Assembly (NCBI GenBank): GCA_964036045.1
Contig: OZ038388.1
Location: 505,501 to 569,500, forward strand
Direction: 5' to 3'
Source: Eutreptiella sp. 'Long Island Sound 2002'
Lineage: Eukaryota > Euglenozoa > Euglenophyceae > Eutreptiales > Eutreptiaceae
Length of the DNA stretch: 64,000 bases
Positions 1-64,000 of the stretch are shown piece after piece. The position numbers and the translations under genes are program-made. The notes below the pieces were generated by a model. That model saw nothing but the letters and a program-made list of their open reading frames with translations, did no database searches and was not told the DNA's origin. Each line of letters opens with the position of its first letter. Within the stretch, counting starts at the first letter, position 1.

Positions 1-221
1 AGGCAAAGTTTATAAGAATTAAGTTGCAAGGTGCGGGGGGGGGGGGTCTGGGTGGGTGGGTCTTCAGCCGGGTGGGTGGGTCCAAAGCTCTGGACCCCCC
101 CCTCCTTATTATTCCGAGGGTTTGCTGGGTTGGGTTCCTGCCACCCCTTCTTCTTTGTTCACAGAAGCCTTGTCTGGCTGTTTGCTGGTGCCCCTTTCCG
201 CTGTGTCATTGTGCAGGCACC

Positions 222-350
222 ATGCCAAAATCTCTGTGTGGTTGTGGGGTATTTGTTGGTTCCTCTGATGGGGCCAAAAGGGAGCACTTGAAGAGTGAGA
301 GGCACAAGCAATGGGAGAAAGCAAAGAAGAGTATGCGCCCGCTCAATTAA
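222..350 (+). CDS. Short zinc-finger-like ORF fragment, unrecognised
   Basis: An ATG at 222 opens 42 codons ending in TAA. The peptide has C-G-C near its start and an H-x5-H pair near its middle (HLKSERH), spaced like a minimal C2H2-type finger, followed by a Lys-rich tail. Directly after the stop, the sequence TTTCCCCTAG followed by GTGACC resembles a 3' splice site, so this may be one exon and the Ser-rich coding sequence downstream another. I do not recognise a family. The fragment could equally be chance coding or a decayed transposon ORF. Confidence 0.22.
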   Translation: MPKSLCGCGVFVGSSDGAKREHLKSERHKQWEKAKKSMRPLN

Positions 351-850
351 TTTCCCCTAGGTGACCGCAGTGCAGCCAGCAATAGTTCCAGCCCTAGTAC
401 CAGCAGCAGCTCCAGTAGCAGCAGCAGCCCTGGACAGAGCAGCAGTGCTGCACAGAGCAGCAGTCCTACACAGAGCAGCAGTCCTGCACAGAGTGGCAGT
501 TTTGCGCAGCGCAACAGTGCTGCACAGTGGTGGTTCTGAACAGAGCACCAGGGCTGCACAGGGCGACAGTCCTGCACAGAGTAGCAGTCCTGCAGAGGGT
601 GCCAGCCAGCCTCAGGGAGTCGCAGCAGGGACCCAGCCAGCCAACACCAACAACGAAAACAACAAGGCCGCTGCACAAACAGCAACACAACCCAGCCCCA
701 AGACAACCACCACACCGACGAAACACAAAGCAGCTACACCGACAATCCCAGCCACCCCACAGACCCGCCCAACCAAGAAACCATATTATGCTGCCATCGT
801 GAAAGCAGTCAAGACAGAACCGTCCGCCGTTCCCAAGAGTGAGTGCCACA
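351..850 (+). pseudogene. Ser/Gln/Pro-rich repetitive coding fragment
   Basis: In the frame of 351 the translation is almost pure serine followed by repeats of the form SSSPAQ, encoded by an 18-bp unit around CAGAGCAGCAGT, until a TGA near 537. The neighbouring frame then carries the same Ser-Pro-Ala-Gln bias onward into a Pro/Thr/Lys-rich segment ending near 850 (KKPYYAAIVKAVK). This suggests one low-complexity protein broken by a single frameshift around 535-540. No enzymatic domain is visible. A Gag or host low-complexity protein fragment is possible. Confidence 0.25.
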
Positions 851-854
851 ACAA

Positions 855-1008
855 GGTGGTGTGGTGTGGTGTGGTGTGGTGTGGTGTGGTGTGGTGTGGT
901 GTGGTGTGGTGTGGTGTGGTGTGGTGTGGTGTGGTGTGGTGTGGTGGGATGTGGTGTGGTGTGGTGTGGTGTGGTGTGGTGTGGTGTGGTGTGGTGTGGT
1001 GTGGTGTG
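855..1008. repeat. GTGGT pentanucleotide microsatellite
   Basis: About 30 tandem copies of the pentamer GTGGT (TGTGG in another phase), interrupted once near 945 by GTGGGATG. Open frames across it read as VVWCG repeats and are artefacts of the repeat. Confidence 0.95.
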
Positions 1009-1082
1009 CTGAAGGCGCTGTTACCAAAAGGCAATGGCCGGGAGGGTCTTGCTCACGGGAACAACAAGCCCAGGCAGGTGGT

Positions 1083-1295
1083 CCACGGCATAAAACCACC
1101 CCCAAATGGGGGTTAAAACCACCCTTAAAACCACCCCGGCTGGTTTTATCCCCACTTTTATGGGGGATAAAACCACCCTTTTTGGGGGATAAAACCACCA
1201 CTTTGGGGGGATATAACCACCCCTTATGGGGGATAAAACCACCCCCCTTGTTGAAACCACCCCCTTCGGGGTGATAAAACCACCCCAGGCTGGTT
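1083..1295. repeat. Array of short palindromic GGGGATAAAACCACCCC units
   Basis: Around eight imperfect units carry the core GGGGATAAAACCACCCC. Some copies are inverted (GGTTTTATCCCC), so neighbouring units can pair. The array is followed at about 1310-1375 by a segment (ATCTAAACCAAAG, then GTCTGAAGAGTGCACTG) that recurs beside a second array at 37850-38210, so this is a dispersed repeat family. Positions 1376-1551 hold nothing I recognise. Confidence 0.8.
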
Positions 1296-1551
1296 TTATG
1301 CCACCAAAGCAAAAAATGACACGACACAGCAAAACAATCTAAACCAAAGAAGTCTGAAGAGTGCACTGTGTGTGACTGATAAGGGCCCCCTCTGATGGGG
1401 GGACCCGTAGCAACACACATGAAATGACATCTTGCACACCTGAAAGGCTGTCCTACATCCAGCAGAACCATGGAAAACCCAATACCCACTGGTAAAAAAA
1501 GTTGTGCGAGGATTCAACCGCGGAACCAGGGGGCAGTTCTTGCACAAGGCG

Positions 1552-1651
1552 GTTGCACTGCAGCAGCCAATACCAACAGATAGGCACAACACCACAAATG
1601 GCTGGACCTCGGAAAACTCCCATTGGTACGAAAGTGGCGTATGAACACCCC
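1552..1651 (-). repeat. Split direct repeat B2 (3' end of YR element)
   Basis: 100 bp matching B1 at 1887-1986 with about four differences. It starts (plus strand) with GTTGCACTGCAGCAGCC. This is the outermost copy and marks the element's 3' terminus on the minus strand. Confidence 0.8.
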
Positions 1652-1772
1652 ACCAGGCCTGAATGGCTCTGGCGGATAATTATAGGCCTGAAGAACCCAG
1701 GGCGACACAGCGGTCGCCCTGGCGAAACTGATGGCGTGAAAAACAAAGGCGGAGCAAGTGGGTGGCGGCGGG

Positions 1773-1889
1773 CAACAAAAACAACAATGGGTAGCTCAGG
1801 CTACAATGGAGAAAGGGAAAAGACCGTTCACCTGAGCGTGAAGGAACAACAGAGGTGGGTGTGCAAGCTATTATGACATATAAGCTGTT
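1773..1889 (-). repeat. Split direct repeat A2
   Basis: 117 bp matching A1 at 37688-37804 with four differences. It shares the trinucleotide GTT (1887-1889) with the adjoining B1 copy, so B1 and A2 abut directly, as in the B1A2 junction of PAT/Ngaro elements. A 121-bp spacer (1652-1772) separates it from B2. Confidence 0.8.
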
Positions 1890-1986
1890 GCACTGCAGCA
1901 GCCAATACCAACAGACAGGCACGACACCACAAATGGCTGGACCTCGGAAAACTCCCATCGGTACGAAAGTGCCGTATGAACACCCC
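1887..1986 (-). repeat. Split direct repeat B1
   Basis: 100-bp copy of B2, lying 92 bp beyond the RT-RNase H stop codon. It overlaps A2 by GTT, a plausible three-base crossover core used when a circular intermediate integrates. Confidence 0.8.
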
Positions 1987-2078
1987 CCGCACACATAAGC
2001 CAATGTTAAATAAAACAGCAACCAACCCCCAAGCACCGAGAGGTTCACAAACCCGGCCTGCCCATAGGCGCCAGGCAC

Positions 2079-3944
2079 TCAGACGCACCACCAGGGGCGC
2101 GCCCTGGGCTGCAGAAACGGATGAAAAAAGGCAGCCAACCGGGGAAATTGCATGTGAAAAACTTCGTTAACAATCTGCGGGCTGCCCAAGCGGGCAGCGC
2201 GCGATGGCGCGTCGGCAATGTTCTCCGGTCCCTCGACGTAAAATACAGCGGCATCAGGGCTGAAGGAGTACAGGGCCCTGAAAAAGGAATTCAGGTGGTA
2301 GGCCAGGGAGAACCCGCCCGTGGCGGAACCGGGCCGAAGCTGACCATGACACATGGCGCTGTGCTCAGTCACCATCAGAATCCGAGCGCCTTGCGGCATG
2401 CGCCCCTGAAGCCATTCCACGATCTGGAGCCCCCCGATGGGCTCAGCCCACGCCGAGTGTCGCAGGTGACCATGCCAACCTCCCATGACCTCAAAGATGC
2501 GACCATCCGTAAAGCGGACATACACCCCATACCCCGTGCCGCTGGCGTCCACGATGGCCACCGCCGCGTAGTCGTCGTCCACCAGAGATGGCAAGGGCGG
2601 GCAATGCGGTACAACGGGCTGGTTGGCGGCCAAAACAGTGTACAGCGGGGTCAAGACGTCGAGGACACGGGGCGTGACGGGGAGCTGCATATCCCAGCTA
2701 CCAACCTGCTGGGCCACACGGGAGAACAAGCGGAGTACGTCCCAATGCTCCCTCAGCGAGACGTTGAGGGTGTTTGCCATCCACGAGCACAGCTTCACAA
2801 AGGAGGCCAGCTGACGTCGCGTCACGACGACCCGGGGGTGGTCGCTAGCATCCCGCATCCGAGCAAAGGCGGCCATCAGCTTGGCGACCTTGCGCGGCTG
2901 ATTCGGTACCCGGCTGCCCACATACTCCTCCCCCAAGAAGGCCGCCGGTCCGGAGCCGAGCTGTGCGCCCAGGCACAGAATATCCTCCCGATCGGAGGGC
3001 ACAGGCACCTTGCGGCCCGCGACTTCGATGTCGTTCAGATCGGCGGAACACCGCTGTGCGCGCGTCAGGTAAAGCCGCACGGCCTCCACGAAACGGTCCG
3101 GCTCGTTGGAGCAGATGATGAGGTTGTCGACCATGGAGGTAACGAACACCCCATCCATCCGTATGATCGGCTCCATGAGCGCCCATGTGGTCGTGTTGGC
3201 GACCCCGCAAGACTGCGTGGCACCCATGGGGAGGCGCTCCAGACAAAACAGCTCATGCTCCGCATTGTCCCACCGGATAGGCATGGCGGAGCGCACGACA
3301 TGGTAGCTGCCCACGCCCAGTAGGGGAAACTGGTTGAACCAGGCGAAGTGGTCGAGCTCCAGCCGGTATGTGTAACCCGAAATGCAACGGCGGCGCTCGA
3401 CGCGGGAGGGATAGGATAGCGGGGGAACCAGCGACTGCTGGAACAAGGGATTGTAAAGAGTCTCAAAGACGGGGCGCCAGCGCTGCTTGGCAGGCTGGGG
3501 CACGGCGAACCCACGCACGCCGGAGCGAATCTCCTGACCCCCCAGGGGCCGTATTTTACCCACCTCCAGGAATCGGGTCCACTGCTCGTGGGTGAACTTG
3601 GAGACGGGTACTTGCGACGCTGTGAGGAGAGGGCGATAAGGAATCCCATAGCACCTGGCGCTCTGAAGCAGACCGACATCCCCGTCAAAGGCTGCCCTGA
3701 GTTCATCAGACTCGATGGAGGCGCGCACTGCCGGCGAGTTGACGGTGGACAAGGCATGGGCGTGGAGGGTCCAGTCCTTGAACGCATCCTGGGTCCCATC
3801 ATAGTCATCCTGCAGCCCTAACTCAGATGACGGCGGCGCCTGTCGCAGGAACAGAGACGTAGGGGCCCGCACACGACGTCCACGCTCCCCCTTGAACCCC
3901 GACCAGCGCCCCATCTTCATCGGTGCGGCAACATCCCCGCCCAT
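2079..3944 (-). CDS. Reverse transcriptase-RNase H of YR retroelement
   Basis: About 621 codons, in the same frame as the recombinase upstream, ending in TGA. It synthesises element cDNA and degrades the RNA template. The RT domain spans roughly residues 145-345: FAVPQPAKQRWRPVF, first catalytic Asp near D198 (LELDHF), LPMGATQS, and the active-site box MVDN at 271-274 where YxDD/FxDD is usual, so the second Asp is Asn. RNase H follows at about 460-580 with D466 (VDASGTG), E501 (WAEPIGG), a TEHSA box where TDN is usual (E527), and D578 (NIADAPSR). The MVDN and TEH changes may be decay or a lineage trait. The protein may be released from a polyprotein rather than start at its own Met. Confidence 0.85.
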   Translation of the reverse strand: MGGDVAAPMKMGRWSGFKGERGRRVRAPTSLFLRQAPPSSELGLQDDYDGTQDAFKDWTLHAHALSTVNSPAVRASIESDELRAAFDGDVGLLQSARCYGIPYRPLLTASQVPVSKFTHEQWTRFLEVGKIRPLGGQEIRSGVRGFAVPQPAKQRWRPVFETLYNPLFQQSLVPPLSYPSRVERRRCISGYTYRLELDHFAWFNQFPLLGVGSYHVVRSAMPIRWDNAEHELFCLERLPMGATQSCGVANTTTWALMEPIIRMDGVFVTSMVDNLIICSNEPDRFVEAVRLYLTRAQRCSADLNDIEVAGRKVPVPSDREDILCLGAQLGSGPAAFLGEEYVGSRVPNQPRKVAKLMAAFARMRDASDHPRVVVTRRQLASFVKLCSWMANTLNVSLREHWDVLRLFSRVAQQVGSWDMQLPVTPRVLDVLTPLYTVLAANQPVVPHCPPLPSLVDDDYAAVAIVDASGTGYGVYVRFTDGRIFEVMGGWHGHLRHSAWAEPIGGLQIVEWLQGRMPQGARILMVTEHSAMCHGQLRPGSATGGFSLAYHLNSFFRALYSFSPDAAVFYVEGPENIADAPSRAARLGSPQIVNEVFHMQFPRLAAFFHPFLQPRARPWWCV

Positions 3945-4215
3945 CGGGGTGACTGCCCGCGAGAGCTTGGTCGCCCTGGAGGAGGCCGCGCCCGCCGCTT
4001 CAGTGCTCTCATGCCCCCAGCCGAGCTAGCGGAGGAAGGTATCCCGGCGCTTGTGACCGGACAGCAACTAGAGCTCGGCATCAGTGGCCCCGGCCCTAGC
4101 GTTGCAGACCAAGGCCCCACGGCGTATGCTGCGGCAGCTGTGATCGGGGAACCTGCCCAAGGCCACCAACAGCTCACGCTGGGCAGTATGGGAGAAGGCG
4201 TGATAGGGGGCGTCG
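3945..4215 (-). pseudogene. Tyrosine recombinase, C-terminal catalytic part (split from 29051-30344)
   Basis: This continues the recombinase on the far side of the gypsy insertion and runs in frame into RT. It carries the YR signature RSIRRGAL, then LLSGHKRRDTFLR, an in-frame TAG where the nucleophilic tyrosine is expected, and LGWG. A second TAG lies a few residues earlier, before LLSGH. Removing the insertion and one copy of the CGACG duplication (minus strand) restores a continuous reading from the N-terminal part. The box II, SGH and xYLxWG motifs are as in VIPER/DIRS-type recombinases. As it stands the gene cannot make a full enzyme. Confidence 0.8.
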
Positions 4216-5001
4216 AGAAAAGTTTATAGTGGTTTCAACACTGTGTTTTTGTCTCTCCTGCTGCTTGCTGCTGGTGTAGGGTTTCATGCTGCTTTTTTTT
4301 GGAGACTAAAAGCTTTTCTTTGCTGAAATACAGTAAATCCAGGATAGCCCAAGCCAGAGGTGTGCAAGGAGAAGAGAATCAGGATCAAAGCATGAAGGGC
4401 TGCAGTGTAAACAGTGAAAGATGAAAGGATATTCACAGAAACTGCAACTCAGGTCAAATCGGAATGCATATTCACAAAGATAGCTGAAATGTTTTGGAAA
4501 AGAGTTGGAAAACTGCCCCATGGTCACTCTATCTCCATAGTGCCATCTCAGGAGATGTGCACTCTTTGTTTTGGGTCCCATATGTGCTGAGGTGGCAGGG
4601 CATGTGGCGATCAGGTCACTGCCATGTCACATGGGATCTTCCTACTTAGCTAGGCTGACCAGGAATTGAACCAAGGACCTCTCAAAAAGAGGTGCCCAGC
4701 CCCCTAGGGTGCATACCACTAGGACAGCTAAGTATTCATGGAAAAACATAGATAAATTCATAGGCTCTGCCTTGGATATGTCAGTTCTCAATCAACACAG
4801 GAAAAGATGATTTGCATCACATTGAAAGGGGATTAAGGGGTCCACTCCATATCCTGATTGGGTGTTTGGTTCCATAGGTCAAAATGTGTTATCACCAGTT
4901 TTGGTGGGACCAATACTAAGATAGAAATGCCTGGATGCTCAGTGCATCTCTAATACAACTAGAGTATGCCTCAAAGCATTGGAAAAGCACTTTTTCTTAC
5001 T
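4216..5001 (-). repeat. 3' LTR of gypsy element
   Basis: 786 bp, equal in length to the copy at 28265-29050. In minus orientation it starts AGTAAGAAAAAG and ends AAACTTTTCT. It contains the same tRNA-like segment (4645-4732) as the other LTR. Confidence 0.93.
4645..4732 (-). other. tRNA-like segment within 3' LTR
   Basis: 88 nt bounded by perfect 7-bp complements CTTAGCT and AGCTAAG. It has an A-box-like GTCCGAGTGG, a B-box-like GGTTCAATTCC and a 5-bp hairpin (ACCTC/GAGGT) where a class II variable arm would lie. The T-stem has wobble pairs and I cannot fix an anticodon stem, so this is a relic or tRNA-derived module rather than a clear tRNA gene. Confidence 0.4.
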
Positions 5002-5009
5002 CCCCCCTT
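5002..5009 (-). promoter_or_regulatory. Polypurine tract of gypsy element
   Basis: On the minus strand AAGGGGGG lies immediately upstream of the 3' LTR, the position where plus-strand DNA synthesis is primed. Confidence 0.85.
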
Positions 5010-7268
5010 GTGCTGTGGTGGCCACCACTGTCGCATTTTAGGAAAAAGGGATTTTTTCTTGGCCTTTCCTTGGTTTCCACATCTACTTTAAAATACCTAT
5101 AGTTTCCCTCACACAGAAAAATGGGCGCTCACCATGGCTGGCGCTCTTTTGCTGCTCTGTTTGTAACATTTCCTACAGAAGACTCAGCGCTCATGGCGCT
5201 GCCGGGGCTCCTGTGGCTTGGTTGGGTTAGTTTGGGAGCATGCAAAAACATGTGCATGTGCATCCCTCCCTCCAAGACGCAGCGCGACACAAACCCCACG
5301 CAAGACACAATATACACACTCGCACGGGTTCTTGTAAACCTGCTGGCAACCTGTGACCTGTCTTAGGGCGAAGGGAGTCGTAAAAAAATTAAATTGCCCC
5401 TTGGTGGGGTCTTGGGTTCTGCTCAGTCTCTCCAGGCTGCTGCGTTTCGGCCCGAACACGGCCTACTCAGCGAGGCTGCGCGTGGGTATCTGCAGAGGCA
5501 GGAATGGGAGAATTATGGACGAATCCACGCAAAAGCGAAGCGACGACACCAAAATCCGTCAAACGACGGCCTAGAATTTTTCTAAGACGACACACCTGAG
5601 CAGAATCCAATTGTGCATCAGAAGCACATTTTTATAAAAATTATAGTCATCTCTAGATTTTTTAAATCAAGAAATTCCTACGCATAAAAAGGCGGCGCGC
5701 AGGAGCGGCTCCTAGCGAAGCGCCGGAAAATGGAGAAATAATGGCATTATAAACGTATGTCTCACGTAGTCTTGAAAATGACGAGACACACATTAATAAA
5801 TAAACATACAGATTCCACCTACACTAATAGAAGTATCAAAAATTCAAGAATTCGAAAATCAACGAAAATACTTCAATGAATCAGGTATAAACTACAGGTA
5901 TGCTCGTCTCGTATGCCGCATAGACATTGCTCGTCTCGTGTCTCCGTGAACGAGTCTTGTAGCAGCGCTAACATCGATAGGACGCGATAGAGGGATTGAT
6001 TAGAAAGATTGCAGATGATTAGAGGTCAGATCAGGGTGATTAGACATACACACAAGTGCATAGCAACGTTCTTCGCGTGCGCCCTGTTTTTCTCCTCACC
6101 TTGCTTCACTCTCCAGCGGTAGGTAAGTTAGGTACGCCCAGGTGGGGCCACCCCCTGGTGGAGTTCGAGATTGCGGTTAAGATGGGCAGGTTTGCCCAAC
6201 ACAGTCGTGCATGCTCGTGCAGTCACACACACATTAAAGGATAGGCCAAGCGAAGTGCGCATGGTAAACCTTGTTTAGGCTACCCAGGGGCTGCTCGGTA
6301 CGTTCTGTAAGAGAACCTGAGGAGTCCCTCAACGCTTGCTTGCTTGACAGGGGAGCTGATCTTCAGCGCGTTTGCGGACAGTGTATTATAGGTCACACTG
6401 AGAACCGTATAATACGGGGAGTGTGGCTTGGTTCCTCCGCCGCAAACACCCCTTCATTTGCCTTTGCTTTACAGGTGGGCAGGTAGGGTGATTTGTGCAG
6501 CAGCATACCATTTTTTTCATGCCCTGCTAAACAAGGGCGCAGATCACACAAACAAGTAACTCCCCTCTGCCTGTGGCAGAGCAGGGAGTCCGACTCCGTC
6601 GACATCTGCGCCGTGCACCCAAAAAGAGCACCTCTTCCCTCCAAGCCCTAGCAGGGGAACCGCGTTGTGGCGTCCCCTGCTAGGCCACAGTTGCTTAGCA
6701 GCGCTGTGTTCTCTTGTCTTCTTCACAGGAGGGTCGCTAGGACCCACGACATGTTCTTCAACAACACCCAGTAGAGTGTGCGTGTAGGAGTGGTAGTCCT
6801 GCGTTGGGGCTTGAGCCAGTCGCACCAGTGCTCGCCCACCAGGATGGTGCCACTGTAGGGTGTGTAGGACCTGTAGTGCGTGTGTCACTATCCCACCCGT
6901 TTCCTGCAACTTTAGCAGGGTTCGTGGGCTGTGGCAGTGGTTAGGTCAGTGTTTTGGCCACTTAGCAAAACGGCGTTTTCATGCCTTCATAGCTTTTGGC
7001 CACCCCTCCCTGTAGTAGACAGATAGGTAGGGAAAACAATACCCGGATTAGTACGCTGGGTATTCCCCAAACGTTTTGCGCCAGCACAGAAATTGGGCGC
7101 TTAGGGGAGGGGAGACCCGGGGCGTACCCCGTGGCATCAATAAGCCAATCCTCCAGGTTTAGCAAGCGTGCAGACTTGGGTATAATTAGGACACCACTTC
7201 TGCGGCTTGCTCTCAGGACCTTAGGAATAGCACACTCACACATACGCTTTGGCAGGTAAGGGTAAGGT
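5010..7268 (-). other. Long 3' untranslated region of gypsy element
   Basis: About 2.26 kb between the chromodomain stop and the PPT. No ORF longer than about 120 codons makes sense on either strand. Positions 5600-6050 are AT-rich and the rest is mixed. I see no recognisable gene, RNA or second element, though an old unrecognised insertion is possible. Confidence 0.5.
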
Positions 7269-8420
7269 TCAGTCCCTAGCTTTAGTCTTGGAGGCAAGCG
7301 TCTCAGCGAGCCTCAGCAATTCACCAAGGTTGTTCTGGGACAAGTAGTCAACCAGAACTGAGTTTAGGCGTCCCTCAGGTAGAACAAACGCAGAGAAGGA
7401 CTCCCAGGTGGCCTCTTCGACTCCAAACCCTTCCCAGAGGGTGAGGAAGCGCCAACCCTGGCGATAGCGATGGCGTAGGACAGACTTCACCAGGTAGAAG
7501 CCCTCCTTAGCCATCTCCTCGGCGTTCATGTCGGGGAGTTCACCTTCAACTTCCATAGGGCTAGCAGCCCCTTGTAGGTCCAGAGCGGCGATTTCCTCGT
7601 CGTTCAGCTCCCACTCCTCCCCACAGGGGTTTTCAGGATCATAGTAGCGCTTCAGGTGTTGAGCAGCGCACACCAGGGTCCCCCCTAGACGGCGAGAACA
7701 CCGCGCGGTGATACGGTGTCCATCCACTGATAGAATCTTGTACGGCCCGAAGTATGGGTCATCGCTGGTAGAGCGTGGCCAGGCGGGTAGTCGACTGTGG
7801 TGCACCAGCACCCAGTCCCCCTCTTGGTAGGTGGCCGGTACTCGGTGCTTGTTCTTCTTGTTCCACTGACGCTCCCTCACTCTCTGGAGCATAGCCTCCG
7901 CCTTGTCCACCTTCGCTTGTTGCTCTTGGACCCATTCACCCACAGAAGAATCGGTGTCCTCTGGGTAGGGGGCATGTAGGAACCATGCCGGGGGCCCTAG
8001 GAATAGCTCATGGGGCGAGTAGCCAGTAGCTGAACTCTCTTGGGAGTTCATCATCAAGGATATGACGGGGAGTAGTCTCACCCAGTCTCTGGTGCGTTCA
8101 GTTTTGCACCATATCCGTACATTCTCCTTCAGGACACGGATCTGTCGCTCACATAGGGGGTTGCTCGTGTGCGAGTAGGGAATCCCCGTAGACACCTGGA
8201 CATTGAGGGATCTCAGGACCCTCTTGTACCAACCGGTATCTGAGCGTACTCGTACATCCTCATCGGAGTTGATCTCCTTGGGCGCCCCATAGACACAAAA
8301 CCACTCCTCCAGGAGTATCTTGATAGTCTCCTCCCCGATAATGTGCTTGGTACATGGGAACACCCTGGTAAACATGGTCAACCCACAGGTTACCACGAGG
8401 GCGAAGTCATAGCCCCCGAA
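7269..8420 (-). pseudogene. Integrase core and chromodomain of gypsy Pol
   Basis: This is the C-terminal third of Pol. The integrase core shows the second catalytic Asp in EINSDEDVRV and the catalytic Glu in PLCERQIRVLKEN. The first Asp (VDYTEMPKF) lies just upstream in the neighbouring frame. A 1-nt insertion in a G run near 8417-8421 separates the two parts. A GPY/F-like segment follows (YFGPYKILSV). The end is a chromodomain-like module (YLVKSVLRHRYR, then FLTLWEGF, then ATWES), which in chromoviruses binds histone marks and directs integration. The gene ends in a normal stop at 7269. Confidence 0.85.
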
Positions 8421-9000
8421 ACTTCGGCATCTCCGTGTAGTCCACGTATAGAACACTGTTAGCCCAGTGAGGGATGGGCAGGGTCGAGTAGAGACCTCTG
8501 TCCCTGATATCCCCTGGTTTACAGGACCTGCACGGGCACTTGTCGACGATAGGCTGGAGTGTCTTCCGCAGTTGGTCGTCAGTCCACGTAGTGTGGAACC
8601 ACTGCTTGAACAGCCTCAGGGTGCGGTCAGCACCCACATGACCGCTGGACTCATGGGTCCACTTCAGCAACGCTGGGACTCTGTCACTAGGCACCACGAT
8701 GCGGTCCTCCTGCCAGAGGTAGCTCTTGTCCCTCTTCCACTGGTCTTGGTTGACCAGGAGGGGTTCAAGGCGTTTCTCCAGGCGCTTGTAGATATCCCCA
8801 AACTCCTTCAGGTACTCCGATTGTTGGAGTCCATCCAGGGGGCGTATCATCGTCATGTTGAGGTCCAAGTGGACATCCATACGGCTGAACGCCTCCTTAG
8901 CCAGCGCTTCAGACCGGGCACCAATCAGGGCGTCGAAGTTGTTGCGGCTGATGTAGTCGGCACACTCGTTCTTCACTCCCTGGATATGGTGTACCGTCAG
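8407..9000 (-). pseudogene. RNase H end and integrase zinc-binding domain of gypsy Pol
   Basis: In frame with the segment at 9001-9693 apart from one TGA at 9001-9003. It begins with the RNase H tail (ECADYISRNNFD, which has the last catalytic Asp) and continues to an HHCC integrase N-terminal domain: two His residues in THESSGHVGAD and the Cys cluster CPCRSC. It ends at the catalytic VDYTEMPKF, just before the G-run frameshift. Confidence 0.85.
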
Positions 9001-9693
9001 TCATAGTTGACTGAGGTAGGTCCACCAGCGCCGTAGCTTGGCCTTCTCTGGTGGGGGACCCTTCTCGAAACTGCGGACCGGTTCTTGGTCGCACAGCCAG
9101 ACCACAGGGTTACTCCGCAACAGTCGTGCTTGTGAGGATAGCACCAGCATACCCGCGAGCAATTCCTGCTCATGGGTGGAGTAGTTCCCCCTGGCCTGGT
9201 TCCACTTCCAGTTCCAGTGGCCCAGAGGTACTAGGACCCACTTGTCGTCAGGGTAGCTGTGCTTGAGGGTTCCATCTCGGTTGAGACCTTCCGTCCCCCA
9301 TTGGGAAATGGCCGAGTTGAACTCCTCCTTCTCTAGTGCTTGCCATTGGAACAACGTTCCTCCACCGCCCACATTGCTGGCGTCGGTCACCAGGATAATC
9401 TCCCCTTGTGCCCCAGGCACGCCCAAGCACTTAGCGTTGGCTACCTTGTCTTTGAGCTCGTCAAACGCTTGTTGCTCTTGTGGGCCCCAGCGCCAAGTAG
9501 TACCCTTCTTGATCAAGTCCGTCAGAACGGCGCTGGTGTAGGTGAAGTTTTTGATGTGGCGGCGATAGAAGTTGCACGCCCCAATGAAACTGCGTACATC
9601 ATGAAGTCCTTTCTTGGGGTCTTCATGTCGTACCTTGGCATCCATCAGGGGTTTGGCCTTAGAGGACGCTGGGGTCCACCACCCATAGCCAAC
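9001..9693 (-). pseudogene. RT thumb/connection and RNase H of gypsy Pol
   Basis: Resumes directly after element A. The first residues (VGYGWWTP) join those at 22889-23018 (QYLGFDV) once one CAAC duplication is removed. Then come the RT connection (FIGACNFYRRHIKNF) and RNase H with VTDASNVGGGG (Asp), THEQELLAGM (Glu) and WLCDQEPV (Asp). It stops at TGA 9001-9003 in the expected CGA (Arg) position, a probable C-to-T decay change. Context and motifs place it in Ty3/gypsy Pol with high confidence. Confidence 0.9.
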
Positions 9694-12059
9694 TGAAGCC
9701 GGTTCGGACCCCCGTGGCCATCTTGGGGTCACTTGGGGTGTGTATCTATGTGCCGGCAAGCCGCCATTGGCTGATATCATACTCTCCCATCCACCTGATC
9801 TAACCCGATGTGATAGTGTGATAGATTTGGCCATTCCGGCTATGAGCGGCCATATTAAGTACCGAAACGCCGCCAGCGGAGATTTATATATCGGAATATC
9901 AGGAATCAACAGGGTTTTTTTATCATAATGTTTCCGTGATTTTTCAGCCTTCCGTTCTGATGGTCACTGTATCGGCGACTGTCAGTTGGCTCGCGATTTT
10001 GCGGTAACCGATTGGTTAACTGTTATTTCCAGATATTTTGGCGGAAACCCCGATGAAGGGTCAGATTTCATCAGTAAAGGGTTCGTTGCTTCCGCAATTT
10101 TCTAAATATGCACTCGGAGTTTTAATCTGAATTTTTCGCGTTGTTGAAATCGGATTTTCGACTTCGACATCGCCGCACTTGATTTGGTCTTCTTCGAGTG
10201 GTCATACTCCTTTCCGTATGCCCAAATCAGGTTTCCCTTATACTTGCCACCCATTTGACTTGGAGATATAAGGGAAACAAAAGTGATTCGTGGGACCACT
10301 TTGAAGGGCCATATCTACGCGCGAGTGTGAGGAAATAGAATAAGGAAGGTTGCCTTGCAAGCGCCTTGGTCTCAACTTAATTTAGGAAGCAACAAACGCC
10401 TTTAGTGTGTACAGATGCCGGGTATAGCAAGGGATAATGGTCAAGAGGGTAGAAAGTGATATATAACTCTTGGACCGTGCAACCGAATATTTTAATGCGA
10501 CTTTCGAGTGTACCGCATGAGTGTTGGGGTTGCATAGCAACTTTCCTTGGGTTCCTACGTATTTTTGACGTGAAGTTATGTCCATGGAGGGTCATGGCAT
10601 ATCATGGTGGGAGCCACTTTTGAGAGTATGTGTTATATGCATGGTATGTGCTTCGATATGCTCACGCCCATGTTATATATCTCCGTTTGTAGGAAGATAT
10701 ATGGAGTCATACGTGGCAAGGGCTTCGCCCATGTCCCAATGGTGAACTCCATAGCGCTAGACTAAGTCTACCGCTCATATAGTGCTTGTGGGAGGGCTTA
10801 CAGAGCGATCCACAAGCGCCAATATCAATTTTCCCATTTTCATGGTGCGTGTTGGGAGGAGGTTCGAAGGTGTCCCTATGCGTTCATTTGGGGATCCAAG
10901 TGGGGGGATTGTTTGCAAATGGTCCCAAGCAATTACGTTTTGAGTCATAGGTTGACACCATGGGTGAGCGAAGTTATATACTATTGTAATTATCTTGAAT
11001 TTCGCATTATTTGCATGTTTTTGATCTCATTTTATGCTCATATTTGTGTTTTATGTGCTCAACTGATCGGCTAACGGTAAAGTGCCTAGAGATCTGTGAA
11101 CTATGGTATGTTGCATATATGTTGGCATATGCTTCGGTGATGCGCCTCACCATATGCCGGATCACGTGGTCACTTTGGCTTGGCACACGAGGCCTCACAA
11201 AATGAGGTCTCAAACTCATGAGCTGACTTGTGAAGCATGTCATGTACATAACCGGAGGGGTTTCGGAGCCAATGATGGGATATTCTTGGGCATGGACCTT
11301 TGGTCTATATCACCCTTGTATACTACTTTCCGGTTTTACACATGCATGGAGCATTTGAATATTTGCCGTATGCATTTTTGAGTATATAATTGAATTTTGG
11401 GCATAATGGTGTGATTTGCCTGATTTTGCCATGTTGTGAGGTCATCATCATGGGGCAGTTCTCCAAGCCCATTCGACCCCAAGTCCAACCAAGGTAATGT
11501 CCGGGTAGGGCATGGTCCTGAGTGCCACTCTAGGCCATGACACGCCACCTCCCCTATTGGGCTAGGATATATAGGCTTGGGAGTGAACACATTTTTGGGG
11601 TTTGTGTAGTGACTTTTGACTCATGGCATTTAGCCATCTTATTGGACTGGGTTCAGGACATCATGTTGGTGAGTCAAGGGAAGGTCTTGAGTCCAGGGAA
11701 TGAGGAGTCTATGGCTGTGATTGTGTATGTTTCCATCTTTCCCCAACTTTGCTTTATTTGTGTTCATATGCCAATTTCAGGGCTTTCCTCTTTGGTGCAA
11801 TTCTTGTACATGCCCGCCACCGTGAGACGACCGGTGTGCTGAACGGAAGCCCGCAGCCCGTATTGGATTGTGAATTGGGCTATTGCTGTATTTGTGGGAT
11901 CTGGTTGCTGTTCAGGGTTGAAGGAGGATTTTATTTTCTATATTTTTGGGTTTTGGACCCTGGAATTTGAGGAATGCAATCGTTGATCCGGAGTAAATCA
12001 GCAGGGGTAACAGGCGGAAGGGGCACAGCGGGGGCCGGTCCTGGTAGGGACCTTCTTTA
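9694..12059 (+). repeat. 5' LTR of element A
   Basis: 2366 bp starting TGAAGCCGG. Relative to the 3' LTR it carries about 40 bp more near 11140-11180 and lacks a 19-bp duplication found near 21240. It contains no convincing gene. The 3' third (from about 11100) also matches the LTR remnant of element B at 38939-39980. Confidence 0.93.
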
Positions 12060-12071
12060 TGGTAGCAGAGG
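12060..12071 (+). promoter_or_regulatory. Primer-binding site of element A
   Basis: TGGTAGCAGAGG directly follows the 5' LTR. It resembles the initiator-Met tRNA PBS of many LTR elements (TGGTATCAGAGC). Almost the same site follows the LTRs of element B and of the outer gypsy element. Confidence 0.75.
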
Positions 12072-12279
12072 CGTACCTGCTGCCCCTACCTACCGCCGAC
12101 CCGGGGACTTGGGCCCTTATGAGCCCTGCCCAAGTACGCCCCGGGTGCTTACAGTGGACTCGGTGGAGACCACGCCGGAGATTGGAGCCATAGAAGAGCC
12201 GAGACGTTCAAGAGCATGGCGAACTGCGGAAGTTGAAGCCCGAAGAGAAGTACGACATTCGGGAAGAGGAGGACTTCAC

Positions 12280-13174
12280 ATGGAGGATCTGGTCCCCATG
12301 TGTGAGCGTCGCTGCCGAAAGACATGCAACCTCCGCTTCGCCGCGGAGGACTCTGAGGAGGCCTGTCATTCAGGCAGCAGTGGAGGACGGGCCCGGCGCT
12401 ACCGGAAGCGCGGGTCACCCAAGTCCGCGGCAAGGGACGCCGGGGCTATGGATACGGACCCTAGCCCGGTTAGGCTGTGGGAATCAGAGGGGCACTCCGA
12501 GGGCTATCGGACAGCCTATGAGCAACCTTCGGAGTTCGGAGGAGACGGCCAGACCGCCCACAAGGGCGAACACGGCCCCAGAACCCAGCCTGGAGCATGA
12601 CGCCGAGGCGTTGGAGAGGCACGCCAGAGCCAGGACGGCGCCTGTGGCCCGGCACACGGAGCCACCACGGGATAGCATGGGCAACACACCCATGGCGGAG
12701 GAGTCCGAGGCGCCGGGAACCGCGGAACGCGCCGGACCAGGTGGAAGGCACGCTGAGTGCCACTGCGAACACGTGTCCTTCATCATGGGCAAGTACCCAA
12801 AGATGGGGATGGGCGCCATCGTGCATCGTCTCGACCGCCTGGACAACGCGAAGGACGGTCTAGAGGAGGACGTCGCCGGGATCCTGGATGACCTGTCGTC
12901 CGCGGAGAAAGACATGGAGGAGCTGCGAGCGGATCAGGCCCGGTACCGGGAGAATCTGGAGCTGGCCCTGCAGAAGCAGCAGCAAGTGGTGGACAGCCTC
13001 CTCCACTTAGTGGAGGACATGTTGGGACGCCTGAAAAGGCTAGAGGAGCTACAGCTCCTCGCCTCGGGTCCGGAGCTCCCGGCAAAGCCGGCAGCGGCAG
13101 AGCTGGTGGAGCGGGTTAAGACCCTCAGGAGCGCCATGGATAAACCCATGGGCGGCCCTGCAGAGGCACCATAG
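12280..13174 (+). pseudogene. Element A Gag, N-terminal coiled-coil part
   Basis: Start chosen at ATG 12280 because the same start and N-terminus (MED, then MCERxCRK) occur in element B at 40159. Frame 12280 runs to about 12540, where a 1-nt loss relative to B moves coding into the next frame (RPPTRANTA onward). A coiled coil follows (HRLDRLDNAKDGL to LGRLKRLEEL, about 12820-13050), probably for Gag multimerisation. It ends at TAG 13172-13174 where B has a Tyr codon. Coding then continues in the same frame. Confidence 0.75.
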
Positions 13175-16100
13175 GCGCCTCCGCGTGTTGACCCGGGTGC
13201 GCTGCCGTTTGTTCCCATGTTCAGCGAATCCACAATGCTCGGGGAACACACGGCACCGGCTGGGTCCATGCGGGAAGGGCACGTAACCACGGACCCGAGG
13301 AGCCTGACGGTACAGATGTCCCACGCCGCCCAGGACCTACCGCCAACTACAACTACCCATGCAGTTTATGCGGAAGAGGAGATCCAGAGCCAGACCATGC
13401 AGGGGCGAACCATGGGAAGCGCTGACGGACATGGTCGAGGCCACCCAGGCGGAAATCTGTGGGCGAAAGACCCCACTACGGGAATATGGACAGCCGATGG
13501 AGCAAGTCCCTCCCGCATTCCAAACCCCATGGGTTCAGGCCCAACTGGACCGCACTCCATGGAGGAGAGGGATGTACGAAGAGTGTACTCACACCCCCCG
13601 GCCACAGGTGGTATCCGTCTCGGTGGAGTGGTGGCTGGCGACGTCGGAGACGCCATCAGGATTGACGACCTCAGGGGAATCAAAATCCCCTACTACGATG
13701 GCAACCCCTCCAATCTGGATGACTTCATCCTGGATTGGGAGGACTTCGCCGAGGAGGTCGTCGGCGAGATGCGGGGAGCGCCGCGGGACAAGTGGGTATG
13801 CTGGACATTCCCACACCGGCTGGCGCAGGACCTGAAGGAGGAGCTGCGGGATCAGATCCGGGAAGGACTGATCCGTACGGAGCAGGCCTGCCTCCAGTGG
13901 TTGGAGGATGAGGAGCGGGTGGACGCTCCGAACCAGAAGGTGGAGGACTTGTGGTCCATCCCGCTGCCGCTGGACCGCGGTGAGTTGCGGGTCCGGGAGT
14001 GGAACCGGTACCTGCGAAAGTACCGAAGATGCCCCAAGCTGATAGAGGACTGGAATGAGGCCAGCGAGATCCGCCACCTGCTGAAGGACGTCCTCCCCGG
14101 CAACTGGAAGAGGCGAGTGGAGGACGAGGAAAAGAAGAGAGCGAAGAAGCACGTGGCGGTGAGGATCATGGCGGCGGAGGATACCCATGCGGGTATCATG
14201 GAGTTCTTCAGGAGGAACCTGGGCGAGCCCAACCGGATGTTGGGACTGAAGAACGCCGTGTACGTGGAGGTATTTGGAGACCCCTTCGGGCAAAGGTTGC
14301 TGCGCCTCAACAACGTGGAGTGGAGGCGCGGGGAGCCGCTGAGGATGCAGGTCATCTTCGCCCGCATGAGCCTGGACGAGATCGTGAAGTACATCACGGT
14401 GGAGTTGAAGCTCAATGCGAAGAACGAGGCCCACGTGCAGGATCGACATGGTCATGGACAACGAGGCCACCGAGAAGACCGCCATCATCGGGAGATCCAG
14501 GAGGACACGGCCAACTCTGCGGAGGATGGTAGTGGAAGTGGCCAAGACTACTGGTCCCGGGAGGATCACGAGGAGGCCCATTTCTTCGCGTTTGTGGCGC
14601 ACAACGTGAGGAACCATGGGCAGGATCGGTCCAGATGGAGCCAGGTGGGACCCAAGAAGGGCAAAGAGCCAAGGAGGATCGGGAACCCACCGCTCTCGTT
14701 CCGGGAGTACAGGTCTCAGCACGACGGGTGCTGGGTCTGTTTTGACAAGGGAAACAACCATGCACACGACCACCGTCAGTGCAAGGTGCATGAGGGAGAC
14801 AAGAAGGCCTACTTCGCCGCCCACCCCGAGAAGAAGCCCAAGGAGCAGCGGATTTCCGATTGGAAGGCGAAGGGCGGAGACGGGGCAAAAGGCCAAGGTA
14901 AAGGCCAAGGAAAAGGCGGAGGAAGAGGCTACGGTGGTGGACCTGGCCAAGACCGACGAGTGAGGTCGATCGAGGAGGTTGCTGAGGACATGATGAGGAT
15001 GCTGGAGGAACTCAAAGCCCAGCAACGTGGTGGACAAAGTCCTGGCGGATCGCAGCCGGAAGGGGCTGCGGGAAGCCAAGTCCAGAGGAGCCCCCACGGG
15101 AGTGGGACCTCGGAGGTCTCTCCTCCGAAAATCAGTGGAATCCCAGAGAAAGCGAAGGCACATCGGGTGCCGAAGAAGGCCCCAGAAGAGCCAAAACCAC
15201 TGAGTTTCGCCACTCCCAACCCCTGGAGCGCCCTGCCAAGGGAAGTTTATGTGGGCAAGGGACGTGGTAAGAAGGAAGGAGCGTCCACGGAGAGCCCCGT
15301 GGACGGGCAAGACCAACCCAAGATCTACACCATCCGTGATCATACCCTCGAAGTCCTGATGCACCCGGACGTGCTAGAGTTGCATGCCGTGAGAGTCGTC
15401 CATACACCGCATGGTGACGAGCGGCAGTTGCACTTGAAGGTGCGTGTACGTTGCGGACAAGAGGAGTTGGTGGTGGATGTTCTGGTGGATACGGGTGCCC
15501 AGGTGAGCCTGGTCCGGAGAGGGTTGTTCAAGGAGGAATCCCTGCAGCCCAGCCGTAGACCGGTGCGCCTTAAGGTGGCCAATGGAGAGATTATGGGTGG
15601 TGGCACCCATGAGGCCCCTATCAGTATGGAATTCTGGGAACATGAGCGCTTGAATCGCCCTGATTTGGCGAAGAGAAGCACTCTATCCGGGAACATCTAT
15701 GTGGCCGACATTACAGATTGGGATATGATCATGGGGTATGACTTCATGGTGGCAAATGCCATTGGAGCCCTTCCCCATCGCGCAACGCTGGTCCGGGAGG
15801 ATGATGAATGCCTCACATGGCTGTCCACGGATTATGCATGCGGATCATCCCAATGGAATGCCGAGGAAGAGGATCGGATCGTCCGAGCGGTGCAAGCTGT
15901 GGGTGCCAAGTCCAAAGGAGACCGCGGAGTTCAGCTCACGGAGTATGGAATGGCGCCACAGGTGTATGACAGGATGATCCAGACGCTGGGAGCCGAAGCG
16001 CCCGAGACGGACGTCTTCGCTTCCGGAGATGCCCCACTTTTGCGGAAGTGTAGGAGGCATTGGCATCGAGGAGACTCAGCCTGGCATAGGCATGGGGGTT

Positions 16101-18286
16101 TGAAGGAGTGGGGGCCCATGTATTGGCATGGCTCCCTGGATAACACCAGACGTACGGTGGAGAAGATCGTCGCGGATAGGGCGAAGGGGATCCTGGTCAT
16201 AACCGGCATAGGATCCACCCCATGTCCGCTGGAGGGTCTCAAGTCGACGCTGGACTCCATCACCCTGAACGAGATGGCATTCGGGCCAGAGGAGAAGTTG
16301 TTCATCGACGCCAAGGGTGTATCAATGCGCTCCCCGGGTCAAGCGTGGGGTACCAAGGCTTTCCTGGTGGATGGGGCGCACGCCCAGCCCACAGGTTATG
16401 AAGCATTCATCCGTAGGGTGGAGGCGGTACCCATGAAGGTCATGTTTGAGCCCAAGGAGGGGACGGATCAGCCTATTGATGGCATTGACGTCCTGTCCCA
16501 CGCCGAGATCGACGACGTCATCAACTACATGCGGATCGGGATGCACGACCGTGTGGCAGCCAAGAAGAGGCGGGCCATGGTCACATCTCCGCATTGGTGG
16601 GATGACAAGATGTTGGTCACCGGCAAGTACGAGAAGGACGAGTTCGTGGCGAGGGTCATGGATCAGATCACGGACCAATACGATGGTCCGGTTGGGTCGG
16701 ACCCACCAACATCGCATTTTCCAAGAATGGGTGCCAATAGCGACAGTCACCAGCCCGAGGCCGCAAATTTCCGAAGATTATCAGTGGGGAGAGCTCCCCA
16801 CGACGATGAAGACGGCATATCGGACGAGGAGAAGCCGGAATCGTACGCAGAAGACGCCTATACCGCAGTGCGGTCGGTTGTATCTATACCGAAGCAAGCG
16901 GCTGAAGAGGCTCAGGAGAACCCGAAGGTCGCCGAGCTGAAGGAGAGACTGATCAATGCCTATCCGCGGTTATTCAGTGGCGTCGCCAACAAGAACCCTC
17001 CAGATCGTGGGAGGTTTGGTACAGCGAAGATCAAGCTAAAGCCGCACCCGAAGATCTATCGTCATCGGGAGTACCAACTTCAGGGCGATCGGGCCGAGGC
17101 CATGAAGAAACTGTTGGCCGAGTTCATTGAGCGGGGATGGATCGAACCCTCCGACAGTGAGTGGGCCAGCCCAGCCTTCATCGTGCCAAAGAAGGAGAAG
17201 GGCGAGTGGAGGTTGGTGGTGGATTACAGGGGTTTGAACGAGCAAACCGAGCTCGACTCGTACTCGCTTCCCCTGATCGACTCCATCCTCCAAAAACAAC
17301 AGAAAAAGCGGATCTTCACGGTGTTGGACCTGGAACACGGTTATCACCAGATGCCGCTACACCCGGACTCCAGGCCCTGCACAGCGATGTCGACGCTGCT
17401 GGGGCCCATGCAGTGGAAAGTGGTGCCTATGGGCGCCAAGAATGGCAACGCCGCTTTCCAGCGCATGATAGAGGACCTACTCGGTCCTGTCCGGGACTGT
17501 GCCGATCCCTTCGTGGATGACATCATCATCGGGTCCGGCACGGAGAACATGACTGAGGACGAGCTCATCGACGCGCATGAGAAGGATCTGCGCCGAGTGC
17601 TCAGCGAGTTGGACAAGCACAACATGGTGTGCAAGCCCACCAAAGCCTCACTCTTCGTGAAGGAAGTGGAGTTCGCGGGTCACGTGGTTGGTCACGGGCA
17701 ACGTCGTCCCATGCCTGGGAAGCTGGCGTCCCTGCACCACTGGGAGAAGCCCCAGACCATCAGCGAACTCCGGTCCTTCATGGGGTTCAGCAATTACTAT
17801 TCGGGCTATGTCCGGATGTATGCAGAACTCTCGGGGCCGCTGCACAAGATGCTGCAGGTGGGCAAGTTCGATGGCCGGAAGGGGAGCAAGAAGAAGCTTG
17901 CCTGGACCCCTGAGGCTGAGGATGCGTTCAACCGCCTAAAGGAACGACTCCTTGGGCAGTTGGGGCTGTTCCTGGTGGACCCAGACAAGGGATTCGTGCT
18001 ACGGACAGACGCCTCGGACTATGCCGTGGGGGCAGTCCTCGAGCAAGTCCGGGACGACGGGACTCATGTTCCCGTGGCCTTTTGGAGCCGGATCCTGGCC
18101 GAGGGCCAACGCCGCACCTGGACCGCGAGGGAGAAGGAGACGTACGCCATTGTTTGTGCGCTCAGGAAGTGGTCGGGCCACATCGGATTGCAACTGGTGG
18201 TGGTTTGTACGGACCATCAGTCCTTGCAGAGCTGGCACAAGGAGCACGTCGACACCCCCTCAGGACCGGCGGCAAGGCGAGCCTGA
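13175..18286 (+). pseudogene. Element A Gag core, protease, RT and RNase H
   Basis: Open from 13175 to TGA 18284-18286. The order is: Gag core (about 13660-14440); a zinc-knuckle variant with CWVC and downstream His/Cys (about 14730-14785); a Gly/Lys-rich tail; aspartic protease with VDTGA (Asp codon at 15488); and a middle domain with DVFASGDAP (about 15955-16210) that resembles a degenerate Dam-type methyltransferase. RT follows (about 17040-17800) with LDLEHGYHQM and catalytic FVDD near 17512, then RNase H with RTDASDYAVG, REKETYA and CTDHQSL. The terminal TGA replaces the CGA seen in element B, so it is a single decay mutation. Gag and Pol share one frame, as in single-ORF chromoviruses. 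Confidence 0.9.
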
Positions 18287-20152
18287 TGGCATGAGACGTT
18301 CGCCAAGTTCGACCTCAGCGTCGTGTATGTCCCGGGGAAGGACAACACTGTGGCAGATTGCCTCAGTCGAAGGGCCTACCCCGCGGGCAAGGCGTGGATG
18401 GATATATCCAGCCATGGGGACGCCGAGGAGACCGAGGAGGCCAAGCGCATCATCGAGATGGAGAAGGCCATGGAGCAAGAAGGGGTCAAGTGCTTTGTGG
18501 TGATGGCAAAAAGTACGGACCTGGCCAAGTTCCGGGGCGCCGGCGTCCAAGCTATTCGAGAGGAAACCCTCGAGCAATGGATGGTGGCCTCTGTAGAGCT
18601 AGTCAGGTCGGTGCTCACAGAGGACGGGTCGGATGACTATGCGGCATCCGCGCACTGGAGCAAGTACTGGAACGCCGTGAGCGCCCCGTCGGACGACGAA
18701 TGGCCGGAGGGCTTGACCGAGGATGGGGACAAGTTGTTCCTCAAGGACAAGCTGCTGGTGCCAGAGAACCGAGTGGAGGAGCTCATTGACCATTGGCATA
18801 ACGCCCGGCTCATGCACCCTGGCCGAGACAAGATGCAGCAGGACCTGGAGTGGCGTTTCAAGTTCCCTCCGGGGTACTACGCCATCCTGGATAGGTACTG
18901 CAGCGACTGTGCCGTGTGTCGGGCCACGAAGAGCCCCAACCACTCCACGGCTGGCAACCTGGTGTACACGGCTATACCGGAAGCCCCTATGCGGTCTGTG
19001 GCCATGGATGTATTCGCCATGCCTGAGGTCACCGTGGACGGAGAGACCTACGACTGTGTCATCCTGGCGGTCGACAGGCACAGCGGGTATATCGTGGGTG
19101 TTCCTGGCAAGAAGTCCAAGAAGAAGGACAAGAAAGACAAGCATGGAGTGGGGCTGCAGGCCAAGACCGTCGCTAATGCCATGATCAGGCATTGGCTGAC
19201 GATTTTTGATGTCCCGGCTGTCATCTGCAGCGATCGGGGCAGTCGGTTTGTGGGGACGTGGTTCAAGACGATGTGCAAGCAAATGGGTATTCGGCACGCC
19301 AAGACCTTGGCGTACCACGACCGGTCGAATGGCCGAGCTGAGGTGGCCGGGCGGCAGATGTTCGAGAAGTTCCGCCAGCTGCACATCGACGAACCGGGCT
19401 GGAATTGGTATAATTCGCTATGGAGAGTACTCCAAGCGTATCACGACCTTCCGGGACCCACTGGACTATCGCCCCATCGCATCCTGTTCCTACGGGATCG
19501 AGTGTCACGCACTCTCCCGTGGTTGAACCATGGCAAAGTGGCCCGGGATGCGAATGCTATGATGGCTGAGGCGGACGACACGGCGGCCAAGGTGTGCAAG
19601 GCTCTTCAGGACGAGCATGACAAGAGGGCCAAGTACTTCAAGCAGGGAAAGGTCCAGAAGTATGCTCTCCAAGACACCGTGTGGGTGGAGCGGCACCACA
19701 AGGATGTCCTGTCCAGGCATCGGCAGGCGTCTTGGTATATGCCGGGGGTGATCGTGCGGAAGGTCGGGCAGGACGTGTACGCGGTTCGTGTGGGGGATAA
19801 CAAGATCCTGGACCGCGACCATACCCAGCTTCGTCCCCGAGCACCAGACCCCAGCGGACGTCCCGTCACCTTCGAGTTCCCGGCCGGCGATGTGGACTCG
19901 GACGACGAGGGTGAGGACGACGACTTCACCGCCGAGAGGATCCTGGCGGACAAGCCGGACCCGGGGACGCCGTGGGGGAGGCTTTTTAAAGTCCGTTGGA
20001 AGGGATTCGCCGCGTCCAGGGATTCGTGGGAGCCTCCGAGCAGTTTTGTGCCGAGGTACACAACGGTCTGGATGGACTACCTGAAGAAAAAGAATATTTC
20101 TTTGGATGTCAAGGACGTGTTGGTCCATTTGGTGGCTGCAGTAGCACCGTAA
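18287..20152 (+). pseudogene. Element A RNase H end, integrase and chromodomain
   Basis: Same frame as the preceding segment. It starts WHETFAKFDL and reaches DNTVADCLSR (last RNase H Asp). The integrase has an HHCC domain (HWHNARLMH, then CSDCAVC near 18897-18920) and a DDE core: VAMDVFAMPE, VICSDRGSRF and GRAEVAGR. A C-terminal chromodomain lies at about 19940-20085 (ERILADK, then FKVRWKGF, then SWEPPSSF), preceded by an acidic stretch. It ends at TAA 20150-20152. The domain order is that of chromoviruses. A start downstream of the TGA is unlikely to be used, since this is the tail of a polyprotein. Confidence 0.9.
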
Positions 20153-20529
20153 TGGATTCCCCTTGGCATTTTTGTTTGTTTCTGTGCTTGGGAGACGGGT
20201 GAGGGCGTTTATCAGGGGATTTTTCGGCCTTCATTGGCCATCTACCCCCTTCACTCGATCTCCACATATATATTTCATTGTGGTATACTTATTTAGGTCG
20301 ACTGACGACGTTTCTCTATCTTTGATCCCCTTGGTCCATGTTGTAGATCAAGAGGAGACCGGATATGGCGTAGGGCACCGATTATCAGTGTCCTCACCCC
20401 TCCATTGGGGCATGGGGGACGCCTACGACGTGTGTGGGGCCTCCATGTGTCCTTGGGACATGGGGGGGGGGGTTTGGAGCCCATTGGGGTCCTCCCGTCC
20501 TCTCTTCAATGACTTCCGGACAACGCTCT
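20153..20529 (+). other. 3' untranslated region of element A
   Basis: 377 bp between the Pol stop and the PPT. I see no gene or repeat in it. Confidence 0.6.
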
Positions 20530-20540
20530 GAGAAGGGGGG
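20530..20540 (+). promoter_or_regulatory. Polypurine tract of element A
   Basis: GAGAAGGGGGG lies immediately before the 3' LTR start TGAAGC. Confidence 0.88.
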
Positions 20541-22888
20541 TGAAGCTGGTGGGGACCCCCGTGGCCATCTTTGGGTCACTTGGGGTGTGTATCTATGTGC
20601 CGGCAAGCTGCCATTGGCTGATATCATACTCTCCCATCCACCTGATCCAACCCAATGTGATAGTGTGATAGATTTGGCCATTCCGGCTATGAGCGGCCAT
20701 ATTAAGTACTGAAACGCCGCCAGCGGAGATTTATATATCGGAATATCAGGAATCAACAGGGTTTTTTTATCATAATGTTTCCGTGATTTTTCAGCCTTCC
20801 GTTCTGATGGTCACTGTATCGGCGACTGTCAGTTGGCTCGCGATTTTGCGGTAACCGATTGGTTAACTGTTATTTCCAGATATTTTGGCGGAAACCCCGA
20901 TGAAGGGTCAGATTTCATCAGTAAATGGTTCGTTGCTTCCGCAATTTTCTAAATATGCACTCGAAATTTTAATCTGAATTTTTCGCGTTGTTGAAATCGG
21001 ATTTTCGACTTCGACATCGCCGCACTTGATTTGGTCTGCTCCGAGTGGTCATACTCCTTTCCGTATGCCCAAATCAGGTTTCCCTTATACTTGCCACCCA
21101 TTTGACTTGGAGATATAAGGGAAACATAAGTGAATCGTGGGACCACTTTGAAGGGCCATATCTACGCGCGAGTGTGAGGAAAGAGAATAAGAAAGGTTGC
21201 GTTGCAAGCGCCTTGGTCTCAACTTAATTTAGAAAGCAACAAATTAATTTAGGAAGCGTCAAACGCCTTTGGTGTGTACACATGCCCGGTATAGCAAGGG
21301 ATAATGGTCAAGAGGGTAGAAAGTGATATAAAACTCTTGGACCGTGCAACCGAATATTTTAATGCGACTTTCGAGTGTACCGCATGAGTGTTGGGGTTGC
21401 ATAGCAACTTTCCTTGGGTTCCTACGTATTTCTGACGTGAAGTTATGTCCATGGAGGGTCATGGCATATCATGGTGGGAGCCACTTTTGAGGGTATGTGT
21501 TATATGCATGGTATGTGCTTCGATATGCTCACGCCCATGTTATATATCTCCGTTTGTAGGAAGATATATGGAGTCATACGTGGCAAGGGCTTCGCCCATG
21601 TCCGAATGGTGAACTCCATAGCGCTAGACTAAGTCTACCGCTCATATAGTGCTTGTGGGAGGGCTTACGGAGCGACCCACAAGCGCCAATATCAATTTTC
21701 CCATCTTCATGGTGCGTGTTGGGAGGAGGTTCGAAGGTGTCCCTATGCGTCCATATGGGGATCCAAGTGGGGGGATTGTTTGCAAATGGTTCGAAGCAAT
21801 TGTGTTTTGAGTCATAGGTTGACACCATGGGTGAGCGAAGTTATATACTATTGTAATTATCTTGAATTTGGCATTATTTGCATGTTTTTGATCTCATTTC
21901 ATGCTCATTTTTGTGTTTTATGTGCTCAACTGGTCGGCTAACGGTAAAGTGCCTAGAGATCTGTGAACTATGGTATGTTGCTTATATGTTGGCATATGCT
22001 TCGGTGTTGCACCTCACCAGGCCTCACAACATTAGGTCTCAAACTCATGAGCTGACTTGTGAAGCATGTCATGTACATAACTGGAGGGGTTTCGGAGCCA
22101 ATGATGGGACATTCTTGGGCATCGACCTTTGGTCTATATCACCCTTGTATACTACTTTCCGGTTTGACACATGCATGGAGCATTTGAATATTTGCCGTAT
22201 GCATTTTTGAGTATATAATTGAATTTTGGGCATAATGGTGTGATTTGCCTGATTTTGCCATGTTGTGAGGTCATCATCATGGGGCAGTTCTCCAAGCCCA
22301 TTCGGCTCCAAGTCCAACCAAGGTTATGTCAGGGTAGGGCATGGTCCTGAGTGCCACTCTAGGCCATGACACGCCACCTCCCCTATTGGGCTAGGATATA
22401 TAGGCTTGGGAGTGAACACATTTTTGGGGTTTGTGTAGTGACTTTTGACTCATGGCATTTAGCCATCTAATTGGACTGGGTTCAGGACATCATGTTGGTG
22501 AGTCAAGGGAAGGTCTTGAGTCCAGGGAATGAGGAGTTTCTGGCTGTGATTGTGTACGTTTCCATCTTTCCCCAACTTTGCTTTATTTGTGTTCATATGC
22601 CAATTTCAGGGCTTTCCTCTTTGGTGCAATTCTTGTACATGCCCGCCACCGTGAGACGACCGGTGTGCTGAACGGAAGCCCGCAGCCCGTATTGGATTGT
22701 GAATTGGGCTATTGCTGTATTTGTGGGATCTGGTTGCTGTTCAGGGTTGAGGGAAGATTTTATTTTCTATATTTTTGGATTTTGGACCCTGGAATTTGAA
22801 GAATGCAATCGTTGATCCGGAGTAAATCAGCAGGGGTAACAGGCCGAAGGGGCACAGCGGGGGCCGGTCCTGGTAGGGACCTTCATTA
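20541..22888 (+). repeat. 3' LTR of element A
   Basis: 2348 bp matching 9694-12059. It ends CTTCATTA, followed by the target duplication CAAC at 22889-22892. Confidence 0.93.
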
Positions 22889-23018
22889 CAACGTCAAACC
22901 CCAGGTACTGCATGGTCTCCTGCATGAACTCACACTTCTCCAGCTTGAGTCGTGTGTGGTTCTCCTGGCAGACCGCAAAGAACTCACGCAAGAGGATTAG
23001 GTGATCCTCCTGGGTATT
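22889..23018 (-). pseudogene. Gypsy RT fragment between two insertions
   Basis: About 43 codons reading TQEDHLILLREFF to MQYLGFDV, the RT segment that normally follows the IDD active site. It joins 9693 after removal of element A, and 23269 after removal of the 250-bp insertion. Confidence 0.88.
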
Positions 23019-23268
23019 GCCCCCCAGAGCTGCCGCCCAAAGGAGGGGGCATGGGGCCCTACCCATGGACACATGTGGGGACACCCTCCCACCTGGGACA
23101 CATGGACCGGGTGGCCGCGACAATGCCTTCCCAAGCACATGCGGGAGCGGCTCAAGAGGCACCTGACATAGGGCAGTGGGAGGGACAGGACGTCCCCTTG
23201 GTAAGACCTTCTTCCTGCAATGTCAAAGGAGGCATCCCGAGCTCCCGAAGATACCTACCTACCTACCT
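23019..23268. other. 250-bp insertion in gypsy RT
   Basis: It separates the codons for GT and NTQED just after the RT active site. Its right end is a run of TACC repeats. No clear target duplication or terminal inverted repeat is seen. Read on the minus strand, a GTAGGT donor is present, but no acceptor preserves the frame. Confidence 0.6.
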
Positions 23269-25650
23269 GGTCCCGAGGCATACATCGTCGATGTGAGCCT
23301 CCATCTGGGCACCACGGGATATGAGCTCCTGCACCTCAGGTCTCCTTCGTAGGATGGACAAGATCTTGTTCATCAGCTCTTGGAATAGAGCGGGTGCGTT
23401 AGCCACGCCAAACGGCATGACCTTCCACTTGAACACCCTGCCCTGAGGGGTGATGAAGGCCAGTAGTTCCTGTGCGTTGGGCGTCAGGTCCACTTGCCAG
23501 AATCCGCTCCTCTGGTCCATTTTGGTCTTGTAGCGACAGGAGGCTATCTTCTCCAGGGTAGACTCCATATTGGGAATGGACCCTGAGTGGTTCAGCGTTT
23601 TCTTGTTCAGCTCTCCGTAGTCCACTACCAGCCGTTTGGCTGTAGACCCAGGTTTAGCCACCAGGAAACAGGGGCTGCAGTGTAGGGGGTAGTCCCCGTC
23701 CTTGTACTCCAGGACTAGCCCAGCGTCGATACATTCTTGTATCTGTCGCTCAATCTCGTCGGCCTGCTCTTTAGGAGCTGGATAGGGTCTCCTCCTGATC
23801 TTGTGACCCACGAACTCGGGTTTCAGCTTGAGGTCCATCTGTACCAGCTTGTCACATGAGGCTGGAGGGGGTAGTTCTCCGAACACCTCCAGATAGGTCC
23901 TTATAAGCTTCTGTACCCGCGGGTCCAATACATTGATCTTGTCCTCCGTGTCCTCATCAGAGTGTAAGTTGCTTGCCCCCTGAGTAATAGACGTCGGGAG
24001 GTGGTCCTCCACCGACTCTTCGCCTGTGGTAGTGTCCTTCAGCCCTTGGTAGGCATATAGAAGGTCTTGTTCAACCATCTCCGGTGGACGATGGCAACAT
24101 AGGCACGCTCGAGGGGGTTCACATACACATTCCTCCGAGAGGTCGTCCTCATCTGGGGTCCTCACATGGGCGCCCCACACGCTCTTCATGAGCTTAAGAT
24201 CTACCTCCCTTTGCCAGGTGGTGATCTTCTGTTCGAGGTCCTCCTTCAATTGGGATAGGTCTCCCATACGTCCTTGCTTCAGTGGCCATGAGCTGCGGGT
24301 AGGCTTCGCGTAGCATAGCTCTTTTGCCACCAACTTCCTCTTGGAATCCACATACTCCCTGAGCCTGGATCGAGGGTCCAGCTCCTCGTCCACGGGGTCT
24401 TCCACCCTCATGGAGAGTAGGGGTTTCAGTGGCGCGACGTACTCGGCGTTCTCCACTTCCTCCACACAGGTCTGCACGAAGAAGGCGTTGTGCTCAGTTT
24501 CGTCATCTGAGTGGATAGAGCTAGGTAGCTCAGATAGTCCACACTCAGAGACTCCATCAGGAACAGGTACATGACAGGGAGAGTTGGGGGCGTTGGTGTC
24601 AGTCACGACGTACTCATCTCCTCCGGGTGTGGTCTCAACAGCATCTTGAGGTCGTAGGCGATCCTTCAAGTCACCCAAAGCGAGTCCGTCGCTTTCTCGT
24701 TGTATAGCCTGGACCAGAGTCAGGTCCAGATCCTCCCAGGGGATGGAGGTAAGACCTCCGTCCACCACGCTCAGCATACTCCCCCATCCGGGTTTCCCAA
24801 TAGGCATCTTGCGTCCCAGAGGCACGTAGATGGCCTCATCAGGCAAACGAACAGAGCTGATAGTCAGCCTGTCCAGGAGGTTTCGCCAGTACTCGTTGCC
24901 CCCATGGGCTCCCCAATCCGGGGAACACAGGACCATACGGGAACGTTCCAAGGCCACCTTGGTCAGCACCTTCCCCAGTTCACTGAATCTGGGGTTCCCG
25001 TAGGCCATCCCGAAAGAGGGCCAGTAACATTTGTGGCTGCAGTTCTTCCCCTTGCTGCAGTAAAGGTCCAGTACATGCTGCTTGTCGCTGGCGAACAACT
25101 CCACACTCAGGTCTTCTCTAGAGTAACCCAACTCCTTCAGACCTTGGTCTAGGACTTCCCCCAATAGTTGATAGCCCTCAGTTTTGGAGGCCGCCATCAT
25201 GTTCGAGGGCTCCTCCTTCGATAGCCTCAGGTAACTCGAGGTATGTTCCGACTGCTCGAGTGGCACAGACTCTCTGCCACTGCCGTGGTCCACGTAGAGG
25301 AGGTAGGGCGCTTGCAGCGTCAGGGATTGTATCTGGGAGTGTTGTACGAAGAAGTCAGTACCCAGTACAAAGTCGAAGGCCTCAGTGTCCATCACATAGA
25401 ACCAATGGGCGATAGTCCGGGAGCCCATAGGTACCTCCACTTCACAGTCCCCGCAGCTGTGCAGCACATGTCCATCCCCCATGCGTATAGCAGCGGTGGT
25501 CATGGTGTTCTTCAGGCTCCCACAAGGTAAAATTTTCTTGGCCACTATAGAGATGGTGGCGCCAGTGTCCAATACCCCCAGGTATTCGCGTCCCCCTAGT
25601 CGGATACGTACCCAAAACACCAGGTCTTCGGTGCCACCAGAGCGTCCCCG
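23269..25650 (-). pseudogene. Gypsy Pol N-terminal part: protease, middle domain, RT
   Basis: In the same frame as Gag, directly after its UGA. The aspartic protease has VLDTGATISIV. The middle domain (about 24880-25170) has VELFASDKQH, YGNPRFSEL and CSPDWG, resembling a Dam-type N6-adenine methyltransferase fold with NPRF in place of NPPF/Y. A long acidic linker precedes RT, which begins near 23840 (KLKPEFVGHKIRRRPYPAP) and has LVVDYGELN, KMDQRSGFWQVDL and catalytic HIDD. Reading stops in the 250-bp insertion just past HIDDVCLGT. RT is otherwise well preserved up to that point. Confidence 0.9.
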
Positions 25651-25653
25651 TCA
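25651..25653 (-). promoter_or_regulatory. Gag-Pol UGA stop in candidate readthrough context
   Basis: A single UGA separates Gag and Pol, which share a frame. The next codon is CGG. UGA followed by CGG is a known leaky context in some plant RNA viruses. The protein sense continues at once (RGRSGGTED), so a programmed readthrough to set the Gag:Pol ratio is plausible. Confidence 0.5.
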
Positions 25654-28137
25654 GAACTCCGCGGGACAGGTCACCTCGAACCCCTTGTTCCGCAATTTGC
25701 GGGCCATCCTCATGAAACGGCTCCTCTTCTTAGCGTTGCCGTCATCACCACCTTCATGCTCACGCTTGGCTCCTTGTTCTTGCTGGGCCTGCGTTTGTGA
25801 GCGTGTGGTAGGACCAGACTGCCCTCCAGAGGGCTCGGAGTTCCCCCCTGGATTAGGGTTGGGGTTGCCTCGGTTCTTGTCCTTGTTCTTGTTGTCAGGC
25901 TGGCGGTTAGCGCCTCCTCCTCGTCCACCTTGACCTGTGTCTTGCCCTTGACCACGTCCTTTCGACTTGCCCTTGCCGGAGTCGTTGCCTTTGCTTTTGC
26001 CTCCACCTTTGCCTGAGCCTTTGCCAGGATCTTCACCCTTAAGCTTCGCCGATAGGCGTTGCTTATGGTAGCACTCATCCTCGTAGTGCTTCCGCTTACC
26101 GCAGAATGCACACGTGATGGTGCAGATGTAATGATCCGGCAGCTTCGCTTTGGCGCCGGTGTTCTTCTCCTGCTGCTTCCCCTGGACTACGAAGCAGTCT
26201 CGCTGCTCGCAGTCAGGGGCGTGCTGCAGGTGGCCCTGCTCGTCTCTGGCATCACACCAGAATAGCTCCTTCACGTTCTCCATGATACGGGCGTGGGCGT
26301 GTTTGGGGGTAGTCCCCTGCCCAGGTCGGGACCCTTGGTACCCTTTGCCATGACCTCCAGAACCTCGTCCTCCAGGACGGTAATTGTCTAAGTGCTGGTC
26401 GCTCTCCTTCTCCAGCGCCAGCTCCAGGAGTAGCACGCATACATCCTCGTAGCGGAGGGATCTAGCCTTGCGCTCCGCCGTCGAACGGCACGCGTCCCAT
26501 AGCTCTCGAGGGAGCTTGGCCACCAACCAGAACAGCAGGTCGTCGCTGCTGTAGGAACCGGGCGTCAGTCGTCCAGCCCAGTGATCCAGGTCAGCCAACA
26601 GCTCAGAGACCCTGCCAGGTTTGGGGTTGTTGGGCAGCACGGGCAGGTTCTGGATCTCGGCCCTGATGGAGAGGTCGGTTTCGTAGGTCGGGTACTGCCT
26701 CTCCAGGGCAACCAACACATCGGCAAAGGTGGCGGAGTTAGTCACGATCTGCCTGACCTGCTTCTCCAGGTACTTGGTCTTGCAGCACTGCAGGAGCAGA
26801 TCGCACTTGACTCGCCCAGTAGCGTGGGTTTGGCCGGTCAATCGGAGAAACCGGCCAAAATTCTCAGCGAACTCGCTGAGGTCCTTGCCTGTGAACTCAG
26901 GCAGGTTCACCCTGATCTTGGAGGTGGCAATAGCCTTCGCCTCCTGAGACCTGCGTCCCTCAGGGCGTCGGGTCTTCTTCTTCTTCTTCTTCTTCTTCTT
27001 ACCCCTTGGGTCCTCGGGGTCCTCCGGGTCATCGTCCTCTGAGGGCGAAGTAGAAGTCATTGACGGCGGCTCATCATCGGAGGGGTCTCCGCCTAGATCA
27101 CTAGAGCCATAAGGCTCCACGTCCACCATTGCCCTCAAGGCTGTCAGCCCCAGCCGGTCGAGCTCGGCCCTCGTAGAGTTCGTCACGTGGCTGTAGGGCG
27201 GCTGGGCTGTTCTCGGTACGAAGGGACTTCTCGGTATAGCTGCAGGGGTCGGCATCGGTCGACTCCTCAGGCTCCCCAGGGTGTTTGTCAACCCTGCCGC
27301 CAGGTGGTTGGCCTGTACTCGGTGGGGTGACATTCCCACCGTGGTAGGTGACGCTCGGGGCGGGATCATCAGGGGCTCCAGTTTCTCTCGGATCTCTTGA
27401 GTGAGGTCGCCCACGATTTTTGAAGAGGCTCCTCGGAGCACCTCGTTGATCTCCGACCGCGTCAGGGACCTGTTGGAGGATCTCCCCGATCCTCTACTCC
27501 TGCCTCCAAGAGACTCGGGTCCTCTCCTCAACCCACTCAAGGTTGCATACCCAGGTGCATACCCAGGAACATCCACATAGGTTCCAGTAGCGGGTAGTGG
27601 ATGGGGATATTCAGCCGCATACAATCGCGGCGCAGAGCTGGAAGCCACCGGCTCACTGGCGGTAGTTGCCTCAGGGAGCGCAGTGGTAGGTGGGACCATA
27701 CCATAGGCGGGGTAGGGAGGCATGCCAGTAAAGCCTGTGCCCTCTGCCATAGGCGGGTTGGTTATGGGACTGGATGTTGCAGCGGCTGGGTCTGGAATTG
27801 GGAGTGTGGTGGTTAAAGGAGAGGGTGATGCGTGGAGGCCAGAAGCGCTTGTTGCGCCTTCGAAGGTAGGGACATTCGTCAGGTCTTGCCGTTGCTCCTC
27901 TCCTTCGTCTGCTTCGTCTCCAGCATCCTTCTCGCTCTCTCTCTTCCTCTTCACAGGCTGAGTGACCACCTCTTCGACTGTGAGGGCCCTGAAGGCCGTC
28001 TGGAGTCCATCCAACGAGTCCTCAGCCACTTCCACTGGCCCATGTAAGGGCTCCGAAGGTACAGCGCCGCTAGGTCCAGGTCCAGGTTCACCTGGTGCTG
28101 GCCTTGCCGGTGCCTCAGGCGCTGGCGCTGTCTTCAC
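25651..28137 (-). CDS. Gypsy Gag
   Basis: 828 codons. The N-terminal 350 residues are Pro/Ala/Ser-rich and probably disordered. A Lys run (about 26970-27000) precedes the capsid-like region (FTGKDLSEFAENFGRFLRL to LARDLELALE-like helices, about 26430-26930). A CCHC zinc knuckle follows (CAFCGKRKHYEDEC, about 26070-26115), then a Lys/Gly-rich nucleic-acid-binding tail. The reading opens without an ATG: the first in-frame codon after an upstream TAA region is GTG at 28137, so the true start is uncertain (mutated ATG, or use of a later ATG). It forms the particle and packages element RNA. Confidence 0.85.
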   Translation of the reverse strand: MKTAPAPEAPARPAPGEPGPGPSGAVPSEPLHGPVEVAEDSLDGLQTAFRALTVEEVVTQPVKRKRESEKDAGDEADEGEEQRQDLTNVPTFEGATSASGLHASPSPLTTTLPIPDPAAATSSPITNPPMAEGTGFTGMPPYPAYGMVPPTTALPEATTASEPVASSSAPRLYAAEYPHPLPATGTYVDVPGYAPGYATLSGLRRGPESLGGRSRGSGRSSNRSLTRSEINEVLRGASSKIVGDLTQEIREKLEPLMIPPRASPTTVGMSPHRVQANHLAAGLTNTLGSLRSRPMPTPAAIPRSPFVPRTAQPPYSHVTNSTRAELDRLGLTALRAMVDVEPYGSSDLGGDPSDDEPPSMTSTSPSEDDDPEDPEDPRGKKKKKKKKKTRRPEGRRSQEAKAIATSKIRVNLPEFTGKDLSEFAENFGRFLRLTGQTHATGRVKCDLLLQCCKTKYLEKQVRQIVTNSATFADVLVALERQYPTYETDLSIRAEIQNLPVLPNNPKPGRVSELLADLDHWAGRLTPGSYSSDDLLFWLVAKLPRELWDACRSTAERKARSLRYEDVCVLLLELALEKESDQHLDNYRPGGRGSGGHGKGYQGSRPGQGTTPKHAHARIMENVKELFWCDARDEQGHLQHAPDCEQRDCFVVQGKQQEKNTGAKAKLPDHYICTITCAFCGKRKHYEDECYHKQRLSAKLKGEDPGKGSGKGGGKSKGNDSGKGKSKGRGQGQDTGQGGRGGGANRQPDNKNKDKNRGNPNPNPGGNSEPSGGQSGPTTRSQTQAQQEQGAKREHEGGDDGNAKKRSRFMRMARKLRNKGFEVTCPAEF

Positions 28138-28251
28138 GTCGGCGTCCTCCTTCCTTGTGTCCGTCTTCGTTCGCCCTTCTGCTTATATGTGCCTGTACTC
28201 GGCGCACTGCATGTACGGCGCGGGGTTGCTGCCGGTGCGCAGAGAGAGACT
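28138..28251 (-). other. Short leader of gypsy element
   Basis: 114 bp between the PBS and the Gag reading frame. No feature is seen. Confidence 0.5.
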
Positions 28252-28265
28252 GCCTCTTGCTACCA
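28252..28265 (-). promoter_or_regulatory. Primer-binding site of gypsy element
   Basis: On the minus strand TGGTAGCAAGAGGC follows the 5' LTR. It differs by an inserted A from the PBS of elements A and B (TGGTAGCAGAG), so the same tRNA probably primes them all. Confidence 0.75.
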
Positions 28266-29050
28266 GAAAAGTTTGTAGTGGTTTCAACACTGTGTTTTTG
28301 TCTCTCCTGCTGCTTGCTGCTGGTGTAGGGTTTCCTGCTGCTTGTTTTTGGAGATGAAAAGCTTTTGTTTGCTGAAATACAGTAAATCCAGGATAGCCCA
28401 AGCCAGAGGTGTGCAAGGAGAAGAGAATCAGGATCAAAGCATGAAGGGCTGCAGTGTAAACAGTGAAAGATGAAAGGATATTCACAGAAACTGCAACTCA
28501 GGTCAAATCGAAATGCATATTCACAAAGATAGCTGAAATGTTTTGGAAAAGAGTTGGAAAACTGCCCCATGGTCACTCTATTCCCATAGTGCCATCTCAG
28601 GAGATGTGCACTCTTTGTTCTGGGTCCCATATGTGCTGAGGTGGCAGGGCATGTGGCGATGAGGTCACTGCCATCTCACATGGGATCTTCCTACTTAGCT
28701 AGGCTGACCAGGAATTGAACCCAGGACCTCTCAAAAAGAGGTGCCCAGCCCCCTAGGGTGCATACCACTCGGACAGCTAAGTATTCATGGAAAAACATAG
28801 ATAAATTCATAGGCTCTGCCTTGGATATGTCAGTTCTCAGTCAACTCAGGAAAAGATGATTTGCCTCACATTGAAAGGGGATTAAGGGGTCCACTCCATA
28901 TCCTGATTGGGTGTTTGGTTCCATAGGTCAAAATGTGTTATCACCAGTTTTGCTGGGACCAATACTAAGATAGAAATGCCCCGATGCTCAGTGCATCTCT
29001 AATACAACTAGAGTATGCCTCAAAGCATTGAAAAAGCACTTTTTCTTACT
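28265..29050 (-). repeat. 5' LTR of gypsy element
   Basis: 786 bp, paired with 4216-5001. The flanking duplication CGTCG at 29051-29055 belongs to the interrupted recombinase gene. Confidence 0.93.
28694..28781 (-). other. tRNA-like segment within 5' LTR
   Basis: Second copy of the 88-nt segment described at 4645-4732. The 7-bp end complements, A-box-like and B-box-like motifs are all kept. The box B differs slightly in flank (CCTGGGTTCAATTCC). Confidence 0.4.
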
Positions 29051-30344
29051 CGTCGCCCGGGTCCCGCTGCGGGGAAGCGCGCCGCGCCGCTTGCCGCCGC
29101 TCGTGGAAGAACGCCTTCAGCTGCTTGGCCACGGGGGCAGGCATAGTACTGTGAATGGTGTACGGCCCCCAAAAGAATGCACCTTTGCCCTCTGTGAACA
29201 GGGCCTCGACCGCGACGTTGCCATGTGCCACCGCGGCGTCCGCGATGCGCACGTTCTCCGGGTCGAGGCGGCGTGTGTCGCCGACGCGCGCTGCTCGGTG
29301 CCAAGCGAGTTGCAGTAGGTACCAGGCATCGCTCCCCCGGAGGTGGGCCTCAAGCACATCAAAGTCGGCGTAGCTCAGAGGGGCTGACTTCTGCGGGCGC
29401 AGTGCGGTGACCGGTGCCTTGCGTGTGGCATGGGACGTCGCCCCGCGGAAATAGGGGTCCGTCCGAATGTCGATGACGGCCCCGTTGTAGGACGGAACGT
29501 AGTACTGGAGGTCACGCAGGGGGGACACCACCGTGGACAGCGAGGACGAAATGGTGCTCCAGGCCCAGTGGCGCTTCCTTGCCTCCCTTAGAACCATCTC
29601 GACCACCGCCTTCGGTAGGGGCGTGTTGTTGAATTCGTCCGGCAGATGGCGGATACGGTGAATCCACCGTAGGTGGGACTGGCGTGTCTTCGGTGACATG
29701 CCGTACCACACAAGGGGATGCACATGGCGAGGACACTCCAGCGCCTTGCCCAGCGGGTGCCACCGCTTGGCATCTAGGACCCTCCAGGTGCCCGCGGGGG
29801 CGCTGTCCATGGATGCCAGGGTAGCGCGCGCCGGATCGTCGAGCTGGTTGCGCAGGGCATCGACCTCGGATGGATCTGCGGCCTCGTCGCCGTAGTCGCT
29901 CCCCACGTCATTGTCGTCCTCACACCCACAGCTCGAGGCGAACTCCGGGAGAGCCTGAACGCGGCCGAGGGTAAAGTAGGTGAAGTCAGGGTCCGGGAGT
30001 TGAAGGTAGGCTGGATCCTGAGACTCAAATTGACAGCACTTGTCGCACCAGCGCGCGAGGACCTCGGCCTCGCCCAGGGCCGACCGAGCAGGGGCCCGCA
30101 GAAGTAGCGCCACACACTGGACCCGATGGGCCCCACGGCGCGCCATGGAGAGGCGGATATGCGACCCCCGCGGCACGTCACAGAGCGCACGCTCCACTTC
30201 ATTGTGACGCATGGCTGGCACACCTTCCCGCGGGGTGAAAAGCACCGTGTCGGCGGAGGGTCCCGTAGGGCATGTGTCCCCCGTAGAAACAGCGTCCCAA
30301 GTCGGCTCCCCCTCGGGATCGAGGACGCGGAGAACGGCGTGCCG
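29051..30344 (-). pseudogene. Tyrosine recombinase, N-terminal and core part
   Basis: Reads in frame from the codon after TAG 30345-30347 to the gypsy insertion point. The catalytic core starts with the helical SAM-like segment (ALECPRHVHPLVWYGMS, then HLRWIHRIR). Box I Arg lies in LAWHRAARVGDTRRL. It breaks off after RRASPQRDPGD and continues at 4215. The enzyme would join the element's circular DNA to the chromosome. Because the TAG at 30345 is the only break between protease and recombinase, both were probably one polyprotein. The family call is firm; the nearest subfamily (VIPER/TATE) is by memory of motif order. Confidence 0.82.
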
Positions 30345-32741
30345 CTAAGCCAAAGATGCATGGACCCAGCAGGTGTGTACCCCCGCGATTTCCAAGGCTG
30401 GTAGGCGGCAACCCCGGCGCATGGTAGTAGCGCACCCACAGCGTTGATCCGTTCCCTTAGCGGTCTCGAGAATGGCGGGGTGATGCCAGTGGCAGAAACC
30501 TCCGCACACGTGATTGGGTGACCGGGGGTTCCAGCAGTCCCGGCATGTCCCGCGGGGCGCGACCCGAGCCGACCCGGGCCCAGGGGCGCCATCCCGGGGC
30601 GCGGCGGACAGCGTCGTACCCAGCGATGACGGTTCCGTCGCCGACGTCGGGGAGGTAGAGGCCGGCGCGTGAGTCGCTGCGGGCGGGGTCACCTCCCTGT
30701 GGATGACTGGGTCAGGGCAGGGGACAACCGCTCCGTGCCGAGTCCGCCTCATCTGCGACTGCTCCGCAGCGGACAGTGCAGGGGGAGGGCGACCAGGCCC
30801 CACCTCGGGCAGAGAAACCGACACAGGCGGGCACGTCGCTTCCGCAGAAGGCACCGGCACGGAAGGACCGGACGGATCGGGTACAGGGGACAGCTCCCGC
30901 GTAGTCGGGGCACAAGACGGCAATACGGACCAACGGAGACTCGGGCGATCCGCCGGCTCCACTCCTGCCCGCGAAAGCCCCAGATAGAAGTTGCGGGCCT
31001 CACGAATGTGGGCCCTAGTCAGGATCCCTGCCTTGGTGAGCGCGTAGATGGTCTGGAGGGTGTTATTCACGGCCTCGACCCAACACTCTGTCTCCTGCTG
31101 ACGTCGACAAGACGCGTACACAGCCTCGGGCTGAACGGGCAGGCAGCAGTGGCGACGGAGAAAGGAGGCAAAGACGCCAGCCCAGCGCAACGTGGCTTCG
31201 CCGTACGCGGCCCTCCGAGCATCAAACCGCGCGCCCGTCGCGCCCGCCCCGTGCCAACTGTCCCGCACCACAATGGCTCCGCCCGCGTAGGCGGTGGCCA
31301 CGAAGTGCTGCTCCGGTGCGATGTGCGCCACCGTAGCGACCTTGCCGGTAAGTGTGCCCGGGTCCCACCGGGTGCCAGCGGGCAGGGTACAGCATCCCTC
31401 CCGCCAGGTGAGGGCCCTGCAGGGCAGATAACTCCATCCTGTAGCCGGTGGGTCACGAAAGACGGCGTCCAGGATTGGGGCATCCACGGCGGTGTCGGTT
31501 AAGTATGTGTGCCGTTGAAAGGCACGGTAGGCCATGTGCAGCTTATCCCCCTGCGCGGCGGCTCGGGCCCTCACTGAGGCCTCAATCTGGGCTGCACAGT
31601 CACGGAAAAGGCAGAGTAGAGGGCGGTCGCAGCGACAACCGCCTCGGGACGCCCAGAAAACCAAATTGGCGGTGGCTGACCCGAGCTTGGCAAGGCTGAC
31701 AGTCGCCTGCTCCCCCCCACCAGGATCGCAGTGATGGTAGAACTCGCGGACGAGGGCAATAGTCGCCCCGCTCAGGCCGGCGGACGCGGCCCTCGAGAGG
31801 AACCACGACAGGGGCACGGGCGTCTGCACAACGAACTGCTCGGTCAGACTCGCCGGGTCGAAAGTGGCTGCCGCGGCTCGCTGAGCGTCGGCGTCGTGCA
31901 CCGAGCGTCGCGCGCGCGTGCGATGGGCCACAGGTGGAGCCTCCTCAGGTACGTCGAGGGAATAGTGCACCGGGCCGAGCCCCAAGGCCCCCTCAGGTCC
32001 GTCTGCAGGGGGCGACAGGGGAATCGCAGCGGACGTCGGGGCCCCACCGCGCACGACGTTGTCAAAGCCGATCATGGAGGCAAAGTCGGGACACGCGGCG
32101 GCGAGGAGCGCCGTGAGATGCTGCGTCAAGGGGCGGCACTCCGTCAACAGCGCCCGCCACGCATGAGGGGAGACGTAGCGTGGGGGCGTCAACCGGGCCT
32201 GTGGCAAGGGCCTGGCGCCGTACGCGGCCCAGGCGCCCACGAAAAAGACATGGAGGCCGCACTCGGCGGACCCCCGGAACTGCTTGGCGTGCGCCACAAT
32301 CACCAGCTGTGCGAGGCCGAGATCGCGCGTGAAATGGGAGGTGATGTCCCTGGCGGTGGCCGAATGCCGGGCGGAGTCGTAGACGACGGTGGTCAGGCGC
32401 CCAGCAACCCGGCGGACAACCGCCGTAGTCCAATGATACCGAACGTGCACTGGCATAATAGCACACGAGTGCCTCTCCAAAATCGAGAGGAGCCGCGCGA
32501 CCAGGTCACGTGCCAGGTCCCGGCGGATCGACGGACACTCCTCCGTGCGTACCCGGTAGAACAAAGCGGCGGGCACGTAGTTGGGGAAGGCGGGGGCCAT
32601 CCGCAAATGCAAATCCATGTCACTCAACTCGGCATCGAGGGACCCGCCCCGTAGGTCGCCAGGGCAAGGCCTGCCGCACCCGGCCGAAGCTGGCCCCCTG
32701 TTTTGATTCACCTCCTCTGGAGAGCCAAGAGGACCGCTCAA
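30345..32741 (-). CDS. Tandem Ulp1/C48-like cysteine protease protein of YR element
   Basis: About 798 codons with no early ATG in frame; it is entered by -1 frameshift from Gag at 32741-32747. Domain 1 (about residues 90-175) has the Ulp1-type set H103 (YHW), D122 (VYDSA), Q154 and C161 in KQFRGSAECGLHV. Domain 2 (about 430-570) repeats it with H479, D494 (VVRDSWHG), Q548/Q549 and C553 in RRQQETECW. A Pro/Ser-rich linker follows, then a Cys/His-rich tail (about 725-795: CRDCW, VCGGFCHWHH, CGCATTMRRGC, HTCWVH) that may bind zinc. C48 enzymes cleave ubiquitin-like proteins after Gly-Gly. Likely roles are polyprotein maturation or removal of host modifiers. A TAG at 30345 separates it from the recombinase. 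Confidence 0.8.
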   Translation of the reverse strand: MSGPLGSPEEVNQNRGPASAGCGRPCPGDLRGGSLDAELSDMDLHLRMAPAFPNYVPAALFYRVRTEECPSIRRDLARDLVARLLSILERHSCAIMPVHVRYHWTTAVVRRVAGRLTTVVYDSARHSATARDITSHFTRDLGLAQLVIVAHAKQFRGSAECGLHVFFVGAWAAYGARPLPQARLTPPRYVSPHAWRALLTECRPLTQHLTALLAAACPDFASMIGFDNVVRGGAPTSAAIPLSPPADGPEGALGLGPVHYSLDVPEEAPPVAHRTRARRSVHDADAQRAAAATFDPASLTEQFVVQTPVPLSWFLSRAASAGLSGATIALVREFYHHCDPGGGEQATVSLAKLGSATANLVFWASRGGCRCDRPLLCLFRDCAAQIEASVRARAAAQGDKLHMAYRAFQRHTYLTDTAVDAPILDAVFRDPPATGWSYLPCRALTWREGCCTLPAGTRWDPGTLTGKVATVAHIAPEQHFVATAYAGGAIVVRDSWHGAGATGARFDARRAAYGEATLRWAGVFASFLRRHCCLPVQPEAVYASCRRQQETECWVEAVNNTLQTIYALTKAGILTRAHIREARNFYLGLSRAGVEPADRPSLRWSVLPSCAPTTRELSPVPDPSGPSVPVPSAEATCPPVSVSLPEVGPGRPPPALSAAEQSQMRRTRHGAVVPCPDPVIHREVTPPAATHAPASTSPTSATEPSSLGTTLSAAPRDGAPGPGSARVAPRGTCRDCWNPRSPNHVCGGFCHWHHPAILETAKGTDQRCGCATTMRRGCRLPALEIAGVHTCWVHASLA

Positions 32742-32747
32742 AAACCC
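32738..32747 (-). promoter_or_regulatory. Candidate -1 ribosomal frameshift site
   Basis: In the Gag frame the last codons are ATG GGT TTT TGA. The heptamer G GGT TTT (32741-32747) fits X XXY YYZ and abuts the UGA. Slipping back one base enters exactly the frame of the protease ORF, which lacks its own ATG start. I have not identified a downstream pseudoknot. Confidence 0.6.
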
Positions 32748-33900
32748 ATCTGGGTCGAGGGATCGGTGGGCGCGCCATCGTCAGTCACGCCCCGGGGCAC
32801 AAGGGCGGTAGCGTCGTCCGCACTGCCACCAACAGGACCCCCGCGAGGCTGGCGGCGCCGGGCCGGGAACTCAGGCGCTTGCCCAGGCTGTTGGTCCCGA
32901 CGGGCCTTCCCGCTCCGATCGGTGGGCCCAGGGGGGCCACCAGGCTTGGGTTGCGGCACAGCTGCGGGCTTGGAGGCAAGCTGGACGGCCTTACGGAGTC
33001 CATCGATCTCCGCACGCTGCTGCTTCACCTGGGCCTGCAGATTGGCAACAGCGTCACTAGCGGGGCCCATATCGACTGCATAGCGCCCCCTGGGGTCCGG
33101 CCCTTCAACGAAGAAATATGGCTCGCCACCCTGGACCGGCGGACGGACGGAGACCTGAAAGGATGCCCCCAAAGACACCGCGCGCTTGTAGGCCATCGGA
33201 AGCCGCATGCCGCCGCCGCCGCTGATGCGCCCCTCTGCACTTTCTTGAACATGGTCCAGAATATCCTGGTTCAACCGGACGAACTCCTCACAGACGGGCG
33301 GCAAGAGGGGAAAAGGACACGCAAGGATCTTCGGCAGGTTCCGAGCCTTGAACTAGGGATGTCGATCCTTGTGGTCCTCCTCCATCATTTCGGTAACTAC
33401 GACGTTGTGGGCCCAAATGCGTGACGGCAGGTCCCTGTAGCGGAGCAGAATCGCGGCGTAGACCTGTGGGCTATCGGCCCAGACCAGGTGGGAGTAAAGG
33501 AGGAGGTCCTTGATGACCAACTCACCCTTCTGAGCCCACCATATGATCTGGGTCCTCGCCTCGCCGGCCGAGTAAGTATTGATGATCCCCCCCCGCCTGG
33601 GGTGCCCCGTGGGATAACGCGTATTGCCGTAGAGGTGCTCGAAGACCTCAATGTAAGACTTCTTGTGCGCCGTGTCGAGATCCGCCTCCGTCTCGAGGCG
33701 TCGTCGCTCATCGGCCGTGCGCTGGCGTTCCTCCTCACGGCGCTCGCTCTCCAACTCGAACTGCCTTTCGAGGGCCTGTGCCAGCTCCAAAGTGGACCGG
33801 CCCGAAGCGGGGTCGTCCCGGCCGGCCTCTCTGAGATCGTACTGCCGCGCCAGCGTCTCGATGCGCTTGTTCTTGAATTCCTCGCTCCCGGGCCCGGCAC
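32738..33900 (-). pseudogene. Gag body of YR element
   Basis: Frame 33353 carries a charged coiled coil ([18 protein letters not shown]), then [16 protein letters not shown] and [21 protein letters not shown], and a conserved-looking helical segment up to a TAG at 33353-33355. Translation in the same frame continues beyond it (ARNLPKI, then CEEFVRLNQDILDHVQ) to a second coiled coil (ANLQAQVKQQRAEIDGLRKAV) and a Pro/Arg-rich end at the frameshift site. Position upstream of the enzymes, coiled coils and basic tail argue for Gag. I do not recognise the capsid fold. A further frameshift near 33885-33900 separates it from the ubiquitin segment. Confidence 0.6.
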
Positions 33901-33972
33901 AGATGCAGAGATGGCTGCAGCGGCCGCGTCAACCGCGGGGTCCTGCCCCAACGTGGACCAGTCATTGAGCAC

Positions 33973-34200
33973 GCCACCACGCAGCCGCAGGACCAAGTCC
34001 AGCGTGGATTCCCTCTTAACGTTGTAGTCGGCGAGAGTACGGCGGGCCTCCAACTGTTTGCCCGCATACAGCAGCCTCTGCGTACCAGGGGGAACGCGCA
34101 CCTTGGCCTGGACCCGCAGCATCACGGTCGCCACTGAGTCGGCGGACCTGACATCCAGGGTCACCGTCGTCCCAGACAAAGTCGTCACGAAGATCTGCAT
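33973..34200 (-). CDS. Ubiquitin domain embedded in YR-element Gag region
   Basis: Exactly 76 codons beginning ATG ([10 protein letters not shown]) and ending LRLRGG, the full length of ubiquitin with its C-terminal Gly-Gly, fused to a downstream extension ([10 protein letters not shown]). By hand comparison about 60% of positions equal canonical ubiquitin, including AGKQLE, RTLADYN, ESTL and LVLRLRGG. K33 and K48 are kept. K6, K11, K27 and K29 are replaced, and position 63 is Arg with Lys at 62. The hydrophobic patch is L8, L44, V70. The reading is open through at least 120 residues upstream and 190 downstream in this frame. The flanking Gag pieces lie in another frame, so two compensating shifts (about 34250 and 33893) bracket it. 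A host deubiquitinase or the element's own C48 domains could cut after Gly76. Confidence 0.9.
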
Positions 34201-34244
34201 ACGGGCCCCAGGCGAACGCGCACTGGGAGAGTCCTGCTCGGAGT

Positions 34245-34640
34245 CCGCAGGCCCCCAGTGGTCCGTACCATCCGCCATATTGGGCCTGTCCACCAGCGTA
34301 CTGCAGCCAGGCCCCCAGTGGTCCGTACCCTCCGTTATATTGGACCGGCCCATCAAAGTACTGCAGCCAGGCCCCCAGTGGTTCGTACCCTCCGTTATAT
34401 TGGACCGGCCCATCGAAATACTGCAGCCAGGCCCCCAGTGGTCCGTACCTCCCGTGATATTGCACCTGCCCACCGAAGTACAGCAGCCAGGACCCCAGAG
34501 GCCCGTACTCTCCACTGAAGTAGCGCAGCAGGTCGTGGAGGACACACGCGGCACACAGCACCACAGCCGGCAGCCCTCGACAGCCAAAAGGCCAGAGGGC
34601 CGCCCAGCTCTGGCCCCAGGAGCCGATGCCTTGCACCCTT
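34245..34640 (-). pseudogene. Gag N-terminal region with aromatic repeats
   Basis: This frame reads [20 protein letters not shown] and then the aromatic repeats. It lies between the small LTR element (ending 34641) and the ubiquitin segment. A frame change near 34250 joins it to the ubiquitin frame. Tyr/Gly-rich repeats of this kind can drive self-association, which suits a Gag assembly function. That role is inference, and no family is recognised. Confidence 0.5.
34250..34520 (-). repeat. Five 60-bp coding repeats, 20-residue units
   Basis: Five tandem 60-bp units translate (minus strand) to [18 protein letters not shown]-like units rich in Tyr, Gly and Trp. Base changes mostly keep the motif, and the spacing is exact. 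Confidence 0.85.
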
Positions 34641-35542
34641 TGGGGGGAGGGCAACCTCCAAGCTTCCCTTGGCATGCACGACCCCAATCCCATGAAATCC
34701 AAGACTTCCTCTTGAAATTCTTACTGATCTTCCATCAGTCTGGGTTTCTCCAAAGAATTCTGTGATCCTTGCCCCAGCCGTGACACAATCTGGCGTTCTA
34801 GGCAAAGAGATAATGGTATATGTAGACAATACAAACATGTAGACAAGTAATATGTATATGTAACACTTCTATACAATAAAATAGCTTAGAAGAGTGGACG
34901 AAATGTTGGCGGCGGCGTCGCCGCCATCAGAAAAACTGACGGCTACGCTTCGTCGCTATCAGGATCTCCACTGAGATCCTGCCCAAACTGGGCCAAACAG
35001 TGGTTCTTGGGCAAAAAACAGTGAAATATAGTGCTTTTTGAGCCAAAAACACTCATTTCGCGTGTCTCCCCCAAACGCGTCGCGTAGCCGACACGACACG
35101 TTTCTGTCCCAATTCAAACTATATATGAGGAGGGCCACTGCTGGGCCACACCATGGGCGCCTGGCTGATTCCTGGGATCGCCTCAGGACTTTCTAAAGAA
35201 ATCGTGAACGTGACTGATCTCGCAAAAATTGACCTTCGCGGAACGCCGCGAAAAAGGTCACGTTATATTCCTATATTTCTAAAAACGATAAATCAATAAT
35301 AAAATTGATTAAGATCTTCAGAAATCGAGAAATAAAACTTCGATCTGGGGCTGCGTTGCGCAGGCGACGAAGGTCGGCGCCAGCCCAAAAATGACGAAAA
35401 ATGACGATTTCTGGGGTATTTTACAGAAATTCCACAGAAATCGGGATGCCATAAGACTGGAAATCAGCCCAGGAAAATTCCTGATGAGAAGAGTGCCACA
35501 GGCTGGGCAGCGGGTATGGGTGAGGCACCCCATACCGCTTCA
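34641..35542 (-). repeat. 3' LTR of small LTR element
   Basis: 902 bp, equal in length to the other copy. It has AT-rich stretches near 34850-34880 and 35280-35330. No gene is seen. Confidence 0.88.
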
Positions 35543-35553
35543 CCCCCCTCCTT
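35543..35553 (-). promoter_or_regulatory. Polypurine tract of small LTR element
   Basis: AAGGAGGGGGG on the minus strand, directly before the 3' LTR start TGAAGC. Confidence 0.8.
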
Positions 35554-35906
35554 AGAAGCCTTGCCTATATCCAAAGGAAGACAAGACCAAGGAGGCGCTC
35601 TGACCCCTGCACTGCCCTGGTTTCAAAACTGATTCAGCAGGACAGTGGGGGAGTTGGGGCTTTGTAAGTAATTTACATGCCACTTACATGTAGGTCTGCA
35701 ATAATCTTTGATATATTCATAGGGCAATTGCCCCCCAGGCGACCACACTGGTCCCTGGCACTCCCCTTAGCCTCTGGTGACCAAACCCCGGGCACTGCAG
35801 GTCCTTCCGACCTGACTGATGGCGCTGAGGTGCACATATTGGCCCTTTTTCTCCATGGGCATGGAAATATAATAATTCAATAAATTCAAATGCGGAAAAA
35901 AAATTA

Positions 35907-36118
35907 TTTAGGGTCAAACCCAAGGCAACGAATTCCTCGTGCCTGAATTTAGGGTCATTTCCTACCCAAGGCGACGAATTATTCGTTCCTGTTTAGGGTC
36001 GATTACCAACCCAAGGCGACGAATTAACGCGCCTGCATTTAGGGTCATTTCCTACCCAAGGCGACCCCCGCCTGTTTAGGGCTGTTACCAGCCCAAGGCG
36101 ACGAATTAACGCGCCTGC
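35907..36118. repeat. Tandem repeat with TTTAGGG cores
   Basis: Five imperfect units of about 36-46 bp, each with TTTAGGG and most with ACCCAAGGCGACGAATTA-like segments, lie in the internal region of the small LTR element. The rest of that internal region (35554-35906, 36119-36377) shows no convincing gene. Confidence 0.8.
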
Positions 36119-36377
36119 AATCTCGTAGAGGTTGTGGTGGTTCGCAGATGGCATCGTCGTCGCTGCAGTTGTCGCCCAGAGCTGAGGTAGACTTGGGGGC
36201 TCCATAGGGTCTTCCACCCATCGTAGGACCATCAAGGAATTCCTCCCTCATCATGTTGATGCCCTTGACCTTGACCACTGCAGAGTAGCAGACGCTACTA
36301 CCAGGACCTGCTGTGGCGCGACGTCGTCGTTGTCCGCGAACGTGGCCTTGGCGTCGGCAGAATTCTTTTGAGTAGGT

Positions 36378-37279
36378 TGGGGGGAGGGCAACCTCCAAGC
36401 TTCCCTTGGCATGCACGACCCCAATCCCATGAAATCCAAGACTTCCTCTTGAAACTCTCACTGATCTTCCATCAGTCTGGGTTCCTCCAAAGAATTCTGT
36501 GATCCTTGCCTCAGCCGTGTTACAATCTGGCGTCCTAGGCAAAGAGATGATGATATATGTAGACAATACACACATGTAGACAAGTAATATGTATATGTAA
36601 CACTTCTATACTATGAAATAGCTTAGAAGAGTGGACGAAATGTTGGCGGCGGCGTTGCCGCCATCAGAAAAACTGACGGCTACGCTTCGTCGCCATCAGG
36701 ATCTCCACTGAGATCCTGCCCAAACTGGGCCAAACACTGGTTTTTGGGCGAAAAACAGTGAAATATAGTGATTTTTGAGCCAAAAACACTCATTTCGCGT
36801 GTCTCCCCCAAACGCGTCACGTAGCCGACACGACGCGTTTCTGTCCCAATTCAAACTATATAAGAAGAGGGCCACTGTTGGGCCACACCATGGGCGCCTG
36901 GCTGATTCCTGGGATCGCCTCAGAATTTTTTTAAAAAATCGTGAACGTCACTGATCTCGCAAAAATTGACCTTCGCGGAACGCCGCGAAAAAGGTCACGT
37001 TATATTCCTATATTTCTAAAAACGATAAATCGATAATAAAATTGATTAAAATCTTCAGAAATCGAGAAATAAAACTTCAATCTGGGGCTGCGTTGCGCAG
37101 GCGACGAAGGTCGGCGCCAGCCCAAAAATGACGAAAAATGACGATTTCTGGGGTATTTTACAGAAATTCCACAGAAATCGGGATGCCATAAGGCTGGGAA
37201 TCAGCCCAGGAAAATTCCTGATGAGAAGAGCGCCACAGGCTGGGCAGCGGGTATGGGTGAGGCACCCCATACCGCTTCA
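36378..37279 (-). repeat. 5' LTR of small LTR element
   Basis: 902-bp partner of 34641-35542. The sequence after its minus-strand end (ACCTACTCAAAAG) is not a recognisable tRNA-complementary PBS. Confidence 0.88.
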
Positions 37280-37685
37280 GTGGTCGGACAAGGTGCACGC
37301 AGCGGTCGTCAGGACCAACAATTTCTGGTCCACCTGGTACTGCGGCGTGTTCAGCATCATGGGCTGGATGGTCTGCAGCATGTGGTAGATGGTCTGCAGC
37401 ACTCTCTGCATCAGGACCCATGTTTCGCCGCCATACTGTGCAGTATCCAGACAGCCTGCTGGCTCAGTGTCAGGCCGAAAGACGGCGGCGCCAAAGACTG
37501 GAGTTCGTGCCGCGAGGCCCTGCAGTGGCTGACCCCCCATCGGTGGTCGAGACCGGGGCCAGCGTGTTGTTGCTGTCGATGTACATCAGGCCCAGTAGTG
37601 GGCAGCGGAGCGCCGCGCGTATGGCGAAGCGGTCGACGTCACGGAGCTCCATCTGGTCCTGCGGGGCAATTGTGCTCCGCAACAT
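37280..37685 (-). pseudogene. First coding segment of YR element (Gag N-terminus)
   Basis: An ATG at 37685, three bases inside the 5' repeat boundary, opens about 65 residues (MLRSTIAPQDQMELRDVDRF). A frame change near 37500 leads to a second stretch (DTEPAGCLDTAQYGGETW, then VLQTIYHMLQTIQPMM) that reaches the small LTR element. Placement right after A1 and the change to clean coding suggest the start of the Gag protein. No domain is recognised. The link across the LTR element to the aromatic repeats is an inference. Confidence 0.45.
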
Positions 37686-37687
37686 CA

Positions 37688-37804
37688 CAACAAAAACAAC
37701 AATGGGTAGCTCAGGCTACAATGGAGAAAGGGAAAAGACCCTTCACCTGAGCGTGAAGGAACAACAGAGGTGGGTGTGCAAGCTATAATAACCTATAAGC
37801 TGTT
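37688..37804 (-). repeat. Split direct repeat A1 (5' end of YR element)
   Basis: 117 bp matching A2 at 1773-1889 with four differences. Its outer end (plus strand) is GCTGTT, sharing the GTT core with the B copies. Beyond it the sequence changes to an unrelated poly-G stretch. Confidence 0.82.
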
Positions 37805-38400
37805 CCTAGGCATGGGGGGGGGGGCGGGTAACGTACAACACAGCAAAGCAAAGCAAAACCATCTAAACCAAAGCAGTCTGAAGAGTGCACTGTGCGTTTG
37901 TCTGTCTTGCGGGACTGAGTTTCCTGGTTCACATTGAGATGGGCCAACACCCCCCCCTCCGGCCGATAGGGGGATAAAATCACCAAAAATGGGGGATAAA
38001 ACCACCCCAAAGGGGTGATAAAACCCCCCCAAATGACCAAATGGGGAGATAAAACAACCCCTGTGGGGGATAAACCCACCCCTGCAAAAGGGGGGAGAAA
38101 ACCAGCCGCAGGTGGCAGAAAACCACCCCAGGGGTAAGAAATGGCCAAAAAAGGGGTGGGGGGTCGTTTCATTCCCTATTTTGGGGTGGTCTTATACCCG
38201 AGGACCACCCAGGTAGGGGCGTGTGTGGTGTGTGTATGCACACTCTGTGTGTTAGTACCGTGGGTGGGGCACTGGGCATACCAGTGCCGCGCCGGATTTG
38301 CCCTTCGGCCATGTTGGCCGTCACCGGGACGCATCCTGTAGGGACGTCCTCGGCGCACAGGGCTTTTAGGGGGAGCCTTAAGCGCACTGCAGAAAAGAAC
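37805..38400. repeat. Second palindromic ATAAAACCACCCC array and flanks
   Basis: After a poly-G run (about 37814-37825), the segment at 37840-37910 repeats that at 1310-1375. From about 37960 to 38210 there are about ten units with GGGGATAAAACCACCCC-like cores. Positions 38211-38654 hold no recognisable gene; a weak hairpin lies near 38437-38452 (GTGTCCAAGGACAC). Confidence 0.7.
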
Positions 38401-38654
38401 TAAGATAGGGCCCAACATAAACATTTTTTTCCTAAGTGTCCAAGGACACCCCTACGATTGTTTCTATCTCGTGGTATTTGTCGATTGAACAATTCAAAAA
38501 TTCGATCCTCAGCACTCATGTTGCTAAGTTAGCGGCTCATTCAAGCAAGGGCACGGTGTTTGAATCATGTTAGCAGGTAAGCCCACATGGTGGTCCATAA
38601 GGTTCATCTACCACGGTAACAAATAGGGCTAGGGTTGGGCCTACGCACTGGTCT

Positions 38655-38925
38655 CTGTTGAGCCCAGTTGAACCCGGGCTCCCATGGCTCCTGAGGAGCC
38701 GTCAGGGGGGTTGGCTCCTCAGGAGCCGCAGGGGAGGGCTCCTACCTTGGCTCCTGAGGAGCCGGACCGGCTCCTACGGCTCCCGAGGAGCCGCCCAGGG
38801 GAGTCGGCTCCTCAGGAGCCGCCGGGGAGTGGCTCCTCAGGAGCCAGAGCAGGGGAGTTGGCTCCCTGGGAGCCTTAGGGGACTGGCTCCCCAGGAGCCG
38901 GAGCCGGGGAGGCTCCTGCCAGGGG
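38655..38925. repeat. Array of GGCTCCTGAGGAGCC palindromes
   Basis: About a dozen near-perfect 15-bp palindromes GGCTCCTGAGGAGCC or GGCTCCTCAGGAGCC at irregular 20-30 bp spacing. Open frames through it are Pro-Glu-Glu-Pro or Gly-Ser-Ser-Gly repeats and are not taken as genes. Confidence 0.88.
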
Positions 38926-38938
38926 TGACGATATACCA

Positions 38939-39980
38939 CAACTATGGTATGTTGCTTATGTGTAGGCGTATGCTTCGGTGTTGCAGGTCACCATATGCCG
39001 GATCAAGTGGTCACTTTGGCGTGGCATACGAGGCCTCACAAAATTAGGTCTCAAATTCGTGAGTTGACTTGTGAAGCATGGCATGTATATATCCGGAGGG
39101 GCTTGGGAGCCAATGTTCGAATATTCTTTGGCATGGACCTTTGGTCTATATCACCCCTGTAAATTACCTTCCGGTTTGACACATGCATGGAGCATTTGAA
39201 CATTTTCCGTATGCACTTTTGAGTATATAATTGAATTTTGGGCATTATGGTGTGATTTGCCTAATTTTGTTATGTTGTGAGGTCATCTTCATGGGGCAAT
39301 TCTCCAAGCCCAATCAGCTCCAAGTCCAACCAAGGTTATGTCAGGGTAGGGCATCGTCCTGAGTGCCATTCTAGGCTATGACACGCCACCTCCCCTATTG
39401 GGCTAGGATTTAGAGGCTTGGGAGTGAACACATTTTTGGGGTTTGTGCAGTGACTTTTGGCACATGACATTTCGCCATCTTATTTGACTGGGTTCAGGGC
39501 ATCATGTTGGCAAGTCAAGGTAAGGTCTTGAGTCCGGGGAATGAGGGGTCCATGGCTGTGATTGTGTATGTTTCCATCTTTCCCCACCTTTGCTTTATTT
39601 GTGTTCGTATGCCAATTTCAGGGCTTCTTTTCCATCATTCTATTGGTGCAATTCTATGTACATGCCCAACGCCCGTGTCTCCGTGTGCACCGTGAGACGA
39701 CCGGCGTGTTGAAAGGAGTTGTTGAGTGTCAACACGGGACCTCAAAAACCCTTGGAAGCCCTCAGCGTGGATTATTTGGATTGGAGCTACTGTACTTGGG
39801 AGTTGGTTATTGCAAGGGATCAGGATTTGTGTGAAGGAGCGAGATTTTACTATTTTATGTGGGAAATTGTGCAGGATAAGGCAACATCATGCAGAACCCC
39901 GTGAGAAGCAAGACCATAGGAGTGACAGGAAATGGTGGAAGGGGTACAGCAGGGGCCTGTCCTGGTAGGGACCTTCTTTA
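38939..39980 (+). repeat. Truncated 5' LTR of element B
   Basis: Aligns with about 11100-12059 of the element A LTR. The first 1.4 kb is lost at the junction with the palindrome array. It ends ACCTTCTTTA exactly as in A. Confidence 0.88.
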
Positions 39981-39991
39981 TGGTAGCAGAG
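39981..39991 (+). promoter_or_regulatory. Primer-binding site of element B
   Basis: TGGTAGCAGAG directly follows the LTR, identical over these bases to that of element A. Confidence 0.75.
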
Positions 39992-40158
39992 CAGTACCTG
40001 CCCCCTACTGCCGCACCGGGGACTTGGGCCCTCATGAGCCCTGCCCAAGGACGCCCTGGGTGCTGATCGTGGAGTCCGTGGAGTCGACGCCGGACTTTGA
40101 AGCCCGAGAAGAGTGAAGATGCTCAGAACGGAGAGCCCTTGCAGGACATGGGCTAGAC

Positions 40159-40210
40159 ATGGAGGACCTGGCCTCCATGTGTGAAAGGCAATGCCGCAAG
40201 GCTTGTAATC
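40159..40210 (+). pseudogene. Element B Gag, first 17 codons
   Basis: ATG at 40159 opens MEDLASMCERQCRKACN, matching the Gag start of element A. The LINE interrupts it within codon 18; coding resumes at 48878 (after the duplicated 15-bp target) with LRSAAEELEE. Confidence 0.8.
40196..40210 (+). repeat. Left target-site duplication of LINE
   Basis: GCAAGGCTTGTAATC, repeated at 48863-48877 as GCAAGGCTTGCAATC (one mismatch). Confidence 0.88.
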
Positions 40211-40960
40211 CGAGCTAGCCATCCGACTACAGGATGCTGACCAGGTGCGGAGCCCCATACGACAGGGCCTGGGCTCCTGCCTGTGGCAGGGGTGCTAACG
40301 GTGTCGAGCATACGTCCTGTTTCGGTCCAGGACAAGATGCAGCCCCCCCCCCCCCCCTCTCCCTCCACGAGGCGATCGCCCCACAGGCGGAGTGCCGGGC
40401 TTTCATGCCCCGTCCCGCATACGGCTCATCCGGCGGGTCTACCCATGATCCATGAGCTCCTCTGGCACTGCCACCCGAACCCCGGCTGGCTATCTGCCCC
40501 CACCAGGCCCATTTTGAGCGGCACCAAACAGGCTCTGCTCAATTTTTTCCCGCACCACACAAGGCTCCGGATATTGCCTCACGTTGATCGTCAACTGGGT
40601 CGAACAAGGGGAGAACCCTCCCCCCCTCCGCGTGCTGTACCTGCTCTCACAGGATCATGAATGACGTCTGCAACTGAGATAGCTCCTGTGTACCTTCTGT
40701 GTCCGTTCCTGACCAGAAACTCCACGCATATCCTCACAGTAGCATTTGTGTGCATGCACTCCCCCAGTTTGCTGTCCAGAATGCCCACGGAGCGGTTCAG
40801 GGACTGCTGACTGCAACCCTTATCTTCTGCGCACACCCTTCCTTGCACTGTCCTCTCATTTCTCCAGTGCAGCATATGTGACTGCTTTGCGTTCGTCTCT
40901 CGAGCTTGTGGTGAGCGACAGAGTGTTGCTCGCTCCTCTTCGTGTTCGCAGCAGCAATTG
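40211..40960 (+). other. 5' untranslated region of LINE
   Basis: Begins CGAGCTAGCC after the target duplication. It has a C run near 40340-40355. It presumably holds an internal promoter, but I cannot locate its elements. Confidence 0.6.
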
Positions 40961-43150
40961 ATGATCCACAGGTCGTGCCTGCCTGCATTCTATTTGTCTC
41001 CCCCTTGCCGTTCACCCAGGGCGTTTACCCCTCAGCAAATGTTTGCGTCTGCTATGGCACTTCTAGCCAAGACAGTACTGCCGACTGATGTCCTCACTGT
41101 GTCAAGAATAGAGGATGTCAAGGGGGTTCTGAAATTGGTAGTCACCACCCTGGCGAAGCAGGAGGTGTCTGGGGTCCTGCTCACCACCACCTGGATCAAG
41201 TCCTTCAGCCTGCTGTGGAATGTGCTGGTTGATAAACTGAAAGAAACTGACCGTGCATTTCTGAAGAGAGACCTCCCACTGTATTCTTGGTTGACCTGGA
41301 AGGAGGCTATGGCACTGGTTCGCGAGCATCTCTCCCAGGCAGACAACGATACTCTCTCCATTCTGCATGCAGAATGCATCAGTCTCATCCCTGTACGAGA
41401 GGTAGCCGACGCGGTTCGCACCCTGGTGACGGAGGACCCTAGGCATTTTATTGACTTGATCAACGGAGACGTGTCCCCCATCACCAAAGGCAAGGTCGTG
41501 TTATCAACATTTTTGTTCCGCATGGGGCTAGTGCAGTGGGCAGCGAAGGCTAGTAAAAAGAAGCTGGCATGGCAGCCGTCGGCGACACCCACGTGGGCTC
41601 CCACTGATGGACCCTCGGAGAAAATTCTGGAGAGAGCCATTCGCGACATGTTGCCGTGTAGTTCAGGGATTATCCCTAGGGATGCAGCACAACCAGGGTC
41701 AGGGTCTGGCTCCGCTGCAGACAGTGATCATGCCCAGCAGCCCACTGCCCAGCTCTCCTCGGGGGACAAGGAGAGAGACCCTCTCAAACGGCCTGAGGAT
41801 GCCCTACCGTCCGAAGAGGCTTCCCGCCTCACTATGCCCCAGCTGTTGGTCAAAGTCTCGGAAGTCGTACGAGACATACCTGCGGAGTATGTAAAAAAAT
41901 CGGTAGAGCATCTCAATACTCTGCTTTCACCGTACCCAGTCACTCATCGACTGGGGCAGCAACTTCTGAGGCTTACGGCGGGGGACGAACTGTCGACGTG
42001 CATCACCAGTTTTGCTTGGCCCACCGGGGGTGACCTTCCGCGCATTAAATGTGCTCTTCTGGCTTGGTCCCGATACCTGCAGGACTCTGACATCCTTTCA
42101 GTCACCGACACAGTCAAGGGTCAGTATCTTCACGACGTGCTGACTGCTGTTCGTGAGGGGACTGATCATACTACCAAGTGGCGTGCTCTGGCATGCCAAG
42201 TAGCCATGGATGTGCTGGGGATTGAAACTGATGGGCTACCATCCTTCCAGCTTGAGACCATCACTGACTTCCCGTCTCTCGCCCTTGCACTTTCTGCGTT
42301 CATCTCACAGGTCAACAGTGTCCCAGCACTGAAGGCCCTTCTCAGCATCGTGCAAGCCCGCTGCAAGCGCCTGTCTTCCCCAGATTGGGCGTCTGCCATT
42401 CTTCAACAAATGGGTGTCCATCGCTCCGGTGCGACACCTCAGCAAGATGCTGTCAACGCGCATGACCCACTCCCTGCAGCAGCGGGTCACCCTGGTCCTC
42501 TAGTATCTCTGAGGATGACCCTGCCTTCACATGTTGATGGTCTTCCGTGGCCCGCCTTTGTGGCTGCTGCTTCGGCCTTTCTGAGGACAGCAGTTCAAGG
42601 TCCCCTACGCCCTGAAGAGTTGCTCCACAGGGGAGTTCAAGTTCGCTTTTGCTCTGTGCAATCTCCGTCTGAGGCGTGGCTGCGAGCCAAAGGCGGTCTG
42701 TCTGTGGTACAAGTACACATGGGGCCTGGATTTGTGGCGACCCTGGCAGAGCATCACCCTGACGGATCGCATGTCCGTCCATGGCCCACTCCCTCGTTGT
42801 GCATCTCCAAAGCCTGGGCCGAGTCGCTTGCCAGCCCCTCCGTGCGAAAGCGCGGCTCCCCTGGGGGTGACGCAGCCCGCCTGGATAACAAGCGTGCCAG
42901 AAGGAGGGCGCCCTCACCGCCAGGCCTCCCTCTCCCACGAGATGTGCATTTCTCCCACAGCCGGTCGCCCAGCCTTGATCCCGGCTATTTGCTGCCCTCG
43001 CAGCAGCATCAGCTGCACTCGAGAAGGTCCGGCAATGGTGCACGCAGCCCGGGCCCGCGTGGCTCTCCCTGCCCAGCCCGCAGCGATCGTCGCTCCATGT
43101 CTACACCCCGTGGAGAGCCTGATTCCCGCGAACGTGACAGAGATGAGTAA
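40961..43150 (+). CDS. LINE ORF1 protein
   Basis: About 729 codons from ATG 40961. The first two thirds are helix-rich with no family I recognise (for example LPTDVLTVSRIEDVKGVLKL near the start, and a second similar helical block after residue 290). The C-terminal 120 residues are Arg/Ser/Pro-rich and basic, suited to RNA binding, and ORF1 proteins of LINEs typically coat the element RNA. No zinc knuckle or RRM is obvious. The TAA at 43148 is followed in the same frame by 41 open codons and then TGA 43274, so readthrough or reinitiation into ORF2 is conceivable. Confidence 0.75.
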   Translation: MIHRSCLPAFYLSPPCRSPRAFTPQQMFASAMALLAKTVLPTDVLTVSRIEDVKGVLKLVVTTLAKQEVSGVLLTTTWIKSFSLLWNVLVDKLKETDRAFLKRDLPLYSWLTWKEAMALVREHLSQADNDTLSILHAECISLIPVREVADAVRTLVTEDPRHFIDLINGDVSPITKGKVVLSTFLFRMGLVQWAAKASKKKLAWQPSATPTWAPTDGPSEKILERAIRDMLPCSSGIIPRDAAQPGSGSGSAADSDHAQQPTAQLSSGDKERDPLKRPEDALPSEEASRLTMPQLLVKVSEVVRDIPAEYVKKSVEHLNTLLSPYPVTHRLGQQLLRLTAGDELSTCITSFAWPTGGDLPRIKCALLAWSRYLQDSDILSVTDTVKGQYLHDVLTAVREGTDHTTKWRALACQVAMDVLGIETDGLPSFQLETITDFPSLALALSAFISQVNSVPALKALLSIVQARCKRLSSPDWASAILQQMGVHRSGATPQQDAVNAHDPLPAAAGHPGPLVSLRMTLPSHVDGLPWPAFVAAASAFLRTAVQGPLRPEELLHRGVQVRFCSVQSPSEAWLRAKGGLSVVQVHMGPGFVATLAEHHPDGSHVRPWPTPSLCISKAWAESLASPSVRKRGSPGGDAARLDNKRARRRAPSPPGLPLPRDVHFSHSRSPSLDPGYLLPSQQHQLHSRRSGNGARSPGPRGSPCPARSDRRSMSTPRGEPDSRERDRDE

Positions 43151-43306
43151 GTTCCACAGTATGGATCTGAACGTGAGTGTCCTCGTGGCTCACTGCCCCC
43201 CTCCTGGGAAGAAGCGGAGGCCTCAGCATCCTTTCATGAGTCCATGCGTGGTGCCCGAGGCCCTGGCTATCTGTGACTCCCACTGGCCCTCCCGTCTGCA
43301 TCTACG

Positions 43307-46300
43307 ATGCCGCTGCTGACGACCACTATTTCGATGGCGGCCATGCGCGCCTCCTCCTGCCGCGGAGCAACAGTCTGCCCCTCCGATGTTCTACACAGAG
43401 CAGGAGCGGCGTCTAGTCTTGTTCAGCCAATGAGCATCCCGGACATTGAAGGTCAGCGCGCTGCCGCAGCGGCACAGGCCTTGTGCAGTGCAGCATGCAC
43501 CTCTTGTGGTTCCTTCTTTCATGTGAAGCCCAGCCTGTGTGCTGACTGTGAGGCTACGTCTTTTCAGAAAGTTTTTGTACCTGAGTCACAGGTGCTGCCT
43601 CTTGCAGTCTACAGCCGTTTGGGCAGGTTGTTGCGCCTGCGCCCGTCCCTGCTACAGGGCAGCGCTGTTCACGCCCTGTCTTTAGCCCTGCATGTCACTT
43701 TTCTGTGGGCACAGCAAGTGGTGCCCGCCTCGGCTCGGCTAAAAACTGGTGCCGCGTGCTCTCCTCCACTGCTCGTGGGAGGTAGGGTTTGTGTCTGGAT
43801 CATCTCTTCCCCTCTTTGGGTACCCAGCTCTCATCTCTCAGCCCCCCCCCTCTCCCATCTCCCTCTGAGTAGATTTATGACCGGTGACGAGGCATTGCAG
43901 CTATGTATGTCCTGTCCCATTTTTTCGGGCGCCCAATGTAGGCACTGCCATCGTACTCGCCTGGTCACAGGCATATGCATCTCCCTTCCCACGCTGACAG
44001 CAGCAGGGGTTGCTGGTCGCGGCCACATGTGTCCCCGGCTTGAGCATGAGTCTGTCACACGCAGCCTTGCTGCAGTATCTTATTGTTTTAGAGGTCCGGT
44101 TCTTCTCGAGGGAGTGGTTCCCGTCTCTGAGCGTCGTCTCGCTGACTGTGTCCCTGTAGCCATCCCTCGTCAGCCGGACCCCTCTTCCGTCCCTTTAGAT
44201 GTAGATCCAGAACTGGCTTCCTCCTCACCTCTGCTCTACAACCAAGGGGAGCTCACTGAAATGCGGCCCTTGCTCAGCGACACGCTGGCTGAACTTTGTG
44301 TCATTACGCTGAACTGTGGGGGGGCTGCCTCCAAAGTGCATGACATCATGTCCATAGCCTCCGATCTGGGAGCCGATGTGCTCTTCCTTCAGGAGTTATG
44401 GGAAGGCCTGGATGGGAGCAAATTCGACTCATACCCTTACAGGTTGTTCTATGACCACGTGTCAGAACGTGGAGCCGGCCTAGCCATTCTGGTTGCTGTG
44501 GCGCTTCTTCCTGTGACAGATCCCCGCTCCCCGTCCAGGCAGAAGGTGCAATTGGAGTGTATTGAGGACCTGCAGGTTTTTGTTGTTCTGAGGGACTCGG
44601 GACATAGGCTTGTGGCGGTGAATGTCTATCGCCGACCTCGGCAATCCCCTGCGGTATGGGAAGCTATTCAGAGACGGGTGGCAGCAGTGAAGCGTGGAGA
44701 CATGGACGTCATCCTTGTTGGGGGGGACTTCAATGAAACTATCCAGCTGGGATCTGGCAGAGCGGTATCGAAGTGTTTGCGCCCAGGGAGCTGCTGGTCT
44801 TTTCTGTACATACCCTACCCTGCTGGTGAGCCAACGAACCTGCACCCAGTTGGGAATGGCAAGGTGGCCAAGACAGAGATCGACTATATATTGCTTTCTG
44901 CCAATTCCCCCCTGTCTCTGGCATCCAAGGCTGTGTATCCTGGTGTGTGTGGACACGGTGCGCTGTGCTGTGTTTTTTCGCTGCCCCCAGAGTTTTCATA
45001 CATGAAGAATGGGGCAGGCAAGCGACTGAACTTCCGCAAAGCGTCGGAGCTGTCTGTGGCTCGTCTAGGGTCTCATTTGTCTTTGATGCTTTGGTACTGC
45101 ACCGTGATGGGGGACAGTGTCGACTCTTGTTTTTCCCGGTTCTTTAAGCTGGCACCGCAGATTGTTCCGCGGTATGTAGGCCGGGTGCAGTGCGAGGAGT
45201 CTCAAAGGCTCCGGGACTTGGAGTATCGCTCTCTGCTTGGGGACCAGTGTGCTGGGGTCCAGCTTTCCAAGTGGAAGCAGATGCTTCGCGATAGGGCGTG
45301 CCGTGTGGGGTTGGGCCTTGACTCGCAGTCCGTCAAGTCTACGTCTGTGGACGCGGTAACCTCCAGGATTTACAAAATAAAAAAGAAAGGTTTTCAAGTC
45401 GTGACTTCCGTCAGCCCGGACGGGAAATATTTTCCCTCCCGGCCAGCAGAATTCATAGAGGAGGCACGCTCGCAGGCCCAAGAAACCTACGGTCTCCGGT
45501 CACTCCACTGTGAGGTGCACCGCATAAGGGAGGCGGCAGACAGAGTTCGTGCCAGGCACTTGGTCCGGGACTCCCTGAGCGTTCATGACTTCTTTTTGAA
45601 TTTCTTCAGTGGTCAGGGACGAAGGCTGGCTGTACGAATTATAGGGGATTCATCCCCGGTGCCCTGTGTCACACTGGAGGAGTGGTTCTGGGTGCTTCAG
45701 AAGTCAGGCTCTGAGGCTACGGCCCTCGACGAGATGTGTGAAAGCCTGCTGCAGGCGCTGAGCTCTTGTGGCCACCAAGCCCTGGTGTGTTGGCTCAAGA
45801 AGCTGCGAGAGGGTCATTTCTCTTACTTTCTGCAAACTGCTATCCATATCTGTCTGCTCAAAAAAGTCCCCACATGGCTCCTCCGCAACAGCAGGCCCAT
45901 AGTGATCGGCCCTGTTGTCCGTCGACGGGAGTCTACCCTGGTTTTTACCAAACTCCTCTCTCGTGCGGAGGTGAGTGGCTTTATGCCACCGTGGGCGTAT
46001 GCCTATAGGAAGCAATTCACGCCGCATTTGCTGGGCATTTTTCTCCGTTATTTTATCGCCTTCTGGGCCATCAAAAGTCCGGATGGGATCTGGGTGACTG
46101 ATTGGGATGAATCGAACGCCTTTTGCAATGTGATTCGGCATGCCCTGGCTGGCCTCCTCTTATCCGATCCAGCACTAGGGCACATTGGCCGGTGGGTGGA
46201 CTGGTTCTTTTCCTCCACGCTGGTCACCCTTCAGACCCCCTTTGGCCTCTCCCCTCCTTACTACTTGTTGCAGGGAGGGATCCAGGGAGATTCCATGGGG

Positions 46301-48604
46301 GTTGGGGGGTACTTAATCCCCAGGGTTCTGCGCTCTTGGGCCCTGCGTGACGAGGTTTCTGGCCCCGCCAACCCGTGTATTGATGGAGAGACGGTGCCTG
46401 AGGTCATTTTTTCGGATGATGGGCGCCAAATGTCCTTGTCGTCGGAGGAGATGACTCGTAATCTGGACCTGTCTTATGAGCTGGCCGTGCTGTCCGGAGG
46501 GTCGGTGAATATCAGCAAACTGGCCTTGTACAGGATCAAGCTGCAGGATGGTGGTCTAGTTTACATGAATGGCGATCTGTCTTGTTGCTTAGGTACAGCT
46601 CCATTGTCCCTGTCGGGGCTGAAGACAGTTGGTATTCCTTGTGTCATGGGTGAGCCCCCGACTGCGATTCTGGCCGCATCCCGTGACAGCTTGCGTCGGG
46701 TGCTGGCTAAGATTCGGAGGGAGCGCCCCTCCTGCATCTTGGCCCTGAGGGTGACCCTGGCGTATGCGGTCTCCTCTATCGATTACAGCTTGTCGCTGGT
46801 CCCCTTGACCTCGGTACAGCTGCATTCCCTGCAGGTTCAGGTCAAGCAAGCAGCTAGATCCGCACTGTCTGTTCCCTCATGGTTTCCCTCACGCTGGCTG
46901 ATCTGTCCCTTGCGGCATGGGGGATTGGGTTTCCCTAACCTTTTCCTCCGGCTCCGCTTGCAACGTGTACTGCACACGGTATTGGCGGCACAGTCCCGCA
47001 GTATATATACTTCGCTCCTGGTCAGGGGTCTGCTTTTTGACCCTGTGTGGCATGCACTACCTGGTTCTGACCCCCTCTGCTTTCGTGCAGACTGCGATGA
47101 GCTGTCCCTCGCCTTATGTGTGGACCCTTGTCGGGAGCTACCGGCGTCTGAAGTGAAATCCTGCTGGCTGCGGTCTGAGCTCCAGCCGCCTTTCACGATG
47201 GTTTCCGATGGTGCTGCTCGGCGGCATGCTCTGGGCTTTGCTGCAGTTCTTGTTGATGCTGCGGGGATCGCCGCGTATTTTTGGTGCCATGCACGTGTGT
47301 GGGACTCATCCTCTTGGTTGGCTGAATGGCTCGGCAAATTATGGGCGGTTGAGCAGGCAGTGGAGGCTGGTGCATTGCAGTGCCTGCTGTTGGGCGACAA
47401 TTTGTCTGCAGCTGTCAATGACGGGCCGACTCGCTCTTCCTCCTCCCATTTTATTGACTGCATTATGCGTGCCGTGGCAGGCAGGCTGGCGTTGGGTCAT
47501 TTTACTGAGGGGTTTGTGCCGTCTCAGCATGTGTCTGGCTGGACAGGCTTCGTGTCTGCAGCTCAGGCACTAGCCCATGAGTTGGCTTCGGTTCCAGCCG
47601 GTCTGGTGGTCCCTCCCTCCATCCCTTTTCTGCATGTGCTACAGCCACAGGCGTTGCTTCTGCGTGAGGGGATGTTGTGTGTGTCCCCCAGGGAAGTTTT
47701 ACAGCAGCTTTATGACAACCAGATGGTACCCGTGGTACTGCAGCCCATGCCGGGCGCATCTCAGAGTAGCCTGCTGTGTAGTAACTGGGAGGCTCAAGTG
47801 TCCGAGCTGACCCTTTCCAACGATGATATACGTGTGTGCATGTGGCTTCGGTCGTCGTCTGTGGTTGGCCAGGCCCCTTCTTCTGCCTATTGCCCCTTTT
47901 GCGGAGCCGTTGTGGGCCGGTGGGCGCAGCATTTTGCCTCTGGCTGCCTCCATGTTTGGGTGTCGGTGGCGGCTGCCTTCCGCACGCTCATTTTGGACCT
48001 TCTCTCTCACGAGTGGAAGGTGCAGTCTTTTCATCTTTACAGCGCTTCCGTCACCAAAGGTGGCCGTAGGCTGGACGTGCGCCTTAGGTCGGACGTCGAC
48101 CACCACCCAGCAATTGATGTGCTCTGGGTCTCCATGTCGGGCCTGGTGTCCCTGCAGCTTCCTGAGGGCGACTCTTTGTCGCCAATTGACGTAACTCATG
48201 TGTCCACTGTGTACATACGTGCCCTGCGGTCTGCGCTCAGTGTGGAGCATGTTACTGACCTACTGGTCTGCGGCCTGGCTCCAGGGCTGGGCTCATCGGA
48301 GGCCATACCGTGGAGTCTGGCCGTCTTCATGGGTTTCATTTATTCCCTGCTGGGCGCTCGGGGTGCCCTTGCTGTCTTACATGTCCCTGACTGGGCCCGT
48401 AGGCCCTGGAGTGGGTGTCAGGTGTGCTGGCGACCGGAAGGACCACTGCCTGAGGACGAGACAGCCATTGTGCTGTCACCAGAATGGGTGGGGAGCTCGA
48501 TGGACACGGTTCTGCGGCTTGATGGGCTCTGGGTAGTCCAGTGGAACAATCCAGTGGGGACAGCAGACTACCCTGAACTCATGGACCCATTGGCTCGTTG
48601 TTGA
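43307..48604 (+). CDS. LINE ORF2: AP endonuclease, RT, RNase H
   Basis: 1765 codons from ATG 43307. An N-terminal Cys/His-rich region (CTSCGSFFHVKPSLCADC, and CPIFSGAQCRHCH) may bind zinc. The endonuclease (about 330-560) has VITLNCGG, LFLQELW, GGDFNE and EIDYILLS; the usual SDH box reads CGH, so its Asp is missing. RT (about 860-1040) has TDWDESNAF, GGIQGDSMG and FSDDG, the catalytic Asp pair. RNase H (about 1297-1430) has VSDGAAR, a Glu in EWLGKLWAVE and LLGDNLSA. A CCHC finger lies near 1527 (CPFCG, then H and C). It nicks the target and reverse-transcribes the LINE RNA in place. It shares ORF1's frame, with two stops between. Confidence 0.9.
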   Translation: MPLLTTTISMAAMRASSCRGATVCPSDVLHRAGAASSLVQPMSIPDIEGQRAAAAAQALCSAACTSCGSFFHVKPSLCADCEATSFQKVFVPESQVLPLAVYSRLGRLLRLRPSLLQGSAVHALSLALHVTFLWAQQVVPASARLKTGAACSPPLLVGGRVCVWIISSPLWVPSSHLSAPPLSHLPLSRFMTGDEALQLCMSCPIFSGAQCRHCHRTRLVTGICISLPTLTAAGVAGRGHMCPRLEHESVTRSLAAVSYCFRGPVLLEGVVPVSERRLADCVPVAIPRQPDPSSVPLDVDPELASSSPLLYNQGELTEMRPLLSDTLAELCVITLNCGGAASKVHDIMSIASDLGADVLFLQELWEGLDGSKFDSYPYRLFYDHVSERGAGLAILVAVALLPVTDPRSPSRQKVQLECIEDLQVFVVLRDSGHRLVAVNVYRRPRQSPAVWEAIQRRVAAVKRGDMDVILVGGDFNETIQLGSGRAVSKCLRPGSCWSFLYIPYPAGEPTNLHPVGNGKVAKTEIDYILLSANSPLSLASKAVYPGVCGHGALCCVFSLPPEFSYMKNGAGKRLNFRKASELSVARLGSHLSLMLWYCTVMGDSVDSCFSRFFKLAPQIVPRYVGRVQCEESQRLRDLEYRSLLGDQCAGVQLSKWKQMLRDRACRVGLGLDSQSVKSTSVDAVTSRIYKIKKKGFQVVTSVSPDGKYFPSRPAEFIEEARSQAQETYGLRSLHCEVHRIREAADRVRARHLVRDSLSVHDFFLNFFSGQGRRLAVRIIGDSSPVPCVTLEEWFWVLQKSGSEATALDEMCESLLQALSSCGHQALVCWLKKLREGHFSYFLQTAIHICLLKKVPTWLLRNSRPIVIGPVVRRRESTLVFTKLLSRAEVSGFMPPWAYAYRKQFTPHLLGIFLRYFIAFWAIKSPDGIWVTDWDESNAFCNVIRHALAGLLLSDPALGHIGRWVDWFFSSTLVTLQTPFGLSPPYYLLQGGIQGDSMGVGGYLIPRVLRSWALRDEVSGPANPCIDGETVPEVIFSDDGRQMSLSSEEMTRNLDLSYELAVLSGGSVNISKLALYRIKLQDGGLVYMNGDLSCCLGTAPLSLSGLKTVGIPCVMGEPPTAILAASRDSLRRVLAKIRRERPSCILALRVTLAYAVSSIDYSLSLVPLTSVQLHSLQVQVKQAARSALSVPSWFPSRWLICPLRHGGLGFPNLFLRLRLQRVLHTVLAAQSRSIYTSLLVRGLLFDPVWHALPGSDPLCFRADCDELSLALCVDPCRELPASEVKSCWLRSELQPPFTMVSDGAARRHALGFAAVLVDAAGIAAYFWCHARVWDSSSWLAEWLGKLWAVEQAVEAGALQCLLLGDNLSAAVNDGPTRSSSSHFIDCIMRAVAGRLALGHFTEGFVPSQHVSGWTGFVSAAQALAHELASVPAGLVVPPSIPFLHVLQPQALLLREGMLCVSPREVLQQLYDNQMVPVVLQPMPGASQSSLLCSNWEAQVSELTLSNDDIRVCMWLRSSSVVGQAPSSAYCPFCGAVVGRWAQHFASGCLHVWVSVAAAFRTLILDLLSHEWKVQSFHLYSASVTKGGRRLDVRLRSDVDHHPAIDVLWVSMSGLVSLQLPEGDSLSPIDVTHVSTVYIRALRSALSVEHVTDLLVCGLAPGLGSSEAIPWSLAVFMGFIYSLLGARGALAVLHVPDWARRPWSGCQVCWRPEGPLPEDETAIVLSPEWVGSSMDTVLRLDGLWVVQWNNPVGTADYPELMDPLARC

Positions 48605-48845
48605 ACCCGGTTCTGCTTGCGTTCTCCTGCTCTGTGCTGTACGTGTGTAGCATCTTCTATTGCCTCACCAGCTGAAGCCCCCTCTGGGTCAAGTAGTCCT
48701 CATCTACCGGCTGGAGCCCCTTCTGGGCGTCTCGGTTCCGTCTGAACCTGCAGCGACTCTCCGTGTTCCGTGTGCGTGTGTTCGGCCAGACGTCTTGCCG
48801 TCGGACGCATTTCGCGGGCTGACGGACAGTGGTAGCTGGCACTAC
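48605..48845 (+). other. 3' untranslated region of LINE
   Basis: About 240 bp after the ORF2 stop with a duplicated phrase (CTGAAGCCCC, later CTGGAGCCCC). It is probably recognised by the LINE RT. No gene is present. Confidence 0.6.
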
Positions 48846-48862
48846 CTGACCTGACCTGACCT
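48846..48862 (+). repeat. (TGACC)n tail of LINE
   Basis: Three TGACC units follow CTACC at the LINE 3' end, immediately before the duplicated target. This replaces a poly-A tail. Confidence 0.85.
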
Positions 48863-48877
48863 GCAAGGCTTGCAATC
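48863..48877 (+). repeat. Right target-site duplication of LINE
   Basis: GCAAGGCTTGCAATC, partner of 40196-40210. Confidence 0.88.
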
Positions 48878-51670
48878 TCCGCTCTGCTGCGGAGGAGTTG
48901 GAAGAGACTGGCAGCAACGGCAGAGCCCGGCATTACCGGAAGCGCGGGTCCCCAAAACCCGCGGGGGAAGCCAGAGCGATGGAGACGGATCCCAGCCCGG
49001 TCAGGCTGTGGTCAGGTGCAGATTCCGAGGGGCATTCCGATGGCTATCGGACTGCTTTCCCTTCGGAGTCGGAGGAGATGTCCAGACCGCCCACAAGGGC
49101 GAACACGGCCGCAGAACCCAGCCTGGAGCATGACGCCGAGGCGTTGGAGAGGCCTACCAGAGCCAGAACGGCGCCTGTGGCCCGGCACACGGAGCCAACG
49201 CGGGATAACATGGGCGACAAACCCATGGCGGAGGAGTCCGAGGGGCCGGGAACCCTGGGATGCGCCGGATCTGGTGGAAAGCACGTTGAGTGCCACTGCG
49301 AGCACGTATCCTTCCTCATCGGCAAGTACCCAAAGATGGGGATGGACGCCATCGTGCAGCACCTCGACCGCCTGGACAACCAGAAGGACGGCCTGAAGGA
49401 AGACATCGCGGGGATCCTGGATGACCAGTCAGAAGCGGAGAGAGACATGGCGGAGCTGTGAGCGGAGCAGGAGCGGTACCGGGAGAAGCTGGAGATGGCC
49501 CTGCAGAAGCAGCAGCGAGTGGTGGACAGCCTCCTCCACCTGGTGGAGGACATGGCGGGACGCCTTAAAAGGCTAGAGGAGTTACAACCCCTCGCCTCGG
49601 GTCCGGAGCTCCCGGCAAGGCCGGCAACGGCAGAGCTGGTGGAGCGGGTTAAGACCCTCAGGAGCACCATGGATAAACCCATGGGCGGCCCTGCAGAGGC
49701 ACCCTACGCACCTCCGCGTGTTGACCCGGGTGCGCTGCCGTTTGTTCCCATGTTCAGCGAATCCATAATGCTCGGGGAGCATACGGCACCGGCTGGGTCC
49801 ATTCGGGAAGAGCACGCAACCACGGACCCGAGGAGCCTGACGGTACAGATGTCCCATGCCGCCCAGGATCCACCGACTGCTATGACTGCCCATGCACTTT
49901 ATGCAGAAGAGGGGATCCAGACCATGCAGGGGCGAACCGTGGGAAGGGCCGACGGACATGGTCGAGGCCATCCAGGCGGAAACCTGTGGGTGAAGGACCC
50001 CACTACAGGGATATGGACAGCCGGTGGAGCAAGTCCTTCCCGCATCCCAAACCCCATGGGTTCAGGCCCAACTGGACCGCACTCGATGGAGGAGAGGGAT
50101 GTACGGGGAGTGTACTCATACCCCCCATCCACAGGTGGTATCCGTCTCGGTGGAGTGGTGGCTGCGGACGTCGGAGACGCCATCAGGATTGACGACCTCA
50201 GGGGAATCAAAATCCCCTACTACGATGGCAACGCCTCCAACCTGGATGACTTCATCCTGGATTGGGAGGACTTCGCCGAGGAGGTCGTCGGCGAGAGGAA
50301 GGGAGCGCCAAGGGACAAGTGGGTATGTCGGACATCCCCACACAGGCTGGCGCAGGACCTGAGGGAGGAGCTCGGGGATCAGATCCGCGAGGGATTGATG
50401 CAGACAGAGCAGGCCTGCCTCCAGTGGCTGGAGGACGAGGAGCGAGTGGACGCCTGCAACCAGAAGTTGGAGGATTTGTGGTCCATTCTGCTGCCGCTGG
50501 AGCGCGGGGAATTGAGGGTCCGAGAATGGAATCGGTACATCCGCAGGTACCGAAGAAGCTTCAAGCTGGTGGAGGACTGGAATGAGGCCAGCGAGATCCG
50601 ACACCTGCTGAAGGACGTCCTCCCCGACCACTGGAAGAGAAGGGTGGAGGATGAGGAGAAGAAGAGAGCAAAGAAGTGCGTGGCCGTACGAGTCATGGCA
50701 TCGGATGACACCCACGCCGGAATAATGGAGTTTGTTCAGCCGAAACCTCGGCGAGCCCAGCCGAATGTTGGGGTTGAAGAACGCCGTCTATGTGGAGGTA
50801 TTCGGCGACACCATGGGGCAAAGGCTGATGCGCCTCAACAACGCGGAGTGGAGGCGCGGAGAGCCGCTGAGGATGCAGGTCATCTTCGCCCGCATGAGCC
50901 TGGACGAGATCGTGAAGTACATCACGGTGGAGCTGAAGCTCAACGCCAAGAACGAGGCCCACGTGCAGGATCGACAGGGCCAAGGACATCGAGGTCATCT
51001 GGAAGATCGCCAACACCGAGAGGTCAAGGGGGACACGGTCGGCACCGCGGAGGAAGGGAGTGGAAGCGGCCAAGATCTCTGGACCGCGACCACCCGAGAG
51101 GATCATGAAGAAGCCCACTTTCTCGCGCTCAAAGCGCACAATATGAAGGAGCATGGGCAGGACAGGTCCAGGTGGAACCGCCTGGACCCAAGGTCCAACA
51201 AGGGCCGCAAGGAACCGCGGAGGATCGGGAACACGCCGCTCTCGTTCCGCGAGTACAGATCACAGCACGACGGTTGCTGGGTCTGCTACGGCAAGGGGAA
51301 CACCCATGCACATGACCACCGGCATTGCAAGGTATATGAGGAAGACAAGAAGACCTACTTCGCCGCCTATCCCGACAAGAAGCCCAAGGAGCAACGAATT
51401 GCCGATCGGAAGGCAAAGGGCAGAGACGCTGGAAAAGGCCAAGGAAAGGGCCAAGGGAAAAGCGGAAAAAAAGGCTATGGTGGAGGACCCGGCCCAGACC
51501 GACGCGTGAGGTCGATCGAGGAGGTTGCTGAGGACATGTTGAGGACGTTGGAGGAACTCAAAGCCCAGCAACGTGGTGGACAAGGTCTGGGCGGATCGCA
51601 GCAGGAAGGAACCTGCGGCAGGCCACGCCTAGAGGAGCCCCCACGGGAGTGGGACCCCGCAGGCCTCTCC
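48878..51670 (+). pseudogene. Element B Gag
   Basis: Continues Gag after the LINE. The frame of 48898 runs through the coiled coil with a TGA at 49459-49461 (after MAEL), then the Gag core (about 50190-50730). A frameshift near 50735 moves to the frame carrying RNLGEPSRMLGLKNAVY and the zinc-knuckle variant CWVCYGKG with later His and Cys (about 51280-51330). The Gly/Lys-rich tail follows. A second frameshift near 51670 leads to the protease frame. By comparison with element A these are decay mutations. Confidence 0.85.
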
Positions 51671-53320
51671 TTTGAAAGTCAGTGGAATCCTACAGAAAGC
51701 GAAGGCACATCGGGTGCCGAAGAAGGCTCCAGAAGAGCCAAAACAACTGAGTTTCGCCACTCCCAACCCCTGGAGCGCCCTGCCAAGGGAAGTGTATGTG
51801 GGCAAGGGACGTGGCAAGAAAGAAGGAGCGACCACGGAGAGCCCCGTGGACGGGCAGGACCAGCCCAAGATCTACACCATCCGTGACCATACCCTCGAAG
51901 TCCTGATGCACCCGGATGTGCTAGAGTTGCATGCCGTGAGAGTCGTCCATACACCGCATGGTGAGGAGCGGCAGTTGCACTTGAAGGTGCGTGTACGGTG
52001 CGGACAAGAGGAGTTGGTGGTGGATGTTTTGGTGGATACGGGTGCAAAGGTGAGCCTGGTCTGGAGAGGGTTGTTCAAGGAGGAATCCCTGCAGCCCAGC
52101 CGTAGACCGGTACGCCTGAAGGTGGCCAATGGAGAGATTATGGGTGGTGGCACCCATGAGGCCCCTATCAGTATGGAATTCTGGGAGCATGAGCGCTTGA
52201 ACCGCCCTGATTTGGCGAAGAGAAGCACTCTATCCGGGAACTTCTATGTGGCCGACATTACAGATTGAGATATGATCATGGGGTATCACTTCATGGTGGG
52301 AAACGCCATTGGAGCCCTTCCCCATCGCGCAACGCTGGTCCAGAAGGATAATGAATGCCTTACATGGCTGTCCACGGACTATGCATGCGGATCATCCCAA
52401 TGGAATGCTGAGGAAGAGGATTGGATCGACCAAGCGGTGCAAGCTGTGGGTGCCAAGTCCAGAGGAGACCGCTGAGTTCAGCTCACGGAGTATCGAATGG
52501 CGCCGCAGGTGTATGCCAGAATGATTCAGACGCTTGGAGCCGAAGCGCCCGAGACGGACGTCTTCGCTTCCCGGGATGCCCCACTTTTGCGGAAGTGTAG
52601 GAGGCATTGGCATCGAGGAGACTCAGCCTGGCGCAGGCATTGGGGTTTGAAGGAGTGGGGGCCCATGTTTTGGCATGGCTCCCTGGAAAATACCAGACGT
52701 ACGGTGGAGAAGATCGTCGCGGATAGGGCGAAAGGGATCCTGGTCATAACCGGCATAGGATCCACCCATGTCCGCTGGAAGGTCTCAAGTCGACGCTGGA
52801 CTCCATCACCCGAAACGAGATGTCATTTGGGCCGAAGGAGGACTTGTTCATCGACGCAAAGGGTGTATCAATGCCCTCCCCGCGTCAAGCGTGGGGTACC
52901 AAGGCTTTCCTGGTGGATGGGGCGCAAGCCAAGCCCACGGGTGACAAAGCATTCATCCGTAGGGTTGAGGCGGTGCCCATGCGGGTCATGTTTGAGCCCA
53001 AGGAGGGGACGGATCAGCCAATGGATGGCATTGATGTCCTGCCCCACGCCGAGATCGACGATGTCGTCAACTACATGCGGATGGGGATGCACGACCGTGT
53101 GGCAGCCAAGAAGAGGCGGGCCATGGTCACATCTCCGCATTGGTGGGATGACAAGATGTTGGTCACCGGCAAGTACGAGAAGGATGAGTTCGTGGCGAGG
53201 GTCATGGATCACATCCCGGACCAATATGATCGTCCGGTTGGGTCGGACCCGCCGACGTGGGATTTTCCAAGAATCGGGGCCGGTAGCGACAAGAACTCGG
53301 CTGATGCCGCGAATTTCTGA
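51671..53320 (+). pseudogene. Element B protease and middle domain
   Basis: Protease with VDTGAKVSLV (about 52030-52070). TGA stops occur at 52266-52268 and 52473-52475. The middle domain (about 52495-52760) has DVFASRDAP, WHGSL and GILVITGIG, like element A. A single C lost from a C run near 52767 shifts the frame. The shifted frame continues (MSFGPKEDLFIDAKGV) to TGA 53318-53320. Confidence 0.85.
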
Positions 53321-55426
53321 AGATTATCGGTGGGAAGTGCACCCCACGACGATGAAGACGGCATATCGGACGAGGAGAACTCGGACTCGGACCCGGAAGA
53401 GGCCTATACTGCAGTGCGGTCGGTGGTATCGATACCGAAGCAAGCGGCTGAAGAGGCCCAGGAGAACCCGAAGGTGGCCGAGCTGAAGGAGAGGCTGATA
53501 AATGCCTATCCGCGGCTGTTCAGTGGCGTCGCCAACAAGAACCCTCCAGATCGTGGGAGGTTTGGCACAGCGAGGATCAAGCTGAAGCCGAACCCCAAGA
53601 TCTATCGTCATCGGGAGTACCAACTTCAGGGCGATCGGGCCGAGGCCATGAAGAAGTTGTTGGCCGAGTTTATTGAGCGGGGCTGGATCGAACCATCCGA
53701 CAGTCAGTGGGCCAGCCCAGCCTTCATCGTGCCCAAGAAGGAGAAGGGCGAGTGGAGGTTGGTGGTTGATTACAGAGGTTTGAACGAGCAAACCGAGCAC
53801 GACTCGTACTCGCTTCCCCTGAACCACACCATCCTCCAAAAACAACAAAAAAAGCGGATCTTCACGGTGTTAGACCTGAAACACGGCTATCACCAGATGC
53901 CGCTACCCCCAGACTCCAGGCCCTGCACAGCAAGGTCGACGCCGCTGGGGCCCATGCAGTGGAGAATGGTGCCAATGGGTGCCAAGAATGGCAACGCCGC
54001 TTTCCAGCGCATGATGGAGGACCTACTCGGTCCTGTCCGGGACTGTGCCGACCCCTTTGTGGATGACATCATCATCGGGTTCGGCACGCAGGACATGACT
54101 GAGGACGAGCTCATCAAAGCGCATGAGAAGGATCTGCGCCGAGTGCTCAGCGAGCTGGACAAGCACAACATGGTGTGCAAGCCCACCAAAGCCTCACTCT
54201 CCGTGAGGGAAGTGGAGTTCGCGGGTCACGTGGTCGGTCACGGGCAACGCCGTCCCATGCCTGACAGCTGGCGTCCCTGCACCACTGGGAGAGGCCCCAG
54301 ACCATCAGCGAACTCCGGTCCTTCATGGGGTTCTGCAATTATCATTCGGGCTATGTCTGGTTGTATGCAGAACTATCGATGCTGCAGGTGGGGAAGTTCG
54401 ATGGCCGGAAGGGGAGCAAGAAGAAGCTTGCCTGGACCCCTGAGGCCGAAGATGCGTTCAGCTGCCTGAAGGAGCGACTCCTGGAGCAGCTGGGGCTATT
54501 CCTGGTGGACCCGGACAAGGGATTCGTGCTACGGTTGGACGCCTCGGACTATGCTGTAGGGGCAGTCCTCGAGCAGGTCCGGGATGACGGGTCGCACGTA
54601 CCCGTGGCGTTATGGAGCCGGATCCTGGCCGAGGGCCAACGTCGAACCTGGACCGCGAGGTAGAAGGAGACGTACGCCATTGTTTGTGCGCTCAGGAAGT
54701 GGTCTGGCCACAACGGATTACAACCGGTGCTGGTTTGCACGGACCATCAGTCCTTACAGAGCTGGCACAAGGAGCACGTCGACACCCCCTTGGGACCGGC
54801 GGCAAGGAGGGCCCGATGGCATGAGACGTTCGCCAAGTTCAACCTCAGCGTCATATGTGTCCCGGAGAAGGACAACACTGTGGCAGATTGCCTCAGTCGA
54901 TGGGCCTACCCCGCGGGCAAGGCATGGATAAACATATCCAGCCATGGGGACGCCGAGGAGACCGAGGAGACCAAGCGCATCATGGAGATGGAGAAGGCCA
55001 TGGAGCAAGAGGGGGTCAAGTGCTTTGTGGTGATGGCAAATTGTACAGACCTGGCCAAGTTCCGGGGCGCCCGAGTCCAAGCTATTTGAGAGGAAGCCCT
55101 CGAGCAATGGATGGTGGCCACCGTAGAGCTAGTCAGGTCGGTGCTCACAGAAGACTGGTCGGATGACTATGCGGCATCCGAACACTGGAGCAGGTACTGG
55201 AATGCCGTGAGCGCCCCGTCAGATGATGAGTGGCCTGAGGGCTTGACCGAGGATGGGGATAAAATATTCCTCAAGGACAAGCTATTGGTTCCTGAGAACC
55301 GAATGGAGGAGCTCATTGACCACTGGCATAACGCCCAGCTCATGCATCCTGGTCAGGACAAGATGCAGAAGGACCTGGAGTGGCGCTTCAAGTTCCCACC
55401 GGGGTACTACGCCATCCTGGATAAGT
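53321..55426 (+). pseudogene. Element B RT, RNase H and start of integrase
   Basis: RT from about 53580 with LVVDYRGLNEQ, LDLKHGYHQM and catalytic FVDD intact (about 54058). A 1-nt deletion near 54262 shifts the frame; the new frame carries SFMGFCNYHSGYV. An in-frame 18-nt deletion follows near 54380. RNase H has RLDASDYAVG. TAG at 54661-54663 and TGA at 55087-55089 interrupt it. The integrase zinc-binding region begins (HWHNAQLMH) and stops at the 1-kb insertion. Confidence 0.87.
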
Positions 55427-56453
55427 GGTTTGAGGTTTGAGGTTTGATTTTGCGGGTACTAGACGCTTTTCGGCCCCGGGGGGCCACCTGGTCGGGCCAG
55501 GTGATATCCTCCCCACCGGGTCCTAGTGGGGGGCCCTCCAAGACGCACCTCCTGCCTGGTGGCGGAGTCCCCCGGGTTCACAGAGCTCGGAGCCCCGTCC
55601 TTCCCCGGCGTCCCCGTTTCGCCACTCCCCGGTCAGTGCATCAATTCGCAGCCGTGGCCGCGGGCGCTTACCCACTGCGTCGCCCCCCTAATGCGTGGTC
55701 GCCCGGGGCACCGGCGCCGCCGGGCCCGTGCTACTGGCTTGTCGCCAGTGGGACCCCCTTGGGCTGGCGCGGAGGCTGCCTAGCCTAGGGGTTGGGGCGT
55801 GGCGCTGTGCGCCACTACTGCCTTGGCGGGTGCAGTGTCCCGTCTGTGTGTGCGCGGCGCTCGCGGCCGGTTCGGGGGGGTTCGGGCCGGTACCTGGTGT
55901 TGTGTCTCCCCTTCTTCCCCCTTCCCGCCCCGCGTATCCCGCGTTGCGTGTGGCGGGCCGTCCCGTCCGGGTGTCCCTTATCCTCGCTCGCTGGTACGCC
56001 ATTCCATGTGGTCTGTGCGTTCCGCGCGCTCGGTCCGGTTGCCCTTCTGGTGGTCCCCGCGTGTCCTTTTCGTGTGTGTGCGCTCGCGCGCTCGCGGTGT
56101 CCGCTCCCCGCTGGGTGGTGTGGCGCGCGCATCTCGCGTGGTCCCGGCACTGGGCGCTGGTAGGGCCGTTCCATGTGGTCCGTGCCCCTCCGCGTGTCCT
56201 GCCCCGGTCCCGTGCTCCGTCTGGCGTGCTTGGGGGGGGGCGGTCCGGTCCCGGTTCCCTCCTACTTGGCTTGGGGTTGCGGGGGCGGCGGCTGGGCGTT
56301 CCCGGGGGGGTGCCTTCGTCCGTTGCGTGGGGCGTTCTGGGTCTTGTGTTCCTCTTCCCTCCTCCGCCCGTCCACTAGGTGGGCTGTCGGGGTCTGCGTT
56401 GCGGGCGTGCGGTTGTGGGGGCCCCGCTCTGTTCTTGCGGGGGGGGTACTACG
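55427..56453. mobile_element. 1-kb A-depleted insertion, probably a retroposed non-autonomous element
   Basis: Flanked by a 28-bp direct duplication (55399-55426 and 56454-56481). It begins with three GGTTTGA units, which on the minus strand would be a repetitive 3' tail, so orientation is probably minus. The plus strand is strongly depleted in A (often 0-3 per 60 bases from 55800 to 56450). Long open frames on both strands reflect composition and are not taken as genes. Confidence 0.7.
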
Positions 56454-56562
56454 CCGGGGTACTACGCCATCCTGGATAAGTACTGCAGCAACTGCGCCAT
56501 GTGTCGGGCCACGAAAAGCCCCAACCATTCCACAGCGGGCAACCCGGTGTATACGGCTATAC
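56454..56562 (+). pseudogene. Element B integrase remnant
   Basis: Restarts at the duplicated target and reads YYAILDKYCSNCAMCRATK, the Cys pair of the HHCC domain, then ends near 56562, where element C appears to begin. Confidence 0.8.
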
Positions 56563-59480
56563 TGAAGCGGTACCCAGAAGTACCCAGAACCCCATGGCTA
56601 GGGTAGGGCATAGAACCGGTCTCCGGTCCACTAACCCCATGTATGGAAGACAAGACCCGTCTCCGGTCCACTAACCCCATGTACGGAAGGCGCCCGTTGA
56701 CGCCCGCTGCGAGCCCGGCGTGAGCGTGTTCCGTGCCGTAAAGCCCCGCATCCGCAACCAATGCACCGCCAGCGGAGATTTGTATATCAGAATATCAGGA
56801 GTCAACAGGGTTTTATTTTCATATTGTTTCCGTCAATTTTTACGCTTCCGTTCTGATATTCACTGTTTTGACTGCTGGCGGTTGGATCGCGACTTTACCG
56901 TAACCGCCAGTTTAACTGTTTATAATGGAAATTTCAACGCCATCCGTGACGAAGGCTCCAAAGTCTTCAGGAACTGCATGGATGCTTCCGCAATTTTCAC
57001 ATCTTACACTCGCAACCTTAATCCGAATTTTTCAGGATGTCGAAATCGGATTTTCGACTTCGACATCCCCGCACTTGATTTGACCTCTTTCGAGTGGACC
57101 TACGTGCTTCCCTATGCACGAATCAACTTTCCTTTTCTCTTGCCCTTCATTTGTCTTAAAGATATGGGCGAAACAAAGTTGATTCGTGAGGCCACTTGTG
57201 AAGGTCATATCTCGTGTTGCTTGCGAGGAATTACGATAAGGAAACGTGGGATGTATTCACAATACTCCCGACGTGATTTAGGAAGCATTATATGCCTTGC
57301 GTCTCCACACGTGCGCGCTAGTGTAATGGATCATGGTCAAGAGGGTAGAGTTAGCGTTATAATTCTTTGGCCATGATATTGCGTGCGTTAAAATAACTTT
57401 CGAGTGTAGCGCGCAAGTGTTGGTGTTGCATAGGAACTCTTCTTGAGTTCCTATGAGCGATTGACATAAAGATATGCCCTTGGAGGGGCATGTCATATCG
57501 TGGGGGGAGCTACCTTTTTGGGCAATATGGAGTATGTGCCTTGGGTTGTGTTGCGTGCCCATTTGGCGGGTCCATCGCTCCAAGCCAAACCCGCCAATGG
57601 ACCTCATATTGTGCAAGCCTCTTCTCCATACTCCCTACGATCAATTGCGAGCCTAACCTTCGTGAAGGGAAGCTTGTGTGGCGATCCCGAAGCGATGCGT
57701 TGGGAGCAAGGTGTGTGTTTTGCAATTTTCCATATTTTCATGTGCCCACTTGGGAAGTAGCGCTCGTAACCTTTCAAAGCGCCCCAAGTGGAGCACATAC
57801 GTGGAATCGGAGGTCATTGGTGTCAAGTCATTGTGTTTAGAAGGATTAGTTGATTGCACGATCCAAACCGAAGATATTATAATATAATTGTGCGCCTTTC
57901 AAGGCACTTTTGTGTGTCTTTGTGCCAATTTTGCCGTTTTTGGCCCGTCATGATGTCAAGTGGCGACCGTGTATCTCAGCGTTGCGCTCAATTGACATCA
58001 TGACCCAAGTATGATATGGGGCTACATACTTCAGTGCCCAACATATCTTCAACCCGGCGAATAACTCCTCTTGAGCTTGGCACACCGTGGCCGCCATGAT
58101 GGCGATTTGGGACTATCCCAAATCATGGGCTCACTTGGCAACCCTGCCATTCCCAAAACCGGATGAGTTGGGCGACGCCCAAAAGATATGTTGGACACAT
58201 AGGACTTGATACCAATCCTATGGCACACTCGGGTCCAAGTCGGGCATGTGCCTCATTTGCCCCAACCATGAGTGTGCGCATTTTTGGCCATTTTGAGCAT
58301 TTTTCCACTTTTGCTGCCCGCCGTGCACTATGTTGAGCCCACCCGTGCACGCCGGACGCATGAACCAATGGACCATATATGACATGGGTGTTATGCATAA
58401 TGGTCCCCATGGTTCAAACCACACGTGGGCGAAGCGGAGCAACCTTCGTTAAAGCGCTAGCCCAAAGTGAGTGTGGGCAATCTTACCATTGTGGCATTTG
58501 TGGACCCCATTGGGATCGTCCCCACGCCGAGTGGCATGGAGATCTTTGAGAGCCAAAGGCATGGGACTCTTTGTTGAACTCTTGGTGGATCGCGTATTGA
58601 ATGGCGGATCAGATCACCAAGCCGGCGTGGAGATATACTATTGGGAACACCCCGACTTTTTGCTCATTTCGAGCAGCCAAAATGACCCCATTTTGGGACC
58701 CCAATTTCCCCCTTCCGTGTGGTCCATTGGCGGCCTCATTTCTCTCTGCCCACAGAGAGCCCGGACCTAATTTCAAATTGTACACTCAGAAAAAGTCCTA
58801 GGTCCTGCCTCCTACCCTGTGAGCCATTGGCGTTGCCCTGGCCGGGCGAGCCACGCGTGGGAATGATGCCAATTTTGATGATTTTGGCATCATGACCCCA
58901 CTTGGGGAATCCGTGTTGCCCCGATGCCGGGACCTCAGAGGGAACCAGTTTGGGTGAGGGCTCCAGGGAGTTGGTACTCGAAGGGCATAGGGTCAGTTGC
59001 CTCGTCCATACCTCTGGCGGGTCCGGACGAGAGGTCAATTTGGGAGATTTTGGAGCTAATATCAGTTTGGGCTGAAACAGCCCATTTTCAGCTACCAACT
59101 CCTGAGGGATAATGGCGGGGCCATATCTCTGGCTCAGAGTGGAGTTGTGACCTGCCGTTACGAGAGCATAGGCAACCACTGTCGGTTGGCCCTGGAGCGA
59201 CTTGGTTCCCAGGAACTCGCCTGTGGCTGGGCGGGACACCTCCCCCATTGGCAGGGTTTCAGGGTCCGGACTGAGCAGGGCATGGGTTGTGTTTGAGCCC
59301 CCGCCCCCACCAGCCACTGAGAGGGTCGGACCTTGGATTGGGATACGAGTTAGGACCGAGTGTCTCTTGTCCTCTGATGCCCTTACCCCAGTCCAGTCTT
59401 AACCCCATGTGTACATATCCTGATGTGTTGCTGTACATACTTTCGTTCCCTTGTTGCAGAGTGGCAAGGATCCTGAAACG
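56563..59480 (+). repeat. LTR-like region of element C
   Basis: Positions 56766-56940 align with 9868-10035 of the element A LTR (GCCAGCGGAGATTT, TCAACAGGGTTT), and later segments resemble it loosely. The 3' boundary is not defined: I find no TGGTAGCAGAG PBS. No convincing gene lies in it. Confidence 0.55.
56619..56689. repeat. Two tandem 40-bp units
   Basis: Two copies, period 40, of GTCTCCGGTCCACTAACCCC followed by ATGTAtGGAAG, near the start of element C. Confidence 0.85.
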
Positions 59481-60013
59481 CTTTGTCACATGACATGAGC
59501 GCATTGATGCCCCTGTGAGCGTAGTCCTTTGCCTGCCTGCTCACTTGCGTGTTTCCACCGCAGCGTCCTGTGGCCGACCCTCCACGGGAACGCGTCAAAA
59601 GCGTTTCGGCGCCGCGGTGTTACCCAGCCCTCGCGTGCCACTCGGGGCCACCAACCCCGAGCAGCGCGGCGCAGCAGCTCGCAGCTCGCAGCTCGCAGCG
59701 CAGCGCAGCACCTCGCAGCGCAGCGCAGCGGCTCGCAGCGCCGCCCAGCGACAGCGCGAAGTTCGTCACGGAGCCCGTAGCGCCGTCCAGAGCATCGCCC
59801 TGACCGCGCCGCGACCGTGATGGAGGTTCACAGACCAGACCAATCGGCCGACCAGCAAGGCCGCGTCAACCACCTCCACAACCACCGGCTGACCAGCACC
59901 AGCCGCACTCCCAGTCCAGTGCTGCAGCACCCGCCTCAACAACCACCACCAGTTCGTTGAGTAGAACGAGTGCACACCAAGGACCTCAAGACCAAGTACG
60001 CCCCCCCGCTGCC
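59481..60013 (+). other. Leader of element C
   Basis: GC-rich, with a GCTCGCAGC/GCGCAGC simple repeat at about 59665-59745. The start TTGTTGCAG followed by AGTGG at about 59451-59464 resembles a splice acceptor. No gene is supported. Confidence 0.4.
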
Positions 60014-62000
60014 ATGGTAAACTGGCAAGAAGCGGGCAGGACGTGGTCGCGGCCCCACCCCCATGCAGCGCGCCTGCTGCGTGGGTTGGCTTGGGACCAG
60101 CACTACCGCCACAGCCACCCCCAGTGCGAAGGCGGCATGCCCGGGAGCTTCGAGCTCCGCGAGGACATGGGGGAGGACCGCCTGCGGGCAGTGGAGGAGT
60201 GGCTGCGGGCAGAAGGGTACGAGTACCGCTTCCGCTGCAAGCGCTGGAGGACCTGGACCCGGCCGGACAGGCCCGGCGAAGGGCTGCGCCCGAACGGGAT
60301 TGAGGAGGACGAGAACTCCAACGAGTACTCGTCGGGCGCCACGATCAATGTCTCCATGTGGGACATGATCGAAAAGAACTTCCCGGAACCGGGGAGCGAG
60401 CGCAGGCTGCAGGGCAGCAGCAGCGCATCTCCGGGGAAGGAGAAGCGGTCCGCCAGGGACAGGAAGCAGGACCGGAAGTGGCGGGAGTACCAGGAGTCCC
60501 TGGCCGCCGAAGCCGCCCAAGGCGCCAAGGGCGGAACCCCAGCCCCCAGTCCCCAACGGGCCAATGGTGGTCACCACCCCGGCCACGCCACCCTTGGTGA
60601 CTTCATGGAAGTCGCCAAGCAGACCAGGGCCAAGCCCCGTCCGCTGCTCCTGGGGCCCCAGCAGGCCCCAGCAGGCCCCAGCAGCGACGTGGAGTCGGCC
60701 CACCGCGGGAGGATGCCGGCCGACCAGGCCAGCTCCAGCAGCAGCGCCGCTCCCGCTCAAAGGGACGTGGCGCGCGCCTGTGAGCGCGTCTGTGGGGTGC
60801 CCTGCAATTTTTGGGTTGCCCGGCAACGGGCCACGCAGCGGAACGCTGCCGTGGAGGGCGCCGTCGGCATCGCCCATGAGGATGCCACCGAGTGGGGCAG
60901 AGGCATGGACTACCACGCCTCGAAAGTGGCAGCCATCGCGGCCGGTCTCACGGCTGCGGCCGCCCATGAGGCAGTGGCTGCCCGGATCAGGGCAACCGAC
61001 GAGGAAACCCGCAGGACGCAGGAGGCCATTGCCTGCAAGGAGGCCGAGGTGAAGGCGCTGGAAGAGGCGCTTGCCCAAGGGAGGGCAAAGAAGGAGGCGG
61101 AGGAAAGGGCCCACGCCGAAGCGACGGCTAAGGCCCAGGAGGACGCCGCCAAGAAGGACGCCATCGAGGCCGCGCGACGGAAGGTCGCTGAGGAGAGGGC
61201 CAAGACGGAGGCGGAGCTGGCGACGTTGGAAGCGGAGAAGGCTCGGCTGCAGCGGGCCCGGGAAGCCGAAGCGGCTCGTACCCGGGAGGAAGCTGAAGCG
61301 CGAGCTGCCGCAGCCACGGCCGCCGCAATGGAGGAGGCAGAGGCCAAACTCCGCCGCGAAACTCCCCCGGGAGGATCACGAGTGGAGACCCTTCGAAAGC
61401 TTTTCGAAGGGGACGCCTCCTCCAAGATGACGCTGGACGAGGCCGACACGGGCAGCAGTGGGAGCAGTGGCCCCACTGCCCATCGACGGAGGAAGGGCAA
61501 GGGGAAGACCCCCGAGAGGCCACGGAGGCCAGCGGGTGGACACCCCCACGACAGTGACCCCTTCTTCACCGCCAGCGACGGGGATGAACGAGGCCGCCGA
61601 CATCGCCAAGTGGTGGCTTGGACGGGCGGAGGAGGCGGAGACGTCCCCATGGGATCGGAAGGTGAGGATGAGGATCTCCCTCCTCCCTACCGGAGCTCGG
61701 AGTCTTCCGAGACCGAGACGCCCAGGTGGGGCGACATGGACGAGGATGACGACATGGACTTCGGCATCACGAAGAAGCGCCCATCCTCGGACCCACCGAG
61801 GCGACCAGGAGGAGACCCACCGGGACCCCCTGGCGGAGGACCATCAGGACCCCCTGGAGGACGCCCACCAAGTGGATATCCTGGAGGCGGACCACCTGGC
61901 GGGGGAGGACCCCCTGGACCGGGCGGACCCGGCGGAGGCCCTCCCGGAGGACCCCCTGGGGACCCCGACGACCCACCAGGGAACGGGGACCCCGATAACC
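60014..62000 (+). CDS. Element C Gag, N-terminal extension
   Basis: Start chosen at ATG 60014 in the favourable context GCCATGG. About 660 codons. A possible small domain (DRLRAVEEWLRAEGYEYRF) is followed by a low-complexity linker, a long Ala/Glu-rich coiled coil (about 60960-61360), acidic Ser-rich segments and a Pro/Gly-rich run (about 61790-61980). The frame is lost between about 61985 and 62040, after which the neighbouring frame carries the Gag. The extension is much longer than in elements A and B. Confidence 0.65.
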
Positions 62001-62039
62001 ACCTGGCGGTGGATTGGCTACCTCCGCAGGAGGGTCTTT

Positions 62040-64000
62040 TCCCTCGAGTGCGAGGTGAACACGGGCAAGGGCGAGATGGCTCGCATCTCCAAGGTCGCCG
62101 CGCGCGCGCAGAAAGAGCTGGACATCGCCAGGGCCGAGACCAGGCAGCTGAACACGGTCATCAGCGGCCTGCAGCAGAGGCTGGACGCGCTGGAAGCCCG
62201 TGGGAGCGTCGGCAGCGACCACCCACCCCTGGAGTCTGGCTCGTCGGACGACGGCTGGGGACCCGGACCAGGTCCAGGCAGACCCCACGCCCCCGGCGGA
62301 GCCCCCAGGAGTCGCCCCAGCGCCAGTGCCCCCTCTCTCACCGCCCCCTCTCACCACAGCGCGGGCCGCCGCAACGAGCGCGTGCCGCCCGGCAGTGGCA
62401 GCGAGGATTGGCGTGATGAGTGGCTCAGCGCGGAGCACCGCAACCGCCGTGCTCCACCGCGGACACCGGTACGCCCCCGGCGCCCCGCACCAGCCCTGGA
62501 GCCAATCCCAATGGCTGGTGGACGTTATGATGGCCTCAGGGATGAGGTCCCCAGAGGAGACGTGGAATGGGATGTCGGTGAAGGCGAGGAGCTGGATCTG
62601 GACCTGGAGGAGTTCGACATCAGCCCGCCGCGTGGTGTACGACGGGAGTCCGCTGAACGCAGCCGCCGGCGCCGTGATGAGGATGCGTACATGGAAGGAG
62701 TACGGCGTGAACATCTAGGTTCAGCGTACATGGAGGAACCGCGGCGTAGCCACAGGGATTCCATGGAGGAGATGGACGTGGCGGCCGTGGGAGTCCGTGG
62801 GCGAGGCCGATGGGAACCTCGGTCGACCTCGCGGCCGGCGTTCATGGTCTCTAAGGCCGCGGATGCCGCCGTGTGGGAAGACTTGAAGGACATCAAGCCC
62901 CCCATGTACGATGGCAACCCCCTCAACCTCGACCGCTTCTTGGAGAAGCTGGACGATTGGGGGCTGACCGTCACTGAAGACCTGCCTCCCGCGGATGCGG
63001 AGAGATATGTCTTCAGACGGTTCAGGTACCGCCTGCCGGAAGTGCTCGGAGAGCTATACTTCGTGGCGACCAAGGAGGGGAGAATCAAGACCCTCAAGGA
63101 AGCCAAGAAGTGGCTCAACGAGCAGGAGCGGGTGGACGCTCCGCAGGTGGCTGCCAAGCGCTGGAAGTCCATCAAGCTTGAGCATGATGGACGGGAGATC
63201 CGCCTACGGGACTGGCGTGACTTCCGAGGGAAATACACCCTCTTCCGGCGCAACGTGGAGGACTGGAACGAGGGTGACGAGCAGGCTCGTCTGCTCTCCA
63301 TGCTGCCGGAAGCATGGATCAAGAGGGTCACCAAGGAGGAATCCAAGCGGGCCAAGTCCAACCACACGGTCAAGATGATGCTCCCCAAAGAGTATCATAC
63401 GAACGTGGTGGCTTGGACGAGGAAGAACGTGGCCCGGGATGTCAAACGGCACTCCCTGCGGAACGCTCTTCTCATCACCGTATCGGGCGATCGCGAGAAG
63501 ACCGCGATGTGGCGCCTTGACGAGTGTGAGTTGAGCGGCCAGACCATCCGTCTGCAGCCCATCCCGGCGCGGATGAGCTGCGACGAGATCCTGGAGTGGG
63601 TTGGCGAGGAAGTACTCAAGGAGTACCGAAACCTCCACCACACCCGCGGGTTGAGGCCCGGCGACCGCGACGTCAACTACGTTGGCGAGGGACCTGGCGG
63701 GGAAGCTGCCATGGACCCAGCGGGAGCCCGCGGCGATGAGACTCTCGTCGACGATGACGACGACGATGAGCCCGCCGAGGTGGCCGTTTGTGCCTTCGTG
63801 GCCAAGAACCTGAGCGCGGGGAGCAAACCGGGAAACTGGAAGCCCCTGCAGCAGGGTTGGAGGAAGCAGGAGAAGAGGGACCCTCGCCGCATTGGCGACC
63901 CTCCGCTGTCCTTTGGGGAGTTCATACGAGCTCACCCTCAGGGCTGTTTCGTGTGTTATGGGAGGAAGCGAGGCTTCAACCATGACCACCGAACATGCCC
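62040..64000 (+). CDS. Element C Gag core (incomplete at window end)
   Basis: Open to the window end with no stop. It reads LECEVNTGKGEMARISK, then a coiled coil (RQLNTVISGLQQRLDALEA), an acidic/Arg linker, and from about 62880 the Gag core: IKPPMYDGNPLNLDRFLEKL, parallel to IKIPYYDGNPSNLDDFIL in element A. Later segments match too (EWxNEGDE-like, IPARMSCDEILEWV versus FARMSLDEIVKYI). The last codons give a zinc-knuckle variant CFVCYGRKRGFNHDHRTC, matching the position and form in A and B. This homology fixes the family. Confidence 0.85.

Follow-up and report, generated by a model that had tools for sequence, protein, structure and literature searches.

The 64-kb window (64,000 nucleotides of Eutreptiella DNA, the whole stretch that was analysed) raises the question of whether a ubiquitin has become part of a retroelement and, if so, what it does there. 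The ubiquitin reading frame lies at positions 33973–34200 on the minus strand, spans 228 bases, or exactly 76 codons, and runs from MQIFV to LRLRGG. The coordinates given in the initial annotation were correct, but the reading is that of the minus strand; the plus strand contains a stop here. The description of a complete 76-residue ubiquitin with more protein behind it was borne out by the minus-strand translation, whose frame continues past the terminal GG into Gag; the frame is broken soon afterwards in the window copy and open in 42 other copies. A profile comparison, which the annotation had suggested as a check of identity, gave a match to the full length of Pfam PF00240 (E=1.4e-19, 70 bits, profile positions 1–72 of 72), and solved ubiquitins align with residues 1–76. 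Both matches are far beyond chance. NCBIfam profiles yielded nothing beyond a weak Rad23 match to this ubiquitin, and an Rfam scan of the window gave no match at gathering scores. The window ubiquitin shares 45 of 76 residues (59%) with human-type ubiquitin, in line with the roughly 60% counted by hand before, and 48 of 76 with the ubiquitin of the host genome (G000). Alignment also upheld the loss of K6, K11, K27, K29 and K63; K48 is present, and so is K33, which had gone unmentioned.

The window holds a dead copy of a tyrosine-recombinase retrotransposon with a ubiquitin-Gag gene. Window self-comparison and frame reading revealed a minus-strand element, with its 5′ end at 37804 and its 3′ end at 1553, that is split by two later insertions (34639–37279 and 4216–29050). 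The termini were taken from three complete copies elsewhere in the genome (L014–L016) and were matched in the window 20/20 at both 37804 and 1553. The L014 copy measures 8,776 bp and carries split direct repeats in the order A1 ... B1 A2 ... B2, of which A1 and A2 (116 bp) and B1 and B2 (100 bp) are each 100% identical. By self-comparison and by reference to L014, the corresponding minus-strand repeats in the window are A1 at the 5′ end (37689–37804, 116 bp), B1 (1888–1986), A2 (1774–1889) and B2 at the 3′ end (1553–1651); A1 and A2 of the window are 96.6% identical.

Following A1 on the minus strand, a leader (34201–37688), which evolves about neutrally (omega near 1), extends to the ubiquitin and contains a 60-bp minisatellite (34248–34513) located by repeat finding. 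The leader is interrupted by the insertion at 34639–37279 (no strand assigned), which was delimited by self-comparison and the complete copies and is bounded by 903-bp direct repeats (96%); a clear target duplication is absent from it. Gag (minus strand, 32738–33972) follows straight after the ubiquitin GG, was identified from its homologues P0002, P0003 and P0006, and has a frameshift and one stop in the window copy. The ubiquitin had been described as lying among Gag coding repeats, but these repeats are the minisatellite, which lies upstream of the ubiquitin, evolves almost neutrally and is neither Gag nor shown to be coding. A reading of the 60-bp repeats as Gag is unsupported, since their omega is near 1 and the Gag relatives P0004, P0005, P0007 and P0008 have no counterpart of them.

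The remaining genes, also on the minus strand, lie in ORF2, which begins with a first Ulp1/C48-type protease domain (32202–32618) and continues with a second C48-like stretch (31026–31538), a tyrosine recombinase in two parts (29052–29711 and 4000–4215, approximate borders) and a reverse transcriptase with RNase H (RT–RNase H; 2175–3620, approximate borders). The two recombinase parts are separated by an LTR retrotransposon (minus strand, 4216–29050) that was inserted later in the gene, so that the ORF enters the insertion; the second part has two stops in the window copy. The LTR retrotransposon is recognizable by LTRs of 787 bp (97.3% identical), a 5-bp target duplication (CGTCG) and an RVT_1 match (E=1.8e-17), plus a weak RVP match below the cut-off. 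The complete copies L014, L015 and L016 each possess two long frames, of 779 codons (ubiquitin, then Gag) and of 1,983 codons, counted stop to stop; the latter is the counterpart of P0009, a protein of 1,899 aa, and of P0010 and P0011, which are related to it.

Several of the ORF2 domains were assigned by eye. Peptidase_C48 (PF02902) matched the first domain of P0010 (25.3 bits) and P0011 (25.1 bits) above the cut-off of 20.7, each time partially (profile positions 71–120 and 79–120 of 217, respectively), while P0009, which belongs to the clade of the window copy, gave no C48 match, and a PDB profile search of this domain also returned no match. P0009–P0011 all share His62, Asp81, Gln113 and Cys120 (P0009 numbering), which we take, by eye and from the motifs of the C48 family, to be the catalytic set. 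A similar set in the second C48-like stretch (His438, Asp453, Gln507 and Cys512, P0009 numbering), likewise recognized by eye, is invariant in the same three proteins; this stretch had no profile match, and PDB profiles gave nothing useful for it. The recombinase matched the integrase profile phrog_1 in P0010 (E=7.3e-07), not in P0009; useful matches were not found in Pfam or PDB, and the R, HxxR, H and Y residues picked out by eye are invariant across P0009–P0011. RVT_1 matched one of the two sequences scanned (P0009; E=0.0058, 16.8 bits, below the cut-off of 29.6), no PDB profile match was found for the RT region, and RNase H in P0009 was recognized by eye only. Reverse transcriptases usually carry a YxDD motif, and the RT of the element reads VDN, by eye, at this position. 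Pfam detected no aspartyl protease in P0009, P0010, P0002 or P0004; the LTR elements of the window gave weak aspartyl-protease matches below the cut-offs.

The tyrosine recombinase and the split direct terminal repeats in place of LTRs are traits of the DIRS order, whose elements, to our knowledge, lack target-site duplications. Inspection by eye of the three complete copies found no duplication at L015 and L016, and L014, which sits in a satellite, was ambiguous. The flanks of L014 and L015 contain the same type of tandem satellite, with a unit of about 195 bp. Relatives of the element were not found in IMG/VR scans, the spliced-leader 21-mer (with up to 3 mismatches), a relic of which would have pointed to a dinoflagellate, was not found in the window, and its exact 13-base core was not found in 64 loci.

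Whether the ubiquitin belongs to this element was examined in the 2.28-Gb genome G000, where all copy counts are lower bounds. The ubiquitin search scored the best 150 of 410 candidates and listed 150 matches, which we grouped by hand: 46 are at least 96% identical to the ubiquitin of the window (two with an internal stop), 5 are diverged but of the element type, and the remaining 99 (63% identity) belong to the host and lie almost exclusively in arrays on C15. Host polyubiquitin arrays extend across 54 kb at C15:29319392-29373374. The Gag search gave at least 69 matches, of which 42 are at least 99% identical over all 408 residues. Comparison of coordinates by hand placed a ubiquitin directly upstream of Gag, in the same open frame, in 42/42 of these listed copies, with open frames of 679–2393 codons and zero stops, as the expectation of a ubiquitin conserved in frame with Gag in other copies had required. 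Among the young copies, 33 of 37 were used to compare the ubiquitin (the other 4 were out of register or had over 30 mismatches), and its amino acid sequence is identical in 29 of the 33. Eleven of the 37 are identical over 2,307 bases, which suggests that the family spread recently. Two pairs of copies have the same direction, C13:15607442/15615764 (8.3 kb apart, straddling a 200-N gap) and C14:8245379/8252428 (7.0 kb apart); these could reflect tandem insertion or an assembly effect.

Older copies were represented by L013 and by six further Gag copies (L059–L064). A ubiquitin, or a damaged one, precedes Gag in L060, L063 and L064 with the junction GG/VL, and L013 also has a ubiquitin. L061 and L062 lack both the ubiquitin and the start of Gag, their matches beginning at about Gag residues 101 and 117, and three short Gag matches (C7:95390474, C19:37908283 and C26:12628902) stop short of the Gag start. 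The exception is L059, in which Gag is readable from residue 10 and no ubiquitin was found in the preceding 363 bases. Copies lacking ubiquitin had been named in the initial annotation as evidence against its proposal; all 42 listed young copies have one, but this old copy does not.

A chance landing of a host retropseudogene of ubiquitin in this one copy, the other objection raised beforehand, is vanishingly improbable, and nothing beyond the single window speaks for it: the ubiquitin occurs at 96% identity or more in at least 46 places, 42 of them before a full-length Gag of at least 99% identity, and all seven copies compared have six derived residues in common relative to host ubiquitin. 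The in-frame position in at least 42 copies and the GG/VL junction shared by the old ones argue against such an event and place the ubiquitin inside the retroelement as a part belonging to it, as had been claimed. A chance or pseudogene insertion was excluded on the basis of the 42 young Gag copies and the old copies with ubiquitin.

The six derived residues also bear on the origin of the fusion. S9, V34, V36, L44, Y45 and A52 differ from host ubiquitin in 7/7 copies compared, which speaks for one capture. The three host units read depart from human-type ubiquitin in having V13, S19, N20, D24 and A57, and the element ubiquitin has V13 in 7/7, S19 in 6/7 and A57 in 6/7 of the copies compared; the sharing of V13, S19 and A57 with the host rather than the human type points to a donor of the host's kind. 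In a Gag tree, the relatives from other sources (P0004, P0005, P0007 and P0008) form one group (100% support), and ubiquitin-bearing copies occupy both main branches of the remainder, namely the recent clade and L013, L060 and L063. Ubiquitin is absent from these four relatives, of which the proteins alone were seen; three of the four have an N-terminus, with a Met about 3–20 residues ahead of the point that corresponds to the post-GG position. A single capture before the two branches split appears to be the simplest reading of this tree, although the lack of ubiquitin in the outside relatives could reflect loss. The element thus probably acquired a host-type ubiquitin, which became joined in front of Gag and was retained. 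Protein searches, which scored about 8000 candidates within length limits, revealed the same arrangement in P0002, P0003 and P0006, where ubiquitin and Gag share one frame. A search with the leader and ubiquitin of P0002 returned 38 proteins, and among the 14 inspected these three were the only ubiquitin-Gag fusions; P0029 has leader-type repeats without ubiquitin or Gag, and the other inspected proteins are polyubiquitins or different fusions.

A dN/dS ratio below 1 had been proposed as a test of whether the ubiquitin is kept by selection. This prediction held between the old lineages but not within the recent clade, which is near neutral. We aligned 12 sequences and report 11 pairs; the comparison of old and recent ubiquitins comprised seven sequences, leaving out L012 and L064 (ubiquitin partly replaced or missing) and L001 and L002 (near-duplicates of L014). 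Between old copies, the ubiquitin is under strong purifying selection, with omega values of 0.20 (L013–L060), 0.12 (L013–L063) and 0.20 (L060–L063) and one-sided Fisher p values of 1.8e-06 to 4.3e-12 for these three pairs of three copies. Old copies are broken, so omega should drift towards 1, and the measured values were low nonetheless. The young copy L014 compared with L013 gave 0.17 for ubiquitin and 0.21 for Gag.

In the recent clade, by comparison, the ubiquitin evolves almost neutrally. Omega ranged from 0.40 to 1.99 (L009–L010) in six pairs, one of which was significant (L014–L011, 0.40, p=0.023); it was 0.74 vs 0.15 for Gag in L014–L010 and 0.57 vs 0.13 for the first 125 Gag codons in L014–L009. 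The ratio of replacement to silent changes in the recent-clade ubiquitin differed from that of Gag (p=0.011) and of the first 125 Gag codons (p=0.041), and did not differ from that of the leader (p=0.60 and 0.19). The near neutrality of the recent clade, together with the lack of ubiquitin in L059, would suit a neutral passenger, kept since Gag translation happens to start there. We consider this very doubtful, given the omega of 0.12–0.20 among three old lineages, the ubiquitin-Gag frame open in 42/42 young copies listed and the GG present in 11/11 sequences surveyed.

In the old copy L013, the leader is riddled with indels and the ubiquitin has none. Leader and repeats gave omega values of 0.85–1.23 for L014 against L010 and L009, the minisatellite 0.85 (L014–L010) and 1.22 (L014–L009); across the 11 pairs, the leader ranged from 0.83 to 1.86 and the repeats from 0.31 to 1.93, some of these values resting on few changes or poor alignment. 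We read the constrained protein as beginning at the ubiquitin Met. In the recent clade, however, the leader is open for 285 codons in the ubiquitin frame, the indels that L009 and L010 have inside this frame are multiples of three, and 10 of 12 upstream ATGs in L014–L016 are in the ubiquitin frame, so that the ubiquitin may be internal rather than N-terminal. An unconstrained in-frame extension from the leader may be translated too in this clade.

The residues kept give an indication of the function. In 11 sequences, the window copy among them, Gly75-Gly76, Arg74 and Arg42 are conserved in 11/11 and Arg72 in 10/11; position 44 is Leu in 11/11, and L8 is present in 9/11. No lysine is invariant: K33 is found in 10/11, K48 in 7 of the 10 readable, K63 in 3/11 and K6 in 2/11. 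The initial annotation had pointed to K48 as kept, which is true of the window copy, but its retention is clade-specific. Three old copies carry Ser or Arg at position 48, and on this ground K48 was excluded as a preserved function. A function requiring one chain type seems unlikely from these patterns, and one requiring the fold, the tail and the surface patch likely. The surface patch of ubiquitin is the part that deubiquitinases read. The conservation of the tail and the surface hydrophobics, with no lysine invariant, is more readily explained by a cleavable fusion than by a tag for building chains.

We favour, as probable, a model in which a captured ubiquitin fused before Gag serves as a cleavable fusion partner: an ancestor of the element would have taken up a host-type ubiquitin, which was joined directly ahead of Gag, the protein would be translated as ubiquitin-Gag, and cleavage would occur after the last glycine of ubiquitin by host deubiquitinases and/or the Ulp1-type (C48) protease of the element. 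Each molecule would yield a single Gag that always starts with the same residue (Val), together with a single variant ubiquitin, and the benefit might lie in Gag yield, folding or the timing of assembly. What was observed directly is the fusion and its conservation, the open frame of the young copies, the near neutrality of the leader and the C48 match in two relatives. A narrower version, which we hold to be unlikely, assigns the cut at GG to the element's own Ulp1-type protease, with protease and substrate tag having moved together and the freed, lysine-poor ubiquitin also acting on the host.

The main rival to a cleaved fusion is that the ubiquitin stays on Gag as a sorting signal and recruits ESCRT-type ubiquitin-binding machinery to the particles. 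In PMC2958808, a C-terminal ubiquitin on retroviral Gag promotes release in a manner dependent on L8 and I44, and the element copies retain L8 in most cases and a Leu at position 44 throughout. However, such a use would not need Gly75-Gly76, which were deleted in that study (PMC2958808), yet GG is kept here in every sequence surveyed, which argues against an uncut ESCRT signal; moreover, the ubiquitin precedes Gag instead of standing at its C-terminus, the patch residue His68 is lost in the recent clade (replaced by Asp or Val), and no envelope gene is obvious, the complete copies having only one further forward frame above 250 codons, which overlaps ORF2. We regard the sorting signal as unlikely. 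The freed variant ubiquitin could instead be the payload, capping or poisoning chains by its scarcity of lysines and thereby shielding the proteins of the element or blocking host defence. This reading has in its favour that the recent clade has lost 5 of 7 lysines with the activation tail intact, and that one ubiquitin per Gag would be produced; but old copies lose K48, and three of them retain K63 and two K6, so that no constant chain defect has been preserved, and a little variant amid the many polyubiquitin units of the host may do little. It is, in our estimate, quite improbable.

The cleavable fusion has counterparts in several known systems. The ubiquitin-ribosomal protein fusions of the cell have an N-terminal ubiquitin that is cut off after GG; the element shares this layout, but those fusions are host genes with a conserved ubiquitin. 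In cytopathogenic pestiviruses, as described in PMC8310069, ubiquitin is a polyprotein processing signal at which cellular hydrolases cut before the next protein; there it is an occasional insertion in single RNA-virus strains, whereas here it has long been inherited within a retroelement family.

Among mobile elements, VIPER and other tyrosine-recombinase retrotransposons with split direct repeats (Ngaro, PAT) likewise have Gag, a recombinase, RT–RNase H and repeats in the order A1 ... B1 A2 B2. The gene order and repeats of the element are the ones described for VIPER in PMC6681497, which likens the VIPER repeats to those of Ngaro and PAT. Unlike these elements, the present one has a ubiquitin before Gag, a C48 protease before the recombinase, and the recombinase and RT–RNase H in one ORF. 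The dinoflagellate SymbioDIRS-Dnmt3 resembles it in its A-coding-B-A-B repeats, divergent RT and captured host domain, and occurs with two orders of recombinase and Pol (PMC5890265, main text); its captured domain is a DNA methyltransferase, not ubiquitin, a word that is absent from that main text. Ginger1, Mutator and Helitron elements similarly carry a ubiquitin/SUMO-type protease (Ulp1 or OTU), but they are DNA transposons whose enzymes remove ubiquitin or SUMO, and none of the passages compared in PMC2836005 (12 of 16) names a ubiquitin gene in an element. Among the papers listed by full-text literature searches, mostly outside subscription, no retroelement encoding a ubiquitin of its own came up. 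Several mobile elements are known for enzymes that strip off ubiquitin or SUMO (PMC2836005); this one has ubiquitin itself, in its structural protein, and ties the ubiquitin pathway to retroelement assembly. Its retention in dozens of young open copies is a natural test of whether the fusion benefits Gag, and its drift from an otherwise almost frozen sequence offers natural variation that separates the roles of the tail and patch from those of the lysines.

Some further observations concern the surroundings of the element and other ubiquitin fusions. The region 9694–22888 within the LTR retrotransposon looks nested, with direct repeats at 9694–12059 and 20541–22888 (95% identical); 12319–18896, which is 89% identical at the DNA level to 48865–55426 of the window, encodes an RT, an RNase H and the zinc-binding domain of an integrase, and a chromodomain match there falls slightly below the cut-off. 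Short similar stretches that contain a tandem repeat (unit about 22 bp) lie beyond both ends of the tyrosine-recombinase element (1160–1373 and 37849–38112) and are perhaps remnants of another element at the target. The protein collections also contain other ubiquitin fusions. Ubiquitin is found within a larger protein in P0035, P0036, P0037, P0039 and P0040, where the tail reads LRLRGD or LRLRGH and the ubiquitin is therefore probably not cut out; P0036, whose label begins 'Polare', and P0037 contain PF13598. In P0038, P0041 and P0042 (sources ena, jgi and lgn), ubiquitin lies N-terminal to what Pfam labels as the large subunit of ribonucleotide reductase, LRLRGG being followed by the enzyme.
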